From a virus: 64,000 nt of DNA. The stretch covers positions 28,328 through 92,327 of the IMG/VR virus record IMGVR_UViG_3300042402_003740; one strand, given 5' to 3'. Numbering within the stretch: the first letter of the stretch is position 1; each line of letters opens with the position of its first letter. The notes under the pieces were generated by a model that was given only the letters and a program-made list of their open reading frames with translations, made no database searches and had not been told where the DNA came from. Positions 1-64,000 of this stretch are shown here, one piece after another. A program made the position numbers and the translations under genes.

Positions 1-2
1 AT

Positions 3-3000
3 GGTAATCCAATAGGAAAAGCAAGAGGTGAGACACTTGGTGGACAATTAGACCAAGAGTGGTGGTCGTTCTTCTCTGGACACATTGTTCCTACTTTTGG
101 ACAACATCGCATATATTCTGAAGCAATTCCTGATACTTCTATCATCAATGGTGTAGGAAAACCAAATCCATACATTGGTTTTAATACTATGGGATTTTCT
201 GAATTTATCCGTGCAGGATTTGGAGGAAGAACAAGCGATACCCCATCAACTCCATATCCAACAGATCGTACTCGTTTCCATTATCTACGAGAACTTGGAG
301 AAGTAGAAGTCGTTCACTCCCTTTCATTTGGTGAAGTTCCTTGGGTTGGTATAAGCGGTCCTAATGGGTTTAAACCGGGATACTATTGGTTCTTGGAGAG
401 ATTTGGAAAAACAGAATCAACATCTGGTTCTGGTCTTCCTCCTCTAGGAGCAGGAGAAGTGTATCTTCGGACAACTGTCACTCCAGGCTATGGAGAACAG
501 ATGTATATGGGTTATGTTGTTGCAGACCATTTACAAAAGTACTATACACATAATAATGATCCTACAAAAGTAAACGAAAATAAAACCAAACACATGGTTA
601 TGTTTGCAGCACCAACAAAGAGAAAATTACCAGATGACATACTTGAAGCAGAAAGAGTCAAATATGGAGTGACTCTTGACTTTAACCGCAGATTTCCAAC
701 AATAACTGAATATGCTAATTATATTGGTGCACTGAAGAACACCACACAGTCTCCTGATCCTGCAAATCCAAACTATGGAATACCATCAAGAATTATAGAC
801 ATAGAACCTATTGCTAAAGAATTTGCAGCAGAAGTAAGAGGTATGGAAACGGTTGATGGAATCGGAGGATCTATACTGCTCTATGTTCAGTCATGGGACG
901 CCTTTGCTGGTACCAAACTTTTTGGAATATCTGATGGACAGTTCTATGTTCCACAAGAAGATGTGGACATGGAAGAGACAAAGTTTAGAGATTGGATGGA
1001 TACTGTTATCGCTTCTTGGATAGAGAGGTATGGAACCTATCCAAAGCATATAATATGGAATCTCACAGAATATGGATTCTCTGGAAAAACTGGACCTCTG
1101 TATAACCGAGAGCCTATTGGATTTGAGATGGAGCGATACTTCTTTGATCCAGCAACACTTCCTTTTATTGCATCAGATGAAGGTCGTGGAGAGATAAACT
1201 CCTATAGCACCAGAGGACTTCCCTACTATGGTTTGGATGGTCCTGGAATAACATGGGATTCCAGTCAAAATTCCGAGCGTTTCTACAGCAGAGGATATGA
1301 TATTGCAAGGCTTGAAACAGCGGGAAAAGATCCTGTCGTACCAGCAAATCCACTCTATACAAGATCAAAAGACATTATTCTTGATATGATTGCAAAACTA
1401 AAGAGGTGGAGAACGGACCGTGGGATTCCCGCAAAGGTTGGAGTGTACCATGTACCTTTCATGCCTCGCTATCCATATAATGTGTATAAAGTGGAAGGAG
1501 TAAAGGAGAATTCACAAGCAGTCGTCTATGCTGCTGGTGGGTGGAATGATCTTGTCTGGCCAAAGCAGAGTACAGTACATCCTTATGGTGTTGGTGGGTG
1601 GTATACGCCACAAGAAACAAGCGAACTAAAGAAAGTAGTCAATCTAGAATTTAGAAAAAGATGGGAACCGATTGTTAAAGAGTCTGAAGTGCTTTTTCCT
1701 GAATTGTACAATGACAGTTGCAGAGAGAACATATTTGAAGATGGTAATGTTGAGGGTTGGATAGAGACTCACAGAAAAGTAGTAGATCTTGCAAATGAAT
1801 TCAAGACAATTCCTGCATGGTCAACAGAAGATCCAAATAAGGACAGCAACACAGAGGCTCCAGCAGGAGTGACTGTCGATATTATACCTCTTACTGCCTA
1901 TTCTGTTGTAAGACCTAACTGCGGTAGACTAGGAGAAGACGATCCTGTTGTAAAGAAAAACGGATCTCTCTATGCACACGAAAACCAAGAGTATACTCTT
2001 ACAGATTGGCTCCGTGACGAATATCTAAGACCAAAATTCAGAAGACCAGCAAAGGTTCAGGGACTCTCAATGTGGAGAGGGTTTGAATATAATGCAACAA
2101 ATGCACTGTACACATCTTCTTATACTGGAAAAGAAGAAGACCGTGAATGGGTATTGAAATATATTCAGGCAGAAGACGGAAAGGGAGTAACAATTGACTG
2201 GAATAATCCTGTTGATGTGGACATAAAGTTTAGACGATATCTCCAAATAATCAATGGGCTAACCAGAAGATATCTACACCGCTTTGACAGAGGAATTCCT
2301 CGTCGTGATATCCACCGACCATACTACCATGCTCCTTTTGCAGCAGGATGGAATCCTGGTATTTCCGCAGATGGATCTATGGCTAAACGATATCCAGAAT
2401 CCATAGGTGGAATGCCAATACCTGATGTTGTTCCTCTCCTTTGGGTAGGCTATGGTCCATCAGGTCAGACTTTTAGAAATGCATCAAATACTGGTGGTGT
2501 CTCTAATGAGATACTTGCAGATGTTCGTGAAAGAGCAAGTCTTATACCACCAGGAAAAAGAGTCATTATGCCTTGGTATTGGCAAATCGAATCTCCTGCT
2601 GGTCAGCGTCCAATGATTGACTACTATGAGAATACAACAGATGGAATGGTTTATGGTGGTACAAAATACCGAGCACACGAAACACCAGGTGGCGTTACAT
2701 TCCTCTCTCCTTGGGCTTACAATAATACAAGAGATGCAAAGAGTTCTATAACTGCTTTTCTACAACAGTGTGGTCAAACTGGCATATCTTTTGATGCGAT
2801 TGGTTCTGATTTTGAGAATTGGGGTTGGCTAGGACTTTCTTCCGTTAATCAATCTTTTGATGGTCCTTGGGGTCCAACAGGAGAACCAGCAGCACAAAAA
2901 ACGGTGACAATTGATGGCATTGATCGTAGTGTTGTTGTTCCTTGGAATGAATTGTACTCTTACTTGCAAGAACCAGATAATCGAATAGCATCAACAATTG

Positions 3001-6000
3001 TAAAAGATTCAAGATTTGCAGGACTGACAAACTACACAACAGGTCTGTCAATGGGTGGTGCTATAGAGAAAGTCTATAATCAAATTAGACCATTTATGTC
3101 TACACTTGTTAATGGGTATGGTTATTCTAATCCTGGTAATGAAGATAATGGTTTGACTGCTAGTCAGATAATGACATATTTTATCGTGGAAGGACCAACA
3201 GGAATTTCAGCAGCAACTGGTCCAGCATCAGTTGATGCTTATTATAATCCTGCGCTTCAAAACTGGCAAGCAGCAACAAGAGACAGAGGTCGTGAAATAG
3301 GAAATCCTTGGAGGCCACCATATACAAACAGCACATATCCTTTGGCTGCTGGTAAATCTGTCTCAATAAAACTTGCCTGGTTTGCATGGCAAAGAGCACT
3401 AGAATCTTTAGTACACGAAGACCACACACAGAGAAAGTGGGTTGACACTCTTCGTGGTAGTACAAGTAAAGAGATGAGAAATGTGGAATTTGCAGAATAT
3501 GATGCATTCCCTCTATCAGTTGGGGAAGGTGTATTCATTAGAGATCCGTATACGCATCCATTCTTGGCTTTAGGTGAGCAAGAGAACAGCGAGTACATTA
3601 ACCCAAGTCCAGAACAGTATGGATCTATTTTAGCAGACAGTATAAAGACGGCGGTTTACTATACAAATCCAACAACAGATGAACAAAAGTATATTATTAC
3701 TATTTGTGATGCAGGGCAAAATCCACCAGCAGGAACTGTAAGATTCGCCCCATCTTTTGATATTACAGCAGCCAGAAGTTGGATTTCATTGCTCATGGAA
3801 GTACAGTTGATGAGAGGAATTCTTCGTACTGATCCTAGTGCGTGGTTGAACTATACTCCTTGGGTAAATACTCCTTGGGATAATCCTGATTACAATGGAT
3901 TCTATCATACAATAGATCCTGTGAACACACCAGACATAGAAAGACGAACCTATTCGATTCAGTACTTTAGAGAATTGGTTTTCCATGCTCTACTCCACGG
4001 AGCAAAGTGGTTCCATCTTTTCAATGACATTCCCGGTAATGGTGGACTTGGCCTCTCTGCAAGATATCAAAACTTCTTGCAGGGAGTAACACTCATGCAG
4101 GGTATTTTCAATGAATGGAATTCTCTTACAAACTATAACCGTGTTCGTCCAGCATCGAATCCAACAGGAAACTACAATGCTCTTGTTGAAAGGGTGAATC
4201 TTTCAGACGCAGGAGCAAATCACGAAGGAGCAACAGGAACACTTATAAGCGGTGCTCGTGTTCTGTCCGCAGATTCTTTCGGACTGACAAGTAGTGTGCC
4301 ATTCGGAGCAAATCCAAATGAAACCTACATCTGGAGAATATCTGTTCCTCCACAAGGAGTCGGTTGTACATATGATCGTGTTGATATTCCAGGATTTGGA
4401 TCAGCAACACAGGATCTTCCTCTAACTGTTTATGTGCCAGCAAATGAAACAGGATTCTGGATCAAGAGAACAGGAAATCCATATAAACCCCAATACCGTT
4501 GGAGAAAACCAACAACCGATGGAATGGGCACAGTACTGAAGAACAGGGACTCTAGTGCCATAGGTTTCCCCTCAACAAATCCTAACAGTGTGTTTACTGG
4601 TGGTGATAGTGATGCAACAATTGGAAGCGGTGCTAACTCTGATATTCGTGTCATTGCTGCATGGAAGAGCGATCCAATACCCTTTGATAAGAGTACAGAA
4701 ACAACAGTAACTATATGTGCCTACCATCCATCGGGTATACAGCGTGTAGAGGCTTCTCTTAATGGAGGATTAACCGCATCAATTGTAGGAAACTCTCCTA
4801 TAAATGATCGGTATCAGGAATTCACATTTGGTATTCCCCAAAATCTTCCGCAAACAACAGGGTTCCCAACAGGAACTCTCCATGAGATCCGTGCAAAGAT
4901 ATTCCCTGTTGAAGGAAAGCCCCGTATACTTGGAGGTCAACCGACAGACGCTTCGGTCTACTATACAGCGGCAACATCTCTTATGAGAGTCGCTCCAACA
5001 AAAGAACAGGCAAATGAAACTTCATATTTCTTGTGCAATGAAAATCCACATGAAGTATCAGTTCTTAATAATTCTTGGGTAGTGAATATGGGAACTTCTC
5101 AGTATAGTGATTTGAGAAATGCAATACTTTTTGAATTAGGAAATCGCACAGGTTCCGATGTGTTAACAGAAGGTTCTGGAGGCAATAATTCCAATGGAAA
5201 CTGGACTCCTTTCAACAGAAAGTTTGTAAAGATAAAAGTAAAAAATCAAACGAACTCAAATTTAAATATCCTTGGAGATCCTGGAACAGTTTCTGTTGGT
5301 GGATTTCTCTTTGTTGTGGATAGAAACGGTGCTCCAACTGGTTTATTTGATCCAACATGGAATCTGCTTGCATCTTCATTTGATTTCTCGGGTAAGGCTC
5401 TAGTAATAGAGAGGGACTCTGGATCATCAACAACTCCAACAATGAAGGCGAGCACAACAGGAAACACAAATCCTCCTCCTCGTCCAGCAGGATTTTCCAC
5501 AGCAGTTCCTGGTGCAAATCAACCGTTTAGCAATCCCAATTCTGTATATGCCATACCTCTAGGATTGTTTAATCCTGGAAGTTTCGATGCATATTGCACA
5601 TTTCAAAATAGAATATACAGATTAAATAAGAGCCTTGCGGATAGGAGTGGTTCATTTGAATTTGGTGGAGCAGGATTCACTCCTAATGAATTGTCTGCTC
5701 CAAGCGGGACAGACACAAGTAATTCCACATGGATATTTGAATCAGGTACAGGAGATTACGAAACAGCAGTTGGAACATCCAGAAGTGTTAATTGTCTAGG
5801 AGTAGGAAGAATTAAGTTCAAGAATGTTATAGTAGACCGTGGATCAGTATTGGAATTCTCTGGAAATAACAGGCTTCAATTCGATGGTGTAACTTTTACC
5901 TCATCACTACAGCCTCCAACAGAATCCAGAGTTATTGCAACAACACATATGGCTTCATTCACAGGATGTAACATTGATGCTGATAATCCCACACGACATG

Positions 6001-7457
6001 GATTCAATGGAGCCAGAAGAGTATACGGTTGCAATGCGGCAAATATCTACACTGGAGCATTTATTGATAATCTCATGGTGCAGTCTTCTAGTGCAACAGG
6101 AGCACAACAAAAAGACAACAAGTCTGCTAATCCAATACTAAAGAGTAATTTCTCTCTCAAGAATGCAATCTATAGTGATATCACAATTTCTGGATCTTCA
6201 GGGGAAAAACTACAAGAAGGTGTCTTGATAGGAACAGGTGGTGGGATAATATCTGGTGTACAGGGTGCTTGTGCAGACCATGAGGGATTGGTGTTCCGAA
6301 ACATCTCTCTTGATTATGGGGCAATAAATGTTAGTCTTGATAAAAAGGGAATTCTTATAAACGGAAATGCCCATCAAGTTTTCCTTGATGGATTGAGTTT
6401 CTCTACAGAATCGGTAAATATTGATAACTCCTACAAAGTGGTTGCCGATGCTCTGCGTACAGGTACTCCTCCTATTAGTGGTTTTGGAGCAAAACCACAA
6501 AGAGTCTCTAGTATAGGAGGCACAAGAACTGCCGTGATCTTTGATGATCCTTCTATTCTGCTAAGACCGATTATATTCGGACCAGAAGGCTCAACATTCT
6601 CTTCACGAAATTTTGCTGTTGGGGTCAATTACAACACTAATTTTGGAATAACCATGAGTTCTGTTCAAGAGAGTGTTCCGAATATTTCTGAAGCAAGAGC
6701 ATATATCAGAGGAATACCACAAGTTACTGGAACAGGAGTTATTTCTAACAATAATTTTTCACTCTATATCTCCGGAATGGAGAGCAATGCTGCTAAAATT
6801 GGAGGAGTTGTTGGTTGGACTGCACCGTTTATCCAATCAACACTTTCTAACGGGACTGTTCTTGTAAATGTGAGTAGTGGACTAAATCCTGGAAATGTAA
6901 TCACTGTTGGAGTAACTCTAAGCACATTCTATACACAGAGGTACATTAGTGCAGGACTAACAATTGAACCTGTATCAGGAGCAACATTCCATGTCATGCC
7001 ATCAGTATTTGATTCTACTGGCGTTTGGAGTGTGAGTAATGGAAATATTCCTATATCGCATTGGTTGAAAGTAGGAAATAATGGTGTTTCGTGGATTACA
7101 AATCCAACTACAACTGCCTCAATAAGACTAAAAATACGATCTCCTTTTTCTACAACGCTTACTGGAGATATCGGAAATCTAGTTGTGGGTCCGATACCAA
7201 CTAGTAATACTTTGTTTATATTAGATTGGAATAGTCCAGGAAAAACAGGAGCGATTGTTGTTGGAGGAGAGACATACGGTCTTGGTACTGCTGCTGCCGC
7301 TCAAGAGAATGCAACAACCATAGCAAAAATACCAATACTCTGGACAACAGGACCGTCAGCAGGACAACCAATATGGCCTGGTTCCACGGCAAATTTCCCT
7401 GATTTTAGCCGTGGATCTTGGAAAATCATCTATCCACAAGGTAGTCCTGTAGGATAA
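3..7457 (+). CDS. Giant tail-fibre/spike-like protein (5' end outside window)
   Basis: The frame is open from base 3, so the first ATG in the window (189) is probably internal and the gene starts to the left. At least 2,484 residues are encoded. The first part reads like two TIM-barrel-type glycan hydrolase folds, with Trp/Tyr-rich loops and motifs such as SFDAIGSDFENWG and FHALLHGAKWFHLFND. Around residues 1,900-2,200 there are short alternating strand repeats (KFKNVIVDRG, LQFDGVTFTS, LVFRNISLDY) typical of right-handed beta-helices of tailspikes. The C-terminus is Gly/Thr/Val-rich. The likely role is a virion-surface adhesin or depolymerase. Size, fold pattern and the small companion gene behind it support this; no catalytic residue can be assigned safely. 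Confidence 0.75.
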   Translation, partial: GNPIGKARGETLGGQLDQEWWSFFSGHIVPTFGQHRIYSEAIPDTSIINGVGKPNPYIGFNTMGFSEFIRAGFGGRTSDTPSTPYPTDRTRFHYLRELGEVEVVHSLSFGEVPWVGISGPNGFKPGYYWFLERFGKTESTSGSGLPPLGAGEVYLRTTVTPGYGEQMYMGYVVADHLQKYYTHNNDPTKVNENKTKHMVMFAAPTKRKLPDDILEAERVKYGVTLDFNRRFPTITEYANYIGALKNTTQSPDPANPNYGIPSRIIDIEPIAKEFAAEVRGMETVDGIGGSILLYVQSWDAFAGTKLFGISDGQFYVPQEDVDMEETKFRDWMDTVIASWIERYGTYPKHIIWNLTEYGFSGKTGPLYNREPIGFEMERYFFDPATLPFIASDEGRGEINSYSTRGLPYYGLDGPGITWDSSQNSERFYSRGYDIARLETAGKDPVVPANPLYTRSKDIILDMIAKLKRWRTDRGIPAKVGVYHVPFMPRYPYNVYKVEGVKENSQAVVYAAGGWNDLVWPKQSTVHPYGVGGWYTPQETSELKKVVNLEFRKRWEPIVKESEVLFPELYNDSCRENIFEDGNVEGWIETHRKVVDLANEFKTIPAWSTEDPNKDSNTEAPAGVTVDIIPLTAYSVVRPNCGRLGEDDPVVKKNGSLYAHENQEYTLTDWLRDEYLRPKFRRPAKVQGLSMWRGFEYNATNALYTSSYTGKEEDREWVLKYIQAEDGKGVTIDWNNPVDVDIKFRRYLQIINGLTRRYLHRFDRGIPRRDIHRPYYHAPFAAGWNPGISADGSMAKRYPESIGGMPIPDVVPLLWVGYGPSGQTFRNASNTGGVSNEILADVRERASLIPPGKRVIMPWYWQIESPAGQRPMIDYYENTTDGMVYGGTKYRAHETPGGVTFLSPWAYNNTRDAKSSITAFLQQCGQTGISFDAIGSDFENWGWLGLSSVNQSFDGPWGPTGEPAAQKTVTIDGIDRSVVVPWNELYSYLQEPDNRIASTIVKDSRFAGLTNYTTGLSMGGAIEKVYNQIRPFMSTLVNGYGYSNPGNEDNGLTASQIMTYFIVEGPTGISAATGPASVDAYYNPALQNWQAATRDRGREIGNPWRPPYTNSTYPLAAGKSVSIKLAWFAWQRALESLVHEDHTQRKWVDTLRGSTSKEMRNVEFAEYDAFPLSVGEGVFIRDPYTHPFLALGEQENSEYINPSPEQYGSILADSIKTAVYYTNPTTDEQKYIITICDAGQNPPAGTVRFAPSFDITAARSWISLLMEVQLMRGILRTDPSAWLNYTPWVNTPWDNPDYNGFYHTIDPVNTPDIERRTYSIQYFRELVFHALLHGAKWFHLFNDIPGNGGLGLSARYQNFLQGVTLMQGIFNEWNSLTNYNRVRPASNPTGNYNALVERVNLSDAGANHEGATGTLISGARVLSADSFGLTSSVPFGANPNETYIWRISVPPQGVGCTYDRVDIPGFGSATQDLPLTVYVPANETGFWIKRTGNPYKPQYRWRKPTTDGMGTVLKNRDSSAIGFPSTNPNSVFTGGDSDATIGSGANSDIRVIAAWKSDPIPFDKSTETTVTICAYHPSGIQRVEASLNGGLTASIVGNSPINDRYQEFTFGIPQNLPQTTGFPTGTLHEIRAKIFPVEGKPRILGGQPTDASVYYTAATSLMRVAPTKEQANETSYFLCNENPHEVSVLNNSWVVNMGTSQYSDLRNAILFELGNRTGSDVLTEGSGGNNSNGNWTPFNRKFVKIKVKNQTNSNLNILGDPGTVSVGGFLFVVDRNGAPTGLFDPTWNLLASSFDFSGKALVIERDSGSSTTPTMKASTTGNTNPPPRPAGFSTAVPGANQPFSNPNSVYAIPLGLFNPGSFDAYCTFQNRIYRLNKSLADRSGSFEFGGAGFTPNELSAPSGTDTSNSTWIFESGTGDYETAVGTSRSVNCLGVGRIKFKNVIVDRGSVLEFSGNNRLQFDGVTFTSSLQPPTESRVIATTHMASFTGCNIDADNPTRHGFNGARRVYGCNAANIYTGAFIDNLMVQSSSATGAQQKDNKSANPILKSNFSLKNAIYSDITISGSSGEKLQEGVLIGTGGGIISGVQGACADHEGLVFRNISLDYGAINVSLDKKGILINGNAHQVFLDGLSFSTESVNIDNSYKVVADALRTGTPPISGFGAKPQRVSSIGGTRTAVIFDDPSILLRPIIFGPEGSTFSSRNFAVGVNYNTNFGITMSSVQESVPNISEARAYIRGIPQVTGTGVISNNNFSLYISGMESNAAKIGGVVGWTAPFIQSTLSNGTVLVNVSSGLNPGNVITVGVTLSTFYTQRYISAGLTIEPVSGATFHVMPSVFDSTGVWSVSNGNIPISHWLKVGNNGVSWITNPTTTASIRLKIRSPFSTTLTGDIGNLVVGPIPTSNTLFILDWNSPGKTGAIVVGGETYGLGTAAAAQENATTIAKIPILWTTGPSAGQPIWPGSTANFPDFSRGSWKIIYPQGSPVG

Positions 7458-7460
7458 ATA
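7453..7460 (+). promoter_or_regulatory. T4-type late promoter-like box (GATAAATA)
   Basis: GATAAATA overlaps the stop codon of the giant protein and lies 29 bases before the start of the next gene. It resembles the T4 late consensus TATAAATA, read by a gp55-type sigma with gp33, which this phage encodes. Part of the match is the stop codon context, so chance is possible. Confidence 0.5.
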
Positions 7461-7488
7461 CATAGAAATAAGATAAAAGGAGAAAATA

Positions 7489-7842
7489 ATGCCATTCAGA
7501 ACAACTAATAGTAACCCCAATCCACCCCTGTTTTTGGGAAATATCACTCCAGGAGTTGGAGGAACAGCACTAGGTGCTGCATTAAGAAATTTGGGGATAA
7601 CAACAGCCAATTTCTTTGGACAAACTAGCAGTAATCCCTCACTCGGGGAAGGACTGTACTTCTCTGTACATGGATCACAGACTTTTAAAGTATTTGGTAA
7701 TTCTGGAGAGTGTGCAGCAAATGCCAATAGACATTTCACTCTGCTTCCAAACTCTTACGAGTTTATGCCTATAAAGAATCCAGAAAATTTATGGATTGTT
7801 GGATCTGCTGCTGGAGCCACTCTATCCGTTCGTGGACACTAA
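7489..7842 (+). CDS. Small virion-type protein, 117 aa
   Basis: Start ATG 7489 follows a strong AAAGGAG. The protein is Gly/Asn/Thr-rich and ends in VRGH, like the IWGH end of the long fibre at 10.5-15.1 kb. It lacks membrane segments and Cys pairs. Its beta-rich pattern and its place after a giant surface protein suggest a fibre tip, cap or head-decoration protein. No family is recognised. The stop codon is one base from the 3' end of a convergent tRNA-Gln. Confidence 0.7.
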   Translation: MPFRTTNSNPNPPLFLGNITPGVGGTALGAALRNLGITTANFFGQTSSNPSLGEGLYFSVHGSQTFKVFGNSGECAANANRHFTLLPNSYEFMPIKNPENLWIVGSAAGATLSVRGH

Positions 7843-7843
7843 A

Positions 7844-7914
7844 TTCCCTTGCTTGGATTCGAACCAAGAAAAAGAGATCCAAAGTCTCTCGTGTTACCGT
7901 TACACTACAAGGGA
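7844..7914 (-). tRNA. tRNA-Gln (anticodon TTG)
   Basis: Acceptor arms TCCCTTG/CAAGGGA, T arm CTTGG-TTCGAAT-CCAAG, and anticodon loop CTTTGGA on an AGAGA/TCTCT stem, with discriminator A. First of a four-tRNA plus tmRNA cluster with gaps of only 1-5 bases, so it is probably processed from one transcript together with the gp32 operon upstream. Confidence 0.93.
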
Positions 7915-7915
7915 A

Positions 7916-8005
7916 AGGAAGAAGTGGGATTCGAACCCACGGTAGACATCGAATGCCTACGCCGGTTTTCAAGACCAGTGCCTTTAACCACTCAGCCATT
8001 CTTCC
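7916..8005 (-). tRNA. tRNA-Ser (anticodon TGA)
   Basis: Acceptor GGAAGAA/TTCTTCC, anticodon stem CTGGT/ACCGG with loop CTTGAAA, a long variable arm as expected for Ser, and T arm GTGGG-TTCGAAT-CCCAC. CCA is not encoded. Confidence 0.95.
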
Positions 8006-8010
8006 ATCAG

Positions 8011-8083
8011 TGGACTGAGGGGGACTTGAACCCCCAACCTCTGCCTTGCAAAGGCAGCGTTCCCCCAGTTGAACTATCAGCCC
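8011..8083 (-). tRNA. tRNA-Ala (anticodon TGC)
   Basis: Acceptor GGGCTGA/TCAGTCC (one G-T pair), anticodon stem CTGCC/GGCAG with loop TTTGCAA, and a T arm with GGGGG/CCCCC around TTCAAGT. Confidence 0.94.
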
Positions 8084-8087
8084 AGAA

Positions 8088-8169
8088 TCCGAGAGGCGGG
8101 ACTCGAACCCGCAAGCCGAAAGGCAGCAGATTTTAAGTCTGCCGTGTATGCCAATTCCACCACTCTCAG
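8088..8169 (-). tRNA. tRNA-Leu (anticodon TAA)
   Basis: Acceptor CTGAGAG/CTCTCGG (one T-G pair), the D arm TGGTGGAATTGG typical of Leu, anticodon stem GCAGA/TCTGC with loop CTTAAAA, a long variable arm, and T arm GCGGG-TTCGAGT-CCCGC. Confidence 0.94.
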
Positions 8170-8172
8170 TCA

Positions 8173-8500
8173 TGGAGTCGGGGGGATTTGCACCCCCGTC
8201 CAGAACCACATCAAAGACAAACTTCTACGGAACCTAGTCCGTGTTCTGTACAGCATCGGGACACGGACATCCCTTTGCAGTTTGCGAATCGTTTAGTTCA
8301 ACAGCCTTACGATTCCTATGGCAGTCTATCCGATGGTTTGGGAGGGGTAGATATCGGAGTCTCTACCCCTCCCTTGCCGCTTCAAGCAGCGAGACGAACT
8401 GTGTTAGCAGTTATTGTGTGGTCGATTTTATACAGAGCCGTTCGACCAACTCTGGTGCGCCGTTTGTCTCCTACTTAGCCTGTCGAATCTACTCGACCCC
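8173..8500 (-). ncRNA. ssrA: tmRNA (transfer-messenger RNA)
   Basis: The 5' end reads GGGGTCGAGTAGATTCGACA, the hallmark start of one-piece tmRNA. The 3' end has a T arm GGGGG-TGCAAAT-CCCCC and the acceptor strand CGACTCC, which pairs with the 5' GGGGTCG; discriminator A. Length is 328 nt. A tag frame ends in Leu-Ala-Ala-stop at 8382-8384. If GAC at 8421-8423, following the usual A-rich stretch, is the resume codon, the tag is DHTITANTVRLAA. The canonical LAA end would send tagged proteins to ClpXP-type proteases. The 5' end abuts the stop codon of gp32 and four tRNAs follow. The resume codon is inferred; the RNA itself is clear. Confidence 0.93.
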
Positions 8501-9421
8501 TTACTCATCATTTCGGGCAAGACGCTCAAAGTATGACATGGCATCTCCCGAAAACTCGTCTTCTTCATTCTCACGCTTGATTTCCTTTGCCGAACGGGAC
8601 TTTGGAGAGGAACCAAACTGCTCCGCTGCCTGTTCAACCTCATCGTCAAGGTCTTCTGCCCGCTTTGGAGCAGACACAGATCCACCAATGACCGAATCAA
8701 ACTTACGCTTGAGTTCATCATATCCCTTGAACTCCTTTGGATTGGTGAAATCCTTCAGCGAATACTGACTCTTCCACAGAGCCTCCAACTTCGCATCGTC
8801 GCCACCAAAGAGAGCCGCAGGATTGGCAAACTCCGACTTGTCGTAGTTGATGTAGCCATCCACCTTGCGAACCTTCAGTTTAAAATCCGCTCCCTTCCAA
8901 AAGTCGAAGGGATTCACAGCCTCTTCATCTTGGAACTGTGGGTGCATCTTCTCTTCAATCTTCTCAAAGATCTTCTTCCCATACTTGTATAGGAATACCT
9001 TGCCCTCGTTCTGTGGTGCAGAGGGATCGGAAATGACAAGAATATTGGAGACATACGCCAACTTGCGCTTGCGGTCACGGGCAATAGACTTGTCCGACTC
9101 CACTCCGCTGTTCCACAACTCGTTGTTTGCCTCGCAGACTGGACACTTCTGACCAATCGTGGTTGGACAATTCTCAATGAACCATCCACCCTTGCCTTGG
9201 AATCCGTGCGAGAACTGGCGCACCCACGGCAGATCCTCTCCATCGCTTGGAGGGAGGAAACGGATTACTGCATAGCCGTTGCTGGACTTGTCAAGGGTGG
9301 GCTTCCAAATGCGGTTGTCCTCATAGGACGATTCCCCGCCACCCTTCTTCAATTTCTCTGCCTCATTGAGCAGACGCTTCATGCTGTCGTTTGAATTCTT
9401 CTTTAGATCTTTAAAACTCAT
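8501..9421 (-). CDS. 32: Single-stranded DNA-binding protein, T4 gp32-like
   Basis: Coats single-stranded DNA in replication, recombination and repair. T4 gp32 landmarks are in order: a basic N-terminal LKK cooperativity region; WKP...NGYAVIRFLP; a zinc-binding set (H in FSHGF, then ENCP, KCPVC); NILVISDPSAPQNEGKVFLYKYGKKIFEKI; FKLKVRKVDGYINYDKS; and a very acidic tail for protein partners. About 306 residues, the T4 size. ATG 9421 is preferred over an upstream GTG at 9427 because AGGAG lies 8 bases before the ATG but only one base before the GTG. Transcribed after gp33 and gp59, with its own TTGACT-N16-TATACT promoter inside the end of gp59. Confidence 0.95.
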   Translation of the reverse strand: MSFKDLKKNSNDSMKRLLNEAEKLKKGGGESSYEDNRIWKPTLDKSSNGYAVIRFLPPSDGEDLPWVRQFSHGFQGKGGWFIENCPTTIGQKCPVCEANNELWNSGVESDKSIARDRKRKLAYVSNILVISDPSAPQNEGKVFLYKYGKKIFEKIEEKMHPQFQDEEAVNPFDFWKGADFKLKVRKVDGYINYDKSEFANPAALFGGDDAKLEALWKSQYSLKDFTNPKEFKGYDELKRKFDSVIGGSVSAPKRAEDLDDEVEQAAEQFGSSPKSRSAKEIKRENEEDEFSGDAMSYFERLARNDE

Positions 9422-9437
9422 ATTCACGCTCCTTTGT

Positions 9438-9470
9438 TGTGTACGATGTGTACGGTGTGTTCGATGTGTA
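9438..9470. repeat. Imperfect 9-bp tandem repeat in the gp32 leader
   Basis: On the + strand TGTACGATG, TGTACGGTG and TGTTCGATG follow each other directly, then TGTAGAAG. The block lies between the gp32 promoter and its ribosome site, so the mRNA leader holds C/A-rich ACACAUCG-type repeats with little structure. T4 gp32 represses its own translation by coating such a leader, so this is a good candidate translational operator (inference). Confidence 0.65.
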
Positions 9471-9472
9471 GA

Positions 9473-9500
9473 AGTATATAGCGTCGAAACGGAAAGTCAA
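9473..9500 (-). promoter_or_regulatory. Sigma-70-type promoter for gp32
   Basis: TTGACT, 16 bases, TATACT on the minus strand, about 50 bases upstream of the gp32 start and inside the last codons of gp59. The same box pair recurs throughout the window. Confidence 0.75.
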
Positions 9501-10123
9501 GCACCAATCCCGGAATCTGCCAACTTTTCTCGGAGTACCTTGCGGTGCTTGAGGGTATTTGAAAGAACACCTTTCGACCGTAGAAAGGGACGGTACTTAT
9601 CACAACGCTTTCGTAGAGATTCCCAAAGCGGATCTCCGTCTAGGGCTTTTGTGAAATGGGGAAAGAATCCAAGCATTTCATCCAGTGTTATAAGAGATTC
9701 TGGTGAAATATCTCCACGGACAACGGCTTGTAGTAGGGGAGGATGCCCACCGTCAAGCGGTTTGAAAAGCCAATCAAATCCCTTATCTCCTGCAATGCTA
9801 CAGAGGGTTCCCATGTCCTCCCCAAATTCTTCGGAATAGTTTTGCATACGCCTCTGCCATTGGGAATAGACTTCTTCGTGTCCTCCCTCCATGACTTCTC
9901 CGATCCACTGGTTGGGGTTGTGGGCAAGCAGGGCAAAGAAGAAGTCTACAGGATCACCTTTAAAGGTACGAGACAACCGCTCAAACCAATACTTGTCTTT
10001 TCGCTTAAGATAGGATTCAAAAGAGGTGTTGGTCTTTCCCCGAAAACGGAAGAAATCATATGAATCAGAGGTGAAATGTAGTTTCACTCCAAGATAGATT
10101 TGGAAAAGATCGTAGCCCTTCAT
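9497..10123 (-). CDS. 59: Replicative helicase loader, T4 gp59-like
   Basis: Loads the gp41-type helicase onto gp32-covered forks. The 208-residue length and the motifs KRKDKYWFERLS (T4 RRDKYFFQKLS), NQWIGEVM (T4 DAWIGDIS), SLITLDEMLGF and the basic C-terminal YRPFLRS match the gp59 family. The start overlaps the gp33 stop as ATGA, so the two are translationally coupled. The order 33-59-32 is that of T4. Confidence 0.9.
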   Translation of the reverse strand: MKGYDLFQIYLGVKLHFTSDSYDFFRFRGKTNTSFESYLKRKDKYWFERLSRTFKGDPVDFFFALLAHNPNQWIGEVMEGGHEEVYSQWQRRMQNYSEEFGEDMGTLCSIAGDKGFDWLFKPLDGGHPPLLQAVVRGDISPESLITLDEMLGFFPHFTKALDGDPLWESLRKRCDKYRPFLRSKGVLSNTLKHRKVLREKLADSGIGA

Positions 10124-10353
10124 AGGGGTAGTTGTGTGGACTTGCCCTTTGGTTTTCCTGGTAGTCGAAAGTGTCTAGTGTCTGCTTCCGCTTTGATTTT
10201 AGCAATCATGGGTTTTGTAAGATATCTGGCAATAGCCGCAGGCTCTATTTCAAATTGTTCACAAATCTCCATGACCGCATCAATATATGAAGAATTCTTT
10301 GTTTTTGTTCTCTTCTCTATCTCTGCTGCAAAGTCTACAGATCCATCAAACAT
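10120..10353 (-). CDS. 33: Late-transcription coactivator, T4 gp33-like
   Basis: 77 residues. The core SYIDAVMEICEQFEIEPAAI followed by TKPMIAKIKAEA parallels T4 gp33 (IIEKMVEEFG..., PSGIIEKIQSEA). In T4, gp33 bridges RNA polymerase and the sliding clamp for late transcription. The short hydrophobic C-terminus (STQLPL) could be the clamp-binding tail. Position directly before gp59 and gp32 matches T4. First gene of the operon, with a good sigma-70-type promoter and GGAAGC-type ribosome site upstream. Confidence 0.82.
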   Translation of the reverse strand: MFDGSVDFAAEIEKRTKTKNSSYIDAVMEICEQFEIEPAAIARYLTKPMIAKIKAEADTRHFRLPGKPKGKSTQLPL

Positions 10354-10380
10354 GGTTTATGCTTCCTTTCTGATGGGTAA

Positions 10381-10408
10381 AGTATACCCTGTTCATGGTT
10401 AAAGTCAA
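10381..10408 (-). promoter_or_regulatory. Sigma-70-type promoter for gp33-59-32
   Basis: TTGACT, 16 bases, TATACT on the minus strand, with the -10 box 28 bases before the gp33 start. Divergent from the fibre gene on the other strand. Confidence 0.8.
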
Positions 10409-10467
10409 GCCCCAATGTGGTAGTTGTTTATACATATGATAGCAATCGCCATATTCAAGCCTAAACG

Positions 10468-10475
10468 GATAAATG
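10468..10475 (+). promoter_or_regulatory. Late promoter-like box (GATAAATG)
   Basis: GATAAATG ends directly before GGGAG, the ribosome site of the long fibre gene. It is a one-base variant of the GATAAATA box before the 117-aa gene at 7.49 kb. The close spacing to the ribosome site is as in several T4 late genes. Confidence 0.5.
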
Positions 10476-10484
10476 GGAGCAATT

Positions 10485-13400
10485 ATGTCATCATCTTCAG
10501 GACAGGGATTCACAGGCAGTATAGTAAACGGTTTACCCAATTATGTTCTTGCAGACCGCTCTACCATAGGTATGGGCGATGGCGTGACAGGAGCAATACA
10601 GTATGTGAAAATTCTTTGGGGAGGCAGCGGAGAAGCCAATCTTGTAAGCGATAGCGCATCTGATCCTAGTGCATTGCCTGTCAGTCTCAATACTCCTGAA
10701 AATTATTTCTTAACCGATGCTCTGATTAACGGTATGACCTATACCAATGGTGTGACTGCATTTGCGGTAAAAATACTTGATGCAGCGGGATTGTGTCTAG
10801 GAAGTGTAAGTATAAGCCTTGGAGCAGGGTTTACTCTTGAGGCTGTTCGGAGCGGTCTTACTCTTGGGGTGACATTTGGAGCAATCACTGCTCCTGCTGC
10901 TGGTATTGCAATAAAGAACGCTGTTGTTGGTGGAGCGACACAAGCACTAGGAATCACAGGTTCTGTTTATGTTTTGGGTGGAACTGTTGCTGTAAGTGGA
11001 TTAGACCTTAGTTCTTTGAGTTTTAGTAGTGGGTTAACTATTGCTGGTATATCAGCAGGGGTGACTCTACCTGTTCTCTTTTCTGGAGGAACTCTTGACG
11101 GTATATCAAATACAGTAGGAACTAGAATTAAAGGTATTGATGGGGGGGTTACATTTGCCGCTGTTCTGTACTCACCTGGTGGTACATTCTTGGGAAGTGG
11201 TCTATGTGGATCACTGCTTGTATCTGGTGTGACAGGGGCAATCCCTGTCGGTGTGACTTTTGGAACCTTGACAAGTTTAACAGGTTCTATTAATATTCTA
11301 AACACTCCCACCGTAAAGATAGACTCTACTGATAATACGGTAAAGATAGCCTCTACTGATAATACGGTAAAGATAGCCTCTAGTGATAATACGGTAAAGA
11401 TAGCCTCTACTGATAATACGGTAAAGATAGCCTCTAGTGATAATACGGTAAAGATAGCCTCTACTGATAATACGGTAAAAATCCAACCAACTTTGACCAG
11501 CACAGGCACAGCAGGACAGGCTGGTGGAGGAACAACATTTAACTCTGTATTGACAAATTTCAATGGTGTTCCGATTGGCTATGATGTGTCTGGTGGAGTT
11601 GCAACATTCCGTGGATTCCCTGTGCATGGAGTATCTGGTGCAACTGCCATCCCTGTCCAAATAGTTGGCGGCTTGAGTGGTATTACTATTACGGGATTGG
11701 CATTCCCATCGTCATTTGCTGTGTCAGGTGGAACCTTAGCCGTATCTGGTGGAACACTAGGCTTTGTTCAGATTGGCTCTATCTCTGGTGGAACAGTAAA
11801 CATTGGAAATACTGTAACTGTCGCAGGAAGCGTGTCATTTAGCAATACTTCTCTTGATGTCAATGTGAGTAACACTGATGACGCAAATGCAATTGCAGTA
11901 GCACCTGTTTCTGGCTGGAAAGACTCTTCGAATACATCTCTCAAAAGCCATCTAGATGGTCTTACCGTTGCTGTAAGCGGTTTGAACTTTAGTGGCGGTC
12001 TTTCAATTGTTGGAGCAACGGCCATTCCTGTAGGAATTACAGTTGGATCAGGTGCAAGTGCATATGCCTTGGGAGGACTAGGAGTAACATTTGCCTCTAT
12101 AACCATCTCTGGTACTCCACAAGTCTCTTTGAGTGCGGCTTCATCAATTGAGGTTGAAGGTTCCAGTAATTCTAGATTTACGGCTCCTGTTGGGGTTACG
12201 CTTAATGCTTTGCCGTTAGGTATTACAGCGGTCGGAATTTCTGGAGCAACAAGCAGTACTGTTCTTGGAGTTGGATTATACGGAAGAGGTATAAGTGGCT
12301 TTGTTCCTATTGGAGCGTCTGGTAATGCGCTAAATGTAACAGTTGTTGGCGGCTTAAGTGGAATCACTATTACCGGTTTTGCATTCCCATCATCATTTGC
12401 TGTGTCAGGTGGAACCCTAGCCGTATCTGGTGGAACACTAGGCTTTGTTCAGATTGGCTCTATCTCTGGTGGAACAGTAAACATTGGAAATACGGTAAAT
12501 GTGGGCGGAAGCGTAACTGCTTCTATTAGCAATACCCGTGTTCCAGTATTCCTTGCCGATTCAAGCGGCACGGCGATCAGCAGTATAGATGCAGTTCCTG
12601 TGTTTGGATATGCAGGGGCGACTGCCTTGAGAGTTGTACTATCAGACCAACTTGGAACTCCTCTTGCTTTTGGAGCAAGTGGTGCTTCAGGAACAATCAT
12701 TGGTGTTCCTGTTGTGGGAATCTCTGGAGCAACAGCAGTAGGCGTAACAATAGGGGGACCAATCGGTCTACGGGGAATATCTTTTGGAATGACATCAGGT
12801 GTAACCTCTATTGGTGTCCTCTTTACAAATAACTTTGGGGTTCCTCTTGGCCTATCGGGAGCAACTGTTGTTGGTATGCCTGTGTTTGGAATCTCTGGAG
12901 CAACTGCAATTGATGTGCGAATTGTTGCAGGAACATTCGGAGTAACTCTTAATGCAACTATCAACACTTCAGTAACTTTTGGTGCAACTCTTGGTGTTCG
13001 TATCACAGAGGGTTTCTCAACTGGCGCAACATCAGGTGTAACAGGGATTGGTGTACTCTTCGTGAACAACTTTGGGGTTCCTCTTGGCCTATCGGGAGCA
13101 ACTGTTGTTGGGCTTCCAGTGTTTGGAGTCTCTGGAGCAACAGCAATAGGAGTAACTTTTAGCGGTGTAAGCATCAGACCAGTGCTTGGAAGTAGTGGTA
13201 TTGGAGGTTTGAGTGGTGGAGGAACTACATTCAATACAGTGCTTACAACTGTTGCAGGAGTTCCTATCGGTTATGAGTTAACAGGTGGAGCCGCAATATT
13301 CCGTGGATTACCTGTACACGGAGTATCTGGTGCAACAGCAATTCCTGTTGAAGTTACTGGTGCAGGACTGAAATTCTTTGACGGTATAACTTATAACAAT

Positions 13401-15068
13401 GATGGTGAGGCTTTTATTGGAATATGGAACACAGTAAAGATCACAGGCGATTCTTCATTAAGAATAGGTGTGACTTTTGAAGGAACTGTAAGACTAGAAG
13501 CACAGTTCTCAACAGGAGGCCAAGCCTTCGTGAGAGTCGGAACTACAGACGGTGTCTTTGTAGGAGTTACAGGTACTGTTGCACTACAGACATTAGCAAA
13601 TGGCATCACAAGAGGTGCAACAGGAGTAGCAGTACTCTTCGCAAACAACTTTGGTGTTCCTCTTGGCCTATCGGGAGCAACTGTTGTTGGGCTTCCAGTG
13701 TTTGGAGTCTCTGGAGCAACAGCGATAGGAGTGACCTTTGGTGCTATTACCTTTGGTGCTGCTGGAATGGGCGTGACCTTTGGAGGTATAACATTCAGCA
13801 CAACAAGAACCGTTATCGTTGGGACATCGTTTGCTGGAGGCGGTGGCAATCTAGGACTACCTGTATTTGGAGTCGCTGGTGCGACGGCTGTCCAGGTCAG
13901 TGTTGTTGGAGGAACAGTTAGTGGAATCTTTACAACAGAACCAGGTGGAATAACAGTAACAGCCGTACCAACAGGTATTCCTGTCTTTGGTGTATCTGGT
14001 GCAACAGCAATGGGTGTCACCTTTGCAGGAAGAGTAACGGTTACAGGTGGTGTATATCTCCTTGGAACCGCAGGAATAACATTTGGAGGAATCACAGGTT
14101 CTGTAAGTATTGTTGGCACTCCTAGTGTTAGTATACCCAGTGCTGTAAGTGTACAAAACACCAGCGGTGGTTCCCTAAAGGTAGAACCTTCATCGGCATA
14201 CAGTTCCAATAAAATTGTTTCGGGAAGCACAGCAGACACAGGCTTTATTGTTGTACAAAAGCCTGGAGTAAAGTTTGCCCGTGGTCTGACCCTGAGTACA
14301 GATTTTATCAATGTAACTGTTGTTGGCGGTATAACCGCAGTGTCGATCAATACCTCTCCTGTTTGTGTAACAAAGAACTACACTGGAGAGATAGATGGTG
14401 TAATCAACGGAGAGATCTCTGTTCCTCTAAAGCACGGCTTGTATGTACAGATGACAAAGTGGGATCTTCTTTCCCATGTCTATGTTGGATACACAGCAGC
14501 ATCTCTTTCAGAATTTGATAGACACGCACAGGTTCTGTACCGAGAGTACCAGGTTGCGCCAATCTGGGGAAATGCTATGGAGCAGTTCCGTCAGTTTGCA
14601 GGAAATAGTGGAAACTCTTCTGCATTTGCTAACAACACTATGGCAGATGGGTCAGATCTGTCGGCTAATGTCGAGACACACCCTGTCCAGAAGCAGTTTG
14701 TTGGTGTAATTGAAAAGCCCACACGCATCTTTATACCGTGCCGAAACGCAGGAGAAGTGTACATCAAGGTCGTGGGAGACTACACCAATCACACAATCGG
14801 ATCAGGCTTCTGGAATTTCGAAGGAGGAACGGCAGAATGGTCTGCACACACACTCTATGAGCGTGGCTTCTATGCATCAGATATGAGTGCAATCAATGCT
14901 TTCATAGGAGGAGATACCGATGGAGGAAATCCTGCTTTGAATACAGACGGTAGTCTTGTAGAAGGTCTTCCTGGAATAGTAGTTGCTCAACCTGGTTCAG
15001 GTATAGCAATACAGAAGATACTAGATTCGTATCAGAACAATCCGTTCATACGAATTTGGGGACACTAA
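10485..15068 (+). CDS. Long repetitive virion fibre protein, about 1,528 aa
   Basis: A Gly/Val/Thr/Ser-dominated protein of short beta-strand repeats, very likely a fibre or a fibrous head/tail appendage. Repeated modules are visible: GVPVVGISGATAVGVT-type units many times, NNFGVPLGLSGATVVG three times, a near-identical module around GGTLAVSGGTLGFVQIGSIS twice, and six copies of a nonapeptide TDNTVKIAS. The last 230 residues are non-repetitive and aromatic (LYVQMTKWDLLSHVYVGY, GFYASDMSAINAFIGG, ending RIWGH) and probably form the folded tip or attachment domain. ATG 10485 with GGGAG 5 bases upstream is preferred to ATG 10473, which lacks a ribosome site. Collagen-like or beta-solenoid fold is inference. 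Confidence 0.8.
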   Translation: MSSSSGQGFTGSIVNGLPNYVLADRSTIGMGDGVTGAIQYVKILWGGSGEANLVSDSASDPSALPVSLNTPENYFLTDALINGMTYTNGVTAFAVKILDAAGLCLGSVSISLGAGFTLEAVRSGLTLGVTFGAITAPAAGIAIKNAVVGGATQALGITGSVYVLGGTVAVSGLDLSSLSFSSGLTIAGISAGVTLPVLFSGGTLDGISNTVGTRIKGIDGGVTFAAVLYSPGGTFLGSGLCGSLLVSGVTGAIPVGVTFGTLTSLTGSINILNTPTVKIDSTDNTVKIASTDNTVKIASSDNTVKIASTDNTVKIASSDNTVKIASTDNTVKIQPTLTSTGTAGQAGGGTTFNSVLTNFNGVPIGYDVSGGVATFRGFPVHGVSGATAIPVQIVGGLSGITITGLAFPSSFAVSGGTLAVSGGTLGFVQIGSISGGTVNIGNTVTVAGSVSFSNTSLDVNVSNTDDANAIAVAPVSGWKDSSNTSLKSHLDGLTVAVSGLNFSGGLSIVGATAIPVGITVGSGASAYALGGLGVTFASITISGTPQVSLSAASSIEVEGSSNSRFTAPVGVTLNALPLGITAVGISGATSSTVLGVGLYGRGISGFVPIGASGNALNVTVVGGLSGITITGFAFPSSFAVSGGTLAVSGGTLGFVQIGSISGGTVNIGNTVNVGGSVTASISNTRVPVFLADSSGTAISSIDAVPVFGYAGATALRVVLSDQLGTPLAFGASGASGTIIGVPVVGISGATAVGVTIGGPIGLRGISFGMTSGVTSIGVLFTNNFGVPLGLSGATVVGMPVFGISGATAIDVRIVAGTFGVTLNATINTSVTFGATLGVRITEGFSTGATSGVTGIGVLFVNNFGVPLGLSGATVVGLPVFGVSGATAIGVTFSGVSIRPVLGSSGIGGLSGGGTTFNTVLTTVAGVPIGYELTGGAAIFRGLPVHGVSGATAIPVEVTGAGLKFFDGITYNNDGEAFIGIWNTVKITGDSSLRIGVTFEGTVRLEAQFSTGGQAFVRVGTTDGVFVGVTGTVALQTLANGITRGATGVAVLFANNFGVPLGLSGATVVGLPVFGVSGATAIGVTFGAITFGAAGMGVTFGGITFSTTRTVIVGTSFAGGGGNLGLPVFGVAGATAVQVSVVGGTVSGIFTTEPGGITVTAVPTGIPVFGVSGATAMGVTFAGRVTVTGGVYLLGTAGITFGGITGSVSIVGTPSVSIPSAVSVQNTSGGSLKVEPSSAYSSNKIVSGSTADTGFIVVQKPGVKFARGLTLSTDFINVTVVGGITAVSINTSPVCVTKNYTGEIDGVINGEISVPLKHGLYVQMTKWDLLSHVYVGYTAASLSEFDRHAQVLYREYQVAPIWGNAMEQFRQFAGNSGNSSAFANNTMADGSDLSANVETHPVQKQFVGVIEKPTRIFIPCRNAGEVYIKVVGDYTNHTIGSGFWNFEGGTAEWSAHTLYERGFYASDMSAINAFIGGDTDGGNPALNTDGSLVEGLPGIVVAQPGSGIAIQKILDSYQNNPFIRIWGH
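11314..11475 (+). repeat. Six tandem 27-bp units inside the fibre gene
   Basis: The unit TAAAGATAGCCTCTACTGAT plus AATACGG occurs six times head to tail, nearly identical; only one Thr/Ser codon (act/agt) and the first unit's codon vary. Each unit encodes nine residues (VKIASTDNT), the size of one turn of some beta-solenoids. The high identity points to recent slippage or recombination and likely length variation between isolates. Confidence 0.9.
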
Positions 15069-15079
15069 ACGCTAACCCT

Positions 15080-15517
15080 TTAGGCTTGGGGAGGCGGGGA
15101 GGGCGGCGACTTCTTTGGGGTCAGTCGCCCTTCTGCTATACCCTTCTGTATGTTGGCAAGCAGTTCTTCAATCTGAATCTTACGAGGTTCAGAGTTATTT
15201 CCAGCCTCATAGTTGGAGAATCCAGGCATCTTTCGTGGACAGAGGAGAACAGGGTAGTCAATCTTGGTGTATTCGCCCTCTTTGCCGTTGAGCCACTTGC
15301 CGGGCTTGTCTCCACAACCGCAGTCATTGCAGTAGAACCGACCGTCTTCAACCTTGCTTGGACGAAGGGCAGGACACACAGGAATAGAGTGACCGTCTCC
15401 AAAGCACGAAAGCATACGAACATCTTTGATTGAAGGATCTGCTCGTTTATCATCAAGACCACGAGAAAAACGAGCACGAAGATAAGCCGCCATTTGTCCA
15501 AAAGTAGGAACTGTCAT
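15080..15517 (-). CDS. Cys-rich zinc-binding-type protein, 145 aa
   Basis: No family recognised. It holds Cys clusters HSIPVCPALR, FYCNDCGCGD and LLCPRKMPGF, spaced like a zinc ribbon, and ends in a Pro-rich tail. Start ATG 15517 has AAGGAG 7 bases upstream, and the stop of the exonuclease gene sits inside this ribosome site, so the two are coupled. Its partner may be the nuclease (inference). Confidence 0.75.
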   Translation of the reverse strand: MTVPTFGQMAAYLRARFSRGLDDKRADPSIKDVRMLSCFGDGHSIPVCPALRPSKVEDGRFYCNDCGCGDKPGKWLNGKEGEYTKIDYPVLLCPRKMPGFSNYEAGNNSEPRKIQIEELLANIQKGIAEGRLTPKKSPPSPPPQA

Positions 15518-15519
15518 CT

Positions 15520-16161
15520 TTAACTCCTTTGCTTTTGTGTACGGTCGTAGTGGTCAATAGCCATTTTCAACCTTGGAACATAGTCATTAGTATTGCGAAT
15601 AATCTCCTGCACAATGCCGTCTTCACAGGAGATAAGTATGACAATCTGGGGAACAGCCATTCCTGTGCGCTCTTGCCACATGATTGCATAGGCAGTTGCT
15701 TGGAGGAAATAGTTCTCAATGTCTTCGATACGCTTGGCTTTGGTTGAACCCTTGAAGTCCACCACCGAGAGTTTGCCACGGTATTCCGAAATACAATCGG
15801 TACGCCCTGCAAGACGCAGTAGATCGCTCCACAGGGGAACCTCTTGCCCCCATATTCTGCCAAAGTTCTTTAGATAGGGCTGTAACTGTAGAGCAAGATA
15901 GGTTTCGTCCCGCTGTTCAAGCGTTCCTTTGGAGAGCCAATCTTCCATCAATTTATGAAAATTAGTTCCACGGCGAGTGACCCGTAGGCTCTCTTGTGGA
16001 TTCTCTTCTCTCCACTTGGCGAAGAACTTGTTCTTTTCCCATCCAACAACAGTAGTAACAGAAGGATACACCGCACCGCTAGGCGTGGTATACTGTCGTT
16101 TTCCATTCTCTTCTGTTGTGGATTGTATATCCCAATCTATGGGCAGCGGGTCATAATGCAT
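15520..16161 (-). CDS. PD-(D/E)XK exonuclease, RecB/Cas4-type
   Basis: 213 residues. The nuclease core is visible: LAGRTDCISEYRGKLSVVDF followed by KGS supplies the G-x-x-D and D-x-K metal-binding residues, and YFLQATAYAIMW is the Q-x-x-x-Y motif IV of the RecB/Cas4/MGME1 type. An N-terminal PSVTTVVGW...KWREENP region is common to phage members. Probably processes DNA ends in recombination-dependent replication or host DNA breakdown. Preceded by GGAGG at 11 bases and a CCATAAATAACT late-promoter-like box. Confidence 0.85.
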   Translation of the reverse strand: MHYDPLPIDWDIQSTTEENGKRQYTTPSGAVYPSVTTVVGWEKNKFFAKWREENPQESLRVTRRGTNFHKLMEDWLSKGTLEQRDETYLALQLQPYLKNFGRIWGQEVPLWSDLLRLAGRTDCISEYRGKLSVVDFKGSTKAKRIEDIENYFLQATAYAIMWQERTGMAVPQIVILISCEDGIVQEIIRNTNDYVPRLKMAIDHYDRTQKQRS

Positions 16162-16180
16162 GATTCACGGTATCCTCCGC

Positions 16181-16192
16181 AGTTATTTATGG
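16181..16192 (-). promoter_or_regulatory. Late promoter-like box (CATAAATAACT)
   Basis: CCATAAATAACT lies 20 bases upstream of the exonuclease start, overlapping the end of the preceding small gene. It fits the T4 late box in seven of eight positions. Confidence 0.5.
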
Positions 16193-16323
16193 CGCAAATT
16201 TTTGACTGCTTTGCGTACAAGACTCTCCGTTAGTTCTGCCTTCTTCTGAAGTCCTATTTCGAATTGACGGTCTTCGTTTGTCTTGTTATTTTCTTTTGTT
16301 GGCTTTGGTTGATTCTTCTGCAT
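16183..16323 (-). CDS. Small hydrophilic protein, 46 aa
   Basis: Starts MQKNQPKPTKENN and is Lys/Asn/Gln-rich with a short helical stretch (GLQKKAELTESLVRKAVKNL). The start lies 3 bases after the stop of the 57-aa gene. No family recognised; supported by tight packing in a run of three tiny genes. Confidence 0.55.
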   Translation of the reverse strand: MQKNQPKPTKENNKTNEDRQFEIGLQKKAELTESLVRKAVKNLRHK

Positions 16324-16326
16324 GGC

Positions 16327-16500
16327 TTAATCCTTCTTACCTTTGGCTCGGCTCTTGCTTTTCTTTGGTTCAGGTGGAAGGGTAGTTACAGGAGCCTCTG
16401 CCTTTGGTGCAGGGGTTGTAACAGTTGCCACAGTGTGTGGCTTTTGCCCAAAACCAAAGAGCGACTTTACCCATTCTATTGCTTTTCCTATGAATGCCAT
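16327..16500 (-). CDS. Small membrane-associated-type protein, 57 aa
   Basis: N-terminus MAFIGKAIEWVKSLFGFG is an amphipathic helix; the rest is Ala/Pro/Thr-rich with a Lys/Arg tail (KKSKSRAKGKKD). The start is preceded by AAGGAAACAAC. Similar N-terminal helix/Pro-rich tail proteins sit near head genes in other T4-type phages, but no function is known. Confidence 0.6.
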   Translation of the reverse strand: MAFIGKAIEWVKSLFGFGQKPHTVATVTTPAPKAEAPVTTLPPEPKKSKSRAKGKKD

Positions 16501-16509
16501 GTTGTTTCC

Positions 16510-16623
16510 TTATGGTAATGACTTGATCCTCTTCAACTGGTCTTGGAGTTCTTTTACCTGTGCCTCAAGCCTTTCAATTCTCTTGAGCAATTCCTGTACC
16601 AGTTCGTTTTCACCATTTTCCAT
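16510..16623 (-). CDS. Small coiled-coil protein, 37 aa
   Basis: MENGENELVQELLKRIERLE continues as a heptad-like helix (AQVKELQDQLKRIK), a short parallel coiled coil. Ribosome site GGAG 7 bases upstream, just behind a CTAAATAC late-type box. Followed closely by the 57-aa and 46-aa genes. Confidence 0.6.
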   Translation of the reverse strand: MENGENELVQELLKRIERLEAQVKELQDQLKRIKSLP

Positions 16624-16632
16624 AACAATCTC

Positions 16633-16642
16633 CAGTATTTAG
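16633..16642 (-). promoter_or_regulatory. Late promoter-like box (CTAAATACTG)
   Basis: CCTAAATACTGG lies about 10 bases before the 37-aa coiled-coil gene and overlaps the HNH stop codon. Variant of the late consensus seen elsewhere in the window. Confidence 0.45.
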
Positions 16643-17151
16643 GAGATGAGCAACCTTGCCCACCTCTCCCAGTCCTTCTTTCCCTCAAGAGCCGCATACA
16701 TTATTGCATTTCTTGTGGGAGCAACAGGTCTTTTATGTAGGTGCATTCCTGCTTCTTCGGGTGTGCGATTAGACTTTCTGCGGTTGCAGGGCTTGCAAGC
16801 CGATACGATGTTATCCCAAGAGTTGTCTCCTCCTCGGGATCGTGGCATCACATGGTCAAGGGATGCATTCTTTGAATTGAGATGGCATCCACAGTACTGG
16901 CAACGGTTGCCGTCCCTGCGGTACACATTCCGCTTTGATGGGGACTTTGAGCGGAAAAACGGAACCCGCACATATTCACGAAGAATAATGACCGATGGCA
17001 ACTCAAAGTCGCCACTGGTCGTTTTTATCTTATAGCAGTCGTTGTGGTTGTAGGGTTTTTCTGCTTTTTGGGCAAAAAGCAGTTTGACTGCCTTTACCCA
17101 ATCAATGATATCCAAGACTTCTTCCGAAGCGTTCAGTAGCAATACATCCAT
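16639..17151 (-). CDS. HNH endonuclease
   Basis: C-terminal half is a classical HNH fold: RRDGNRCQYCG, then ASLDHVMPRSRGGDNSWDNI with the catalytic His, VSACKPCNRRKSN for the second Cys pair, and an arginine-rich end. About 170 residues, the size of free-standing phage homing-type or nicking nucleases. ATG 17151 with AGAGG 5 bases upstream is preferred over GTG 17157. Could be a selfish homing gene or a terminase-associated nuclease; the non-terminase neighbours favour the former. Confidence 0.88.
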   Translation of the reverse strand: MDVLLLNASEEVLDIIDWVKAVKLLFAQKAEKPYNHNDCYKIKTTSGDFELPSVIILREYVRVPFFRSKSPSKRNVYRRDGNRCQYCGCHLNSKNASLDHVMPRSRGGDNSWDNIVSACKPCNRRKSNRTPEEAGMHLHKRPVAPTRNAIMYAALEGKKDWERWARLLIS

Positions 17152-17179
17152 AAGCACCTCTTTCAGAGTAGTTAGGGAT

Positions 17180-17208
17180 ACTCTATCTCAAGAACTACAT
17201 GAAGTCAA
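17180..17208 (-). promoter_or_regulatory. Possible sigma-70-type promoter for the HNH gene
   Basis: TTGACT, 17 bases, TAGAGT on the minus strand, in the only gap (about 70 bases) upstream of the HNH gene. The -10 box is weak compared with the other promoters here. Confidence 0.4.
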
Positions 17209-17220
17209 GATAATAGGTTT

Positions 17221-17577
17221 CTAGAATCTTCTTCTTTTTATTCTCTTGCCTATTCTTCGTGACCTTGCTGTTTTTCTGTTTATTGAGGCTTGCTTTCCTC
17301 TTCGCTTTCTAGCAGCCCTACGGAGTTTCATTTTCTTTCTACGAAGAACAGCGGCAGGAATACGACGAATTTTGCCTTTTACAAGAGTGTACCCTTTTCT
17401 TCCTGCGGTCTTGCCTCTCTTTATCTTTCCACCACGAACACGAATAATTCTTCGGACTCTCTCTAGAAGATACTCACAATCTGCCTCTGCTGCTTCTAGA
17501 GTATCTTCAATGATACATTCATCATCTTTTTGAAGAATTTCTGCCTGTTCGAAAATGAAACTCTTGTATGATTTCAT
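17221..17577 (-). CDS. Very basic protein with capsid-targeting-like N-terminus
   Basis: 118 residues. N-terminus MKSYKSFIFEQAEI resembles the T4 internal-protein leader MKTYQEFIAEA. An acidic helix (residues 13-40) is followed by about 75 residues packed with Arg/Lys (RGGKIKRGKTAGRKG..., LRRKKMKLRRAARKRR, RIGKRIKRRR). Such composition suggests a DNA-condensing protein packaged with the genome. Start overlaps the stop of the 765-aa gene as ATGA; last gene of the long late operon. Function is inferred from composition only. Confidence 0.75.
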   Translation of the reverse strand: MKSYKSFIFEQAEILQKDDECIIEDTLEAAEADCEYLLERVRRIIRVRGGKIKRGKTAGRKGYTLVKGKIRRIPAAVLRRKKMKLRRAARKRRGKQASINRKTARSRRIGKRIKRRRF

Positions 17578-19871
17578 CTTTTCAACCGTTTTTCCACTAT
17601 AGATGAAGCGAGTTTTGAGACTTGTTCATTCGTACTACTCTTCTTTCTCCACCCTCCACCTAGCCGTTTGTACAGTTTGGAAGCCCATGCGTTGGAATAT
17701 GCTGATGGGTGGACATCAAAGCCCTTGCCATCGTTTGGACCTGTGATGGTTTCTCCACCGTGTTCCATAGAGGATATGCGTCCCGCCACAAGGTCTTGCA
17801 CTTTGCCCCATAACTCTGGATTTGTTGGCTCGTTTTCTGATGCCTCTCCGAGGATATCGTTAACACTCTTGTCCGAACGCCACATCTGGCAAGACCAGTA
17901 TCGTGCCTTCCACTTTGGACCAACATCATCATCACAAGAGTGACGAGAACGGAAAGCCTTTAGACGGTCGGGATCATCACGCTTGATGCTCATGTTAGGA
18001 TCACCAAACCGAACTTTAACAATATTTCCATTGTCGTTCTTTGTATATACAGCAAACTTCTTCTTTTCTCCTGGTGTACGGAAAGGCTTGTTTAGTGGCT
18101 TGCCCTCACCGTCCTCTTCAGTTATTGTCAATCCTGTTTTATTGTCACGAAGAGCACGCTTTATCATGTCTTGTACAGTTTTGATATCAGCAGAGAACTC
18201 CGCAACAATTCCTCGTTGCTTGTTGTGTTCTTTTTTGTCTCCTGCTTTCTTTGCTTCGTAGGCTAACTTTTCGTGTTTCTTGATGAGGTCTATAAGGTCT
18301 TTGATTGCTTGTTTCATTTCATCAACGGAAACCTCTTTGCCCTCTTGAACCTTGTTAACACCTGTGGATACACGAACTGGCTCTGCTCCACCACCTGGTT
18401 TTCCTTCTCCTTTTTTGCCCATTCCTGCCTCCCTTTGTGCAGAACGCTTGCGACGAACAAACGATGCTATGCCTTCTTTGCCTAATTTTTGTGCTTTTTC
18501 GGGAGATAGGCAAGCGGCATATGCTTCCCCTTCATCCGCATCTCCGCATTTTCCTATTCTTTCACCCTTGCTGTTGTAACGATCCCAACCTGGTGTACCA
18601 TCGGCACTCTGTCGGAACCATTTACCTAGACCAGAGTCACGATAGGTTTCTTCAATCTCTTTTCCTCTGCAATGAGCACGCTGCGAGAAGCCTTTTGGAT
18701 TTTCACAATCAATAGAATCCTTGTACTTCTGTGACCACTTTTCATTCAGAACCTTGTCAACAATGGTCTTGACAGTTTCCACGACCGCAGGATTTTTAGG
18801 AGTTTTCTTTGTGGGTTTCTGCTGTGGTTTCTTCTCTACAGGTTTTCTGTCAGGATTTCTTCTTCTTGGTTGTTCTTGTGTTCCTATACCAGAGAATACC
18901 TTTGCGTCTTGTTCGCTCTTAAAATATCTTACGCCTTTGACATTACCCACAGATCCAGATTGGTTCTTTGCACCAAATCCTGTTTTTGTTTGCCAAACAT
19001 CGCCTGGTTTTGCTTGCATTGCAACCGTTGCCATTCCCTTTTTCTCTTTGTCTGTTGGAGTAGGCGCAGCCGCTCCTGTTGCATCTGTTGCTTTTTTGGT
19101 TTTAGTCGCCCCTGTTACACCTGTGGTTGGTGCAGCGGCTCCGGTACCACCTGAAGGCGATGTAGCCGCCCCTGTAACACCAGTTGTACCAGAGGTGGAT
19201 TTGTCGGTTGTAGGAGCGACAGGCTTGCCTTTACCTTTTTTAGCACCGCTAGATTCCTGTTCTGCTGCGGCCTTTGCCCGGTCACGCATTCCTACCCAAC
19301 CTTTGTCGTTTGCTTCAAGCCATGTTCTGCTCTCTTTTTGAGCGGTATCAACTCTCGCAAGGCGACGATCAAGTGCTTCGATTCTGTCGTAGTCTGGCAT
19401 GGACGATGATTCTGCTTCTGCTTTTCTTGCTTGAAGTCTTTGTCTTGATTGTTCCAAGAACATTGCATGGGCACGCTGATCGTATTTGTTTTCCGATGGC
19501 TTGAACTTTGCAGCATAGTCGGACTCTATGGACTCAAGTTTGCTCATGTTTTCGACGGCAATTTTGCGACGCTCTTTTTGCATATTAAAGCGTGCTTCCA
19601 GTTCTGTTGTGTCTCCCCCTGCTTGCTTTGTCAATTCTATGTCAGAACGAAGAGTCTCCATTTCTGAACGAATCTCTTTTTCATTCGATGCAGCGATCTC
19701 ATGTGCCATTGAGAATCTTTCACGGGCAGCACTAGGGCAATTCTTGTCCAATTGAACACCTGTGACTCTACCAGAGGCATCGCCAACAATCTTTTCTACG
19801 ATAGGCGTTCTTAATAGTCTGCCTACTAGAAACTCTATTTCCTCTATGAGTTCAAGAATTTGTGGTTTCAC
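17574..19871 (-). CDS. Large head/prohead-type protein with coiled coil and linkers, 765 aa
   Basis: Starts at GTG 19871, overlapping the previous stop as GTGA. Residues 1-210 are charged coiled coil. Residues 215-275 are a low-complexity TGVTGA/GTGAAAP linker. Then come a Lys/Pro stretch, a Cys-containing domain (KDSIDCENPKGFSQRAHCRG; RIGKCGDADEGEAYAACLSP) similar to DUF5872-type phage domains, and a second conserved unit FAVYTKNDNGNIVKVRFGDP...FRSRHSCDDDVGPKWKARYW. These two units occur in structural proteins of many large phages. A role in the prohead core or as packaged protein is likely but unproved. No leader resembling the capsid-targeting peptide. Confidence 0.75.
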   Translation of the reverse strand: MKPQILELIEEIEFLVGRLLRTPIVEKIVGDASGRVTGVQLDKNCPSAARERFSMAHEIAASNEKEIRSEMETLRSDIELTKQAGGDTTELEARFNMQKERRKIAVENMSKLESIESDYAAKFKPSENKYDQRAHAMFLEQSRQRLQARKAEAESSSMPDYDRIEALDRRLARVDTAQKESRTWLEANDKGWVGMRDRAKAAAEQESSGAKKGKGKPVAPTTDKSTSGTTGVTGAATSPSGGTGAAAPTTGVTGATKTKKATDATGAAAPTPTDKEKKGMATVAMQAKPGDVWQTKTGFGAKNQSGSVGNVKGVRYFKSEQDAKVFSGIGTQEQPRRRNPDRKPVEKKPQQKPTKKTPKNPAVVETVKTIVDKVLNEKWSQKYKDSIDCENPKGFSQRAHCRGKEIEETYRDSGLGKWFRQSADGTPGWDRYNSKGERIGKCGDADEGEAYAACLSPEKAQKLGKEGIASFVRRKRSAQREAGMGKKGEGKPGGGAEPVRVSTGVNKVQEGKEVSVDEMKQAIKDLIDLIKKHEKLAYEAKKAGDKKEHNKQRGIVAEFSADIKTVQDMIKRALRDNKTGLTITEEDGEGKPLNKPFRTPGEKKKFAVYTKNDNGNIVKVRFGDPNMSIKRDDPDRLKAFRSRHSCDDDVGPKWKARYWSCQMWRSDKSVNDILGEASENEPTNPELWGKVQDLVAGRISSMEHGGETITGPNDGKGFDVHPSAYSNAWASKLYKRLGGGWRKKSSTNEQVSKLASSIVEKRLKR

Positions 19872-20122
19872 TGTCTTCCTTTCAAGTAGTTATGCACAGA
19901 GGAAAGATAATCTGCTGCCTTGGTGATCTTGGACTGTACCCATGCCTCAAGTTCCATATCTGAAGAGAGCATATCCGATATAATACTGGCATGGTCAGAG
20001 ATGTTCTTTAGTTCTCCCTTTGCCATATCTACTTCATCTCCAGGTGCATCACCTGTGGTGCTTGGATTTTCAGTCAGTATTTTGATAATTTGCTCTTGCA
20101 GCCGCTTGTTCTCATCTTGCAT
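19868..20122 (-). CDS. Small conserved myovirus structural-type protein, 84 aa
   Basis: Helical. The C-terminal half ELKNISDHASIISDMLSSDM and LEAWVQSKITKAADYLSSVH resembles a short protein that is conserved in T4-type marine phages near head genes. Start ATG 20122 follows GGAGGG and a CTAAATAAAC late box. The GTG of the 765-aa gene overlaps its stop. Confidence 0.75.
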   Translation of the reverse strand: MQDENKRLQEQIIKILTENPSTTGDAPGDEVDMAKGELKNISDHASIISDMLSSDMELEAWVQSKITKAADYLSSVHNYLKGRQ

Positions 20123-20140
20123 AGGAAGCCCTCCGTGTAT

Positions 20141-20150
20141 GTTTATTTAG
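20141..20150 (-). promoter_or_regulatory. Late promoter-like box (CTAAATAAAC)
   Basis: GCCTAAATAAAC sits 19 bases before the 84-aa structural gene in a 75-base gap that otherwise holds nothing, which makes it one of the better late-promoter candidates. Confidence 0.6.
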
Positions 20151-20197
20151 GCTTTTTGCTAGTGAGGCGAGTTCTGTAATGTATTGGTGAAATGTTT

Positions 20198-20875
20198 TCA
20201 TACTGCTACTTGATCCATTAACCATTGCGTGATGATTCTATCATCGCCGCCAAATTCATCTTTATTGCAAAATATAGTCTTTAGCATTTTAACTGGCTTA
20301 TAGGAGATTATCTCTCTTTGATATGAAAATTGCCCTGCGAGTCTTGGTATGTTTGTATATTTGTCTGGATTCATAAAGAATGAGTTCCGAGAGCGTTCAA
20401 GGTCAGCAATAGCAAGAATATGATAAGACTCTTTGTTTCTGCGATACATCTTACCACCAAAATCTTCCACAAGTTTGGGAAGAGCAGCGAGGTCTACAGT
20501 CCATGAAGAAACTACATTCCTTATGTTCGTATATGTGCCTCCACGGACTATTCCCCTATTTCCGCTAACAGATATATTAAAGTTGCTCTTCATTATGTCC
20601 ACAGGTAAATCAGACATCAAGCGATATGCATATTTGTATGATTTTGGCACACGAAGAATATCAGCGTGTTTTCCTGCTTTTTGTGCTGCAATTAATTTTG
20701 GTAGTTCTTTAACCAAAGCAGCATCTCGCCCTCCAAAGTAGTGCTTTTGGAAAGCCTCCCAAGCATCTTCTTCATCCTTTGTGTTTTTCTCTGGTGGTTG
20801 TACAACATCTGTTCGCTCTGGAGCGAACAGCACATTTCCATAGTCTTCTTTCAACCATCGTTTAAGAGATTTCAT
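20198..20875 (-). CDS. ADP-ribosyltransferase-like protein with capsid-targeting-like leader
   Basis: 225 residues. Leader MKSLKRWLKED resembles the T4 packaged-protein signal. The R-S-E triad of ADP-ribosyltransferases can be placed: Arg85 in YAYRLMS, Ser124 in VVSSWTVD, and Gln186-x-Glu188 in QFSYQREII. QxE instead of ExE is the pattern of C3-like enzymes that modify Asn/Gln-type acceptors, while T4 Alt/ModA have ExE. Would use NAD to modify host proteins right after injection. Overlaps the end of the nuclease-like gene by 14 bases. The family call is by motif spacing and needs a structure-based check. Confidence 0.65.
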   Translation of the reverse strand: MKSLKRWLKEDYGNVLFAPERTDVVQPPEKNTKDEEDAWEAFQKHYFGGRDAALVKELPKLIAAQKAGKHADILRVPKSYKYAYRLMSDLPVDIMKSNFNISVSGNRGIVRGGTYTNIRNVVSSWTVDLAALPKLVEDFGGKMYRRNKESYHILAIADLERSRNSFFMNPDKYTNIPRLAGQFSYQREIISYKPVKMLKTIFCNKDEFGGDDRIITQWLMDQVAV

Positions 20876-21905
20876 CTTTTTCCTTATTTTCGTGCATTAG
20901 GTTCGCATATTTTCCCTGATCTGCGATCCAGTCTTCAATGTCACCCATCTGCTGTCCTGCATCTTTCAGTTTTTTCTTCAACTTTTTCTTTGTCTTTGCT
21001 ATTATTCTAGAAACAGCAGATGCTCCACTTCCAACAAGTTTCTTTACACCCTTGACCAAAGCCGTACTCTCTTCCATAGAGTTTTGTCCATTTAGTGCTT
21101 TGGATAGACCATTAACAGCAGACTCATAATTATCAAGAGAAATAGAAGACTTTGCTCCTGCAAGTTTTAGTCTCCCCTGTACACGATATCCAACAGAACG
21201 ATAGGGCTTACCGCCAGATCCTGCTGGTCCTGGACGCATCTCTATGTCGATGTCTCCCTCAAGCATGGGAACCCCAAGACCCAACACATCATTGCCTGTA
21301 TGGAAGAGTCCCATTCCTCCAATTTGAATGTAATCCACATTCTTCTTCTGATAGTGTTGACGAATCCATTGTGCATTGTATCGTATCTTCTTGTTTGTTG
21401 GAATAATAAGTCCCGCTTTCTTGGCGGCTTCCCAATCCTTGTTCTTTACCTTTAGTGGGAAGCCCAATCCTTCTTCAGTATCGTAAAAAGGATCGCCAAG
21501 AGAAGAGAAGTGGTCCAGGAGTTTGTCAAGATACTTTACAACAGGGATAAGAGCATTAGAGAACATCTTCACATCTTCTTCTTTGATTTTGGTAAAATCA
21601 AAACGGTCTACAAGACGATCAGGGAATGACCCAACGAACCCGTCTGCATCTCGTTCATAGTTAATAGATGTACCGCCCATCTGTGCGTTTCCGTCCATCT
21701 TGATCTCCATGTTAATGGTTTGACCATTGATGGTAAAAGAAGCATCTCCGGATCCAGCAGATGAAAATGCTCCACCAGCACTCTCTATTCTCTTGAAATT
21801 AGGATACTCTTTGGCGAGTCTGTCCATGACAGCCTCTACCTTTTTCTCATAATTCACTCCACCCATTCCTACAGTTTCTGTGATATATTCTTTGAAAAGT
21901 TTCAT
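20862..21905 (-). CDS. PD-(D/E)XK-like protein A with capsid-targeting-like leader
   Basis: 347 residues. Leader MKLFKEYITETV matches the MKxFKxFIxE|A pattern. Residues 47-83 read FSSAGSGDASFTINGQTINM followed by EIKM and AQMGGTS: an Asp (54) followed 13 and 15 residues later by Glu67 and Lys69, as in PD-(D/E)XK nucleases. The middle has HYQKKNVDYIQIGGMGLFHT. The C-terminus is Lys-rich. Paralogue of the next gene upstream (22,042-22,833). AGGAG lies 7 bases before ATG 21905. Probable packaged endonuclease acting on host DNA or a DNA-binding relative (inference). Confidence 0.68.
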   Translation of the reverse strand: MKLFKEYITETVGMGGVNYEKKVEAVMDRLAKEYPNFKRIESAGGAFSSAGSGDASFTINGQTINMEIKMDGNAQMGGTSINYERDADGFVGSFPDRLVDRFDFTKIKEEDVKMFSNALIPVVKYLDKLLDHFSSLGDPFYDTEEGLGFPLKVKNKDWEAAKKAGLIIPTNKKIRYNAQWIRQHYQKKNVDYIQIGGMGLFHTGNDVLGLGVPMLEGDIDIEMRPGPAGSGGKPYRSVGYRVQGRLKLAGAKSSISLDNYESAVNGLSKALNGQNSMEESTALVKGVKKLVGSGASAVSRIIAKTKKKLKKKLKDAGQQMGDIEDWIADQGKYANLMHENKEKDEIS

Positions 21906-22002
21906 CTGTTGCTCCTGAATTGATGTTTATTCAGGAGTATGTAGGCTTGGGCTATTCTATAAAAGGAGGAGATTGCATACCATACCTCCCTGTATGTGTT
22001 TT

Positions 22003-22038
22003 CTAAATCCTATAATATCTAGGATTATTTGGATTTAG
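22003..22038. repeat. Nested inverted repeat between the paralogous genes
   Basis: Outer arms CTAAATCC and GGATTTAG, and an alternative inner hairpin AATCCTA-7-TAGGATT, in the 136-base gap between the two nuclease-like genes. Without a clear U tract it may be a weak terminator or processing site. Confidence 0.5.
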
Positions 22039-22041
22039 AGA

Positions 22042-22833
22042 TCATTTTATAAGATGAGAGAGTGTTTTCACCGCTGATTCGTAGTCATCAAGAGTGTGTT
22101 CCATTTGCACCATGCTGAACTGTATTCTTCCTTGTACTCTTAATCCAACACCACGAACCAAACCATATCTTGAAGGCTTTGATCCAGAAGCACCTGCTCT
22201 GATTTCAACACGAATATTTCCATTCAAAAGAGGAACAGGAAGATGTAGTGGATTTTTACCAGTATGAAACAATCCACATCCTCCTATCTGAATATAGTCT
22301 ACACCTTTTGAAAGATAGTGGTTTCTTATAAAACTAGCGTTTTCTTCAATAAAAGCATTTATTGGTTTTATTAGACCTCTAGAAGTAGCAATGCTCCATG
22401 CCTCTTTTCCCACTACCATTGGAAACCCTTCTATGTTCTGATGGACCTCAAATGGATAAGATGCTTTTAGTTCTCCAATTAGTTTTTCTATTGCGTCTGA
22501 TTTTGAATTCAAGACTGCACGATATATGTCTATCATTTCTGGTTCTATTCCCTCTGACTTTAGGAAAGAAAATCTTTCTTCCTTGGGAAGGGAAGAACGA
22601 TATCTCACAGAGGTTCCTCCCATCTGTGCCTTTTTGTTCATTTTTATTTCAATATAATATTTCTGCCCATTTATTTTTAGAGTGAGATCTCCTGATCCTG
22701 CACTAGAAAAACCTCCACCCACATCCTCTAGAACAGAAAGTTTTGGAAAGTTTTCTGACACCTTTTCACATACGGATCTAACATCTTTTTCATACGCTAA
22801 AGATTTTTGTGTTTGTTTTGTTTTCTCTTCCAT
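22042..22833 (-). CDS. PD-(D/E)XK-like protein B, 263 aa
   Basis: Paralogue of the 347-aa protein downstream: GGGFSSAGSGDLTLKINGQK, IEIKM, AQMGGTSVRYR, VDYIQIGGCGLFHTGKNPLH and VGLRVQGRIQFSM all recur. Asp49, Glu62 and Lys64 fit the D...ExK pattern. Unlike its paralogue, it starts MEEKTKQTQKSLAYEKD, without a capsid-targeting-like leader, and no strong ribosome site precedes ATG 22833. It may act inside the infected cell, or pair with protein A. Confidence 0.68.
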   Translation of the reverse strand: MEEKTKQTQKSLAYEKDVRSVCEKVSENFPKLSVLEDVGGGFSSAGSGDLTLKINGQKYYIEIKMNKKAQMGGTSVRYRSSLPKEERFSFLKSEGIEPEMIDIYRAVLNSKSDAIEKLIGELKASYPFEVHQNIEGFPMVVGKEAWSIATSRGLIKPINAFIEENASFIRNHYLSKGVDYIQIGGCGLFHTGKNPLHLPVPLLNGNIRVEIRAGASGSKPSRYGLVRGVGLRVQGRIQFSMVQMEHTLDDYESAVKTLSHLIK

Positions 22834-22839
22834 TTTGTT

Positions 22840-24465
22840 TCATCCATTTGGATTTCCAAGCATTTGCTTTAGGTGTTTCTTTCCACCTATTGCCCGAACA
22901 TATTGTCCGTTGCCTTTCCACTCTATTTCTTTTCCACGAAGTACTCTACGAACAATAGACTCATCGTCTACGACTGGCGCACCACGGGATATAAGTATGT
23001 CGAGTATTTTTCCGCTTGCTTCGCCATAACTCCCCTGTGTCTTGAGAATGTCTACGGCTTTCTTCAGCACCTGTCGCTTGGCTTCGGCTCCACCATCGGA
23101 ACCAATTGTTGTCATCTTCTTGCCGAAAAGTGTGGTCTTTGAGAGTATAGCCGCATCCACATCATCGGGTTCGTCTGTGTCTATGACATCGGTGATATTG
23201 TTGTCCGCAGGAACAGAGTCGGCATTGGGAAAATCAGGATGACCACCGACAGGAGCATAGGCGGCATTGACGATATCAAAGATGTCTCGCTGAACATCAG
23301 TGTTCTTACGAACCTCTGCGGTTGCCAGAGATTTCCACTGGTCTTTATTTCGCACAACACCACGCCCTGCCTCTGCAATGAAAGTCTTGAATGAAACGAT
23401 GCTCTCGCCTATGACATCATAGATGCGGTAGCCCGGATACTTGCGCTTTAGTTCTGCAAATATTCTGTCAAGTCCACTACTAGAGAATTTTGCCCCGTCT
23501 TCGCTTGTGGCACTAATGACCTTGCGCTGGTGGTCAATTCTTCCCTGCACAACAGGAGTAACAGAGCGTTCAATCTTCAGCAACTCTGGAAAGACATCCT
23601 CATGGGTATCACGAACAGGGTCTTTTGGACTGCGTATTGTTACACGGGTCATGCCTTTTGATGGCTTTATTTCTGATGAAGCAATCCACAGTTCAGGAAT
23701 CTTGCCCCCTGTTGATACTCCCCATACCTTTTGACGGATACGCTCCATCTCCTGCTCTTGGTCTTTTTCATATGGTGAAACGGAGTGTCCGTAGTCAAGA
23801 TATGCACCCGCAGTATCAACCATGTCTCCAACAATATCAGGGTGCATTTTCAATACATCACGCACCACTTGTTCTGTTTCCCGTTTTGTCTTCTTTACTG
23901 TATCCCTAGTGGATTTCTTGCGGGCTTCGCTCTCACGACTCCATCCAAGCGCATCGGTAATAATATCCTTGTGATCGAATGCAAGGCGTGGAAGACGCTT
24001 CACAGAAATCCACTTTGCATCAACAGCATCATCCTGTCCACGCACACGCTGACCCATCTCTGCGGGAAGAGTGATGGTGTATGCATACGAGATTGACCAT
24101 GCTGTTTTCGTATCACGGGGATCTCGACCGCCTCCCTTGTATATTCCAACCGAACGCAATTTCGAGCGCATCTCTGCTGGAATCTTCAACCCTGTCTCTT
24201 CCTCTAGTTCACGGAGTGCAGCATCGGCAATGGATTCTGTCTGTCCTGCCTTCCACTCTCCTCCTGCCTTTGCGGTGGTGTTTACGAATCCACCTGGTAT
24301 TGCCCACTTTCCGCCTTCGGTCTTGCCAGGTTTACGCTTGATGAGCAGTACCTCAAGTCCTCCATCTTTTGCAGGACGGAATACCACAAGATCTACCGTT
24401 GGATTTGCTCCTGTATAGCGGTAGCCCTCTTTGGCTTCGGTGATGAAGTGTCTAAAGTCTATCAT
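22840..24465 (-). CDS. Nudix hydrolase fused to a duplicated cargo domain
   Basis: 541 residues from ATG 24465, chosen because it overlaps the previous stop as ATGA and is preceded by AGGAAA; an upstream start would run through the neighbour. Order: leader MIDFRHFITEAKEG; Nudix fold (residues 20-180) with box residues Glu77, Arg85-Glu86-Leu87, Glu89-Glu90 and Gly92; a linker domain; then at residues 356-366 a second leader-like peptide IVSFKTFIAEA; then a domain homologous to the separate 185-aa protein. Looks like a fusion of two packaged proteins with the second leader kept inside. A Nudix enzyme could degrade nucleotide derivatives (for example ADP-ribose, NADH or capped RNA); the substrate is unknown. 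Confidence 0.82.
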   Translation of the reverse strand: MIDFRHFITEAKEGYRYTGANPTVDLVVFRPAKDGGLEVLLIKRKPGKTEGGKWAIPGGFVNTTAKAGGEWKAGQTESIADAALRELEEETGLKIPAEMRSKLRSVGIYKGGGRDPRDTKTAWSISYAYTITLPAEMGQRVRGQDDAVDAKWISVKRLPRLAFDHKDIITDALGWSRESEARKKSTRDTVKKTKRETEQVVRDVLKMHPDIVGDMVDTAGAYLDYGHSVSPYEKDQEQEMERIRQKVWGVSTGGKIPELWIASSEIKPSKGMTRVTIRSPKDPVRDTHEDVFPELLKIERSVTPVVQGRIDHQRKVISATSEDGAKFSSSGLDRIFAELKRKYPGYRIYDVIGESIVSFKTFIAEAGRGVVRNKDQWKSLATAEVRKNTDVQRDIFDIVNAAYAPVGGHPDFPNADSVPADNNITDVIDTDEPDDVDAAILSKTTLFGKKMTTIGSDGGAEAKRQVLKKAVDILKTQGSYGEASGKILDILISRGAPVVDDESIVRRVLRGKEIEWKGNGQYVRAIGGKKHLKQMLGNPNG

Positions 24466-25019
24466 AGTGGGTTTCCTACCATCATCTTTGTCATCCGTTT
24501 TCCACCAGAGAAGGTTCGGGTATACCAGCCATCGCCTTCCCATCCATCCATCTTGCCGTGCCATTCGAACTCTACCTTTGGGTCACTCTTGACGATCTTC
24601 TCTACACGCTTTGGATCGTTGATAGGCTTTACTCCCATGCCCATGAGTATCTGTGCGGGTCTTCCTGATATTTCGGTATAGTTCCCACGAACAGAGAGTA
24701 TATCCTTTACCCGCTTCATCATCTGACGCTTCGCTTCCTGCGAACCGTCTGTTCCCATGCCGTGTATAATTCTACCTTTACCCCTTTGCTGTGTGAGTAT
24801 GACAGCATCAATGGCAGAATCATCATCGGTATCTATGACATCAACATCATCGGTTCCCACAGGATCAGAAGAGGTAAACTGCCTATGTCCCGTAGGAAAC
24901 TGTGAGTATACAGACTGTAGAATCTCTCCAATCTGCTTGGCAACATCGGTGTTTCCCTTTACCTCGTTGTTCGAAAGGGTAGACCATTTTCCCTTGATGT
25001 AGCCTTTAAAACTCTTCAT
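24462..25019 (-). CDS. Packaged-protein candidate sharing the Nudix-fusion C-terminal domain
   Basis: 185 residues. Leader MKSFKGYIKGKWS. The body shares with the C-terminus of the Nudix fusion: VIDTDD-x-IDAVIL, GTDGSQEAKRQMMKRVKDIL, a GNYTEISGRPAQILMGMGV stretch and the end YTRTFSGGKRMTKMMVGNPL. Strand/helix alternation with a conserved Gly-Arg segment recalls acyltransferase (GNAT-like) folds, but no acetyl-CoA loop can be named. Overlaps both neighbours by four bases. Confidence 0.72.
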   Translation of the reverse strand: MKSFKGYIKGKWSTLSNNEVKGNTDVAKQIGEILQSVYSQFPTGHRQFTSSDPVGTDDVDVIDTDDDSAIDAVILTQQRGKGRIIHGMGTDGSQEAKRQMMKRVKDILSVRGNYTEISGRPAQILMGMGVKPINDPKRVEKIVKSDPKVEFEWHGKMDGWEGDGWYTRTFSGGKRMTKMMVGNPL

Positions 25020-26422
25020 TCAATTCTTTCCATTTTTTCAGGCATATCCGAACCCAAGATGTCTTGTAGTTCATCAAATACCTCGTTGTACTTCTTTACA
25101 AGTTCAACCCATGTTTGGTTTACATATGCCTTTGCAGGAGTTTTTGTACCGATCTTTACAACCCGTGTAACTTCTGTTTCTCTTCCAACAGAGTTTTTTG
25201 TTCCTAATTTGTTTGCAAACCATTCAGAAAAGATACAGCCATCATCTGTAGGCATGGTGTAAACAATGGGTACATTCATGCCCTCCATTATTTCTTTGTA
25301 TGCATAATCCATTGTTCTAAGTATGGAGCGGACGATACTCTTTTTCTCGGATTTTGATGCGGCTTTGAAACCATTTGCCTGTTTGAGAATGAACTTAAGT
25401 TCTGGTGATGGGAGTACCGATACCGATCCACCAAACAAACCTTCTTGTGTTGCGAAATTGGCTGCTACTGCTGGTTCTGCTGCCCAACTCTGTATGGCTC
25501 TGTTCGCCTTGTACTCTACAGGAACACCAACATATGTTTTTGCCTTCTTTCCACTACCGATTTCCAATAGGTCTTTGGATTTTAGCAATCTATCCAAGGG
25601 TAGGATTCTTTTTGCAACACTACCGTCAACTCCTATTCCACGCCATACCACACTAACAGTTGGTTCGAATTCGTTTGGATAGTCTTTGACACATTTCTTG
25701 ATAAACTCGAAATCTGCAACCATCTTGTTGTCGGCGTGTCCATCACTGTACATTGCATCTCCACCTACCCAGTCGCTAACACTCATCTCTATTTCGTCTT
25801 CTCTTTTGGTGTTCTGTTCACGGCTTCTGTATTTTCCCTGCTCTATTCCAAATACTAGACGCTGAAACACCTTTGTGCATGGGTTTTTGTTGAATTCTTT
25901 TTCCTTCTCTCTTTTCTCTTTGATTTTACCCTTTTGGCCTTCAAGTTTCTCAATCGAAGTCTCTATGGACTTTCTCATCTTTGTATTCTCTTTTTGCCAC
26001 TTGGCTAGACCTGTCTTTTTTATCTGATTGACTCTGCTTGCAGGAAAGTCCAGAAGAGATCCAGACCTGTCGTCAAATCCCAACTGGCGCACATTATCCT
26101 TAAAGTTGCCAATAAGCGGATAGACTGCTGGTTCCAATCCAATTCCTTCATCAAAGAACAGTCTCACGAGGTCTAGTCCTGACTTCATTACACCTCTAAA
26201 CCACTTACGCTCTTCCTCCTTGGTCATGTCAGAGAACCAAGGAGGAAGATCTCCAATCTTTTTGGATGCCTCTTGGAGTTCTCCAATGGCTTCACGAAGA
26301 GAGCCGCTCCGCTCCCCTGGCGGTTCGCAACCGCAACGGGCAATGGCATCCCGCACGGATTCTCCCGTGTCGGTATCCACTCCACGAAGAACATCAAGAA
26401 CTATGGCTCTCCATGACCGCAT
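25016..26422 (-). CDS. ADP-ribosyltransferase-like protein, 468 aa
   Basis: The C-terminal half (residues 250-440) carries an R-S-E triad: Arg261 in VSVVWRGIG, Ser312 in RAIQSWAAEPAVAANFAT, and Glu415-x-Glu417 in VGRETEVTRVV. ExE fits an arginine-modifying enzyme such as T4 Alt. Residues 135-180 are a Lys/Glu coiled coil. The N-terminus MRSWRAIVLDVLRG only loosely resembles the capsid-targeting leader. Likely to modify host RNA polymerase, translation factors or other targets on entry, by analogy with Alt. Overlaps the next gene (ATGA). Confidence 0.75.
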   Translation of the reverse strand: MRSWRAIVLDVLRGVDTDTGESVRDAIARCGCEPPGERSGSLREAIGELQEASKKIGDLPPWFSDMTKEEERKWFRGVMKSGLDLVRLFFDEGIGLEPAVYPLIGNFKDNVRQLGFDDRSGSLLDFPASRVNQIKKTGLAKWQKENTKMRKSIETSIEKLEGQKGKIKEKREKEKEFNKNPCTKVFQRLVFGIEQGKYRSREQNTKREDEIEMSVSDWVGGDAMYSDGHADNKMVADFEFIKKCVKDYPNEFEPTVSVVWRGIGVDGSVAKRILPLDRLLKSKDLLEIGSGKKAKTYVGVPVEYKANRAIQSWAAEPAVAANFATQEGLFGGSVSVLPSPELKFILKQANGFKAASKSEKKSIVRSILRTMDYAYKEIMEGMNVPIVYTMPTDDGCIFSEWFANKLGTKNSVGRETEVTRVVKIGTKTPAKAYVNQTWVELVKKYNEVFDELQDILGSDMPEKMERIE

Positions 26423-26425
26423 GGG

Positions 26426-26815
26426 TTATCCTCCGTAGGCTACGCCCCGCACAAAGAAGTGGTCTTCGTGACTGGTGAATCCAAAGCACTCCCGTGCATA
26501 CTCTATGACAACTGCTGGATCAAACTTCTTGCAGGAGTACAGGTCGAGGGTAATGAAATGGGTGGGTTCAATCGAATGGATCTGTATGCCACTCTCTATG
26601 AGGGGAACCCATCCGCTCACTCCTGCCTTCTCGGGATACACTTCAACACCGTTTTGTGTTGGTGCATGGATAACCACAGGCTGACTCATGCGTGTCATGC
26701 CGATTCGGTCCACCAGACGCTCAAGAAAGCGATAGGTCAACTCCATGTCATCGGCTGTGCCGGGCTTGCACCCGTACATATCAAGGTAATATGAATACCC
26801 GAAAGGTTTTTTCAT
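26426..26815 (-). CDS. speD: S-adenosylmethionine decarboxylase-like protein
   Basis: 129 residues, the size of bacterial SpeD. YYLDMYGC, the segment KAGVSGWVPLIESGIQIHSI and FITLDLYSCKKFDP correspond to the SpeD fold. Glu74-Ser75 is the self-cleavage site where Ser becomes the pyruvoyl cofactor; His80 and Cys95 match the processing and donor residues. It would supply decarboxylated AdoMet for spermidine, a polyamine that can neutralise packaged DNA. Start overlaps the preceding stop (ATGA), so it is part of the cargo operon. Confidence 0.85.
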   Translation of the reverse strand: MKKPFGYSYYLDMYGCKPGTADDMELTYRFLERLVDRIGMTRMSQPVVIHAPTQNGVEVYPEKAGVSGWVPLIESGIQIHSIEPTHFITLDLYSCKKFDPAVVIEYARECFGFTSHEDHFFVRGVAYGG

Positions 26816-27645
26816 TCGAGTGGACTCCCATCCATGTAGAGGTTTCTACAGACCCAGCCGTAGTCGCCTTCTTCCATCTTCTTCTGGGCAGTGTTCATTC
26901 TGTCTTTCATCATTCCGAGACGCTTGTCCTGTAGGAACTTGATGTGGTCTTCAACCATTTTGATGCTTTTCTTCCAACTGTTCATGCATTGGATTGCCTC
27001 ACGCTTTTCGGATGCGCTTTCGTGCATAGTCTCCTCGTATCCCATAAAGGGTCTTGGCTTCTTGTTGCAATCCTTGCCTTTGCATGGCTTTGGCTTTGGT
27101 TTGCCCTTTCCACCCTTCATAGGCTCGACCACGGCATCGTCACCGTACATACGGGAATCTGTTTCGTGGAGAGGGGCTTCTGATTCTTTCAGGGAGTTTC
27201 CTTCCTGAACGGCACGGTATGCCCTTGCCAGTGATTCCAAAAGGTCGGCTTCGGTGCGGTCGGTCTGTACAGAATTTGCAGGAGCGGGTGGAACCCCGCC
27301 TCCAAGAATGGTCTGCACCATCTGTGCTGTTTCGCTCTTTGCTATGCGCTCAAATTCGTTGTTTGTCTCCATCGCTCTACCTTCCTTTATTCCTAGTTTA
27401 TTTAGTGCTGCTTCCCGTTGTCCTATCCCTGCGAGTGCCTCTCTTGGCGACTTGAAGTGTCCTACAGGGACCTGTGAATCGTCTGGAACTCCACGCCCAC
27501 TGGTGTCGCCCTTGTAGAGCAGGAACGCTCCAGGACTAGGCTCATGGAGAAAGTACCAGTTCTTCCCAGAACGGGTCTTCCAGCCCATAACAACACCCAT
27601 GCCCTGGTTTAGTCCTGCAATAACTGATTTTTGCCATTTATTCAT
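26812..27645 (-). CDS. Unrecognised protein of the cargo operon, 277 aa
   Basis: N-terminus MNKWQKSVIAGLNQG is basic and amphipathic. Residues 20-75 form a small beta-rich domain (GKNWYFLHEPSPGAFLLYKG). Then a variable charged region with a KGGKGKPKPKPCKGKDCNKK stretch, and a helical, Lys-rich C-terminus ending CRNLYMDGSPLE. Several LxE/LhE-type sites (LLESL, LKESEA, LHETD, MHESA) could be cut by the prohead protease. No function assigned. Confidence 0.7.
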   Translation of the reverse strand: MNKWQKSVIAGLNQGMGVVMGWKTRSGKNWYFLHEPSPGAFLLYKGDTSGRGVPDDSQVPVGHFKSPREALAGIGQREAALNKLGIKEGRAMETNNEFERIAKSETAQMVQTILGGGVPPAPANSVQTDRTEADLLESLARAYRAVQEGNSLKESEAPLHETDSRMYGDDAVVEPMKGGKGKPKPKPCKGKDCNKKPRPFMGYEETMHESASEKREAIQCMNSWKKSIKMVEDHIKFLQDKRLGMMKDRMNTAQKKMEEGDYGWVCRNLYMDGSPLE

Positions 27646-27646
27646 T

Positions 27647-28621
27647 TCATTTTACTCCGTATTGCTTGTCTATTGATGCCCATTCACCCTTGCAGAAGTC
27701 TACGACTGCCTGTATGTAGGCGGTAATCTCGTTCGGGGTGATCTTGCCCATAGAGGGGTTGAAGCCGCTGCCTTTGCCCAGGCGACCCACACGCTCCATC
27801 TTGCCGATGCTCTTCTTGAAAGCCCTGGCAATGGCATCAACACGGGCAGGATCGAATTGCTCAGAAGTGCCGTCGTTCCTGCCGTAGTACTGGTTTGACC
27901 CGTTCTGTAGACCCGAGAGCACGGACATGACCATCTCTAGGCGGCTCATTGCCATGTCGCCGCTCTTCCAGTCTTTCAAGACCTCTTGTGCATAGACAAG
28001 CCACTCCTTGCGGTTCCTGAAACTCTCTGGCATCATGCGAAAGTGCTTCTGTGCCATTGTCTCGGGCTTGCCTGGTTTCTTCTCGTTTCCCCCAGCCTCG
28101 TCCAGTTCGACCGATTCTCCTACAAACTTCTTGCCCCGACCGCTCTTGAGGAATCCGTGTAGCCATGCCTGTGGATCTTTGCTGCCTGGATAGGTCTGTG
28201 GCAGTGGTTTACCGTGCAGTTCTCCGGTGATGCCCCCAAAGTAGTCTTCGTATTCCATAAAACCCACCTTTTTGCCACCCTTCAGGATGTCATAGTGGGT
28301 TGTGGACTGTGTGCCGTCCTCTGTTTTTTTCTTTTCCACCTTGGTTTTCTTTAGAGAATACTCCCCGACACCTTCGTGCAACCCAAGGGATTCCTTCACC
28401 ACCTGTATCCCCTTGTAACGGCTCCGCACCAATTCTGCACCTGTAAGAACATCCACAAGATCCTCATAGTGGTAGTCTGTTGCAACAGCCTCGCTTGAAT
28501 AGGGTCCCGCTACCTTCATCTTGCCACCAGACTTGTACACGGCATAGTACCCTTCAGGGTCAACCTTGCCTATTCCTCTGGCGGCTTCGTCTAATCTTCT
28601 AATATCCTTGAATCGCTTCAT
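27647..28621 (-). CDS. Packaged-protein candidate, 324 aa
   Basis: Leader MKRFKDIRRLDEAARG ends in LDE|A, a T4 gp21-type protease site; a second VELDEAGG occurs at about residue 180. The N-terminal third has a GYYAVYKSGGKMKVAGPYSS domain of the kind that reads sequence context in phage structural proteins. The middle YDILKGGKKVGFMEYEDYFG and the helical C-terminus are unassigned. Start overlaps the end of the ADP-ribosyltransferase gene upstream by four bases. Confidence 0.7.
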   Translation of the reverse strand: MKRFKDIRRLDEAARGIGKVDPEGYYAVYKSGGKMKVAGPYSSEAVATDYHYEDLVDVLTGAELVRSRYKGIQVVKESLGLHEGVGEYSLKKTKVEKKKTEDGTQSTTHYDILKGGKKVGFMEYEDYFGGITGELHGKPLPQTYPGSKDPQAWLHGFLKSGRGKKFVGESVELDEAGGNEKKPGKPETMAQKHFRMMPESFRNRKEWLVYAQEVLKDWKSGDMAMSRLEMVMSVLSGLQNGSNQYYGRNDGTSEQFDPARVDAIARAFKKSIGKMERVGRLGKGSGFNPSMGKITPNEITAYIQAVVDFCKGEWASIDKQYGVK

Positions 28622-29487
28622 CTCTGCTTCTCCTCTAAATATTGGCTGTTGTAATCTTCGAATTTACGCAGTACCGCCTCTCTGCCGTCAAAAACCTGTA
28701 GTTTTTGCTCTGGTGTAAGCAGCCGCCAGGCACCTGGTGACATTAGTGTTTCCCTACCATCGGTTGTTTTTTCTGCTAGTGGAACATAGCAGCGGCACTG
28801 TATTGGGGTCTTCTCTAATCTTACAATTTCAGACTCTGCGGGGTTTCCAAAGTGGACAAGATTAAGGCTTTCGTCCGGGGATATCTTGTACTCTAGAACA
28901 AAGTGTATGCGTTGCTGTTTCATCTGGTCAGACCACCAACTGTCTGTGACCCCTGTAAAGTCGCCTGTTGCAAATCCTAGTGCCACTCTCTGTTCTGTCG
29001 TCCATGACTGTGCAACCGACCGGGCCTCGTAGCGTAGGGTTCCCTCTGCACACTGTAGTGGTCTTTTGCCCCTGTACAGGGTTGTGATTCTTTCAAATTT
29101 GAATGCATTGGCAAATCTCTTCACTCCAAACCCTTCGCCACGGTACACATTCCCGCTGTATCGTAGCCACGATCCAGTCTTTCCACACCCCTGTATCATT
29201 CTCTTTATACGAAGAACAAGATCTTCAGGGGTGTAGTCCCGTTGAGCCTTGAATCCCATCATCCACTTGTTCATGGTGTCTGCAAGCCCTGCAATCTCTT
29301 CGTTCTTTGCCTCTTTTGCTGCCCTCTCTATCCATTGCCAGCCTTTGCCTCTAAAATGGTCAATAGGAGAACCCTGAAACAGAGGAGGATTTGACCCGCC
29401 CAAGAGATGACACAACCCACGGGAGAAATCTATCTCTCCTCCACTCTTTGACTCTAGTATCTCTATGAATTGGCGGTAGCGTTTCAT
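28618..29487 (-). CDS. ADP-ribosyltransferase-like protein with capsid-targeting-like leader, 289 aa
   Basis: Leader MKRYRQFIEILES resembles the T4 packaged-protein signal, with ILE|S as possible cut site. R-S-E triad: Arg116 in GNVYRGEGFG, Ser161 in ARSVAQSWTTEQRVALGFAT, and Glu218-x-Glu220 in NPAESEIVRL. The spacing and the S-W-T plus hydrophobic helix are shared with the 468-aa enzyme downstream. Third member of the ART set in this operon; probably injected to modify host proteins. Tail is Lys/Glu-rich. Confidence 0.75.
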   Translation of the reverse strand: MKRYRQFIEILESKSGGEIDFSRGLCHLLGGSNPPLFQGSPIDHFRGKGWQWIERAAKEAKNEEIAGLADTMNKWMMGFKAQRDYTPEDLVLRIKRMIQGCGKTGSWLRYSGNVYRGEGFGVKRFANAFKFERITTLYRGKRPLQCAEGTLRYEARSVAQSWTTEQRVALGFATGDFTGVTDSWWSDQMKQQRIHFVLEYKISPDESLNLVHFGNPAESEIVRLEKTPIQCRCYVPLAEKTTDGRETLMSPGAWRLLTPEQKLQVFDGREAVLRKFEDYNSQYLEEKQR

Positions 29488-29488
29488 A

Positions 29489-29938
29489 TTAGTCGTCTAC
29501 AGGTTCGTCGTGACCAGAGTGTGGATTGTACCGGGTCAGAGGGGTTCTGCGCCGTGACCGCTCACGCTCACGCTCGTCTCTTTCCCGCTCCCGCTGCCCC
29601 CGATCCCGCTCCTCGGCATCACGGCGGCTCTGGGCTTCACGCCCTGGTCGCTTCTTTCCCTCTACCCAATCGCTTGCATCGCTCCAGTTATCGAAATAGC
29701 GGAATTCGTCCTCCCACCGTGCACGGTATCGGGTTCCCCCACCTGTCTCTACCTCGTCAACCGAGCCGCTTCTCTGCCTTTCCTTCCCCTGGCGGTCTGC
29801 TGACTCCTCACCAGAGGTCTGTGCCCTCTTTGCCTTTTCGATTCCTAACTTGCGTCCAACCCGTATGGCTGTGTCACGGACTATGCCCTCTTTCAGAGTC
29901 TTGTCTACAGTTCTTCTAAATTCGGTGTAGTCTTTCAT
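29489..29938 (-). CDS. Charged protein with capsid-targeting-like N-terminus, 149 aa
   Basis: ATG 29938 is chosen because AGGAG lies 6 bases upstream and it gives the leader MKDYTEFRRTVDKTLKEG; a longer frame adds 17 unlikely residues. The body is Arg/Glu/Asp-rich (RDRGQRERERDERERERSRR) and largely disordered, with one short aromatic motif FRYFDNWSDASDWVEG. First leader-bearing gene of the operon. Role unknown; the repeat-like RE/ER run could bind DNA or RNA. Confidence 0.65.
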   Translation of the reverse strand: MKDYTEFRRTVDKTLKEGIVRDTAIRVGRKLGIEKAKRAQTSGEESADRQGKERQRSGSVDEVETGGGTRYRARWEDEFRYFDNWSDASDWVEGKKRPGREAQSRRDAEERDRGQRERERDERERERSRRRTPLTRYNPHSGHDEPVDD

Positions 29939-30062
29939 CCCGATCTCCTGTGTGTATTGCAGCCTTTTCCTATATGTATGAATACCCATTTTCTCCTCCA
30001 GAAACGGTTAGGGTTCCATTAGGAGGGTTAAAAAAGGCTTAAAAAAGGGGGTTGAGCGTGCA

Positions 30063-30374
30063 CTAACGGGGGGAAGGGGGATTGAATCCACCAGTACCGC
30101 TGTTGTATTCGATTCCTTCAAGTGATTTGCGGAATTCAACGGCTCTTTTCTCGGATTCGATCATCGGTGGTGGTTTGGGTGGGACGAATGGGAATCCCAT
30201 GCGGGTGAGTGCGGGAGGCATACGGACACGGGGACGCTGCTGCCCCCAGCCACCCCAGACAGCGGGAGGCGGGGGATTCATATTAATAGGAAGATGGGGC
30301 TGCACTGCACCATTAAGATGCGCCTTCCGAGCCTCTTCACTCTGTAGCCATTCGTTGTATTTACTGCGGTCCAC
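30063..30374 (-). CDS. Proline-rich small protein, 103 aa
   Basis: GTG 30374 is preceded by AGGGGA and overlaps the end of the zinc-ribbon gene; a longer frame would share 200 bases with it. VDRSKYNEWLQSEEARKAHL is helical, the remainder Pro/Gly/Arg-rich (NMNPPPPAVWGGWGQQRP), ending GGFNPPSPR. No family recognised. The 73 bases behind it hold only homopolymer-like G/A runs. Confidence 0.55.
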   Translation of the reverse strand: MDRSKYNEWLQSEEARKAHLNGAVQPHLPINMNPPPPAVWGGWGQQRPRVRMPPALTRMGFPFVPPKPPPMIESEKRAVEFRKSLEGIEYNSGTGGFNPPSPR

Positions 30375-30657
30375 TTCGGGTTCCCCTTTGCGAAAGCGAG
30401 CGGTCAATGTTCTCACGGACTCGGGGGTTGTACTTTCCGAGTTTGGAGCGCATGGCTTCCATTCTCTCTTTAAAAGCACCCGAGGGTTTAACGCTGCCAT
30501 CCACACCCATAGTGGGGGAGTGTGACCACCCACGGACCACTTGGGGCTTGCCGCATTGGGGGCAGGGTTCACCGCAGGGCTTCTCTCGGTTTGCTATGGT
30601 TTGGATATCGTCCCACTGGTGGGCGCAATGGCGGCACTCGTATTCATAATTAGGCAT
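30361..30657 (-). CDS. FmdB-type zinc-ribbon protein
   Basis: 98 residues from ATG 30657, with GAGGAG 9 bases upstream. MPNYEYECRHCAHQWDDIQT with a second CPQCGKPQVVRGW forms the FmdB/putative regulatory zinc ribbon. The C-terminal AFKERMEAMRSKLG helix is often seen with this ribbon in phages. Could bind nucleic acid or act as regulator; target unknown. Upstream gene of the minus-strand block. Confidence 0.78.
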   Translation of the reverse strand: MPNYEYECRHCAHQWDDIQTIANREKPCGEPCPQCGKPQVVRGWSHSPTMGVDGSVKPSGAFKERMEAMRSKLGKYNPRVRENIDRSLSQRGTRSGPQ

Positions 30658-30890
30658 AGGCTTTTGCTCCTCTACGGGTATATAGTGGGGAATGGGGAGG
30701 GGGTAAATTCTCCAGAGTGGGGGGTAAATTGTGGGGGGCAGGGTATTCATAGGTTTTGTGTAGTGTGTGCAGGCTGAACTATTCCGAATGGGATCGAAAG
30801 GGGCAAATGCGGGTGGTTTTGAACCAAAATCACCAGATTCTGGTAAAATCAGCCAAAATTCTTCATTTTTACCATTTCAGGCGTCCTGGG

Positions 30891-30938
30891 GTGACCAGGC
30901 ACGCCCGGTGAGCCCGGTGAGCCCGGTGAACCTGGTCC
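30891..30938. repeat. Triple 9-bp repeat flanked by an inverted repeat
   Basis: GCCCGGTGA occurs three times directly (30903-30929), bounded by GACCAGG and CCTGGTC. Read on the minus strand it would encode Gly-Ser-Pro collagen-like triplets, but no start or long frame contains it. It lies in a 630-base intergenic stretch (30,658-31,283) that otherwise holds the element at 31,094 and a promoter. Confidence 0.6.
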
Positions 30939-31093
30939 AGCGATTTTCGAAATATTGGAATTTCGGCTAAAGTCTGCATTCCGTCCAGTCGATACCAGTA
31001 GAGCGAAGGCAAGAGATAGGGGAGGAATTCCACAGAATCTCGGATACGGATATCCGTGATTACCTGACAGAACCCTAACAGGAGGGGCATTGG

Positions 31094-31117
31094 GGGTCCG
31101 ATAATATCGCCCGCCCC
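31094..31117 (+). promoter_or_regulatory. TCCGATAATA element, copy 1
   Basis: GGGTCCGATAATATC followed by GCCCGCCCC, with an upstream GGGGC able to pair to GCCCC. Located 57 bases before the promoter of the VWA/peptidase gene. One of five copies between 31 and 46.5 kb. Confidence 0.65.
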
Positions 31118-31173
31118 GCCGTTTGCTGTAAGTCCTTATAAGACAGAGATTTACGCTGTTTTAGGGGTTGGGC

Positions 31174-31201
31174 TTGCATCCTGCGCCCGTTCGGGTATAC
31201 T
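31174..31201 (+). promoter_or_regulatory. Sigma-70-type promoter for the VWA/peptidase gene
   Basis: TTGCAT, 16 bases, TATACT, 83 bases before the start codon. The -35 box is weaker than elsewhere, but the GGGTATACTT context is the same as in the other promoters. Confidence 0.65.
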
Positions 31202-31283
31202 TGTGGGACGGGAATTCTACGCCCAGAGGGCATAATTCCTAAAAACTGCCGAATTCTGACTTTTTCTCAAAAAGACCAAAACC

Positions 31284-33629
31284 ATGCGAAACACGAAGAA
31301 TACCGTTAATACCGTCCGTGAGGCTACCGCTCGACTTCTCGCCACCGAGAACATCACGGTCATCGAAGACCCGAAGGCTCCTTCGGCGTACTTCGACCTC
31401 AAGTCTCGTACCCTTGGCCTTCCTGTGTGGAAGGACATCACGCAGGAAATGTACGATATGCTTGTTGGTCACGAAGTCGGCCATGCCCTCTTCACGCCGA
31501 ACGGAAACGGCGGTTGGGTTGAGTCTGCAAAGCGCATCGCTGCGGATGCGGGTTTCGCTGGCGACCGTGAGGCGGAAGCCGCTGCACAGTCGTTCCTCAA
31601 TGTTGTTGAGGATGCCCGTATCGAGCGTCTCATCAAGGAACGCTACCCCGGTCTGCGTCGTGACTTCTTCACTGCGTACACGGAGTTTGCGAAGCGTGAC
31701 ATCTTCAAGATTGGTGGCCGTCCCCTCAGCGGTCTTGGTCTTGCCGACCGCCTGAACATCCACTTCAAGATCGGCTTTACGCAGCCTGTGCCGTTCTCCC
31801 CTTCGGAGCGCCAGTTCGTGGAGCGCATGGAGACGGCTGTGACTTGGGAAGAGGTTGTTGCGATTGCGAACGATCTTTTCGAGTTTGAGTCGAATCCGCA
31901 GGGCAATCAGGGACAGGGCAGCACCCCGTCGAACCCCGGCGAGGGTGAAGAGGGCGAAGAGGGTTCGGCTTCGGCTTCGGGTAAGGGTGAGGGCAACGAG
32001 ATGGGTCAGTCGGGCAAGGGCAAGGCTGACGACCAGACCAGTGGCGAGTCGGGTACTGGTGATGCTGATGGCGAGGGCGAATCGCAGGGCGAATCGCAGG
32101 GCGAATCGCAGTCTGAGGGTACGGACGCTTCGGGTAATGATGGCGACTCGGAGTCGCAGTCGGATGGTGACACTGACATCAACGATACCCGTGATGGTTC
32201 AACCACGGAGCGCACTCGGGGTCATGGCGTGAACACGGCCCCCGTGAAGCCCCGTACCGCACAGACTGCGGGTTCGCTTGACAAGGCTTCGTCTGATCTT
32301 CGTGACCAGAATGCCCGTGGTCGCAACTACCTCTACATTCCTCGGGCGGTGAAGCCTGAAGGCTTCGTCATCCCGTTCGGGGAATTCATTGGTGCGTGTC
32401 GCCAGTGGGAAGCAAGCGGTCTGAAGAATCCTACCTACGGCAGCGACCCGAAGATCCGCAAGCGTTCGATTGAGGCGGTGGACAAGCAGATTCGTGACCT
32501 GGTCGAGGACACCCGTGGTTCGATCCAGGCGTTTGTCCGTGAGTTTGAGATGCTGAAGACTGCGGACGAACACCGCCGCACTGTGGAGTCGAAGAGCGGT
32601 CGCCTTGACATGGATCAGGCGTGGAAGTACCGCATCTCGGAAGACCTCTTCAAGGTTGCTACGACGATGCGTGACGGCAAGAACCACGGCTTTGTTATGT
32701 TTATTGACTGGTCGGGTTCGATGCAGCCGAACATGGAGCAGACGATGCGCCAGTTGTACATCCTCTTCCAGTTCTGCAAGAAGGTTGGCATCCCGTTTGA
32801 TGTCTACGCCTTCGGTATCGGCCTCACGGATCGCTCGATGTTCCCGTCGCTTGAAGAGACGGGACGCAAGGCGAATCGCCTGGTGCTTGACGACAAGCGC
32901 AACGAAGTTCAGCCTGATGTGGAACTCCTCCACATCATGTCGAGCCGTGCGAACGCTCGGGATCTTCAGGATGCGTTCCGCTACTGCCTCTGCGCTACGA
33001 GTTACGGATACGGCGACTACCCGCCCGTGACCCTTGGCGGCTCGACTCCGCTTGACTCGACCGTTGTTGTCGCTCGGGACATTGTGAACGAGTTCCGCAA
33101 GGGGACGAAGGTGCAGATCGTCAACACCGTGTTCCTCACGGACGGCGATGCGACCGATGGCCTCTGCAACTACGGAACGAAGGGACACCAGCACTACGCT
33201 GGTCCGACGATTCTTCGTGACGGCCACCGTGAGTGGGCTTCGGAGAATGCAATGTACAGCGGTGGTACTGCTCTCCTGCTCCAGTGGTTCAAGGCGAACA
33301 CGGGAGCAAATCTTGTGGGCATCTTTGTGGCGGGTCGCTTCGGTCATGCGACTCACCACTTCGACCCGTCGATGAAGCAGGAAGACCGTGCGCTTGCGGA
33401 GAAGCAGTTCAAGAGCGACGGTTGGTGTTCGGTGAAGGGTCTTGGGTTTGACCAGTACTTTGTCCTCCGTGGCAATGTGGTCGATACCGAGAAGGCGATG
33501 GACGAATTCGAGCAGCGTGACGGTGGCACGATGACCGCCACGCAGATCAAGAATGCGTACATGAAGGCGGTCGAGAGCCGTAATGGTGCCCGTGGCATGA
33601 TCCACCGTTTCGTCAAGACGGTGGCCTAA
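31284..33629 (+). CDS. CobT-like VWA protein with HExxH metallopeptidase motif
   Basis: 781 residues. HEVGHALF (His63-Glu64...His67) is a zinc-peptidase motif. Residues 215-320 are an acidic Gly/Ser/Glu/Asp linker with repeated GESQ. The C-terminal half is a von Willebrand A domain with the MIDAS motif FIDWSGSM near residue 475 and FLTDGDATDG near 620. VWA partners of MoxR/CobS AAA+ ATPases use this design, and such an ATPase follows 2.4 kb downstream. Phages often label the pair cobS/cobT, but a chelatase role is doubtful; remodelling or cleavage of a protein complex is more likely. Codon use is GC-rich (gcg, ctc, tcg). Confidence 0.85.
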   Translation: MRNTKNTVNTVREATARLLATENITVIEDPKAPSAYFDLKSRTLGLPVWKDITQEMYDMLVGHEVGHALFTPNGNGGWVESAKRIAADAGFAGDREAEAAAQSFLNVVEDARIERLIKERYPGLRRDFFTAYTEFAKRDIFKIGGRPLSGLGLADRLNIHFKIGFTQPVPFSPSERQFVERMETAVTWEEVVAIANDLFEFESNPQGNQGQGSTPSNPGEGEEGEEGSASASGKGEGNEMGQSGKGKADDQTSGESGTGDADGEGESQGESQGESQSEGTDASGNDGDSESQSDGDTDINDTRDGSTTERTRGHGVNTAPVKPRTAQTAGSLDKASSDLRDQNARGRNYLYIPRAVKPEGFVIPFGEFIGACRQWEASGLKNPTYGSDPKIRKRSIEAVDKQIRDLVEDTRGSIQAFVREFEMLKTADEHRRTVESKSGRLDMDQAWKYRISEDLFKVATTMRDGKNHGFVMFIDWSGSMQPNMEQTMRQLYILFQFCKKVGIPFDVYAFGIGLTDRSMFPSLEETGRKANRLVLDDKRNEVQPDVELLHIMSSRANARDLQDAFRYCLCATSYGYGDYPPVTLGGSTPLDSTVVVARDIVNEFRKGTKVQIVNTVFLTDGDATDGLCNYGTKGHQHYAGPTILRDGHREWASENAMYSGGTALLLQWFKANTGANLVGIFVAGRFGHATHHFDPSMKQEDRALAEKQFKSDGWCSVKGLGFDQYFVLRGNVVDTEKAMDEFEQRDGGTMTATQIKNAYMKAVESRNGARGMIHRFVKTVA

Positions 33630-33642
33630 AAGGAGGAATCGC

Positions 33643-34098
33643 ATGGCGCAATCAGGACAGGCTCTGTTGGAGAACGCACGGGTGCAAGAGTTCCTGTCCC
33701 TGGTGCGTTCACAGTGCCGCAAGTGTAATGTCAAATTCGTGCTTGCCGATGCGGAGTTTGTCGGCAGCAAGAAGCAAGGGGAGCAACTGCTTGGGTTCTT
33801 TTGGGAACCCTCGCTACACCGCAGGGCACCAGGCGAACTGCGTGTGGCAACAAAGAACCTGCCTGTAAGCGAGTGGATCGTTACCCTCGCACATGAGTAC
33901 GCACACTTTCTACAGTGGTTCCGAGATGATCCTGTTTACCATTGTGACTCTTATCTGGAGATGGAGATCGCAACAGAGCGTGAAGCATTCGAGATCCTGA
34001 AGCGTTTCAAGATCCCCATCAACTACGAAACGGCGAAGCGCAAGTCAAAGAAGTACATTGCGAAGATTCGTCGTGAGGAAAAGGAAAACACCCTATGA
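33643..34098 (+). CDS. Small HExxH zinc-peptidase-like protein
   Basis: 151 residues. SEWIVTLAHEYAHFLQWFRD places a His-Glu-x-x-His active site on a helix, and E in YLEMEIATEREAFEIL could be the third ligand, as in SprT/gluzincin-type families. Start behind AAGGAGG, 14 bases after the VWA gene; ATGA overlap with the lysozyme gene. Substrate unknown; part of the same operon as the VWA protein. Confidence 0.75.
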   Translation: MAQSGQALLENARVQEFLSLVRSQCRKCNVKFVLADAEFVGSKKQGEQLLGFFWEPSLHRRAPGELRVATKNLPVSEWIVTLAHEYAHFLQWFRDDPVYHCDSYLEMEIATEREAFEILKRFKIPINYETAKRKSKKYIAKIRREEKENTL

Positions 34099-34523
34099 AC
34101 AAGCGCAACATCACCATCATTACTCTCATCGTCCTCGGCATCCTCGCCTCGCTTGCTGCTGCGGTTCCCCCGCCCTCGGGCTACGACACAGATCGGATTC
34201 TCCATGCCATTCGTCTGACAGAGACTGGTGGTGAGCGTGACCCGGCGAATGCAGTGGGCGACGGTGGACGGGCGATTGGACCTTTCCAGATCCACCGTGG
34301 TTACTGGCAGGATGCACTTGAGCATGACCCGAGCATTGGTGGCGTGTATGCCGATTGCAAGAACGAAGAGTATGCTCGTCGGGTCGTGCTGGCGTATATG
34401 TCCCGCTACTGCAAGGTGTGGACGGATGAGCGTGTTGCTCGTATCCACAATGGTGGTCCGGCGGGATGGAAGCGAGAGTCAACGCTAGGGTATTGGTCAA
34501 AGGTGCAGCGGCATCTTGACTAA
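34095..34523 (+). CDS. Secreted lysozyme (i-type/transglycosylase-like)
   Basis: 142 residues. Residues 5-24 (ITIITLIVLGILASLAAA) form a signal peptide or signal-anchor, suggesting export without holin or SAR-type release. Catalytic region RILHAIRLTETGGERDP with Glu43, then GGRAIGPFQIHRGYWQDA and VARIHNGGPAGW, the latter close to invertebrate-type lysozymes. Cleaves peptidoglycan for host lysis or local wall opening. Overlaps the upstream gene (ATGA). Most host-like export signal in this block. Confidence 0.83.
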   Translation: MNKRNITIITLIVLGILASLAAAVPPPSGYDTDRILHAIRLTETGGERDPANAVGDGGRAIGPFQIHRGYWQDALEHDPSIGGVYADCKNEEYARRVVLAYMSRYCKVWTDERVARIHNGGPAGWKRESTLGYWSKVQRHLD

Positions 34524-34543
34524 ACAGGGCGTGGCGGGGGGGC

Positions 34544-34568
34544 GGGGGCTGCCGTTATTATCGGACCC
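34544..34568 (-). promoter_or_regulatory. TCCGATAATA element, copy 2 (reverse)
   Basis: On the minus strand GGGTCCGATAATAACGG followed by CAGCCCCC. Located just after the lysozyme gene and 40 bases before the next promoter. Confidence 0.62.
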
Positions 34569-34607
34569 TTGGCGTAAGTGCTTGTAGTGTAAGGGTTTGC
34601 GTGGGAC

Positions 34608-34636
34608 TTGACATAATCGCCCTTTTTTGGGACAAT
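34608..34636 (+). promoter_or_regulatory. Sigma-70-type promoter, probably leaderless transcript
   Basis: TTGACA, 17 bases, GACAAT. Only seven bases separate the -10 box from ATG 34644 and no ribosome site precedes it, so transcription should begin at or next to the start codon. Confidence 0.6.
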
Positions 34637-34643
34637 CTTCGAT

Positions 34644-35831
34644 ATGCCTTGGAATAATCACCGCAACCGCTGGAATCATTCATCCGCCTTCTCTTCCGCT
34701 TACACTTCCGCTTACAATGCGGTTGCTGCTGCGGCTACCGCTGCGCTCTCTGGTTTTCCTCCCGCCGATCTGGTGGCTCGGCGTGTGATCCAGTGTCCCC
34801 ACTCGACCCCGTTCAAGGGACTCGACTCCCGCTCTGATGCCGTGGTGCTTGATGTGCCGTTCGGCAAGCGTGGCTCGATTGAGATCCGCCAGTGGGTGAA
34901 GCACATCGGCGGTCGTTGGGACAAGGCGACGAAGCAGTGGACGCTCTCCCGTGCGAAGTGCACGCCTGATGCGATCAAGATCATCAACGAACTGCGCCTG
35001 TACACGGGCAAGACGGTTGCTGCGCCGAAGGCGGCGTTCCTCCCCCGCATCGCCCGAGCGGGTTCCCGCATCATCCTCAAGGTTCCCTACGAGAGCCGCC
35101 ATGAGGCGAAGTCGGCGGGTGCGGCTTGGAGCGTGTCGGATCAATACTGGTATTTCACCGTTCCGCAGACCCTTGACCAGAAGTTCTCCGAGAAGGTTGC
35201 AGACTTTGAGGTGAAGGGATGGGTTTCGATTGAGCACACCGAGCGTGAGATCATCGAAGTTCTGAAGCGGGTTCACGGTATTCGTGCACCGTACACCACT
35301 ACGGCGCAACTCCAGTTTGCTGTGCCGAAGGATGAGGCGGAAGCCCGTTCCAAGTGCTTTGCCGATCCCCTGCCGTTGATTGTCTCTCCTAGCAGGGTGC
35401 AGCACCAGATTCTCGCTGACGAGAAGCAGTTCATCGAGCAGGTGCTCCAAACGGAGTTTGCACAGGGTGGGCTGCATGACAGCGTGGCTACCCGCTATGC
35501 TCTGAAGAACAGTCATGGCTTGTACCACATTCTCACGCTCGGTCGTGGCGACCGAGTTCGTGTTTCGTTCGTGAAGGGTGTCGGCAGTGCAGACCACTCC
35601 TATATGCCGAAGGAAGACGGTCGGCGTGTGTGGGATGTGCTGGTGAAGCAGGGCTACGAGATGGTCGAGCGGATCGACCTCACTGCTTTCCAGTTGTTGG
35701 AGCATTGTGGTACGAACACCACGGGATCGGGCCACAAGCACAGCGAACTTCAACACCACGCCAACATCGTGGTCGATGCCCGTGAGGTCATCACCAATCG
35801 GTTGCACGGAAGGATTCAGTGCCTTCCGTAA
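34644..35831 (+). CDS. DUF5710-like domain protein, 395 aa
   Basis: Two copies of a short DUF5710-type unit: LDVPFGKRGSIEIRQWVKHI with GGRWDKATKQWTL (residues 70-100), and LKVPYESRHEAKSAGAAWSV with SDQYWYFTVP (145-175). Such units are found in primase-helicase and mobile-element proteins and may contact DNA. N-terminus is Ala/Ser-rich. C-terminal 150 residues (DSVATRYALKNSHGLYHILT, DRVRVSFVKGVG) are unassigned. Promoter touches the start codon. Codon use is GC-rich like its neighbours. Confidence 0.72.
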   Translation: MPWNNHRNRWNHSSAFSSAYTSAYNAVAAAATAALSGFPPADLVARRVIQCPHSTPFKGLDSRSDAVVLDVPFGKRGSIEIRQWVKHIGGRWDKATKQWTLSRAKCTPDAIKIINELRLYTGKTVAAPKAAFLPRIARAGSRIILKVPYESRHEAKSAGAAWSVSDQYWYFTVPQTLDQKFSEKVADFEVKGWVSIEHTEREIIEVLKRVHGIRAPYTTTAQLQFAVPKDEAEARSKCFADPLPLIVSPSRVQHQILADEKQFIEQVLQTEFAQGGLHDSVATRYALKNSHGLYHILTLGRGDRVRVSFVKGVGSADHSYMPKEDGRRVWDVLVKQGYEMVERIDLTAFQLLEHCGTNTTGSGHKHSELQHHANIVVDAREVITNRLHGRIQCLP

Positions 35832-35843
35832 TCGTTGACAAAT

Positions 35844-35878
35844 GGGGGCGGCAGCGTCCGATAATAACTGCCGCCCCC
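35844..35878 (+). promoter_or_regulatory. TCCGATAATA element, copy 3, in a perfect hairpin
   Basis: The arms GGGGGCGGCAG and CTGCCGCCCCC (11 bp, perfect) enclose the loop CGTCCGATAATAA. Located 12 bases after the 395-aa gene and 55 bases before the CobS promoter. No T-tract follows, so it is not a classical terminator. Confidence 0.72.
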
Positions 35879-35932
35879 GCACCCCTCTGAAAGAATTCTT
35901 GTAAATCCTTATCCCGAAAGGGTTTACAACGC

Positions 35933-35960
35933 TTGTACTGGTTTCCGATTGTGGTATACT
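35933..35960 (+). promoter_or_regulatory. Sigma-70-type promoter for the AAA+ gene
   Basis: TTGTAC, 16 bases, TATACT, 88 bases before the AAA+ start. Confidence 0.65.
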
Positions 35961-36048
35961 CTGTGAGTAGGGGAGAGTCTACCCCCGTTCGGGTTCTGTT
36001 AGGGTTCATTGGTTTCACACTCGCATTCTTTGAAAGGATTGCACACAC

Positions 36049-37317
36049 ATGGCTACTGCCACCGCATCGTCGTTCAAGTTCGCTTCGCTCTCTCGCAAGC
36101 AGCAGACTTTCGTCCGCACCCTTGTGGATGCGGGCATCACCTCCTCGCCTGTGAGCCGTTCGGCTCTCATCGCCGTGTCGGAGGGGCTTGGCATGGCGTA
36201 TCCCCCGGCGTGGATCGCTCAGGACACCTCTCGCCGTGCTGGTCGTGGCGAGTACCTTGTCCCCGAAGTCGAGGAGATTGCGAAGGGCAAGTCGAACGCC
36301 CCTGCCGCTCCGAAGGCGAAGCCTGTTGCTGCGCCTGTCACTGGTGCGACCGAGGCGGTTGCCCATGCGGCTACGCTTCTCGCTGCGACTGGCGGCGACC
36401 GTGCCGACCTCATTCCCGTCACGGTGAATGAGTATGTGCCGTTCGGCAACTACAAGGATCTCGAAGCGATCATCAAGGCGGGTCTGCCGAAGACGAATGT
36501 GTGGATCACGGGTCTGACCGGCAACGGCAAGACGATGATGGTCGAACAGGTCTGTGCGAAGTTGAAGCGTGAGTGCATTCGTGTGCAGATCACGAACCTC
36601 ACCGATGAGGACGATCTCATCGGTGGCTTCCGCCTTGTCAACGGCGAAACCGTGTGGCAGGATGGTCCGGTCGTGCTTGCTCTCACCCGTGGTGCGGTGC
36701 TGCTCCTTGACGAGATCGACTACGGTACGAGCAAGTTGTCGTGCCTCCAGTCGGTGCTTGAGGGCAACGGCGTGTACATCAAGCAGACGAACCGCAAGGT
36801 CACTGCTGCGAAGGGCTTCATCACCATCGCTACGGCGAACACGAAGGGTCAGGGCGATACCTCGGGCAAGTATGTGGGTACGAACGGCATGAACGAAGCG
36901 TTCCTTGAGCGTTTCGGCGTGACCCTTGAGCAGGACTACGCTCCCGCTGCAACGGAGCGCAAGATCATCGAAAAGAAGATGGCTGCGCTCGGCATCGGGG
37001 AGGATTCCCAGTTCGCTGCGGATCTTGTCCAGTGGGCTGATACCACCCGCAAGACCTATGCGGCGGGTGGCTCGGACTCGCTCATCTCCACTCGTCGTCT
37101 GGTGAACATTGTCGAGTTGTTTGGCGTGTTCAAGGACAAGTCGAAGGCGGTGACGCTCGGTATCGCCCGTTTCGACCGTGAGACGAAGGAATCGTTCTGG
37201 AATCTGTGGACGAAGGTGTGTGCCGATGCGACTCCGGCGGCTGATCCGAAGGCTGCTGCGGCAGCGGCGGGTGCGACTGGCACGAAGTCGAGCGACCCCA
37301 ATGCGTGTCCGTTCTGA
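36049..37317 (+). CDS. cobS: MoxR/CobS-type AAA+ ATPase
   Basis: 422 residues. An N-terminal helical domain with an Ala/Pro linker (to about residue 115), then the ATPase: Walker A TGLTGNGKTMM (about 156-166), Walker B AVLLLDEID (about 214-222), sensor ITIATANTKGQGD, and Arg-finger region NEAFLERFGV. The NEYVPFGNY start and DLIGGFRLVNGETVWQDGP are close to CobS/MoxR proteins of T4-type phages. Partner of the VWA/peptidase at 31.3-33.6 kb. AAAGGA 10 bases upstream. Followed by a strong terminator. Confidence 0.88.
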   Translation: MATATASSFKFASLSRKQQTFVRTLVDAGITSSPVSRSALIAVSEGLGMAYPPAWIAQDTSRRAGRGEYLVPEVEEIAKGKSNAPAAPKAKPVAAPVTGATEAVAHAATLLAATGGDRADLIPVTVNEYVPFGNYKDLEAIIKAGLPKTNVWITGLTGNGKTMMVEQVCAKLKRECIRVQITNLTDEDDLIGGFRLVNGETVWQDGPVVLALTRGAVLLLDEIDYGTSKLSCLQSVLEGNGVYIKQTNRKVTAAKGFITIATANTKGQGDTSGKYVGTNGMNEAFLERFGVTLEQDYAPAATERKIIEKKMAALGIGEDSQFAADLVQWADTTRKTYAAGGSDSLISTRRLVNIVELFGVFKDKSKAVTLGIARFDRETKESFWNLWTKVCADATPAADPKAAAAAAGATGTKSSDPNACPF

Positions 37318-37346
37318 TCGGTGAGTGTGTGAGTGTGTGAACCCGT

Positions 37347-37381
37347 GGGTGGCACGGACGAAAGATGCCGTGCCACCCTTT
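37347..37381 (+). terminator. Rho-independent terminator after the AAA+ gene
   Basis: GGGTGGCACGG and CCGTGCCACCC form an 11-bp perfect stem around a ten-base loop, followed by TTT. Confidence 0.8.
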
Positions 37382-37448
37382 GAGTCGATGATCTAAAGGT
37401 AGGATGCCACCTAGTGCGGCAGTGCGGGTTCGACCCCCGCTCGACTCT
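37382..37448 (+). tRNA. tRNA-like element with shortened anticodon arm
   Basis: Acceptor arms GAGTCGA/TCGACTC pair perfectly, the T arm GCGGG-TTCGACC-CCCGC is intact, and the D region ATCTAAAGGTAGGAT looks normal. Only 17 bases remain between D and T arms instead of about 22, so no standard anticodon stem-loop plus variable loop fits. 67 nt in all. Probably a decayed tRNA or a tRNA mimic; no anticodon is assigned. Confidence 0.55.
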
Positions 37449-37467
37449 TTCGATTGGAGGCGTTAGT

Positions 37468-37830
37468 ATGGCAACGAGAACCAAACGCACGAAGCGCAAG
37501 GCTTGCACCTACGATCCCCGCACCGAAATCCATCCGGTCATCTGGGATTATCATGGTGCTACACCGTGGTATCTCCAGCGTGTGTTCAAGGAAGGGGTGT
37601 TTGGACACCCTAGTGCGGAGAAAGAAACGGTGGTTCTCACACAGGTCTGGCGGCGTGAGGCGAACCTCATGGTCATGGAGCAGTGGGAACACCACCCCGA
37701 CCAGCGGGGTGCGGAACCCTTCAAGCACCAGGGCGAGTGGGTCTACGAAGACATCACCGAAGCCCGCCAGGTGTGGGAAGAGTTCGTGCGTGAAGGTGCA
37801 GTGCAGATCGAAGACGGCAAGATCAGTTAA
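37468..37830 (+). CDS. Unrecognised protein, 120 aa
   Basis: ATG 37468 follows GGAGG at 8 bases. Basic start (MATRTKRTKRKACTYDPRTE), aromatic middle (VIWDYHGATPWYLQRVFKEG), and an acidic C-terminal helix (VWEEFVREGAVQIEDGK). No family assigned. Starts 20 bases after the tRNA-like element. Confidence 0.7.
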   Translation: MATRTKRTKRKACTYDPRTEIHPVIWDYHGATPWYLQRVFKEGVFGHPSAEKETVVLTQVWRREANLMVMEQWEHHPDQRGAEPFKHQGEWVYEDITEARQVWEEFVREGAVQIEDGKIS

Positions 37831-37852
37831 CCCCAAAAGCAGGAGACACACA

Positions 37853-38131
37853 ATGGCGAACGATTTTGATGACTTTGACACCGAGATCCAGTGCGACGAA
37901 CTCATTCCCGCCCACTACGAGGACGAGGACTGGCGTGGACTGACTGCGGAGGAGCGTGACGAGCGTGGCATCCACTCCCTCTGGCGTGAAGAGTGCTTTG
38001 ACGAATCCACCGACGAAGACGAGGACGAACTCTGCGCCGTGTTTGGTGCAGACGATCCCGACAATTTTCTTGGTTCTGAATACGGAGATACGGATGGGGA
38101 TTTCGAGGATGGAGGTGACGATGACTGGTGA
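37853..38131 (+). CDS. Highly acidic small protein, 92 aa
   Basis: ATG 37853 follows AGGAG. Asp/Glu dominate throughout (FDDFDTEIQCDELIP, STDEDEDELCAVFG, DTDGDFEDGGDDDW). DNA-mimic or metal-binding roles are possible for such proteins; nothing more specific can be said. The next gene starts inside its last codons. Confidence 0.68.
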   Translation: MANDFDDFDTEIQCDELIPAHYEDEDWRGLTAEERDERGIHSLWREECFDESTDEDEDELCAVFGADDPDNFLGSEYGDTDGDFEDGGDDDW

Positions 38132-38348
38132 AAATCCAGCGGGGGCGGCTCCTATTATCGGACCCTCCTCTGACCCCGACCTCCGTGCGGTTCTCTGCCA
38201 GGTGCGTGATCTTCTCAAATCCCGAGACGGCTCTTCACTCATTCTGGACTACCGTGTGCGCCGTGCAATTTTTCTGGTGGAATCCAGTCTTGGAGGCTTG
38301 CGGCACGAACGGACGACAGATGAGCACGAGCGGGCATCGGTAATGTAA
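38121..38348 (+). CDS. Small protein, 75 aa, overlapping copy 4 of the TCCGATAATA element
   Basis: ATG 38121 has GGAGG 6 bases upstream and overlaps the preceding stop. After a Pro/Gly-rich start (MTGENPAGAAPIIGPSS) a helix LRAVLCQVRDLLKSRDGSSL follows. The recurring element lies in codons 7-15, so either it is tolerated in the protein or the real product starts later. Confidence 0.5.
   Translation: MTGENPAGAAPIIGPSSDPDLRAVLCQVRDLLKSRDGSSLILDYRVRRAIFLVESSLGGLRHERTTDEHERASVM
38141..38165 (-). promoter_or_regulatory. TCCGATAATA element, copy 4 (reverse)
   Basis: On the minus strand GGGTCCGATAATAGGAG followed by CCGCCCCC. This copy lies within the 5' part of a predicted small gene, unlike the other four. 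Confidence 0.6.
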
Positions 38349-38441
38349 GAATGGCGTGTACTGGTGTCTCTCCACTCCCCTACACTCTGCAAAAGATACG
38401 AAAGAACAAAAAGAAAGAATCGTAAAATCCGCCTAAAGTTA

Positions 38442-38470
38442 TTGACAGAGAGCCGTTCATAGAGTATACT
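38442..38470 (+). promoter_or_regulatory. Sigma-70-type promoter for the 51-aa basic protein
   Basis: TTGACA, 17 bases, TATACT: a consensus-quality promoter 88 bases before the start. The remainder of the 209-base gap 38,349-38,557 holds nothing else notable. Confidence 0.82.
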
Positions 38471-38557
38471 TTAGGCGTACAAGTGAGGTGCAGCACGGGA
38501 CTGCGGTGCTGCGAAGCCTCAAACTTCAGAGCAGTCGATTGAAAGGTTTGGTCTAGC

Positions 38558-38713
38558 ATGGTCAAGGTCAATTCGAAGTCGGATCTCACTGTCGCCAAGC
38601 GCATCGCTCGCAAGACGGGCAACACCGTTGTGTACAAGGCGAAGGGCAAGCGTGGCACGGGTCGCATCGTCCCGTTCTCGGACGGTCGCATCGTTGTGTT
38701 CGGAACCCGCTAA
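38558..38713 (+). CDS. Small basic protein, 51 aa
   Basis: MVKVNSKSDLTVAKRIARKT continues to a beta-rich GRIVPFSDGRIVVFGTR end. Rich in Lys/Arg and Gly with a strong GC-type codon bias (atc, gtc, cgc), as in highly expressed genes. Own strong promoter upstream and a GC hairpin 27 bases downstream make it a one-gene unit. A nucleic-acid-binding or host-takeover protein is plausible. Confidence 0.7.
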   Translation: MVKVNSKSDLTVAKRIARKTGNTVVYKAKGKRGTGRIVPFSDGRIVVFGTR

Positions 38714-38739
38714 TAGAGCGGGACATCCCATCGGGGTGC

Positions 38740-38762
38740 GGAGGGGGAAACCCCTCCCCTAC
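38740..38762 (+). terminator. Hairpin terminator-like element
   Basis: GGAGGGG, loop GAAA, CCCCTCC, followed by CCTACCCTTTCG. The T tract is short. Confidence 0.55.
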
Positions 38763-38813
38763 CCTTTCGTGTGTTTTGTAAGAATTTCAGTCACCAAAAA
38801 GGAAGGCTCCAAA

Positions 38814-39101
38814 ATGGCTCGTACTCGCAAGAACACCGTCTCTCCCTCCACGATCTCGCTCGACTGGAACCACATTGATGCGGCCCTGAAGTCTGGCCAG
38901 CGTGTTTCGCTCTCGCACCTTGCCCAGGCACACAAGGTTTTCCCCATTGATCTCCGCAAGATTTTCGAGTCCCGCTACGGCGACAAGATTATCTTCAAGC
39001 GTGGGCGTACTGGTGGCGTGTTCTGGAAGTCCAGCACTGCGATTGCTGCCGCCGCTGGTACCCAGTCTGCCCCTGACGAAGAGTTCGTGGCGATGGCGTA
39101 A
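38814..39101 (+). CDS. Unrecognised basic protein, 95 aa
   Basis: ATG 38814 follows AAGGAAGG. SLDWNHIDAALKSGQRVSLS and HKVFPIDLRKIFESRYGDKI suggest a small winged-helix or helix-turn-helix-like fold; the end is Ala-rich and acidic. GC-type codon use. A regulator is possible but unproved. Confidence 0.68.
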   Translation: MARTRKNTVSPSTISLDWNHIDAALKSGQRVSLSHLAQAHKVFPIDLRKIFESRYGDKIIFKRGRTGGVFWKSSTAIAAAAGTQSAPDEEFVAMA

Positions 39102-39112
39102 TCCCTTGCCCT

Positions 39113-39226
39113 GAGCGACGATACGGGTTTCCGCATGGTTGCAACCTGTTCTCATGCCCATGCGTACCTTTGCCATGATGCGGTTTCCCCTCCGATTAGG
39201 GTGGAACGAGGCTCGTATCGTCGCTC
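39113..39226 (+). ncRNA. Structured RNA candidate with 13-bp closing stem
   Basis: GAGCGACGATACG and CGTATCGTCGCTC pair perfectly across 88 bases. Inside, CCGCAT pairs with ATGCGG, and GGTTGCAACC can form its own hairpin. No open frame of note covers it. Behind the 95-aa gene, it could be a 3' UTR element, small RNA or operator. Confidence 0.5.
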
Positions 39227-39241
39227 GGGAGGGGTGGAGCG

Positions 39242-39281
39242 ATCAACGATAATTTTCGAAAAAACAGTAAATCAACGATAA
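39242..39281 (+). repeat. Direct repeat ATCAACGATAA, two copies
   Basis: ATCAACGATAA at 39242-39252 and 39271-39281, spaced by 18 bases of A/T-rich DNA. Between the structured element and the terminator; could be a binding site. Confidence 0.5.
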
Positions 39282-39324
39282 CCCCCCCGTTCATGTTTTC
39301 GGCGCATGACCTCGGGGGTATTTT
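39281..39324 (+). terminator. Terminator-like hairpin
   Basis: ACCCCC...GGGGGT with an inner TCATG/CATGA stem, followed by ATTTTCG. Ends the unit that starts with the 95-aa gene. Confidence 0.55.
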
Positions 39325-39350
39325 CGCTAAATTTAGGTTCAAAGATAAGA

Positions 39351-39518
39351 ATGATCCCAACACCCCCCACTCCTCCCCCTCCCCCAAAGACAAACGGCTT
39401 CACGGGCTTGGGTGATGCCGCCATGCTTTTTGCAATCATCCTCTTCTTCTGCATCTTTCCGCCAGTATCAGTTCTCCTCATCGTTCTCTGGATTATTGAC
39501 GAGATTCGCCAGAAGTAG
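39351..39518 (+). CDS. Small membrane protein, 55 aa
   Basis: Pro-rich start (MIPTPPTPPPPPKTNG) then one long or two short membrane helices (AAMLFAIILFFCIFPPVSVL and LIVLWII), ending DEIRQK. Could be a holin or other lysis-linked membrane protein, but no clear motif. The ribosome site is weak, so the exact start is uncertain. Confidence 0.6.
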   Translation: MIPTPPTPPPPPKTNGFTGLGDAAMLFAIILFFCIFPPVSVLLIVLWIIDEIRQK

Positions 39519-39526
39519 GAACCCCT

Positions 39527-39916
39527 ATGGCTGCATCCCAATTCCCAACTCTCCAGTTCACCCCTACCCGTGTACTCTCCACTTGGGCAATGCAGGGTGG
39601 CGCAAGCAACTCTACCGTGGTCTTTACCCTTGTTGGTGACGAAAGGGGGAACACGGGCGTTGTCATTCGCCACCATGCCTATGCGAACACAGGGAACCCA
39701 CTAGAGTTCATGCACGAATTCTGCGTATGGGCCGAGAGCGGAGGCAATGTGGCTATTGCCGAAAACCACATCCTCTCACTAGAGACTGCCCGTGGAGTCT
39801 GGAACCGCTTCACCATTACAAAGCCCACGGCATCGTACAGGGCATGGGTGAGTACCTCTCCTGACCCCTATACCATTCCCCCCGACGAATTCCTCACCAG
39901 TTTCGGAGACTTCTGA
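39527..39916 (+). CDS. Paralogous small protein 1, 129 aa
   Basis: Start ATG 39527 follows GTAGGAACCCCT. Beta-rich, ending in the pattern LSLETARGVWNRFTITKPTA that, in variants, closes five later genes here (A-R-x-x-W-x-x-[LF]). The stop overlaps the next ATG. Member of the 39.5-42.1 kb family; function unknown. Confidence 0.68.
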   Translation: MAASQFPTLQFTPTRVLSTWAMQGGASNSTVVFTLVGDERGNTGVVIRHHAYANTGNPLEFMHEFCVWAESGGNVAIAENHILSLETARGVWNRFTITKPTASYRAWVSTSPDPYTIPPDEFLTSFGDF

Positions 39917-40266
39917 TGAACACACTCTCCCGTCACGAACGCCTGGTCTACGGCTTGGAGAACAGGGACTGGCGGATCCGCTTCTACCTCAACCCTGATC
40001 CACAGGAGCAGGATACCCGTGTCCACTACACCGCCACCCGACTGGAAGAGGGCGACAACCCCCCGCCATTTGGCGACAGGCTCGACATTGCCGATCCCCA
40101 TTGGACAGGGGAAACCTTTGGATGCCCCGAGATTCGGTTGTGGATTGGCGAGTCGCCCAAGCCTATGTCTATTGCCAATGCCCGACTGGTCTGGGAGTGG
40201 TTGAGCCTTATGGGCTTCACCCCCACAACCCCTGAAACCGTGATCCACACACAGAACGCCTTTTAA
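39916..40266 (+). CDS. Paralogous small protein 2, 116 aa
   Basis: Family pattern MSIANARLVWEWLSLMGF near the C-terminus. Middle part WRIRFYLNPDPQEQDTRVHY resembles RRLYLHFVFHSEGQVELVYK of protein 4. TGATG overlap with the gene before. Function unknown. Confidence 0.68.
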   Translation: MNTLSRHERLVYGLENRDWRIRFYLNPDPQEQDTRVHYTATRLEEGDNPPPFGDRLDIADPHWTGETFGCPEIRLWIGESPKPMSIANARLVWEWLSLMGFTPTTPETVIHTQNAF

Positions 40267-40276
40267 GGAGAATCAC

Positions 40277-40564
40277 ATGAAGAAGAAGTGCCACCCCCAT
40301 AACCACAGCGGCGATCCCGCACTTGACCGCTACATCGGCGTGGAATTCGACTGGTGTGAATCGTGGGAGTGGGACGAGGACACCATGCCCCACGACCTGC
40401 TTGACGAAGAGGGGAATCCTCCCGATGAACTCTGCGGTCTGTGGCGGGTCGATTCGGTGAACGAAGACGGCGAAACCGCCTGGGTGCGGTTCGTGCCGAC
40501 CGATGGCGATCAGCAGATGGAGTTGCCCCTGAGCCTTATCCCTGACCCGAAGGAGACTCTGTGA
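40277..40564 (+). CDS. Acidic protein, 95 aa
   Basis: Starts MKKKCHPHNHSGD behind AAGGAG. Residues 22-90 are Asp/Glu/Trp-rich (FDWCESWEWDEDTMPHDLLD) with LCGLWRVDSVNEDGETAWVR as a small beta unit. Lies between family members but lacks the A-R-x-x-W end. Overlaps the next gene by four bases (GTGA). Confidence 0.65.
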   Translation: MKKKCHPHNHSGDPALDRYIGVEFDWCESWEWDEDTMPHDLLDEEGNPPDELCGLWRVDSVNEDGETAWVRFVPTDGDQQMELPLSLIPDPKETL

Positions 40565-40872
40565 ACCACATGAACTACCGTGAGTGGATGAGCCATGCTG
40601 GTGGTCTTTCCCCCATGACAAGCATCCATACCCTACAGCGTCCCGATGGGGGTCGGGTGGATTTTGTTGTCTCGCCGTCTGGCGACGAGGTTGAGGTCTG
40701 GCCTGATGGGGTATGGGGAGGGGAGTGGGATATTCGGTATGCTGCATCCCGCCCTGAGTGGGATCGGGTTCCCCTGCGACAGCCTCTTCCTGTCGAATGG
40801 GTGCGGGAGTTCTGGAGAGAGTTGACCCGAGACGGGGGATTCACCCTTGTCAACCCCTGTGAGAAGCGGTAG
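40561..40872 (+). CDS. Paralogous small protein 3, 103 aa
   Basis: GTG 40561 is preferred because AAGGAG lies 5 bases upstream; an ATG follows nine bases later. Family end LPVEWVREFWRELTRDGGFT. The start SIHTLQRPDGGRVDFVVSPS and YDxRYAASRPEWD middle are beta-rich. Function unknown. Confidence 0.66.
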   Translation: MNHMNYREWMSHAGGLSPMTSIHTLQRPDGGRVDFVVSPSGDEVEVWPDGVWGGEWDIRYAASRPEWDRVPLRQPLPVEWVREFWRELTRDGGFTLVNPCEKR

Positions 40873-40978
40873 GGTCTGGAAAAAAAGCGGAGGGAATGGA
40901 ATGGTTGCAAATGGTGAGAATATCGAATAATCCCAGAATGATTCCAGTGGAATTTCATTCTTTCTAAATACCGCCCAC

Positions 40979-41007
40979 TTGACCACTCACCCCATACGGG
41001 GTATACT
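40979..41007 (+). promoter_or_regulatory. Sigma-70-type promoter, leaderless
   Basis: TTGACC, 17 bases, TATACT, then exactly six bases (CCAACC) before ATG 41014. Transcription should start at the A of ATG. A CTAAATAC box lies at 40,964. Confidence 0.8.
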
Positions 41008-41013
41008 CCAACC

Positions 41014-41388
41014 ATGTCGAACGCCACCCGCAAGACCTATACGCTTATATGGAACAACCCCCGTTCCCCGTGGCACAGGAGGCTCTATCTCCACTTTGTC
41101 TTCCACTCCGAAGGGCAAGTTGAACTGGTCTACAAGCGGTGCTTCATTGACCCTGCCGAACCCGAGAAGTACAGAACGCTGCACATGGGGTACGACGATC
41201 CAGCCACGGGTGCAGAGATCCGCCTGGAACTCCATGATGGGAATTCGCACACTCCCATGCACATTACGAGCCTTCCTGTTGACCATGCCCGTGCGCTGTG
41301 GAAGCACATGACCCGACTGCGGGTGCTGTCTGAAGAGGACACTGGTTGGACTCGCACAACCGAATACGAGAGTACCCGATGCCAGTAA
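41014..41388 (+). CDS. Paralogous small protein 4, 124 aa
   Basis: Expressed from a promoter that seems to start at its own ATG; no ribosome site present. Family end LPVDHARALWKHMTRLRVLS. The middle HRRLYLHFVFHSEGQVELVY, GAEIRLELHDGNSHTPMHIT looks like a compact beta sheet. Ends inside the next gene. Confidence 0.68.
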   Translation: MSNATRKTYTLIWNNPRSPWHRRLYLHFVFHSEGQVELVYKRCFIDPAEPEKYRTLHMGYDDPATGAEIRLELHDGNSHTPMHITSLPVDHARALWKHMTRLRVLSEEDTGWTRTTEYESTRCQ

Positions 41389-41732
41389 TGCAAAACTCCC
41401 AACCACCAAAGTCATACGCCACCCACTCGCTTGTTTCGGGTTCTGGTGGAAATCCCAATTGGATCTTGGACTTTGCTCCAAAGAAGAGCGGGTCGATCCA
41501 CACCATGTCCATCATCCTACGGGCATCAAACAACACAACAAAGGGTGGCCTGACCATTACGCTCCCCGAAGACTTGGGAAGGGAGTGGGGCTTTCAGAAG
41601 CAGTCCACTGGAGACTACTGGTTCCAGATTGGCACACACCACCCGATGGACAGACTTGCTGTTGCATTTGCCCGACAGTTTTGGGATTTTCTTGTTTCGC
41701 AAGGATGGAAGCCCGTAAAGGAAGAAGCATAA
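41379..41732 (+). CDS. Paralogous small protein 5, 117 aa
   Basis: Starts at ATG 41379 or 41388, both near the previous stop; GAGAG lies six bases before the first. Family end MDRLAVAFARQFWDFLVSQG, WKPVKEEA. The body GNPNWILDFAPKKSGSIHTM and LTITLPEDLGREWGFQKQST is strand-rich. Function unknown. Confidence 0.65.
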   Translation: MPVMQNSQPPKSYATHSLVSGSGGNPNWILDFAPKKSGSIHTMSIILRASNNTTKGGLTITLPEDLGREWGFQKQSTGDYWFQIGTHHPMDRLAVAFARQFWDFLVSQGWKPVKEEA

Positions 41733-41733
41733 G

Positions 41734-42072
41734 ATGGTTGCGTGGAAGCAGACACAGACAACCTTTGGAATCCGAAAAGGACCGCAGCGGATCGTGTTCA
41801 TGGTTTTGGATCCAGACCGTGTTCGTGTGGTCTACCTTAATGACAGTTCCAAGGATTTCCTTGAGGGGTTTTCGGTTCCCTTGGACTGCGATGAGTGGTG
41901 TTTGAAGAAAGGCTTGGAATCGTTTTTTCTTCCCACCTCAATGGAAACCGAAATACCTGTGCAAGTTGCCCGTGCCATCTGGCGGTGGGTGCTGGGTGAG
42001 GGATGGGAGCGGTATCCGTTTCCTGTGTTTCCCACTCCCTACAAGCATTATTATGCAAATGATTTGAACTGA
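41734..42072 (+). CDS. Paralogous small protein 6, 112 aa
   Basis: Begins one base after the previous stop. Family end METEIPVQVARAIWRWVLGE, GWERYPFPVF. The N-terminal WKQTQTTFGIRKGPQRIVFM and RVRVVYLNDSS match the strand pattern of the other members. Function unknown; last of the array. Confidence 0.66.
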   Translation: MVAWKQTQTTFGIRKGPQRIVFMVLDPDRVRVVYLNDSSKDFLEGFSVPLDCDEWCLKKGLESFFLPTSMETEIPVQVARAIWRWVLGEGWERYPFPVFPTPYKHYYANDLN

Positions 42073-42085
42073 AAGAAAACACACA

Positions 42086-42367
42086 ATGAACGAAAACCAA
42101 AACACTGAAATGGAAGAGAGCGACATCATCATGGAACAACTCGCCCGAGAGAAGCGTGAGCGTGAGAAGCGCAAGCAGGAGGAGGCAATCATCCTTATGC
42201 TACAGAACGAAGTGGACTCGCTTGGCTATCCACCTGATGACGAGGCATACCGCTATGACCTTGGCGGGGAGGAGTGGATCGACTCCATTACAGGTGCAGA
42301 CACTTGGTATCGGCAGAATGAACACCGACTGCCAAAGCGACAGGTCTGGCGAAGTGGAGCGGATTGA
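42086..42367 (+). CDS. Charged coiled-coil protein, 93 aa
   Basis: MNENQNTEMEESDIIMEQLA is followed by the helix REKREREKRKQEEAIILMLQ and a C-terminal YDLGGEEWIDSITGADTWYR segment. Starts 13 bases after the last family member. No family. Behind it, 42,368-42,476, are A/T-rich, Phe/Pro-like runs and a GGAATAATCCCA repeat also found near 40,925. Confidence 0.62.
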   Translation: MNENQNTEMEESDIIMEQLAREKREREKRKQEEAIILMLQNEVDSLGYPPDDEAYRYDLGGEEWIDSITGADTWYRQNEHRLPKRQVWRSGAD

Positions 42368-42476
42368 GAAAATCCAGTTCTCTCTGGAATCTATCCATTT
42401 GGATTCCCTCCAATACCATTTGGAATAATCCCAAAAGATTCTTCGGCTTTCCAAAAAGAAAGAATGCCCCTTCGAC

Positions 42477-42505
42477 TTGACTGCCCCCTACCCTTGAGGT
42501 ATACT
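42477..42505 (+). promoter_or_regulatory. Sigma-70-type promoter, leaderless
   Basis: TTGACT, 17 bases, TATACT, then six bases (TTAGGC) before ATG 42512, the same geometry as at 41.0 and 54.1 kb. Confidence 0.82.
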
Positions 42506-42511
42506 TTAGGC

Positions 42512-42868
42512 ATGGACAAGAACTCCCACAAGACCGCCTCGCAGATGCTCCACCCCGAACTCGCCGCCAAGGGCGATACGAGCGTTGAGATTGCCACGCT
42601 CCGTGTGCAGATGAACACGCTTGAATCACGCAACACTCTTCTCCACGAAGAGGTTCTGCGGCTTCGTGCCGAGCGTGACGAGGTTCAGCGTGAACTCAAT
42701 GCGCTGACGAAGCGCATCGGAGATGCGTCGATCCTGCTCTGCGATTGGGATGGGTACTACAATCCCGAAACGGGGAAGGGCAATGTGGAGGAACTGGCGA
42801 AACTCATTGAGGAGGGATACACCACCCTGCAAGGCAGGAGTTGGCGTGACCCCGAGGAGGGGAAGTGA
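42512..42868 (+). CDS. Coiled-coil protein, 118 aa
   Basis: Start at the promoter-defined ATG 42512. A long parallel coiled coil (VEIATLRVQMNTLESRNTLL then HEEVLRLRAERDEVQRELNA) precedes an acidic end with ILLCDWDGYYNPETGKGNVE. First gene of a run of overlapping genes to 45.4 kb. No family recognised. Confidence 0.68.
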   Translation: MDKNSHKTASQMLHPELAAKGDTSVEIATLRVQMNTLESRNTLLHEEVLRLRAERDEVQRELNALTKRIGDASILLCDWDGYYNPETGKGNVEELAKLIEEGYTTLQGRSWRDPEEGK

Positions 42869-43149
42869 ACGGACACACAAAGGAACTTGTTCAATGGCTT
42901 CGTGACTTTGCAGACGGCAATGGTGACTCCTTTGAAGCAGATCTACTTGCTAGACTGCATGAAGCCGCCGATGCCATCACCGTACTTGACGAAGCCGTTG
43001 ACTCGCTTATCGTTGAGCGTGATGAGGCATACAAGCGCATCGACGCACTGAAGGAAGGCTTTGAGGGCTGCTGTACTGCCTGTGAACCTGTGGCATTGCA
43101 GAACACCAGACTACTCCAAGAACTACAAGCACTGAAGGGAAACCGATGA
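42865..43149 (+). CDS. Helical small protein, 94 aa
   Basis: GTG start 42865, overlapping the previous stop as GTGA, behind GAGGAGG. Two helices (KELVQWLRDFADGNGDSFEA; LHEAADAITVLDEAVDSLIV) and a C-terminal pair of Cys (GCCTACEPV). The pattern of an acidic helix plus Cys pair occurs in other phage early genes of unknown role. Confidence 0.66.
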   Translation: MNGHTKELVQWLRDFADGNGDSFEADLLARLHEAADAITVLDEAVDSLIVERDEAYKRIDALKEGFEGCCTACEPVALQNTRLLQELQALKGNR

Positions 43150-43556
43150 CGAACAAGACGAACGCCGAGCCGAAGATTGACCTGAAGGAGAAGCAGGGCT
43201 TCTCCGTGCGATGCGAAGCCACGGATCTTCCGCCGAGCAGCGGCATGGACATCAACATGGCGTTTCGTGGCTTCCGCATTACCTTTGTGAACGGCTACAC
43301 CATTTCAGTCCAATTCGGAACGGCTAACTACTGCGAAGACTACAGCAAGGATGTGCCGAAGGGTTGGAAGCAGAGAAAGGAATTCCTTGCCGAAGTCTGT
43401 CCTAATGCAGAGATTGCAATCATCTCTCCAGATGGAAATTTTGTGAGTTTCGGGGACGGAAACGCCGTCCGTGGTCATACCGATCCTGACACCTTTGCAA
43501 AGATTGTCGCATGGGTCGCAGGGCAGAACAGCACCGTGAAGGGAGCAGAGGTCTAA
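43146..43556 (+). CDS. Unrecognised protein, 136 aa
   Basis: Overlaps the previous gene (ATGA). Strand-rich: FRITFVNGYTISVQFGTANY, then AEIAIISPDGNFVSFGDGNA, with a final DTFAKIVAWVAGQ helix. Similar short YCxDYSKDVP proteins are seen in phage early regions. Function unknown. Confidence 0.68.
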   Translation: MTNKTNAEPKIDLKEKQGFSVRCEATDLPPSSGMDINMAFRGFRITFVNGYTISVQFGTANYCEDYSKDVPKGWKQRKEFLAEVCPNAEIAIISPDGNFVSFGDGNAVRGHTDPDTFAKIVAWVAGQNSTVKGAEV

Positions 43557-43805
43557 ATGAACGCAGCACAGCACACACATCTTCGTCTTGTCCGTTCGCA
43601 GAAGGCAACGAAGATGGCTTTCTACAAGTCCGTGCAGTCGTTTCTCCAGTTGCACAAGGAGTACACGCTTCTCCAGACTGCCATGAAGGAGAACATGATG
43701 GACGGCAAGCCCATGTCCATGCCTGACCTTGTGGGGAGCATGGAGCGGGTGAATGGGATTCTCCTTGAGATGGTCGCCTTGAAGAAGGAGATGGACTCAG
43801 AATGA
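43557..43805 (+). CDS. Helical protein, 82 aa
   Basis: Starts directly at the previous stop (TAAATG). Basic N-terminus (HTHLRLVRSQKATKMAFYKS) then helices QSFLQLHKEYTLLQTAMKEN and VNGILLEMVALKKEMDSE. Four-base overlap with the next gene. No family. Confidence 0.64.
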   Translation: MNAAQHTHLRLVRSQKATKMAFYKSVQSFLQLHKEYTLLQTAMKENMMDGKPMSMPDLVGSMERVNGILLEMVALKKEMDSE

Positions 43806-44083
43806 GCAAGCAGTACGAACCAAAGGGAAGTTGGACTTCCCCATCGTTTCTCTTTCTGCCGTTCGTGGCTCTTGTGCTTGCCAATCTCAAACTCCTTGGG
43901 GTGATTAACTGGTCTTGGTGGTGGGTCTTGAGTCCACTGGTGTTCCATGCGCTTGGGCTTGGGGTGTTTATCTTTGCGGTTCTCCTCATAGGGGTCGCTC
44001 TAGTTCTCCTAACTACTAGTAAGGCAGTCCGCTTCATGGAAGCAAAGTTCAACTCTTTCGTCGGAGGAAACCACAATGAGTGA
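43802..44083 (+). CDS. Two-helix membrane protein, 93 aa
   Basis: Membrane helices at about residues 15-35 (SFLFLPFVALVLANLKLLGV) and 40-72 (WWWVLSPLVFHALGLGVFIF, AVLLIGVALVLL), with a cytosolic, charged tail. Could alter the host membrane or act in lysis. Overlaps both neighbours. Confidence 0.7.
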   Translation: MSKQYEPKGSWTSPSFLFLPFVALVLANLKLLGVINWSWWWVLSPLVFHALGLGVFIFAVLLIGVALVLLTTSKAVRFMEAKFNSFVGGNHNE

Positions 44084-44615
44084 AGGCACAAACAAGGACT
44101 CGTTTGAACACTTTGAAAAGATGCTCAACGAGTATTTCGCATCCCTGATGAAGAACCTCAACAAGGAGCAGAAGCCGATGGAAGAGAAGAACAACGACAA
44201 CAACATGGTCTGGTTTTCTGCAAGCCCGAAGGACTACGAGTTCTTCTCCGCTCCGCAGAATTTCTGGCCCGGTGACAAGACGGTTGACCCCGCCAATCAG
44301 AGCCAGATCTCGCCAGATCTTCAGGACTTCCTCGCCAACGCAGGAACTCTTCTGTATGATGCCCTGTATATGCCGTTCCGTAATCGGACTGGCCGTCTTG
44401 CAGATTTCTTCGTGTGGGTCGAGAGGGCACGGGATCGTATGGAGCAGAGTGACTTCAACGATACGGATCGTCAGGCATTTGCTGCATGGTGCCAGACCAT
44501 TGCAGATGTTCTCCTGAAGGCGCAGAACAAGCACGGTCTGTGGCTTACCGATAGCGAAGAGGATCTTGTCTCGGTGATGAGCGAAGACATCTTTGAGGGA
44601 AACACCGATGAGTAA
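44076..44615 (+). CDS. Unrecognised protein, 179 aa
   Basis: ATG 44076 lies in the end of the membrane-protein gene behind GGAGG. Acidic N-terminal helix (SFEHFEKMLNEYFASLMKNL), a linker, and a helical domain DFLANAGTLLYDALYMPFRN, RTGRLADFFVWVERARDRME. No family recognised. Confidence 0.68.
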   Translation: MSEGTNKDSFEHFEKMLNEYFASLMKNLNKEQKPMEEKNNDNNMVWFSASPKDYEFFSAPQNFWPGDKTVDPANQSQISPDLQDFLANAGTLLYDALYMPFRNRTGRLADFFVWVERARDRMEQSDFNDTDRQAFAAWCQTIADVLLKAQNKHGLWLTDSEEDLVSVMSEDIFEGNTDE

Positions 44616-44763
44616 TCGCAACCTCCACAACGGTTGGCACAGATCCGTGAAGTTCCGTCCTTCGCCTTCGTTTCCCCCATCGTATATCGACAGGTGGTGG
44701 AACCGTCGCCTGAAGAATCAACATTCCCTCACCGCATTCTCACAAAGGAATCTCAATGACTGA
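44608..44763 (+). CDS. Small basic protein, 51 aa
   Basis: Overlaps genes on both sides (eight bases each). MSNRNLHNGWHRSVKFRPSP then SYIDRWWNRRLKNQHSL. Arg/Asn/Trp-rich; codon spacing and overlap with its neighbours support translation. Function unknown. Confidence 0.55.
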   Translation: MSNRNLHNGWHRSVKFRPSPSFPPSYIDRWWNRRLKNQHSLTAFSQRNLND

Positions 44764-45046
44764 TACCCAAGAAACTGCCATTCCCATGAAGGACATGATT
44801 CTCTACTCTCTGCGAACATTTCCAGAGACTTCAATCACCTTCACAAAGAAGGACGGCACGGAACGGGTACTCCTCTGCACCCTTTTGGAATCTGCTCTTC
44901 CGCAAAGGGAAGATTCGGATGCCCCGAAGCGGGAACACTCTCCTGATGTACAACCTGTCTGGGATCTTGAAGCCAAGGGTTGGCGTTCTTTCAGATGGGA
45001 TTCTATTGTTTCATTTCGATCAATGCCTAACAAGGAGATCATCTAA
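44756..45046 (+). CDS. WYL_2/Sm-like (DUF2693) protein
   Basis: 96 residues. SITFTKKDGTERVLLCTLLE SALPQ and QPVWDLEAKGWRSFRWDSIV fit a phage family described as an SH3-like WYL_2 fold, in which the Val-Ser-Phe-Arg-x-Met-Pro end is conserved. Thought to bind nucleic acid or nucleotide ligands. Overlaps its neighbours by eight and one bases. Confidence 0.75.
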   Translation: MTDTQETAIPMKDMILYSLRTFPETSITFTKKDGTERVLLCTLLESALPQREDSDAPKREHSPDVQPVWDLEAKGWRSFRWDSIVSFRSMPNKEII

Positions 45047-45201
45047 TGACTAACGACACATGGCTTTCGCTTCTGTTCATTGTCTGTGTGGGTATCTGCT
45101 ACGGCAGTCTCATATGGCAAGTGAAGCAGATAGACAACACGGTAAAAGAAATCATAGACCAACTGGAGAAACGAAATGAACGAAACAGAAACGACAACTA
45201 A
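45046..45201 (+). CDS. Single-pass membrane protein, 51 aa
   Basis: One membrane helix (WLSLLFIVCVGICYGSLIW) then a basic/acidic helix (KEIIDQLEKRNERNRNDN). TAATG overlap with the WYL_2-like gene and 26-base overlap with the next. Size and topology would suit an inner-membrane spanin or toxin-like protein, but no motif decides. Confidence 0.62.
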   Translation: MTNDTWLSLLFIVCVGICYGSLIWQVKQIDNTVKEIIDQLEKRNERNRNDN

Positions 45202-45418
45202 CTTTGGCTGTGGTGAAGTAAAGGTACATATTCACCCATCGCCAGAAAATCCCAAACGCAAGATTGTTTCGATTCGTGGAATTGATGTCCACGAAGCCTG
45301 TGATGGATACACCCATGACGAACTCCGTGCCATCTCCCGATATCTGGAAAATCTCGCAGACAAAATCCAGTACCAGAATGAAAACGCAATTACAGAAACC
45401 CTTTTCCGACTGGATTGA
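45176..45418 (+). CDS. Small protein, 80 aa
   Basis: ATG 45176 behind GGAG. EVKVHIHPSPENPKRKIVSI strand pair, then EACDGYTHDELRAISRYLEN helix. Last gene of the 42.5-45.4 kb overlapping run. No family. Confidence 0.62.
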   Translation: MNETETTTNFGCGEVKVHIHPSPENPKRKIVSIRGIDVHEACDGYTHDELRAISRYLENLADKIQYQNENAITETLFRLD

Positions 45419-45474
45419 CCACATCTTTCTCCACCTAGAGAAAAACAAAGTTCGAAGTTTCCTTTTAGGGATAC

Positions 45475-45502
45475 TTGACAAGGCAGAATCCCACGGTATA
45501 CT
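45475..45502 (+). promoter_or_regulatory. Sigma-70-type promoter for the 132-aa gene
   Basis: TTGACA, 16 bases, TATACT, 85 bases before ATG 45588. Strong match. Confidence 0.78.
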
Positions 45503-45587
45503 TGTAGCATCGAATGAGGGAAGACCTACGGTGGACGGCGTAGGGAACCCTTCCACAAACAGCCCGTCCAATTTGGAGACATACAGA

Positions 45588-45986
45588 ATGAGCAACAGCA
45601 ATACTGCCAGCCGCAACCGTAGCCGCAACAGCACGAACAACTGGGGTCACGGAACCGCTACGATCGCCGTGGGCGAGAACGAGTACACCTTCACGACTTT
45701 TGAGGGTCGCTTTGTGTTCCAGAACACCTTCAACGGCAAGCACTACGGTCCCGAGGCTACGCAGACTGACCGTATCACGGCTTACATGAGCAATGGCTAT
45801 ACCATCAATCAGGCTGCTGCGATGAAGATGTTTGGTTGCAAGAACCTTCGTGCAGCGATGAGCGTCATCCGTGCGAAGGTTGAGCGTTTCGGAAACTGGC
45901 GCATCCTTGTCAACGACGAGGGTACGGAGTACAGCATGAAGCGTGTCGTTCTCATCGACCCGCAGGATGCTTCGGAGATTCTCTGA
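45588..45986 (+). CDS. Unrecognised basic protein, 132 aa
   Basis: ATG 45588 has GGAG 9 bases upstream and lies behind a promoter; a longer in-frame extension crosses that promoter. Ser/Asn/Arg-rich start, then a beta pair (TATIAVGENEYTFTTFEGRF), and a helix-turn-helix-like GYTINQAAAMKMFGCKNLRA, AMSVIRAKVERFG. May bind DNA or RNA. GC-type codons, followed by two strong hairpins. Confidence 0.72.
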   Translation: MSNSNTASRNRSRNSTNNWGHGTATIAVGENEYTFTTFEGRFVFQNTFNGKHYGPEATQTDRITAYMSNGYTINQAAAMKMFGCKNLRAAMSVIRAKVERFGNWRILVNDEGTEYSMKRVVLIDPQDASEIL

Positions 45987-45993
45987 TTCAGCA

Positions 45994-46049
45994 ATGCTGC
46001 CACTTCACAGGCAGCATGATTCGGGCTTGCATGGGAGAAATCCCATGCA
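45994..46049 (+). terminator. Two consecutive hairpins
   Basis: ATGCTGCC-8-GGCAGCAT, then TGCATGGGA-GAAA-TCCCATGCA (9-bp perfect stem, GNRA loop). Neither has a T tract; they may terminate, protect the 3' end or start a small RNA. Confidence 0.55.
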
Positions 46050-46067
46050 GACCTTTCCATTACGGCG

Positions 46068-46295
46068 GTGAAAGTTACTCACTGGCAACTACGAACCGTG
46101 GAGGTGTCAAATGCGCTACAGTATTCATTAACCGTCAGTATATGGGTTATATTATTATTCGGTGTCTTGTGGTTGCAAACACAGGACTTGGGGTACGCCG
46201 AGGAGAGAAACTCCGTCCCGCCGATAGAAGGCTTGTCCAAGGTGGTCGAGAACAGCCACCAACATGAATCCCCCTGTGGGCATGGGACAAACTAG
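46068..46295 (+). CDS. Possible small membrane protein, 75 aa
   Basis: GTG start with poor ribosome site. One hydrophobic stretch (LTVSIWVILLFGVLWL) then a Gly/Ser/His-rich tail. Might be a signal-bearing lysis protein, or the region 46,050-46,330 might be an RNA ending in the terminator at 46,333. Codon evidence is thin. Confidence 0.35.
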   Translation: MKVTHWQLRTVEVSNALQYSLTVSIWVILLFGVLWLQTQDLGYAEERNSVPPIEGLSKVVENSHQHESPCGHGTN

Positions 46296-46332
46296 TTCTC
46301 TGCACCGAATAGGGTGCAGCGTATATTTGAAG

Positions 46333-46364
46333 AGGCAGTACGGGAAACCGTACTGCCTTTTTTT
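46333..46364 (+). terminator. Rho-independent terminator
   Basis: AGGCAGTACGG, GAAA, CCGTACTGCCT, then TTTTTTT. Ideal stem, loop and T tract. Confidence 0.93.
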
Positions 46365-46408
46365 GTTTTGGTACTCTCCACTTCGCACCATTTGGGGAGA
46401 ACGGGGAA

Positions 46409-46431
46409 GGTCCGATAATATCAGCCGCCCC
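46409..46431 (+). promoter_or_regulatory. TCCGATAATA element, copy 5
   Basis: GGTCCGATAATATCAG followed by CCGCCCC, with GGGG upstream. The only copy past 38.2 kb. Behind it a TTGACT (46,515) with two possible -10 boxes of non-standard spacing precedes the 71-aa gene. Confidence 0.65.
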
Positions 46432-46571
46432 GACCTAACAGCAGGCTCCATAAGGGTTTACGGAGGGAATAATGCGGGGAACCGAAAGCCTAAATCTATT
46501 TGTGAAGCAGAGTCTTGACTCTTGAAAAATGCTGTATACACTATACGGCACACACAGCACAGGAGCATACC

Positions 46572-46787
46572 ATGTCAAAACGGACAATCCTCTTTATCGA
46601 CCCTCCGTCTGGTTGGAAATACGGCTTTCCAAAAGAAGCACCGTCGAATCTCCGATTGATGGAGGCTACCGACCTAAATAACTGGTTGGTTGAAAACGGC
46701 TATCCGCTGAATGAGATCCAGTACTGGACAGATTCTCCAAAATTTGGTGGAGTTCCCTGTAGATTTTTTGAAATGGAGGAAGAGTAA
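46572..46787 (+). CDS. Small protein, 71 aa
   Basis: ATG 46572 has AGGAG 7 bases upstream. MSKRTILFIDPPSGWKYGFP, then an acidic helix (LRLMEATDLNNWLVENGYPL) and C/F-rich end. No family recognised. First gene of the 46.5-47.6 kb trio. Confidence 0.66.
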   Translation: MSKRTILFIDPPSGWKYGFPKEAPSNLRLMEATDLNNWLVENGYPLNEIQYWTDSPKFGGVPCRFFEMEEE

Positions 46788-46790
46788 ATC

Positions 46791-47276
46791 ATGGACGAGA
46801 ACTACGACGACGATCAAGACATCAGAGAATCCATTGAACGCATTTCCCAAAACTATGGACACACTATGCGAAGGCTGTCTCTTTCCGAGTGGCAAGACCG
46901 CATCAAAAAACAGTATCCGTATTTGGACTTTGATGTTGCAGAGTGTGAATGTGGGTGTGGATGGAGTCGTTTACTTGAACCTCTGTTTGCCTACATTGAC
47001 TGTTGGAACAGGGAAGAGTCTAAAGGCGAACACGAAAATCGTATCACCATTGAACAGGTGAAAGAGAAATTTGGGGGACTCCGTTTCTACTTTACTGGTG
47101 GAGATGACCGCTTTGCTGGCATGGTGGACATGGCAGAACTGCTCTCTGTACACACCTGTCAGGTCTGCGGAACTATGGGAGACAACAAGTACACCATGCT
47201 TCGTTGTCCACAGTGCTCTGCAAAAGAGGCTGATGCTTGTAACAACTGGTACAGGAGTTCTATTGATGGAGAGTGA
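46791..47276 (+). CDS. Zinc-ribbon-containing conserved phage protein, 161 aa
   Basis: Acidic start; CECGCGWSRLLEPLFAYIDC; then IEQVKEKFGGLRFYFTGGDD, a motif found in many tailed-phage proteins, and a C-terminal ribbon TCQVCGTMGDNKYTMLRCPQ CSAKE. Metal and perhaps nucleic acid binding; role unknown. The next gene starts within its last codons. Confidence 0.75.
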   Translation: MDENYDDDQDIRESIERISQNYGHTMRRLSLSEWQDRIKKQYPYLDFDVAECECGCGWSRLLEPLFAYIDCWNREESKGEHENRITIEQVKEKFGGLRFYFTGGDDRFAGMVDMAELLSVHTCQVCGTMGDNKYTMLRCPQCSAKEADACNNWYRSSIDGE

Positions 47277-47589
47277 TGATTTTGATGCGTTTGAAAATGC
47301 TCTAGATGAAATCGCCAGTATTCAGCAGGAAGCAGAGAGGCAGTACCACTCTGATGCTGAAAATTGGTGGAGTGGACTCTCACGGGAGCAGCAACTACAA
47401 GCCTTCTATTGTATTTCCAAGAGAATGCACCACGGTCTGGCGCAGGGCTTGTCTTACCGAAGTATCCTCTACGGCCTCTTTGGCTTTGGACTGAACTCGT
47501 ATGGTGTTGGAATTTACTCTGGATTCATGGAAATTTACAACCACTGCGATTTGGAAAGCCGAAAATATAGCAATCCATCTGGGGAGTAA
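47266..47589 (+). CDS. Conserved small phage protein, 107 aa
   Basis: ATG 47266 with AGGAG 8 bases upstream, out of frame inside the end of the previous gene. NWWSGLSREQQLQAFYCISK, then GLSYRSILYGLFGFGLNSYG and GIYSGFMEIYN occur in T4-type cyanophage-like genomes. Function unknown. Confidence 0.75.
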   Translation: MESDDFDAFENALDEIASIQQEAERQYHSDAENWWSGLSREQQLQAFYCISKRMHHGLAQGLSYRSILYGLFGFGLNSYGVGIYSGFMEIYNHCDLESRKYSNPSGE

Positions 47590-47668
47590 CCCCCATCTAG
47601 ATACAGAACCGCTTTGGAGTGAGGCGGTAATTTCTCAAATCACTTCGTATCTTTTAGGAGTATAGCGT

Positions 47669-48424
47669 ATGAAGTTAGCAATGGTATATTTGGCAGCAGT
47701 CTTGGCAACTACTGGTGTGGCAGGGGCAGACGATCCTGCTGCTGTGGAGACTGTGGTTGACCCAAAGCCCTTCGCTTTGGATTTCAGTGCAGAGGTTGAT
47801 TACTACAATTTCGATGAGAGTCTTGTTGTTGTGACTCCAACTATTGGATTCACCCTTTTCGAAGTATTGGATGCAACAGTTGCCCTCCCTGTGTACAACA
47901 ACACAACGGAAACAGGCATCGGCAATCTAGACTTTGGAGCAGAGTACAGCATCTTCCAGAACAAGACTGGTTTGCTCTGGGCTGATTCTTCAACTCTTTC
48001 GGTGAATGGAGAAGTGGGCGTTCCTCTTGATGGAGCATTTGCGTCAGACAGTCTTACTTTTACCTTGGGTGGAGCGTTCGGTCTGAACTGGGGAAATGTT
48101 GGATTCAAGCAAACCGTATCATATCTCTTTGATACAAGTGGCGAGATCTATGTTCCTACATTTGGTGGGTTCATTGATGACTCGGTTCTTAATGCAGACT
48201 CTAGCCTTACCCTCACTGTGAGTGATTCGTTTAGCGTGGGAGCAGAGTTCTCACAGAACTATGCTGGCGACAGCAAGTGGCTCTCTGTTGGTCCAACCGT
48301 GGATTGGAAGGTTTGTAGTGCATTCACTCTGGATGTAGGAGTAGCCTTCCCTGTTGTTCAGGAAGATATGCCCTACGGAGACAATGATTTCACTGTTTCC
48401 GCAGGACTTGGATTCCAGTTCTGA
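47669..48424 (+). CDS. Outer-membrane beta-barrel protein with signal peptide
   Basis: 251 residues. Signal peptide MKLAMVYLAAVLATTGVAG, cleaved before ADDP. The mature part alternates polar and aromatic/hydrophobic residues in about 12 strands and ends in ...SAGLGFQF, the C-terminal Phe signal used by the Bam machinery. Porin- or OmpW-like. A phage-coded surface protein could block superinfection, change permeability or be host-derived. Good ribosome site (TAGGAG), own terminator. Confidence 0.85.
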   Translation: MKLAMVYLAAVLATTGVAGADDPAAVETVVDPKPFALDFSAEVDYYNFDESLVVVTPTIGFTLFEVLDATVALPVYNNTTETGIGNLDFGAEYSIFQNKTGLLWADSSTLSVNGEVGVPLDGAFASDSLTFTLGGAFGLNWGNVGFKQTVSYLFDTSGEIYVPTFGGFIDDSVLNADSSLTLTVSDSFSVGAEFSQNYAGDSKWLSVGPTVDWKVCSAFTLDVGVAFPVVQEDMPYGDNDFTVSAGLGFQF

Positions 48425-48465
48425 TATATACAGAATACCCCGCTTGAGATAGCATCTCTTGCCCG

Positions 48466-48496
48466 ACAACCCCCAGAAATGGGGGTTGTTTCTTTA
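48466..48496 (+). terminator. Rho-independent terminator
   Basis: ACAACCCCCA, GAAA, TGGGGGTTGT, then TTTCTTTA. Ends the beta-barrel gene. Confidence 0.9.
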
Positions 48497-48590
48497 TATA
48501 TACTTATACAATTAAGGAATCATATTCTACCGCCACGGAGTGTGCATAGCACAAACCTGAGCGGATTTTCATTGCCATGAGGAGTTGCAA

Positions 48591-48791
48591 ATGGAACAGA
48601 AACCAGGAACAAAAACCACTGAGTTTTGGATAGCACTTGCTCCAGTTTTGATTGGGGTTATTGAAGGACAGCGGGGTGATCCTGAGAATAATCGTTATCT
48701 TATTGTTTGTGGTACAGCACTGGGGTGTATGTATATACTAAGCAGAACATTTCTAAAAATTAAAACAACAAAAACAACAGGAGATCAATAA
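48591..48791 (+). CDS. Small membrane (holin-like) protein, 66 aa
   Basis: ATG 48591 has GAGGAG 6 bases upstream. Two membrane helices: FWIALAPVLIGVIEG and YLIVCGTALGCMYILSRTFL, with a Lys-rich end. Topology suits a class II holin. Directly coupled to the dockerin-like gene. Confidence 0.65.
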   Translation: MEQKPGTKTTEFWIALAPVLIGVIEGQRGDPENNRYLIVCGTALGCMYILSRTFLKIKTTKTTGDQ

Positions 48792-49552
48792 TGAAAATAC
48801 TTACCGCTATAATGCTTGCACTAGGAATTGCCACATCTATTGAAGCACAAACAGATCCAAACGCAAAAATTGATTTGACGATGATTGCACCAACGAGTGT
48901 AGTCGGTGTAAATGAAGAGATCGAAGTGCAGATCGTCGCTTCAGCACAGACCACACCCCAACGATATCTTGTTGCAGATATTGTATTTGGTTGGAATCCA
49001 ACAGAACTTCAGTTCATCGGACTATCTCACGAAGGTTCACATCCACTCCTTTGGGTTCCTCCTAGCGGTATGCCATGTCCCGCTGGCTATCAGAATTGTG
49101 AAGGAATTGGTGGCGACTACACAGGAATCAACGAATCCATTCCACCAGCAGACGGAAATGCCTTGTACTATGGATATGGAAAGTTGGGGAGTGTGTGGAT
49201 TATTGATGAACCGGTGCAGATCGTAAAACTAAGATTCAAGGTTATTTCATCATTCTCACAAAGTGATGTTTATTTCATACCTGAGATTACTGTAGATGCA
49301 CAACAGAAAACTATAGTTTATGGTAGTTACATACCTGGTCTTCCCACAACGGGCATCCTGACGAATGCAACAGTTATAGGAAATATGAGAGTGGGAGATA
49401 TCGACGGGAACGGTGTTGTCAACTCCTCAGACTTGGCGCAGTTGATCGCTGCTTGGGGTCAATCTTCTTTTAATCAAAATCCATGTGATTTGAATAGAAA
49501 TGGAATAGTTGATTCTGCTGATCTAGGAATTTTGCTGGATAATTGGGGATAA
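48791..49552 (+). CDS. Secreted protein with cohesin-like body and dockerin-like repeats
   Basis: 253 residues. Signal peptide MKILTAIMLALGIATSIEAQ. Residues 28-190 form a beta-sandwich (VNEEIEVQIVASAQ, YLVADIVFGWNPTELQFIGL, PVQIVKLRFKVISS) like cohesin-type domains. The end carries two calcium-loop repeats, GDIDGNGVVNSSDLAQLIAA WG and DLNRNGIVDSADLGILLDNW G, as in dockerins, very common in Planctomycetota secreted proteins. Suggests acquisition from, or display on, such a host. Stop overlaps no neighbour; terminator follows. Confidence 0.85.
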   Translation: MKILTAIMLALGIATSIEAQTDPNAKIDLTMIAPTSVVGVNEEIEVQIVASAQTTPQRYLVADIVFGWNPTELQFIGLSHEGSHPLLWVPPSGMPCPAGYQNCEGIGGDYTGINESIPPADGNALYYGYGKLGSVWIIDEPVQIVKLRFKVISSFSQSDVYFIPEITVDAQQKTIVYGSYIPGLPTTGILTNATVIGNMRVGDIDGNGVVNSSDLAQLIAAWGQSSFNQNPCDLNRNGIVDSADLGILLDNWG

Positions 49553-49578
49553 ATAAATAATTCTTCTATGAATAAAAG

Positions 49579-49609
49579 CAACCTCCAGAAATGGTGGTTG
49601 TTTCTTTTT
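49579..49609. terminator. Bidirectional terminator
   Basis: CAACCTCCA, GAAA, TGGTGGTTG (one mismatch) then TTTCTTTTT on +; on the minus strand the stem is followed by CTTTTATT. Ends both the dockerin-like gene and the convergent 37-aa gene. Confidence 0.8.
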
Positions 49610-49721
49610 ATAGGCGTTTTTGTTTCATTTTCCTGCCGCTCTTTGGTGCGTTGAGTTTTGTCTTTTCGATTTTCTCGTCAAAAACAGGCTTTATTACCTT
49701 ACGCTGCCGCAGTTTTCTCAT
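49608..49721 (-). CDS. Small basic protein, 37 aa
   Basis: MRKLRQRKVIKPVFDEKIEK and TKLNAPKSGRKMKQKRL. Start ATG 49721 has AAGGAG 7 bases upstream and a CCTAAATAACTG box behind. The only minus-strand gene in this + strand region. Probably DNA-binding or a late small head component. Confidence 0.65.
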   Translation of the reverse strand: MRKLRQRKVIKPVFDEKIEKTKLNAPKSGRKMKQKRL

Positions 49722-49744
49722 GCAGGAACTCCTTAAGAAATCTA

Positions 49745-49757
49745 CAGTTATTTAGGC
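49745..49757 (-). promoter_or_regulatory. Late promoter-like box (CCTAAATAACTG)
   Basis: Lies 24 bases before the 37-aa gene; same CTAAATA core as at 16.6 and 20.1 kb. Confidence 0.55.
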
Positions 49758-49787
49758 AAATCCTGCTCTTTAGAAATCCAAGAAACC

Positions 49788-49938
49788 CTAAATACAAGTG
49801 GTCTTAAAGGACCAATCGCCAGTCGGCGTGGAGACAGTGCTCGGCAAGTGTCATTACGCTATTCATGCGATTGGAATTTCGCTACCTTACGACCATCATA
49901 GTGGGGGAGAACAGTTAACTCTGTTCTCCCCTATTGTT
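49788..49938 (+). ncRNA. Possible small RNA between late box and terminator
   Basis: A CTAAATAC box (49,788) is followed by about 105 bases with small hairpins (GGTC-TTAAA-GGACC; CGCC-AGT-CGGCG) and then a perfect 11-bp terminator GGGGAGAACAG-TTAACT-CTGTTCTCCCC (49,904-49,931) with TATTGTTT. Only a 17-codon frame lies between. Otherwise 49,939-50,002 holds nothing but a short CCCC/GGGG hairpin. Confidence 0.45.
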
Positions 49939-50002
49939 TCTCCAGATCGTGTTGCCCAAAAGAAAATGAACATACTTTCTTTTGAGAATCCCCCAAGAGG
50001 GG

Positions 50003-50030
50003 TTGACAAGTGGACGATATCGGGTATACT
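50003..50030 (+). promoter_or_regulatory. Sigma-70-type promoter of the tRNA array
   Basis: TTGACA, 16 bases, TATACT, ending 18 bases before tRNA-Lys. Confidence 0.82.
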
Positions 50031-50048
50031 TATCCATGTCAAGCGAAC

Positions 50049-50121
50049 GCCCCTATAACTCAGCAGGTAGAGTAGCAGACTTTTAATCTGACAGTCCCAG
50101 GTTCGATCCCTGGTGGGGGCA
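50049..50121 (+). tRNA. tRNA-Lys (anticodon TTT)
   Basis: Acceptor GCCCCTA/TGGGGGC (one T-G pair), loop CTTTTAA, T arm CCAGG-TTCGATC-CCTGG, discriminator A. First tRNA after the promoter. Confidence 0.93.
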
Positions 50122-50143
50122 TTGGAAATAGATAGTGTGATAG

Positions 50144-50216
50144 GCTCCCTTAACTCAGCGGCTAGAGTGCTTCCTTTACACGGAAGAAGTCGATGGTTCG
50201 AATCCGTCAGGGAGTA
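50144..50216 (+). tRNA. tRNA-Val (anticodon TAC)
   Basis: Acceptor GCTCCCT/AGGGAGT, anticodon stem CTTCC/GGAAG with loop TTTACAC, T arm GATGG-TTCGAAT-CCGTC. Confidence 0.93.
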
Positions 50217-50232
50217 TTGATAGTTTGATTTT

Positions 50233-50303
50233 GCCCCCATAGTATAATGGCATTACCCTTGATTTGTAATCATGAGAACCCAGTTCGATCCTGGGTGGGG
50301 GCT
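50233..50303 (+). tRNA. tRNA-Thr (anticodon TGT)
   Basis: Acceptor GCCCCCA/TGGGGGC, anticodon loop TTTGTAA (one mismatch in the stem), T arm CCCAG-TTCGATC-CTGGG. Confidence 0.9.
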
Positions 50304-50344
50304 TTGAAAGCAGACCAATCCTACATACTAATAGGAGGTCGTCT

Positions 50345-50746
50345 ATGAAAGAATCTAAATGTAGTTATTGTAATAATGTCTTTACATATAAGACAGGATC
50401 ATCGGCTGGTAAATATTGCTCAAATGCTTGCCAACAAACGCAACAACACCAAAAAAGAGTAAATCTCTGGCTTAATGAAGGTCTTACTGTATCATCAAAA
50501 ACAGCAAAACGATACCTGATGGACAAAAATGCAAGTTGTAGTTGTTGTGGTATTTCTGAGTGGAACGGACTACCTTTAGTGTTGGAACTTGAACATAAAG
50601 ACGGAAATGGTGAAAATAACGATCTGAAAAATATATGTCTTCTGTGTCCAAACTGTCATTCTCAAACAGCGACTTATAAAAATAAAAATAAGGGAAATGG
50701 AAGACATTATCGTAGAAAAAGATATTCCGAAGGTAAGTCTTATTAG
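50345..50746 (+). CDS. HNH endonuclease inside the tRNA array
   Basis: 133 residues. An N-terminal zinc finger (CSYCNNVFTY..., KYCSNACQ) precedes the HNH core CSCCGISEW..LVLELEHKDG NGENNDLKNI CLLCPNCHSQT. Typical free-standing homing nuclease of large phages. Ribosome site AGGAGG 6 bases upstream. A+T-rich codons unlike the 31-45 kb block; likely a mobile insertion between tRNA-Thr and tRNA-Gly. Confidence 0.9.
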   Translation: MKESKCSYCNNVFTYKTGSSAGKYCSNACQQTQQHQKRVNLWLNEGLTVSSKTAKRYLMDKNASCSCCGISEWNGLPLVLELEHKDGNGENNDLKNICLLCPNCHSQTATYKNKNKGNGRHYRRKRYSEGKSY

Positions 50747-50755
50747 TTAGATTTT

Positions 50756-50826
50756 GTGGGTGTGATGTAGTGGCAACATAAGAGTTTTCCAAACTTTTCT
50801 CACGGGTTCGAATCCCGTCACCCGCT
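50756..50826 (+). tRNA. tRNA-Gly (anticodon TCC)
   Basis: Acceptor GTGGGTG/CACCCGC, anticodon loop TTTCCAA, T arm ACGGG-TTCGAAT-CCCGT. Confidence 0.9.
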
Positions 50827-50852
50827 TTAAAGGAAAATGGAAAAATTAGACT

Positions 50853-51293
50853 ATGATGTATAGAAATCAAAACAACTCACAGCAAAATAATGAATTTGAC
50901 CATAAGGCCGCATTGGGAATAGGCATTTGGGTGATTGCCATCCTGACTGTTCTTGGTGGTGGCATCGGTGGTTGTGCGTACATCAAGCCCCGCTACGATG
51001 TCTGGGCTGCACAGATGCGAGGAGAAGCCGAGTATGCTCAAGCCGAACAGAATCGTCGCATCTCCATTCTGGAAGCCGAAGCGGAACTAGAATCGGCTAA
51101 ATCACTAGCCGCCGCCGAAGTCGAGAGAGCGAAGGGAGTGGCCGAAGCCAACGCCATCATCGGACAGAGCCTCAAGGATAATGAGGCATATCTACGATGG
51201 CAATGGATCAAGAATCTAGAGTCTGGTTCAAACTCTGTCATCTATGTGCCTACGGAAGCGGGACTCCCAATCCTTGAAGCGGGGAAGCGATGA
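50853..51293 (+). CDS. Membrane-anchored coiled-coil protein (SPFH-like tail)
   Basis: 146 residues. A membrane helix at 19-42 (AALGIGIWVIAILTVLGGGI), then a long Ala/Glu coiled coil (AEYAQAEQNRRISILEAEAE; LESAKSLAAAEVERAKGVAE) and a C-terminal NEAYLRWQWIKNLESGSNSV followed by IYVPTEAGLPIL, as in phage proteins related to band-7/prohibitin C-termini. May coat or organise the host membrane. The start shows little ribosome site. Confidence 0.75.
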   Translation: MMYRNQNNSQQNNEFDHKAALGIGIWVIAILTVLGGGIGGCAYIKPRYDVWAAQMRGEAEYAQAEQNRRISILEAEAELESAKSLAAAEVERAKGVAEANAIIGQSLKDNEAYLRWQWIKNLESGSNSVIYVPTEAGLPILEAGKR

Positions 51294-51409
51294 CAGAGGT
51301 TGCTACTGTATTGATAGTTGCAGGAGTTTCATTTCATATAGGGTGGTATCTAGGCAGAGTTCATCTCATGCTAGATGACATGATTAAGCGTGAGGATCAG
51401 AAGAAGTAA
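51290..51409 (+). CDS. Single-pass membrane peptide, 39 aa
   Basis: ATGA overlap with the previous gene, which has GGGGAAGCG as its ribosome site. MTEVATVLIVAGVSFHIGWY then LGRVHLMLDDMIKRE. Similar short YLGR-type membrane peptides lie next to coiled-coil genes in other T4-type phages. Confidence 0.65.
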   Translation: MTEVATVLIVAGVSFHIGWYLGRVHLMLDDMIKREDQKK

Positions 51410-51411
51410 CA

Positions 51412-51501
51412 GGACAGATGGCAGAGTGGTCTAATGCTGCGGTTTACTAAACCGCCGATGGTTCTAGAAACCATCCGAGGGTTCGAATCCTTCTCTGTCC
51501 G
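51412..51501 (+). tRNA. tRNA-Ser (anticodon ACT)
   Basis: Acceptor GGACAGA/TCTGTCC, anticodon stem GCGGT/ACCGC with loop TTACTAA, long variable arm, discriminator G as for Ser. An A34 anticodon (ACT) is rare in bacteria, where GCT is usual. Confidence 0.88.
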
Positions 51502-51515
51502 TTCTACATAAAAGC

Positions 51516-52268
51516 ATGAAGCAAACCCTTTTCATATCAGATATGCACATTGCATCAAACAAGTGCAAAGCAAAATTACTCTCATCCTTTATCAAAAAAG
51601 ATGAGAGTTCTTGCATTTATCTTGTTGGTGATGTCATAGACATTTGGCGTTTCAATCAGGCTTTCAAAATGGATTTGTCCACACAGACATATCATGTGGA
51701 CTGTATCCGCCGTCTGCTTAAGAAAGCAAAGCACGGAGAAGTGCATTATATTTGGGGAAACCACGATGAATTTATGCACAGGTTCTCCGAGTCCAAGTCT
51801 TTTGGTGGAGTCCATCTCCACGAACGCTGCGACTATACTGCATCGGATGGTCGTCGCTACCTTGTCTTGCACGGACACCAGTTTGATCTCGTATGTAAAT
51901 ACAAGATTGGAACACTCTTGTCCAAGATCGGAGATGTTGGCTATGAACTTCTCATAGACATAAATGAGTGGTACAACTGGTGCAGAAAGAAGATGGGTCT
52001 ACGATATGCATCTCTTTCCAAGTATGTGAAGGTAAAACTCAAAAAGGCAACAATGTTTATTGGTAACTTTGAGAAGCACCTTGCACAATACGCAGAACAA
52101 AATGGATATGATGGCGTGATCTGTGGGCATATCCACGAACCAGCAGATAAAATGATTGGAAAGATCCATTATCTCAACTGTGGATGCTGGACTGATGAAG
52201 CAAACTTAAACTATTTGGTTGACAGGGGAGACGGGAAGGGTATAATCTTATGCAGATACGAAGAGTGA
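51516..52268 (+). CDS. Metallophosphoesterase (LpxH/UDP-diacylglucosamine type)
   Basis: 250 residues with all calcineurin-type metal motifs: SDMH (8-11), GDVIDIW (38-44), GNHDE (81-85), HGHQFD (119-124), GHIHEP (about 207). Distances fit LpxH and related UDP-2,3-diacylglucosamine pyrophosphatases of lipid A synthesis, suggesting action on envelope lipids, but DNA/RNA or nucleotide substrates are not excluded. No exact ribosome site can be seen. Between tRNA-Ser and a small membrane gene. Confidence 0.82.
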   Translation: MKQTLFISDMHIASNKCKAKLLSSFIKKDESSCIYLVGDVIDIWRFNQAFKMDLSTQTYHVDCIRRLLKKAKHGEVHYIWGNHDEFMHRFSESKSFGGVHLHERCDYTASDGRRYLVLHGHQFDLVCKYKIGTLLSKIGDVGYELLIDINEWYNWCRKKMGLRYASLSKYVKVKLKKATMFIGNFEKHLAQYAEQNGYDGVICGHIHEPADKMIGKIHYLNCGCWTDEANLNYLVDRGDGKGIILCRYEE

Positions 52269-52402
52269 AAAACTTTGCAGAGGACTTTCTTGTTTATCCT
52301 GTAGTCTACATTGGATTGTGTGCTGCTGCTGTTGCGGCAAATGTAGCATTTTGGATATGGGATGCCTTTGGATATTTGTTTTCTCTCCTGAAGAAGAAAT
52401 AG
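52250..52402 (+). CDS. Small membrane protein, 50 aa
   Basis: Starts inside the end of the phosphoesterase gene behind AAGGG. MQIRRVKNFAEDFLVYPVVY, then a helix IGLCAAAVAANVAFWIWDAF and a Lys tail. Stop touches tRNA-Ser(GGA). Function unknown. Confidence 0.62.
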   Translation: MQIRRVKNFAEDFLVYPVVYIGLCAAAVAANVAFWIWDAFGYLFSLLKKK

Positions 52403-52489
52403 GGAAGGTTGTCCGAGTGGTTGAAGGAGCAGCATTGGAAATGCTGTATAGGAGCAATCCTATCGTGGGTTCGAATCCCACATCTTCCG
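52403..52489 (+). tRNA. tRNA-Ser (anticodon GGA)
   Basis: Acceptor GGAAGGT/ATCTTCC (one G-T), anticodon stem CAGCA/TGCTG with loop TTGGAAA, long variable arm, discriminator G. Confidence 0.94.
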
Positions 52490-52490
52490 T

Positions 52491-52562
52491 TGATCTGTAG
52501 CACAACGGCAGTGCAATCCGCTGTTAACGGATAGGTTACTGGTTCGAATCCAGTCAGATCAG
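52491..52562 (+). tRNA. tRNA-Asn (anticodon GTT)
   Basis: Acceptor TGATCTG/CAGATCA, stem ATCCG/CGGAT with loop CTGTTAA, T arm ACTGG-TTCGAAT-CCAGT. Confidence 0.94.
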
Positions 52563-52565
52563 TTT

Positions 52566-52646
52566 GGTTGTGTACTCAAGCGGCAACGAGGGCAGACTGT
52601 AAATCTGCTGCCATAGGCTTCGGGGGTTCGAGTCCCTCCGCAACCA
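52566..52646 (+). tRNA. tRNA-Tyr (anticodon GTA)
   Basis: Acceptor GGTTGTG/CGCAACC, stem GCAGA/TCTGC with loop CTGTAAA, long variable arm, and T arm with GGGGG around TTCGAGT. Confidence 0.94.
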
Positions 52647-52648
52647 CT

Positions 52649-52894
52649 ATGAAATACTATGCCATTGCAATTCGTGGAGACGAGTCCCATTTGCTCCGAG
52701 ACAATTTCCTCAATGAGAAGAAGGAACCTACAAGTGGGATTCTCTTCTTCAAAAAGAAGCCTGATGCCGAAGCCGAGTGCGATGGAATGAATCGTCTCCG
52801 CAAGAGCATGAAATTGGAAGAGTGCTACTCTGTTGTTCGGGTCGAAGAGGACTGCGGAATCTATGGGAAGATTGTGGACGGCAAACAGGGATAA
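52649..52894 (+). CDS. Small conserved protein, 81 aa
   Basis: ATG 52649 lies directly behind tRNA-Tyr. MKYYAIAIRGDESHLLRDNF, then FFKKKPDAEAECDGMNRLRK and YSVVRVEEDCGIYGKI: a beta-alpha-beta pattern as in small ferredoxin-like folds. Function unknown. The tRNA end and this start leave no room for a ribosome site of its own. Confidence 0.68.
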   Translation: MKYYAIAIRGDESHLLRDNFLNEKKEPTSGILFFKKKPDAEAECDGMNRLRKSMKLEECYSVVRVEEDCGIYGKIVDGKQG

Positions 52895-52900
52895 TATATA
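52872..52900 (+). promoter_or_regulatory. Possible leaderless promoter
   Basis: TTGTGG, 17 bases, TATATA, five bases before ATG 52906. Weak boxes but the same geometry as the three strong leaderless cases. Confidence 0.4.
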
Positions 52901-52905
52901 CCTGT

Positions 52906-53370
52906 ATGCCTAAATGGATTCGACCAAGACCTGAAGACCTGAAGAAGGAATATGAGATTGAATACCGCAATCACATAGAGCCTGAATATGGTGATATTTT
53001 TCCTACACTAGAGTCTTTTGTTGCAGCAGCCAAAAAAGGGAAGATTAGGAAAATAACACCAGCAATGGACAGGGAAATAGAGAATCGCAGTCAAACAGGT
53101 TCAATGAAAGAACTCCTTTCCCTCATAAAGTCCTACCGATCCTACCCCAAATACAGAAACGAAAAGACACTGGCAGATTTGGAATCCAAGATCAAGGGCA
53201 AGGGGGAGATGTCTGTTCCGATTGTCTTGGAGTTTCCTGATGGATCGCTCCGCATAATGGGAGGCAATACAAGAATGGACATTGCGTTCTGGTATGCGGA
53301 ATCGGTTCCTGTACTCATAGTAAAGATTCCTAAACTAAAGACATTTGGAGAGTGGAATGAGTCTCCCTGA
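52906..53370 (+). CDS. ParB-like domain protein, 154 aa
   Basis: N-terminal basic region (MPKWIRPRPEDLKKEYEIEY), then SVPIVLEFPDGSLRIMGGNT with RMDIAFWYAESVPVLIVKIP, which matches the ParB/sulfiredoxin-type pattern PI-hh-x-DG-hhh-GG-N-T-R. Phage members of this kind are often stand-alone. DNA- or nucleotide-binding is likely. Overlaps the next gene. Confidence 0.65.
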   Translation: MPKWIRPRPEDLKKEYEIEYRNHIEPEYGDIFPTLESFVAAAKKGKIRKITPAMDREIENRSQTGSMKELLSLIKSYRSYPKYRNEKTLADLESKIKGKGEMSVPIVLEFPDGSLRIMGGNTRMDIAFWYAESVPVLIVKIPKLKTFGEWNESP

Positions 53371-53551
53371 AGAAAAGATACGAGCAGTAACCGCCACAAG
53401 GCAGTTCTTGTATGATTTACTCAATCCAAAGAAGACTCCCCGTGTACCAAAGGCTGTGCGCCTAGAGGCTCGACGGGTGTTGAAGCACTTTCCTTTTGAT
53501 TGTGAAATCCAAATTAGAGACTGGACACGGGAGGAAAGAGATGCCGATTGA
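53357..53551 (+). CDS. Conserved small phage protein, 64 aa
   Basis: ATG 53357 behind GGAGAG. AVTATRQFLYDLLNPKKTPR, then VPKAVRLEARRVLKHFPFDC is a signature seen in early genes of many tailed phages. Function unknown. Confidence 0.78.
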   Translation: MSLPEEKIRAVTATRQFLYDLLNPKKTPRVPKAVRLEARRVLKHFPFDCEIQIRDWTREERDAD

Positions 53552-53813
53552 ATACGAAATGATGTATCTGAAGAACACTGTTGTTGATGCCATAAAGCAA
53601 TTTTCACAAAACACAGGATCTGCTGCTTGGATCAACAGCATTGAAGATGCCGTTCTTGACATTGTAGAAAACGACCCTGATGCGATGTCTAAATTCAAAG
53701 ACTATCAGGTGCTTGCAATGCGTGAATTGGTTTCCCGTGGCTACTGGATTAAATGGGACGAAGAGATGGGCTGTACTGTACTGCGAAGATTGCCTTATCG
53801 AAATGATAAATAA
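53541..53813 (+). CDS. Unrecognised protein, 90 aa
   Basis: ATG 53541 with AGGAAAGAG upstream, overlapping the previous gene. Helices VDAIKQFSQNTGSAAWINSI and LVSRGYWIKWDEEMG. The C-terminus overlaps a GATAAATA box. No family. Confidence 0.66.
   Translation: MPIEYEMMYLKNTVVDAIKQFSQNTGSAAWINSIEDAVLDIVENDPDAMSKFKDYQVLAMRELVSRGYWIKWDEEMGCTVLRRLPYRNDK
53805..53812 (+). promoter_or_regulatory. Possible late promoter box (GATAAATA)
   Basis: GATAAATA overlaps the stop of the previous gene, 16 bases before the GGAGG of the next. The match uses Asp-Lys-stop codons, so chance is a real alternative. Confidence 0.4.
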
Positions 53814-53828
53814 GGTTGGAGGAAACCT

Positions 53829-54050
53829 ATGGCAAAAAACAAAGACAGAAAAAGAATGGAAAACGAGGTGTACTATTTTGTTGGACACCTTAGTACCGAT
53901 GGATACTATACTCCTCTTCTGTTAACTGAAAAGGAATATGCTACGGCTAAAGCCCGTGCTGGAAAGAATCCAGAAGATCTCCATTCCACTTGTGTAGTTT
54001 TCCAACAGGTAATTAATGGAAAAGCAGTAGGCGAAAAATACAAATTGTAG
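53829..54050 (+). CDS. Small protein, 73 aa
   Basis: Starts behind GGAGG. Basic N-terminus (MAKNKDRKRMENEVYYFVGH) and the strands TPLLLTEKEYATAKARAGKN, TCVVFQQVINGKAVGEKYKL. Phage homologues of this length occur next to helicase and repair genes; function unknown. Confidence 0.68.
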   Translation: MAKNKDRKRMENEVYYFVGHLSTDGYYTPLLLTEKEYATAKARAGKNPEDLHSTCVVFQQVINGKAVGEKYKL

Positions 54051-54054
54051 CCTA

Positions 54055-54083
54055 TTGACTCTACCCCTTGTTGGGTGTATACT
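54055..54083 (+). promoter_or_regulatory. Sigma-70-type promoter, leaderless
   Basis: TTGACT, 17 bases, TATACT, then exactly six bases (TTCGCC) before ATG 54090. Confidence 0.82.
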
Positions 54084-54089
54084 TTCGCC

Positions 54090-54299
54090 ATGCCTAAACG
54101 ACATATCGACCATCTAGATCTAGCAGCAGAGCGGGAAGGCTCTGCTGTTCGCCGTCATAACGCCACAATCTGCCGTACTATGGGTTGGGGTAAAGGTATC
54201 ACCAAGCAACGCAGGGCGCACATCGACGGAGAGCGAAAGATTGAAGTGCGAATTATCAATAGAGGAAAATGGATAATAGAGGAAGGAGTTAGAGCATGA
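54090..54299 (+). CDS. Small basic protein, 69 aa
   Basis: MPKRHIDHLDLAAEREGSAV, then CRTMGWGKGITKQRRAHIDG and EVRIINRGKWIIEEGVRA. Start set by the promoter. Basic and strand-rich; DNA- or RNA-binding likely. Overlaps the 30-aa gene (ATGA). Confidence 0.7.
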   Translation: MPKRHIDHLDLAAEREGSAVRRHNATICRTMGWGKGITKQRRAHIDGERKIEVRIINRGKWIIEEGVRA

Positions 54300-54388
54300 G
54301 CCGTAAAGGTAGACACCGTGGCTTCAGCCGCCGTCGAAAGATTGGTAGCAGCAAGCGTCGAGCAAGAAAACTCAATCGAATGAAGTGA
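54296..54388 (+). CDS. Arg/Lys-rich mini-protein, 30 aa
   Basis: MSRKGRHRGFSRRRKIGSSK followed by RRARKLNRMK. More than half of the residues are basic; ribosome site AAGGAG is 8 bases upstream. Overlap with its neighbour and codon use support translation. Nucleic-acid binding likely. Confidence 0.62.
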   Translation: MSRKGRHRGFSRRRKIGSSKRRARKLNRMK

Positions 54389-54403
54389 TTTTGGAGATTA
54401 CAG

Positions 54404-54616
54404 ATGAAATTCTGCAAGACTTGTGGTAATGTTATTCCAAAGATTCGTGTGGAAATTGTTCCGCACACAACCACCTGTGTTGGGTGTTCTACCGAATCAA
54501 AGCGTGTAGGGTTTATGGATTGGCATCACAAGACAGCACCAGAACTTGTCGTGGTTTCTGCGGATGACCGTGAGAATCTACGACGAGCACAGCGTGTAAA
54601 CAGCAGGAGTCGCTAA
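54404..54616 (+). CDS. DksA/TraR-type zinc finger protein
   Basis: 70 residues. CKTCGNVIPKIRVEIVPHTT TCVGC reads as the C-x2-C...C-x2-C finger of the DksA/TraR family, followed by MDWHHKTAPELVVV. Members bind RNA polymerase or act as small regulators. Directly followed by the uvsE gene with shared stop/start (TAATG). Confidence 0.8.
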   Translation: MKFCKTCGNVIPKIRVEIVPHTTTCVGCSTESKRVGFMDWHHKTAPELVVVSADDRENLRRAQRVNSRSR

Positions 54617-55554
54617 TGGGTATTCGCCATCTCGGGTATGCTTGCCAGAACCTCTCTCTTGAAGAGGGCAGGAAAAAGAAAGACAGAATTATGACTGACC
54701 GCACCTTGCGGCAGAGTGGTTTCTCTTTGGAGCGGGTTGGAGAAATTGCAGTCAAAAATTGCAATGATCTCCAGCCCATTTTGGATTGGAATCATAGTAA
54801 TGATATCCGATTCTTCCGAATTGGGAGCGGAATCTTTCCTTTTATGGATCATCCCGAGATTGGCTATACCCTGAACGACCTCTCCACAGCCCACAGGGAA
54901 GCCATTACAGCCGCCCTGACCCGAGCAGGGGCGTTTGCCAAGTCCGTGGGGATGCGGCTCTCCTGCCATCCAGGTCCCTATACCTGCCTTGCCTCCCCCG
55001 ATCCTAAAATCAAAGATAAGAGTATTCTATCTTTGAATATGCATTCCCTTATTTCTGATCTTTTAGGATACGGCGAGGAATTCGCTATCAACATCCATGT
55101 GGGAGGGGTATACGAGGGGAAGGATGCAACAGCCGAACGCTTCTGTGAGGCGTATACGGGCTTGGACGAAAAGGTAAAAGCCCGTCTTACCCTTGAGAAC
55201 GATGACAAGGAATCCATGTGGTCAATGACCGATCTATATTCAAAGATATGGAAGCGGTGTGGAGTCAAACTGGTTTTGGATATCCACCACCACAGATTTT
55301 GTAAACAGGAATCTGTACAGGAAGCCGCCGACATGGCTTTCGAGAGTTGGCAGGGATTCTGCGAAATTCCAAAGATTCATTATTCCGAATCAAAACCTAA
55401 TTCCCGACCCCAAGCCCATTCGGACTACATACAGGAACCCATTCCCGACCTTCGGGGTGATTACGATGTGATGATTGAGGCGAAGGCAAAGGATTTGGCT
55501 CTGCTAAATTACAGAAAATTGTGCAGAGACTGGAGAAGTGAAAATGTCGGATGA
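54616..55554 (+). CDS. uvsE: UV-damage endonuclease (UvsE/UVDE)
   Basis: 312 residues with UVDE landmarks: MGIRHLGYACQNLSLEEG, VGEIAVKNCNDLQPILDWNH, IRFFRIGSGIFPFMDHPEIG, RLSCHPGPYTCL, FAINIHVGGVYEGKDATAER, LENDDKESM, LVLDIHHHRFC and HYSESKPNSRP, giving the His/Glu/Asp metal site of this TIM-barrel enzyme. Cuts 5' of UV photoproducts, beneficial to a phage in sunlit water. Overlaps the next gene by 11 bases. Confidence 0.93.
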   Translation: MGIRHLGYACQNLSLEEGRKKKDRIMTDRTLRQSGFSLERVGEIAVKNCNDLQPILDWNHSNDIRFFRIGSGIFPFMDHPEIGYTLNDLSTAHREAITAALTRAGAFAKSVGMRLSCHPGPYTCLASPDPKIKDKSILSLNMHSLISDLLGYGEEFAINIHVGGVYEGKDATAERFCEAYTGLDEKVKARLTLENDDKESMWSMTDLYSKIWKRCGVKLVLDIHHHRFCKQESVQEAADMAFESWQGFCEIPKIHYSESKPNSRPQAHSDYIQEPIPDLRGDYDVMIEAKAKDLALLNYRKLCRDWRSENVG

Positions 55555-55795
55555 CGGAAAAGAATTGTCAAAATGGGATTATCGTATCTTTAGAGGTCAG
55601 GACGGTTTTTACAGCATTGGTGAAGTGTACTATGATAGCGAAGATAATCCTGTAGGCTGGATTCAGGAAGGAATGGCTCCATGTGGAGATTCAGTTGAAG
55701 AACTGATATCTTGCCTAAAGTTGATGCTGAATGCCACAAATAAGCCTGTGTTTCAGCCGCCAAAGGAGAGCATAGATGACAGAAATAGAGATTGA
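55544..55795 (+). CDS. Conserved small protein, 83 aa
   Basis: ATG 55544 is favoured by GGAGA; a GTG lies six bases earlier. LSKWDYRIFRGQDGFYSIGE, then VYYDSEDNPVGWIQEGMAPC and a helix EELISCLKLMLNATNKPVFQ. Similar proteins are seen next to early genes in T4-type marine phages. Confidence 0.72.
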   Translation: MSDDGKELSKWDYRIFRGQDGFYSIGEVYYDSEDNPVGWIQEGMAPCGDSVEELISCLKLMLNATNKPVFQPPKESIDDRNRD

Positions 55796-55964
55796 CGATC
55801 TGAAGAAAGAAAACATCGTTTTGAAAATGCAAAACGAAAGACTCAAGTACGACATGGAAAAACTTCAGAACATGATAAAGGATATTCTGATAATCCAAGT
55901 GAACGGTGGAGGTACAGATGAGCAAGCCCGAGATAGCGAAGGTGTTGCTGGAAACAATTCTTGA
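55776..55964 (+). CDS. Coiled-coil mini-protein, 62 aa
   Basis: MTEIEIDDLKKENIVLKMQN then ERLKYDMEKLQNMIKDILII form one long helix; the tail is Gly/Asp/Asn. Overlaps neighbours on both sides. No family. Confidence 0.6.
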   Translation: MTEIEIDDLKKENIVLKMQNERLKYDMEKLQNMIKDILIIQVNGGGTDEQARDSEGVAGNNS

Positions 55965-56145
55965 AAATCATGGATTTGTAAGATCTTGTCCTATTCAATA
56001 CGACAAAGATACAAAGAAGTGGTTTTTTTGGAATGAGTCTGCTACCGAAAAAAGCAAAGATTACAACAGCCTTGAGGACGCTCTGTACGGTTTAGAGGAG
56101 TACTGCGAACTCCTTGACAATCAATTCAAAGGAACTAAAGAATGA
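55918..56145 (+). CDS. Small protein, 75 aa
   Basis: ATG 55918 behind GGAGG. KPEIAKVLLETILENHGFVR, then a strand pair CPIQYDKDTKKWFFWNESAT and an acidic helix. Four-base overlap with the next gene. Confidence 0.65.
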   Translation: MSKPEIAKVLLETILENHGFVRSCPIQYDKDTKKWFFWNESATEKSKDYNSLEDALYGLEEYCELLDNQFKGTKE

Positions 56146-56399
56146 GTGGATACCGACTACATATTGATATTCCCCTGTCAGGTGGAGAAGAAGAAGCCGT
56201 AAAGATTGGGGAAGAAATCATCAAATTGCTAAACATCAGACACAAAATGTCTGAAATGGGAGTGGAGCAGATTAATTATAGAGTGGGTCACGATGAAGAC
56301 CGCCAAAAGAGCAATTACCTCATCAAGACTCCATCAGGTCATGTAAACAACAAGAAGTCGAGAATTTTGTTTTCAGAAGACTTGACAACAGCAGAGTAA
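56142..56399 (+). CDS. Small protein, 85 aa
   Basis: ATGA overlap with the previous gene. MSGYRLHIDIPLSGGEEEAV with an amphipathic helix KIGEEIIKLLNIRHKMSEMG and strand QINYRVGHDEDRQKSNYLIK. Its last codons hold the next promoter. Confidence 0.65.
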   Translation: MSGYRLHIDIPLSGGEEEAVKIGEEIIKLLNIRHKMSEMGVEQINYRVGHDEDRQKSNYLIKTPSGHVNNKKSRILFSEDLTTAE

Positions 56400-56409
56400 C
56401 GGGTATACT
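56382..56409 (+). promoter_or_regulatory. Sigma-70-type promoter before tRNA-Ile
   Basis: TTGACA, 16 bases, TATACT, 19 bases before tRNA-Ile. Confidence 0.78.
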
Positions 56410-56428
56410 TACCTGTGTAATGAGTGAT

Positions 56429-56503
56429 GCGCCGTGGGAGGTCTTGGTCATCTCAGTTCGACTTATAATCGAATAAGACTTGGTTCGAATCCAAGACGGC
56501 GTA
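56429..56503 (+). tRNA. tRNA-Ile (anticodon TAT)
   Basis: Acceptor GCGCCGT/ACGGCGT, stem TTCGA/TCGAA with loop CTTATAA, T arm CTTGG-TTCGAAT-CCAAG. Reads AUA directly without lysidine. Confidence 0.93.
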
Positions 56504-56593
56504 CTGAAGAAAGAGGAAAAAATGCGAAGTGATTACAGTATTAGATTTGGTCGAGTGAAGGTTTTACCCTATTACCCCTTTAAAGGAGGACAA

Positions 56594-64000: not shown

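Follow-up and report, generated by a model that had tools for sequence, protein, structure and literature searches.

An intact one-piece tmRNA gene directly behind gp32 in a T4-like phage with a probable planctomycete host

Introduction

tmRNA genes are rare in phages, as the earlier note on this DNA had held, being present in 2.3% of 18,146 phage genomes (PMC9004378). They are also carried by huge phages (PMC7162821) and are known from mycobacteriophages Bxz1, Cali, Catera and Wildcat and from Bacillus phage G (PMC4131195). The tmRNA described here shares with those of the last-named phages its place on a phage genome, but the phages and their hosts are unrelated. The ssrA genes of Melnitz-like phages and pelagimyophages are a further parallel: these too are T4-like aquatic phages, and the same role has been suggested for their tmRNAs, that of keeping host translation running (PMC9004378). 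However, their ssrA is a circularly permuted two-piece gene of the alpha type whose neighbour is a transcription coactivator bearing a glutamine riboswitch (PMC9004378), whereas the tmRNA studied here is in one piece and follows gp32.

Among bacterial RNAs, the planctomycete tmRNAs of RF00023 resemble it in architecture, in the four pseudoknots, in G3-U70, in the context of the resume codon and, in some cases, in a G at position 55 of the T-loop. Their tags, such as ANTQYALAA, ADTQYRMAA and AEAPVRMAA, are comparable to that of the phage. In contrast, the phage tmRNA is ~60-67% identical to them in sequence, has a shorter tag (8 codons) and lies in a phage replication operon. Phage tmRNAs are already known; the useful new part is the link to a host. 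Through it, T4-like phages of an uncultured group can probably be assigned to Planctomycetota, on whose phages a phrase search found no paper.

Results

A complete tmRNA between gp32 and four tRNA genes

The window, the whole 64-kb stretch of DNA analysed here, is part of a 92,327-base virus record and contains the T4-type genes gp32 (PHROG 224), gp59 loader (PF08993) and T4_baseplate (PF12322). On its minus strand, the gene order is gp59 loader, gp32, tmRNA and four tRNAs. The gp32-like ssDNA-binding protein (8501-9427, minus strand; PHROG 224, E 1e-115) probably starts at the ATG at 9421, which lies behind AAAGGAG and is conserved in relatives. Its UAA stop occupies 8503-8501 and the tmRNA begins on the next base, a spacing of 0 nt. 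ARAGORN and the Rfam covariance model were concordant on a one-piece tmRNA (ssrA) of 328 nt on the minus strand (8500-8173), with its 5' end at 8500 and its discriminator A at 8173. The match to RF00023 was full-length (model positions 1-374) and scored 97.7 bits (E 6.9e-37), compared with a gathering cut-off of 47 bits. CCA is absent from the gene and TGA comes after the discriminator A. The tRNAs that follow, all on the minus strand and called by ARAGORN, are tRNA-Leu (UAA; 8088-8169), tRNA-Ala (UGC; 8010-8083), tRNA-Ser (UGA; 7916-8005) and tRNA-Gln (UUG; 7843-7915). Collectively, these results bear out the earlier reading of a complete tmRNA with tRNA-like ends at 8173-8500 that abuts the gp32 stop and precedes four tRNAs (8169-7843), and the covariance-model search proposed there as a check returned a full-length match. 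A DNA search with the window tmRNA against 50,697 phage records gave no match, and the Rfam hits in the window included no riboswitch. A terminator-like match at 7940-7924 was discarded as the T-arm of tRNA-Ser.

Relatives were collected by a gp32 search of IMG/VR together with a tmRNA pattern scan. Seven contigs carry a tmRNA after gp32, and their gp32 proteins are 83-100% identical to that of the window. Their tags are ANPVRLAA (L003), ANTQYRMAA (L004), ANTVRLAA (L085, L086), ANTQYRLAA (L087, L089) and AKTQYRLAA (L088). No base separates the gp32 stop from the tmRNA in any relative except L004, where the gap is 2 nt, and wherever the sequence of a relative reaches far enough, the same four tRNAs stand beside the tmRNA. 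ARAGORN placed one tmRNA boundary of L004 wrongly, at 3704; Rfam and the alignment give 3842. No tmRNA was found in the stretch covered of 13 further loci (L005-L017) with gp32 59-64% identical, and the tmRNA gene therefore marks the window clade. Permuted tmRNAs were present in more distant gp32 relatives (L024, L064 and L068), and the nearest cultured phages by gp32 are cyanophages (55% identity). The gp32 protein and tmRNA of L086 are identical to those of the window, though the surrounding 6.1 kb is only 93% identical, which reflects either locally strong conservation or recent recombination. In L004, genes for a GDP-mannose 4,6-dehydratase and a DUF5856 protein are inserted between the cassette tRNA-Leu and tRNA-Ala (4250-5730), and L087 has a DUF5856-like ORF between the same two tRNAs.

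A promoter-like TTGACT-16-TATACT lies upstream of gp32 (9473-9500, minus strand). Since each of the five distinct sequences has a sigma70-like site (TTGAC[AT]; TATACT or CATAAT) ahead of gp32, the tmRNA is most likely part of the gp32 transcript, and the proposal that it would be made from the replication operon is supported to that extent. Sites of the form TTGAC[AT]-N15-18-TATA[CA]T recur at 38442, 42477, 45475, 50003, 52219, 54055 and 56382 on the plus strand and at 10408 and 9500 on the minus strand; these are likely phage early promoters read by host sigma70.

Compensatory changes in the tmRNA structure

The structure, comprising the acceptor stem, a long helix, four pseudoknots and the T-arm, was drawn by hand on the window sequence and its pairs were counted over an alignment of the five distinct tmRNAs, which are 73-89% identical. 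All four pseudoknots, whose presence the earlier note had wished to see checked, could be placed on the minus strand. Pseudoknot 1 (8420-8454; CAGAG/CTCTG and GGTCGA/TCGACC) is nearly invariant and therefore gains no separate support from covariation. Compensatory changes were seen in 4 pairs of pseudoknot 2 (8329-8373; GGGAGGGGTA/TACCCCTCCC and TCCGAT/ATCGGA), in 8 of the 11 pairs of pseudoknot 3 (8286-8325) and in 2 pairs of pseudoknot 4 (8237-8273), stem 1 of which is the weakest helix (80% of cells paired).

Across the five sequences, pairing was kept in 96.5% of 375 pair cells, and both sides had changed in 22 of 75 pairs, some of them in pseudoknots 2-4. Shuffling gave a mean of 9.3 double-changed pairs (sd 2.2), with none of 500 shuffles reaching 22. 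Drawing the structure on the window sequence is somewhat favourable to it and the five sequences are related, but controls with slid partners, at only 0-5 double-changed pairs, were still far lower. The tRNA-like domain is complete in all five, with a 7-bp acceptor, discriminator A and T-arm. In the acceptor, 5-68 and 6-67 show coordinated changes, whereas G3-U70, the signal for alanine, and A73 are invariant. U55 of the T-loop is a G in three of the five, window clade included. The compensatory changes in 22 of 75 pairs argue that the tmRNA is under selection, a maintained gene and no debris.

The tag resumes at GCU

In the canonical register, translation resumes at GCU (8408-8406) and the tag reading frame (8382-8408, minus strand; GCT AAC ACA GTT CGT CTC GCT GCT TGA) encodes ANTVRLAA followed by a UGA stop, in agreement with the earlier prediction of a frame ending in LAA. 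UAACU lies directly 5' of the GCU and supplies the conserved A, which stands four bases ahead of this codon and does not vary among the relatives. In E. coli, A86, at the -4 position, is the main determinant of the tmRNA frame (PMC2481249). The frame upstream of GCU is open, and a GAC (8423-8421) sits 15 bases further up. The earlier note had let this GAC open the tag, giving the Asp-first DHTITANTVRLAA. This tag is unsupported because GAC is paired within the 3' strand of a pseudoknot 1 stem (8425-8420); the conserved A and its spacing favour GCU, and GAC was rejected as the resume codon. A completed tag would comprise the Ala with which the tmRNA is charged, followed by ANTVRLAA. Tag length differs by one codon between clades, with frame, stop and Ala-Ala end kept.

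Tag and tmRNA sequence point to Planctomycetota

We scanned ~85,000 GTDB species genomes for ANTQYxxAA, a pattern made from the relatives' tag by leaving one codon unconstrained and allowing only NTN at the codon after it. The scan returned 117 stretches, all in tmRNA sequence context. By title, ~93 were Planctomycetota, 15 were bacteria of unspecified kind and the remaining 9 belonged elsewhere. Three of these nine (L127, L150 and L166) come from genomes placed together with a Phycisphaerae genome in one phylum. The codon before the LAA-type end encoded A or S in all 117.

A full-length one-piece tmRNA was the rule among 119 genomes drawn from the planctomycete phylum, a name assigned from the title of the centre genome and from the similarity of the drawn tmRNAs to those of titled Planctomycetota. 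Arg before L/MAA was found in 13 of 90 tmRNA tags of this draw (ADTQYRMAA, ADAPVRMAA, AEAPVRMAA and DTHSVRLAA among them) compared to 0 of 26 in the control, one true phylum that is Chloroflexota-like by its tags. Three supposed control phyla, defined by loci labelled Vicinamibacteraceae, Limnohabitans and Bacteroidia, were discarded: the genomes drawn were the same as for the Planctomycetota centre, and it was the titles that were off, not the tags. With a profile of the phage tmRNAs, the highest score was 46 bits among planctomycetes and 23 bits among genomes of the control phylum. By ARAGORN coordinates, G55 occurs in the T-loop of 11 of 145 bacterial tmRNAs of the planctomycete-rich set. 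Comparison with the tags of candidate hosts, suggested earlier as a route to host prediction, was fruitful, with both ANTQYxxAA and R-[LM]AA tags pointing to Planctomycetota. Nucleotide identity to any planctomycete tmRNA is low (~60-67% over longer alignments); the acquisition would therefore be old, and the present host could differ.

A dockerin-tailed protein of Phycisphaerales type

A secreted-looking 253-aa protein (48791-49552, plus strand) has a signal-peptide-like start and a Phycisphaerales-type C-terminal dockerin type I repeat that ends ADLGILLDNWG. Among 59 genomes of the planctomycete phylum, the tail matched the Phycisphaerae centre genome only, in 45 places, and none of 61 genomes of the control phylum was matched. 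Matches were also present in 22 of the 117 titled tmRNA loci, for example DLNGDGIVDGADLGILLGNWG in L128. The protein found no match in 50,697 phage records and is perhaps a host-derived surface or sorting protein. The tail, which is independent of the tmRNA, supports a Phycisphaerae-like host. Together, the tag, the tmRNA similarity, the T-loop and the dockerin tail indirectly support a host among the Planctomycetota that is Phycisphaerae-like; the cyanophage affinity of gp32 counts against this.

Discussion

We consider it likely that the window encodes an intact and functional one-piece tmRNA, and that the T4-like phage carrying it probably has a host among the Planctomycetota, most likely one of the Phycisphaerae. 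We infer the following course of action. The tmRNA would be co-transcribed with gp32 and the four tRNAs, freed by host RNase P and 3' processing, given its CCA by the host and charged by host AlaRS through G3-U70. Host SmpB is presumed, since the 92-kb record and the 7 relative records, all of them fragments, yielded no SmpB gene. With SmpB, the tmRNA would enter ribosomes stalled on broken mRNAs, Ala and ANTVRLAA would be added and release would follow at UGA. The LAA end of ssrA tags is used by ClpXP, and the -LAA end here would direct the tagged product to a ClpXP-like protease. The gain for the phage would be more free ribosomes while the phage itself or the defences of the host cleave mRNA. 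Since the tag keeps its LAA end and resembles the tags of candidate hosts, the best reading is ordinary trans-translation, most likely as a supplement to the ribosome rescue of a host from the Planctomycetota. The earlier note had offered two roles. Rescue of stalled ribosomes stands as the likeliest job of this full, functional-looking tmRNA, whereas re-routing of host proteins to proteolysis is not needed as a special role, since the tag, with an R-L/M-A-A end like that of some planctomycete tags, looks host-compatible.

The tmRNA and the tRNA cassette could also form a counter-defence kit against RNase toxins or anticodon nucleases, in which the tRNAs replace cut ones and the tmRNA clears jammed ribosomes. 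Such a kit would suit the company of the same four tRNAs in every sufficiently long relative, and codon supply alone fails to explain tRNA-Leu (UAA) because UUA makes up just 8% of Leu codons. However, no toxin or nuclease target was identified, and plain codon compensation fits tRNA-Ala, since GCA makes up 46% of Ala codons and the phage has 47% GC compared with 62% in candidate host loci. We regard this reading as rather unlikely. Far less probable still is that the gene is a functionless piece of host ssrA, acquired when an excision was imprecise or through recombination. Integration often takes place at tmRNA genes, and ssrA fragments occur in prophages (PMC9004378), but the present gene is complete and in the same place in all diverged relatives found, 22 of its pairs are compensated, and its tag frame, stop and A-A end have survived the loss of a codon in frame.

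An inhibitor or decoy of host tmRNA has reportedly been proposed for the tRNA-like-domain-only RNA of mycobacteriophage DS6A, and a related idea is a tag with altered protease routing. Relative to the ANTQY tag found most often in hosts, the phage tags do have Arg in place of Ala before LAA. Nevertheless, the mRNA-like part is intact, as is every pseudoknot, and Arg before LAA is no phage invention because it is present in bacterial planctomycete tags; with 13 of 90 such tags carrying it, phage-specific re-routing of proteolysis was dropped as its explanation. We give these proposals very little credence. It is equally a long shot that tmRNA excision, by cutting the gp32 mRNA 0-2 nt behind its stop, would after slight 3' trimming yield non-stop gp32 messages that the tmRNA itself clears, with mutual regulation of tmRNA output and gp32 synthesis.

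Under the preferred reading, ordinary trans-translation, a phage ribosome-rescue RNA is kept under selection in a replication operon, and its benefit is thus open to testing. The tag and sequence of a phage tmRNA would also be usable as a host signpost.

Elsewhere in the window, a SpoU-family RNA methyltransferase gene (PF00588; 57563-58222, plus strand) ends 5 nt before tRNA-Leu (CAA) in a second tRNA region, and its product could modify phage or host tRNA. ARAGORN also called tRNA-Ile (anticodon UAU; 56429-56504) and tRNA-Ser (ACU; 51412-51501) on the plus strand, which are unusual for bacteria. An S-adenosylmethionine lyase-like/DUF3293 protein (58275-58916, plus strand) and an AdoMet decarboxylase-like protein (26426-26815, minus strand) place two AdoMet-consuming proteins in one phage, possibly for anti-restriction. 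A 1531-aa ORF (10473-15068, plus strand), in which no Pfam family was matched, contains several internal DNA repeats of 65-170 bases with 76-94% identity and is probably a tail fibre.

Follow-up and report, generated by a model that had tools for sequence, protein, structure and literature searches.

The 64,000-nucleotide window analyzed here, part of a 92-kb viral record, encodes a series of mostly unrelated proteins that start with a similar 10-residue peptide (hereafter, the tag). These N-terminal 10-mers are very probably capsid targeting sequences (CTS) like those of the internal proteins (IPs) of phage T4, and the proteins that carry them would accordingly be packaged, cleaved, and injected. 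In the T4 CTS, experiments have shown that positions 4 and 7 matter for targeting and positions 8 and 10 for processing (PMC9026906). The IPs of T-even phages are diverse and have only the CTS in common (PMC9026906, PMC3012670), and T4 also injects IPI and Alt, both of which are active in the host (PMC9026906). The initial annotation had already proposed capsid targeting, and this reading is supported by the match to the mapped T4 CTS positions, the excess over a reversed pattern, the 52 body families among the matches listed, the adjacency to gp21, the retention of the tag in orthologs found by their bodies, and a late-promoter-like motif. The T4 tag on which the comparison had been based, MKTYQEFIAEA, was not found in print in the literature searched.

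All nine N-termini quoted in the initial annotation are present at start codons, with those at 24465, 29938, and 58329 corresponding to internal ATGs of longer mechanical ORFs. A PSSM trained on 52 tags, all taken from outside sequences, was used to score positions 2 to 11 across the 541 ORF stretches of the 92-kb record. The seven highest scores fell on seven of these nine genes, and the tagged gene reported at 58.3 kb, outside the operon, ranked first in the genome. The maximum reached 0.3 in 10 dinucleotide shuffles and −1.6 in phage P-SSP7, while the T4 IPs were recovered (24.5 for IPIII and IPII, 11.6 for IPI); on the basis of the shuffles and the reversed-pattern control described below, a chance origin was rejected. 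The tag claimed for MKDYTEFRRT (29938) is unsupported, as its score of −3.4 is lower than that of several unrelated stretches of the same genome, and MKRFKDIRRLDE (28621) is weak, scoring too low to appear among the listed PSSM matches. The previous figure of about ten tagged proteins is somewhat high for this phage, with seven profile-supported genes and one internal copy. Positions 4 and 7 are both aromatic in the genes starting at 17577, 21905, 24465, 25019, 29487, and 58329, and are L and W, respectively, in the one at 20875. The [IL]xE motif with glutamate at position 10 occurs in six of the seven profile-supported genes (as ILE at position 12 in 29487), and MKSFKGYIKG is without the cleavable glutamate. 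No clear tag was found at the start of the operon genes SpeD, nuc263, p468, p765, and p84.

Table 1. Tagged genes, tag-like sequences, and selected neighbors in the window (a slash follows the residue after which cleavage is proposed or compared)
Feature	Coordinates	Strand	Evidence
Tagged MKSYKSFIFE/Q, 118 aa, basic, T4 IP-like	17221..17577	-	PSSM 18.9, charge
Tag remnant MKTFHQYITE, start of a 29-codon ORF, missed by the initial annotation	20172..20201	-	
Tagged MKSLKRWLKE/D, 225 aa, body unassigned	20198..20875	-	PSSM 3.3, above every shuffle
nuc347, tagged nuclease-like MKLFKEYITE/T, 347 aa	20862..21905	-	PSSM 18.9
nuc263, untagged paralog of nuc347, 43% identity	22042..22833	-	
Tagged NUDIX hydrolase MIDFRHFITE/A with second, predicted GNAT-fold domain	22840..24465	-	PF00293, PSSM 14.0
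Internal tag VSFKTFIAE/A, junction of NUDIX and second domain	23371..23400	-	Score 25.8
dom185, MKSFKGYIKG, 185 aa, predicted GNAT fold, G in place of E	24462..25019	-	PSSM 12.8
SpeD, untagged	26426-26815		
277-aa protein with internal PLHE/TDSRMYGDD	26812..27645	-	Alignment
MKRFKDIRRLDE/A, 324 aa, weak IPI-like out-of-register tag	27647..28621	-	
p289, tagged MKRYRQFIEILE/S, 289 aa, ADP-ribosyltransferase-like motif, unproven	28618..29487	-	PSSM 6.2
Tagged SAM-lyase/DUF3293-like MDTFKSFISE/A, 195 aa	58329..58916	+	PSSM 23.1

Across viral contigs, a strict tag pattern matched at least 120 stretches, compared to 2 for the reversed pattern. The bodies behind these tags fall into 52 unrelated families among the matches listed, and whole-gene paralogy as the source of the tag was rejected on these grounds; three of these families match PHROGs annotated as "internal head protein" and one matches "internal virion protein." Tagged proteins elsewhere include adenylate kinase, ADP-ribosyltransferase (PF03496), and lytic enzymes. 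A cultured T4-like phage, Methylophilales phage Melnitz (MZ577096), has tag-like starts as well, at 12203 and 21306. At loci with multiple tags, all tags lie on a single strand (67/67). The sequence CTAAATA, which resembles a late-promoter motif, occurs upstream of 13 of 99 tagged ORFs and 28 of 1,052 other ORFs at loci outside the window (p = 1.5e-5), and few such sites are present in the window operon.

Orthologs found by body alone have kept the tag. Among the body-matched orthologs compared, positions 4, 7, 8, and 10 retain their residue class even as divergence in the 30-nt tag block outruns that in the body, which argues that the tag is in use. For instance, nuc347, whose D-x-ExK motif was read by eye, has a G002 ortholog that is 96% identical over the body and starts with MKTFKSYLAE/S, the divergence being greater in the tag block. 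The 118-aa basic protein (35% K+R, net charge +29) has a positional counterpart in G002 that starts with MKSFTEIKQYLKE and was matched through its position and basic tail. Starts similar to the remnant MKTFHQYITE, namely MKSFSRYITELASPRKS and MKPFSQYITELASPRKS, are found on a tagged HAD-like phosphatase in G002 and L375. Two genes of relative G013 are identical over the 39 nt at their 5′ ends and differ beyond that point. Judged from such comparisons, the tag is a swappable module, modular across unrelated bodies. The bodies in the window are mostly unrelated, as previously stated, with the exception of nuc347 and nuc263, of dom185 and the C terminus of the NUDIX protein, and, weakly, of p289 and p468.

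We then considered the gp21 prohead protease. In loci chosen by gp21 alone, ignoring the tag, all nine tag-like starts scoring at least 7 are located upstream of gp21, at a distance of no more than 3 kb (p of about 6e-9 if the hits are independent, which is optimistic since several of them look mutually homologous). Conversely, Peptidase_S77 is present in 11 of 26 tag-selected records of at least 20 kb, including all 3 above 140 kb. No tags were found in T7-like loci. With the strict pattern, five tags were detected in gp21-selected records and none in T7-like records, numbers too small for significance on their own, and this comparison was consequently replaced by the PSSM and position test; 46 of 50 gp21-bearing records have no strict tag. 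The 92-kb record, a fragment without the head cluster, lacks gp21 (Peptidase_S77), and the overlapping contig L372, searched for head genes, extends only into baseplate-type genes. Peptidase_S77 is present in relatives G005, G007, and G013, the last of which has the tagged NUDIX cluster in common with this phage. About 11 tagged genes are found in a relative with gp21, and the gp23 proteins of relatives contain L-x-E sites (read by eye).

The proposed cargo includes enzymes. The protein starting at 24465 contains a NUDIX domain (PF00293, 6e-16, 59.1 bits versus a cut-off of 21.1), and its nearest NCBIfam models, NadM-type and ADP-ribose-responsive Nudix, all scored below their cut-offs. Its orthologs in G002, L375, and G013 are tagged, although the tagged fraction of NUDIX relatives is a biased count because the search patterns included tag residues. 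The internal tag of this ORF, missed by the initial annotation, is kept at the same junction in relatives as VLFKDFLVE/A and VSFKDFLVE/A. The domain behind it is paralogous to dom185 (37% identity), for which an AlphaFold2 model built from four sequences (pLDDT 80.2, pTM 0.79) gave PDB matches that, among those listed, were all GNAT acetyltransferases (best E 1.6e-4, TM of about 0.4 to 0.66). A GNAT fold is thus predicted from the model for both domains; the relationship is distant, as a Pfam search found no GNAT match for either. The protein at 58329 matched PF23780 (3.6e-9, 37.1 bits versus a cut-off of 28) and PF11697 (DUF3293; 6.4e-9, 36.7 bits versus a cut-off of 25), placing it above the cut-off of an S-adenosylmethionine lyase family profile, an activity that is predicted; its homolog in a marine virus starts with MKTFKEFLEES. 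A PADLOC search returned nothing.

Taken as CTS, the tags suggest the following sequence of events. Late in infection, residues 4 and 7 would attach each tagged protein to the core of the prohead, and the protein would be enclosed there; subsequently, a gp21-type protease would cut after [IL]xE to free the enzyme inside the head for injection together with the DNA. The set delivered in this way would include NUDIX, GNAT-fold, SAM-lyase-like, and nuclease-like proteins, and could act in early takeover or counter-defense, for example on ADP-ribose/NAD, SAM, protein acetylation, or nucleic acids. Unrelated genes may gain a tag, exchange it, or fuse behind it. We lean slightly toward a broader scheme, in which a recombining 5′ tag captures enzymes and polyproteins in many distant T4-like phages, the protease frees them and cuts at internal tags, and about ten enzymes per virion would reach the host before any phage gene is expressed. 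A packaged nuclease would have to stay inactive, which counts against the capsid-cargo reading.

The same peptide could instead be a general core-binding or scaffold-processing motif on structural core parts consumed during assembly, with no injected effectors. Tag-like starts do cluster directly upstream of gp21, the place of gp67 and gp68 in T4, and the 118-aa basic protein looks like an internal protein that condenses DNA. However, the NUDIX, GNAT, SAM-lyase-like, and HAD cargo of the window and its relatives would be odd for scaffolding, as would the adenylate kinase, ADP-ribosyltransferase, and lytic enzymes of the wider set, and T4 delivers both IPI and Alt into the host, where they act (PMC9026906), making this explanation unlikely. 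We give even less weight to a cytoplasmic docking or regulatory peptide (binding, e.g., the membrane, the replisome, or a host protein) without any capsid role: tagged lytic enzymes could work elsewhere, yet the CTS positions, the gp21 linkage, the internal-head-protein PHROGs, and the late-promoter-like motif would all become coincidences. That the tag is a relic of one ancestor whose descendants arose through duplication and fusion seems hardly credible. Although paralogous bodies (nuc347/nuc263 and dom185/NUDIX C terminus) and the recent tag copies in G013 fit such an origin, the 52 unrelated body families among the matches listed do not, nor does the retention of residue classes at positions 4, 7, 8, and 10 while the 30-nt tag block outpaces the body in divergence.

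The tag principle is already known in T-even phages, and, as in the T4 IPs, diverse bodies follow one tag, an N-terminal 10-mer in which positions 4 and 7 are aromatic, position 8 is I/L, and position 10 is E. In contrast to the three IPs of T4, there are seven profile-supported genes and one internal tag here, and about 11 in a relative; the cargo includes multidomain enzymes, tags occur at fusion junctions and appear to be swapped at the DNA level, and the phages are only distant T4 relatives. This scale, the enzymatic cargo, the tag swapping, and the junction tags look new. T4 Alt is a packaged, injected, gp21-processed ADP-ribosyltransferase, and PF03496 is found on tagged proteins elsewhere, whereas the ADP-ribosyltransferase-like p289 and p468 are without profile or structure support. 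Polyvalent and MuF-fused effectors, as described in the available portions of two reports, are also injected enzymes, among them ones with ADP-ribosyltransferase and NUDIX domains for which packaging in myovirus heads has been predicted, but their packaging was inferred from head-protein fusions and gene neighborhood (PMC5512222, PMC9503650). The address proposed here is a cleavable CTS-type tag, mostly on separate polypeptides; such a tag outside T4 is not mentioned in those portions (PMC5512222, PMC9503650). The tag could serve as a sequence-level predictor of injected proteins among uncharacterized phage proteins: a scan would list candidate early takeover and counter-defense proteins across uncultured T4-like phages (at least 52 body families so far, many without an assigned function) and point experimenters to proteins worth testing as the DNA enters the cell. 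The tag also hints at how injected proteins pass between phages.

For p289, a four-sequence alignment showed that R116, S161, and W162 are invariant, reminiscent of the ADP-ribosyltransferase R...SW motif. Searching Pfam, PHROG, NCBIfam, and PDB yielded no match for this protein, a PDB profile search with p289 and p468 gave only chance matches, and we make no claim as to the fold because the AlphaFold2 model, computed without an alignment, was unusable (pLDDT 36). In the 277-aa protein, the internal PLHE/TDSRMYGDD aligns with the start of short relatives, MKTYSQ(L/F)IAE/TDSRMYGDD. Finally, the MKRFKDIRRLDE protein carries an out-of-register LDE/A, comparable to TITE/A of T4 IPI, and its internal ELDE/A lies near the site of DITE/A in the homologous ORF of L375.

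All nine N-termini that the initial annotation had likened to the T4 capsid targeting sequence (CTS) were found at start codons. To avoid circularity, these tags were scored with a profile built from tags of other sequences. Scanning IMG/VR with a strict DNA pattern encoding MKx[FY]Kx[FY]IxEA returned at least 120 stretches (2 for the reversed pattern in the whole viral collection); the proteins longer than 60 residues from these stretches (120 among the matches listed) fell into 52 families by body, and the profile was built from the tags of these 52 families, with scoring at positions 2 to 11. Seven of the nine tags took ranks 1 to 7 of the 541 ORF stretches in the record, while the profile gave no support to MKDYTEFRRT or MKRFKDIRRLDE, the weakest two of the set. 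T4 IPIII and IPII scored 24.5 and T4 IPI 11.6; the maximum was 0.3 in ten dinucleotide shuffles and -1.6 in P-SSP7. Among the matches listed, 120 tag loci held 238 ORFs scoring at least 8, and 67 of these loci carried two or more tags, on one strand in 67/67. At the level of sequence, we take the N-terminal tags of this phage to be real.

Tagged genes and other features of the window
Feature	Window position (strand)	Profile score
Gene 58329, SAM-lyase-like	58329-58916	23.1
Gene 21905, nuclease-like	start 21905	18.9
Gene 17577	start 17577	18.9
Gene 24465, NUDIX	start 24465	14.0
Gene 25019	start 25019	12.8
Gene 29487 (p289)	start 29487	6.2
Gene 20875	start 20875	3.3
p765, 765 aa	17574-19871 (-)	
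SAM decarboxylase, untagged	26426-26815	
277-aa protein	26812-27645 (-)	
324-aa protein	27647-28621 (-)	
T4_baseplate protein	61612-62355	
tmRNA gene	8170-8500 (-)	
Twelve tRNA genes	50049-58996 (+)	
vWA/CobT-type-like protein	31284-33629 (+)	
MoxR-like AAA ATPase	36049-37317 (+)	

In T4 IPIII, the first ten residues are enough for head loading, with targeting governed by residues 4 and 7 and processing by residues 8 and 10, and an Asp at position 10 stops processing but not targeting (PMC9026906). The residue class is kept here at the corresponding positions (F/Y at 4 and 7, I/L at 8, E at 10), except in genes 20875 (L at 4, W at 7) and 25019 (G at 10); the 25019 protein is accordingly predicted to be targeted, perhaps uncut. 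T-even internal proteins are diverse and have the CTS alone in common (PMC3012670, PMC9026906), and the tagged genes of this phage show the sequence features of this class. The proposed CTS reading is well supported by sequence evidence. Its principle is already known; what looks new here is the extent, the predicted enzymatic cargo, the apparent tag swapping, and the putative junction tags.

In 80 loci chosen by the gp21 protease alone (854 kb scanned), the tag-like starts scoring at least 7 (9/9) or at least 5 (15/18) lay no more than 3 kb upstream of gp21, on the same strand, in an interval that holds 12% of the ORF stretches and is occupied in T4 by gp67 and gp68. This clustering (p about 6e-9 and 1e-11, respectively) assumes independence, and the values are optimistic because several tag-like starts look homologous. 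No such starts were found in T7-like control loci (327 kb). Among the matches listed, Peptidase_S77 was present in 11 of 26 tag-selected records of at least 20 kb and in all three above 140 kb. PHROG matches of the 52 families included "internal head protein" (three) and "internal virion protein" (one). CTAAATA occurred at most 60 bases upstream of 13/99 tagged versus 28/1,052 other ORFs (p 1.5e-5), and control motifs were not significant. The strict tag was absent from 46 of 50 gp21-bearing records, and the large tagged set thus belongs to some lineages, not all T4-like phages.

The source phage is a T4-like myovirus with a linear record of 92,327 bases (the window spans bases 28328-92327), whose T4_baseplate protein (PF12322, 7.5e-62) best matches cyanophages and related marine phages. 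Contig L372 overlaps the right end (gp26 region 99.6% identical) and, read by eye, goes on into more baseplate-like proteins. Head genes were not found in the record or in L372, and gp21 is presumed present from relatives. The DNA polymerase of one relative, G002, is 82% identical. The tmRNA gene (tag ANTVRLAA, Rfam RF00023) lies beside four tRNAs; a tmRNA is also annotated in the T4-like phage Melnitz. The twelve tRNA genes and a series of small ORFs occur in alternation, with gene 58329 lying between two of the tRNA genes. The vWA/CobT-type-like protein and the MoxR-like ATPase, both read by eye, are encoded near each other.

The syntenic cluster is present in G002, and orthologs matched by body alone retain a tag. 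NUDIX proteins start with MIDFRHFITE|A in the window, MKPFSQYIIE|A in G002, and MKSFKQFITE|N in the relative G013 (the bar marks the proposed gp21 cut); nuclease-like proteins with 96% identical bodies start with MKLFKEYITE|T and MKTFKSYLAE|S, and a 261-aa protein with MKTYRRFITE|L (G001) and MKTYKTFISE|L. HAD-like proteins of relatives begin MKSFSRYITE|L or MKPFSQYITE|L, with only a 29-codon remnant, MKTFHQYITE, in the source record. In three close pairs, the 30-base tag block diverges more than the body (9/30 versus 84/750, p 0.006; 4/30 versus 8/540, p 0.002; 4/30 versus 13/510, p 0.011). G013, with eleven ORFs scoring at least 10 in 20 kb plus gp21, has two genes sharing an identical 39-base 5' end and divergent thereafter, the pattern expected if one gene had received its tag as a copy from another. 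p765 carries a SIDCENPKGFSQRAHC motif and matches phrog_7595 at residues 586-664; its G002 homolog has a GTG start and a weak tag-like VKTINEQITE (score 5.2).

Tag-like sites also occur at junctions. The NUDIX ORF is joined to a second domain via VSFKTFIAE|A, an internal tag that relatives keep (VLFKDFLVE|A, VSFKDFLVE|A) despite the absence there of ~160 adjacent residues. The 277-aa protein contains PLHE|TDSRMYGDD at the point where short proteins of relatives begin MKTYSQ(L/F)IAE|TDSRMYGDD. By eye, ELDE|A of the 324-aa protein lies near the position of DITE|A in the relative L375. As [IL]xE is frequent by chance, the three cases are suggestive only; in fused cargo, old tag sites may be points of cutting apart.

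Regarding the predicted cargo, profiles firmly identify a NUDIX domain in the 24465 protein (nearest NCBIfam models NadM/ADP-ribose-type, all below cut-off) and SAM-lyase/DUF3293 in the 58329 protein. An AlphaFold2 model of the NUDIX second domain and its tagged paralog 25019 (four sequences; pLDDT 80, pTM 0.79) best matches GNAT acetyltransferases in the PDB (best E 1.6e-4), and both are predicted by fold to be GNATs. In relatives, GNAT exceeds its Pfam cut-off and HAD falls below its own. The wider tag set includes, among the matches listed, adenylate kinase, ADPrib_exo_Tox, S-AdoMet_lyase, RNA ligase, ExoX-like_C, glucosaminidase, and cytidylyltransferase; SAM-lyase, NUDIX, and GNAT recur across separate lineages. 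A motif read by eye tentatively suggests a nuclease-like 21905 protein. p289 and the operon protein p468 are possibly ADP-ribosyltransferase-like, with R and SW aligned; neither gave a profile match, and the AlphaFold2 model of p289 was unusable. NUDIX and ADP-ribosyltransferase proteins have been proposed, from fusions and neighbourhoods, to be packaged in myovirus heads (PMC9503650); the tag would be the address for that idea. For the operon genes that carry no clear tag (SpeD, nuc263, p468, p765, p84), the products may work inside the infected cell instead of travelling in the head. The SAM decarboxylase and the SAM-lyase-like protein, which has the best tag of the genome, occur in one phage and are both expected to consume SAM. 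In Campylobacter phage CP220 (L370:5920-6549), a SAM-lyase-like homolog starts with MKFKDYIKSLRD, tag-like but shifted.
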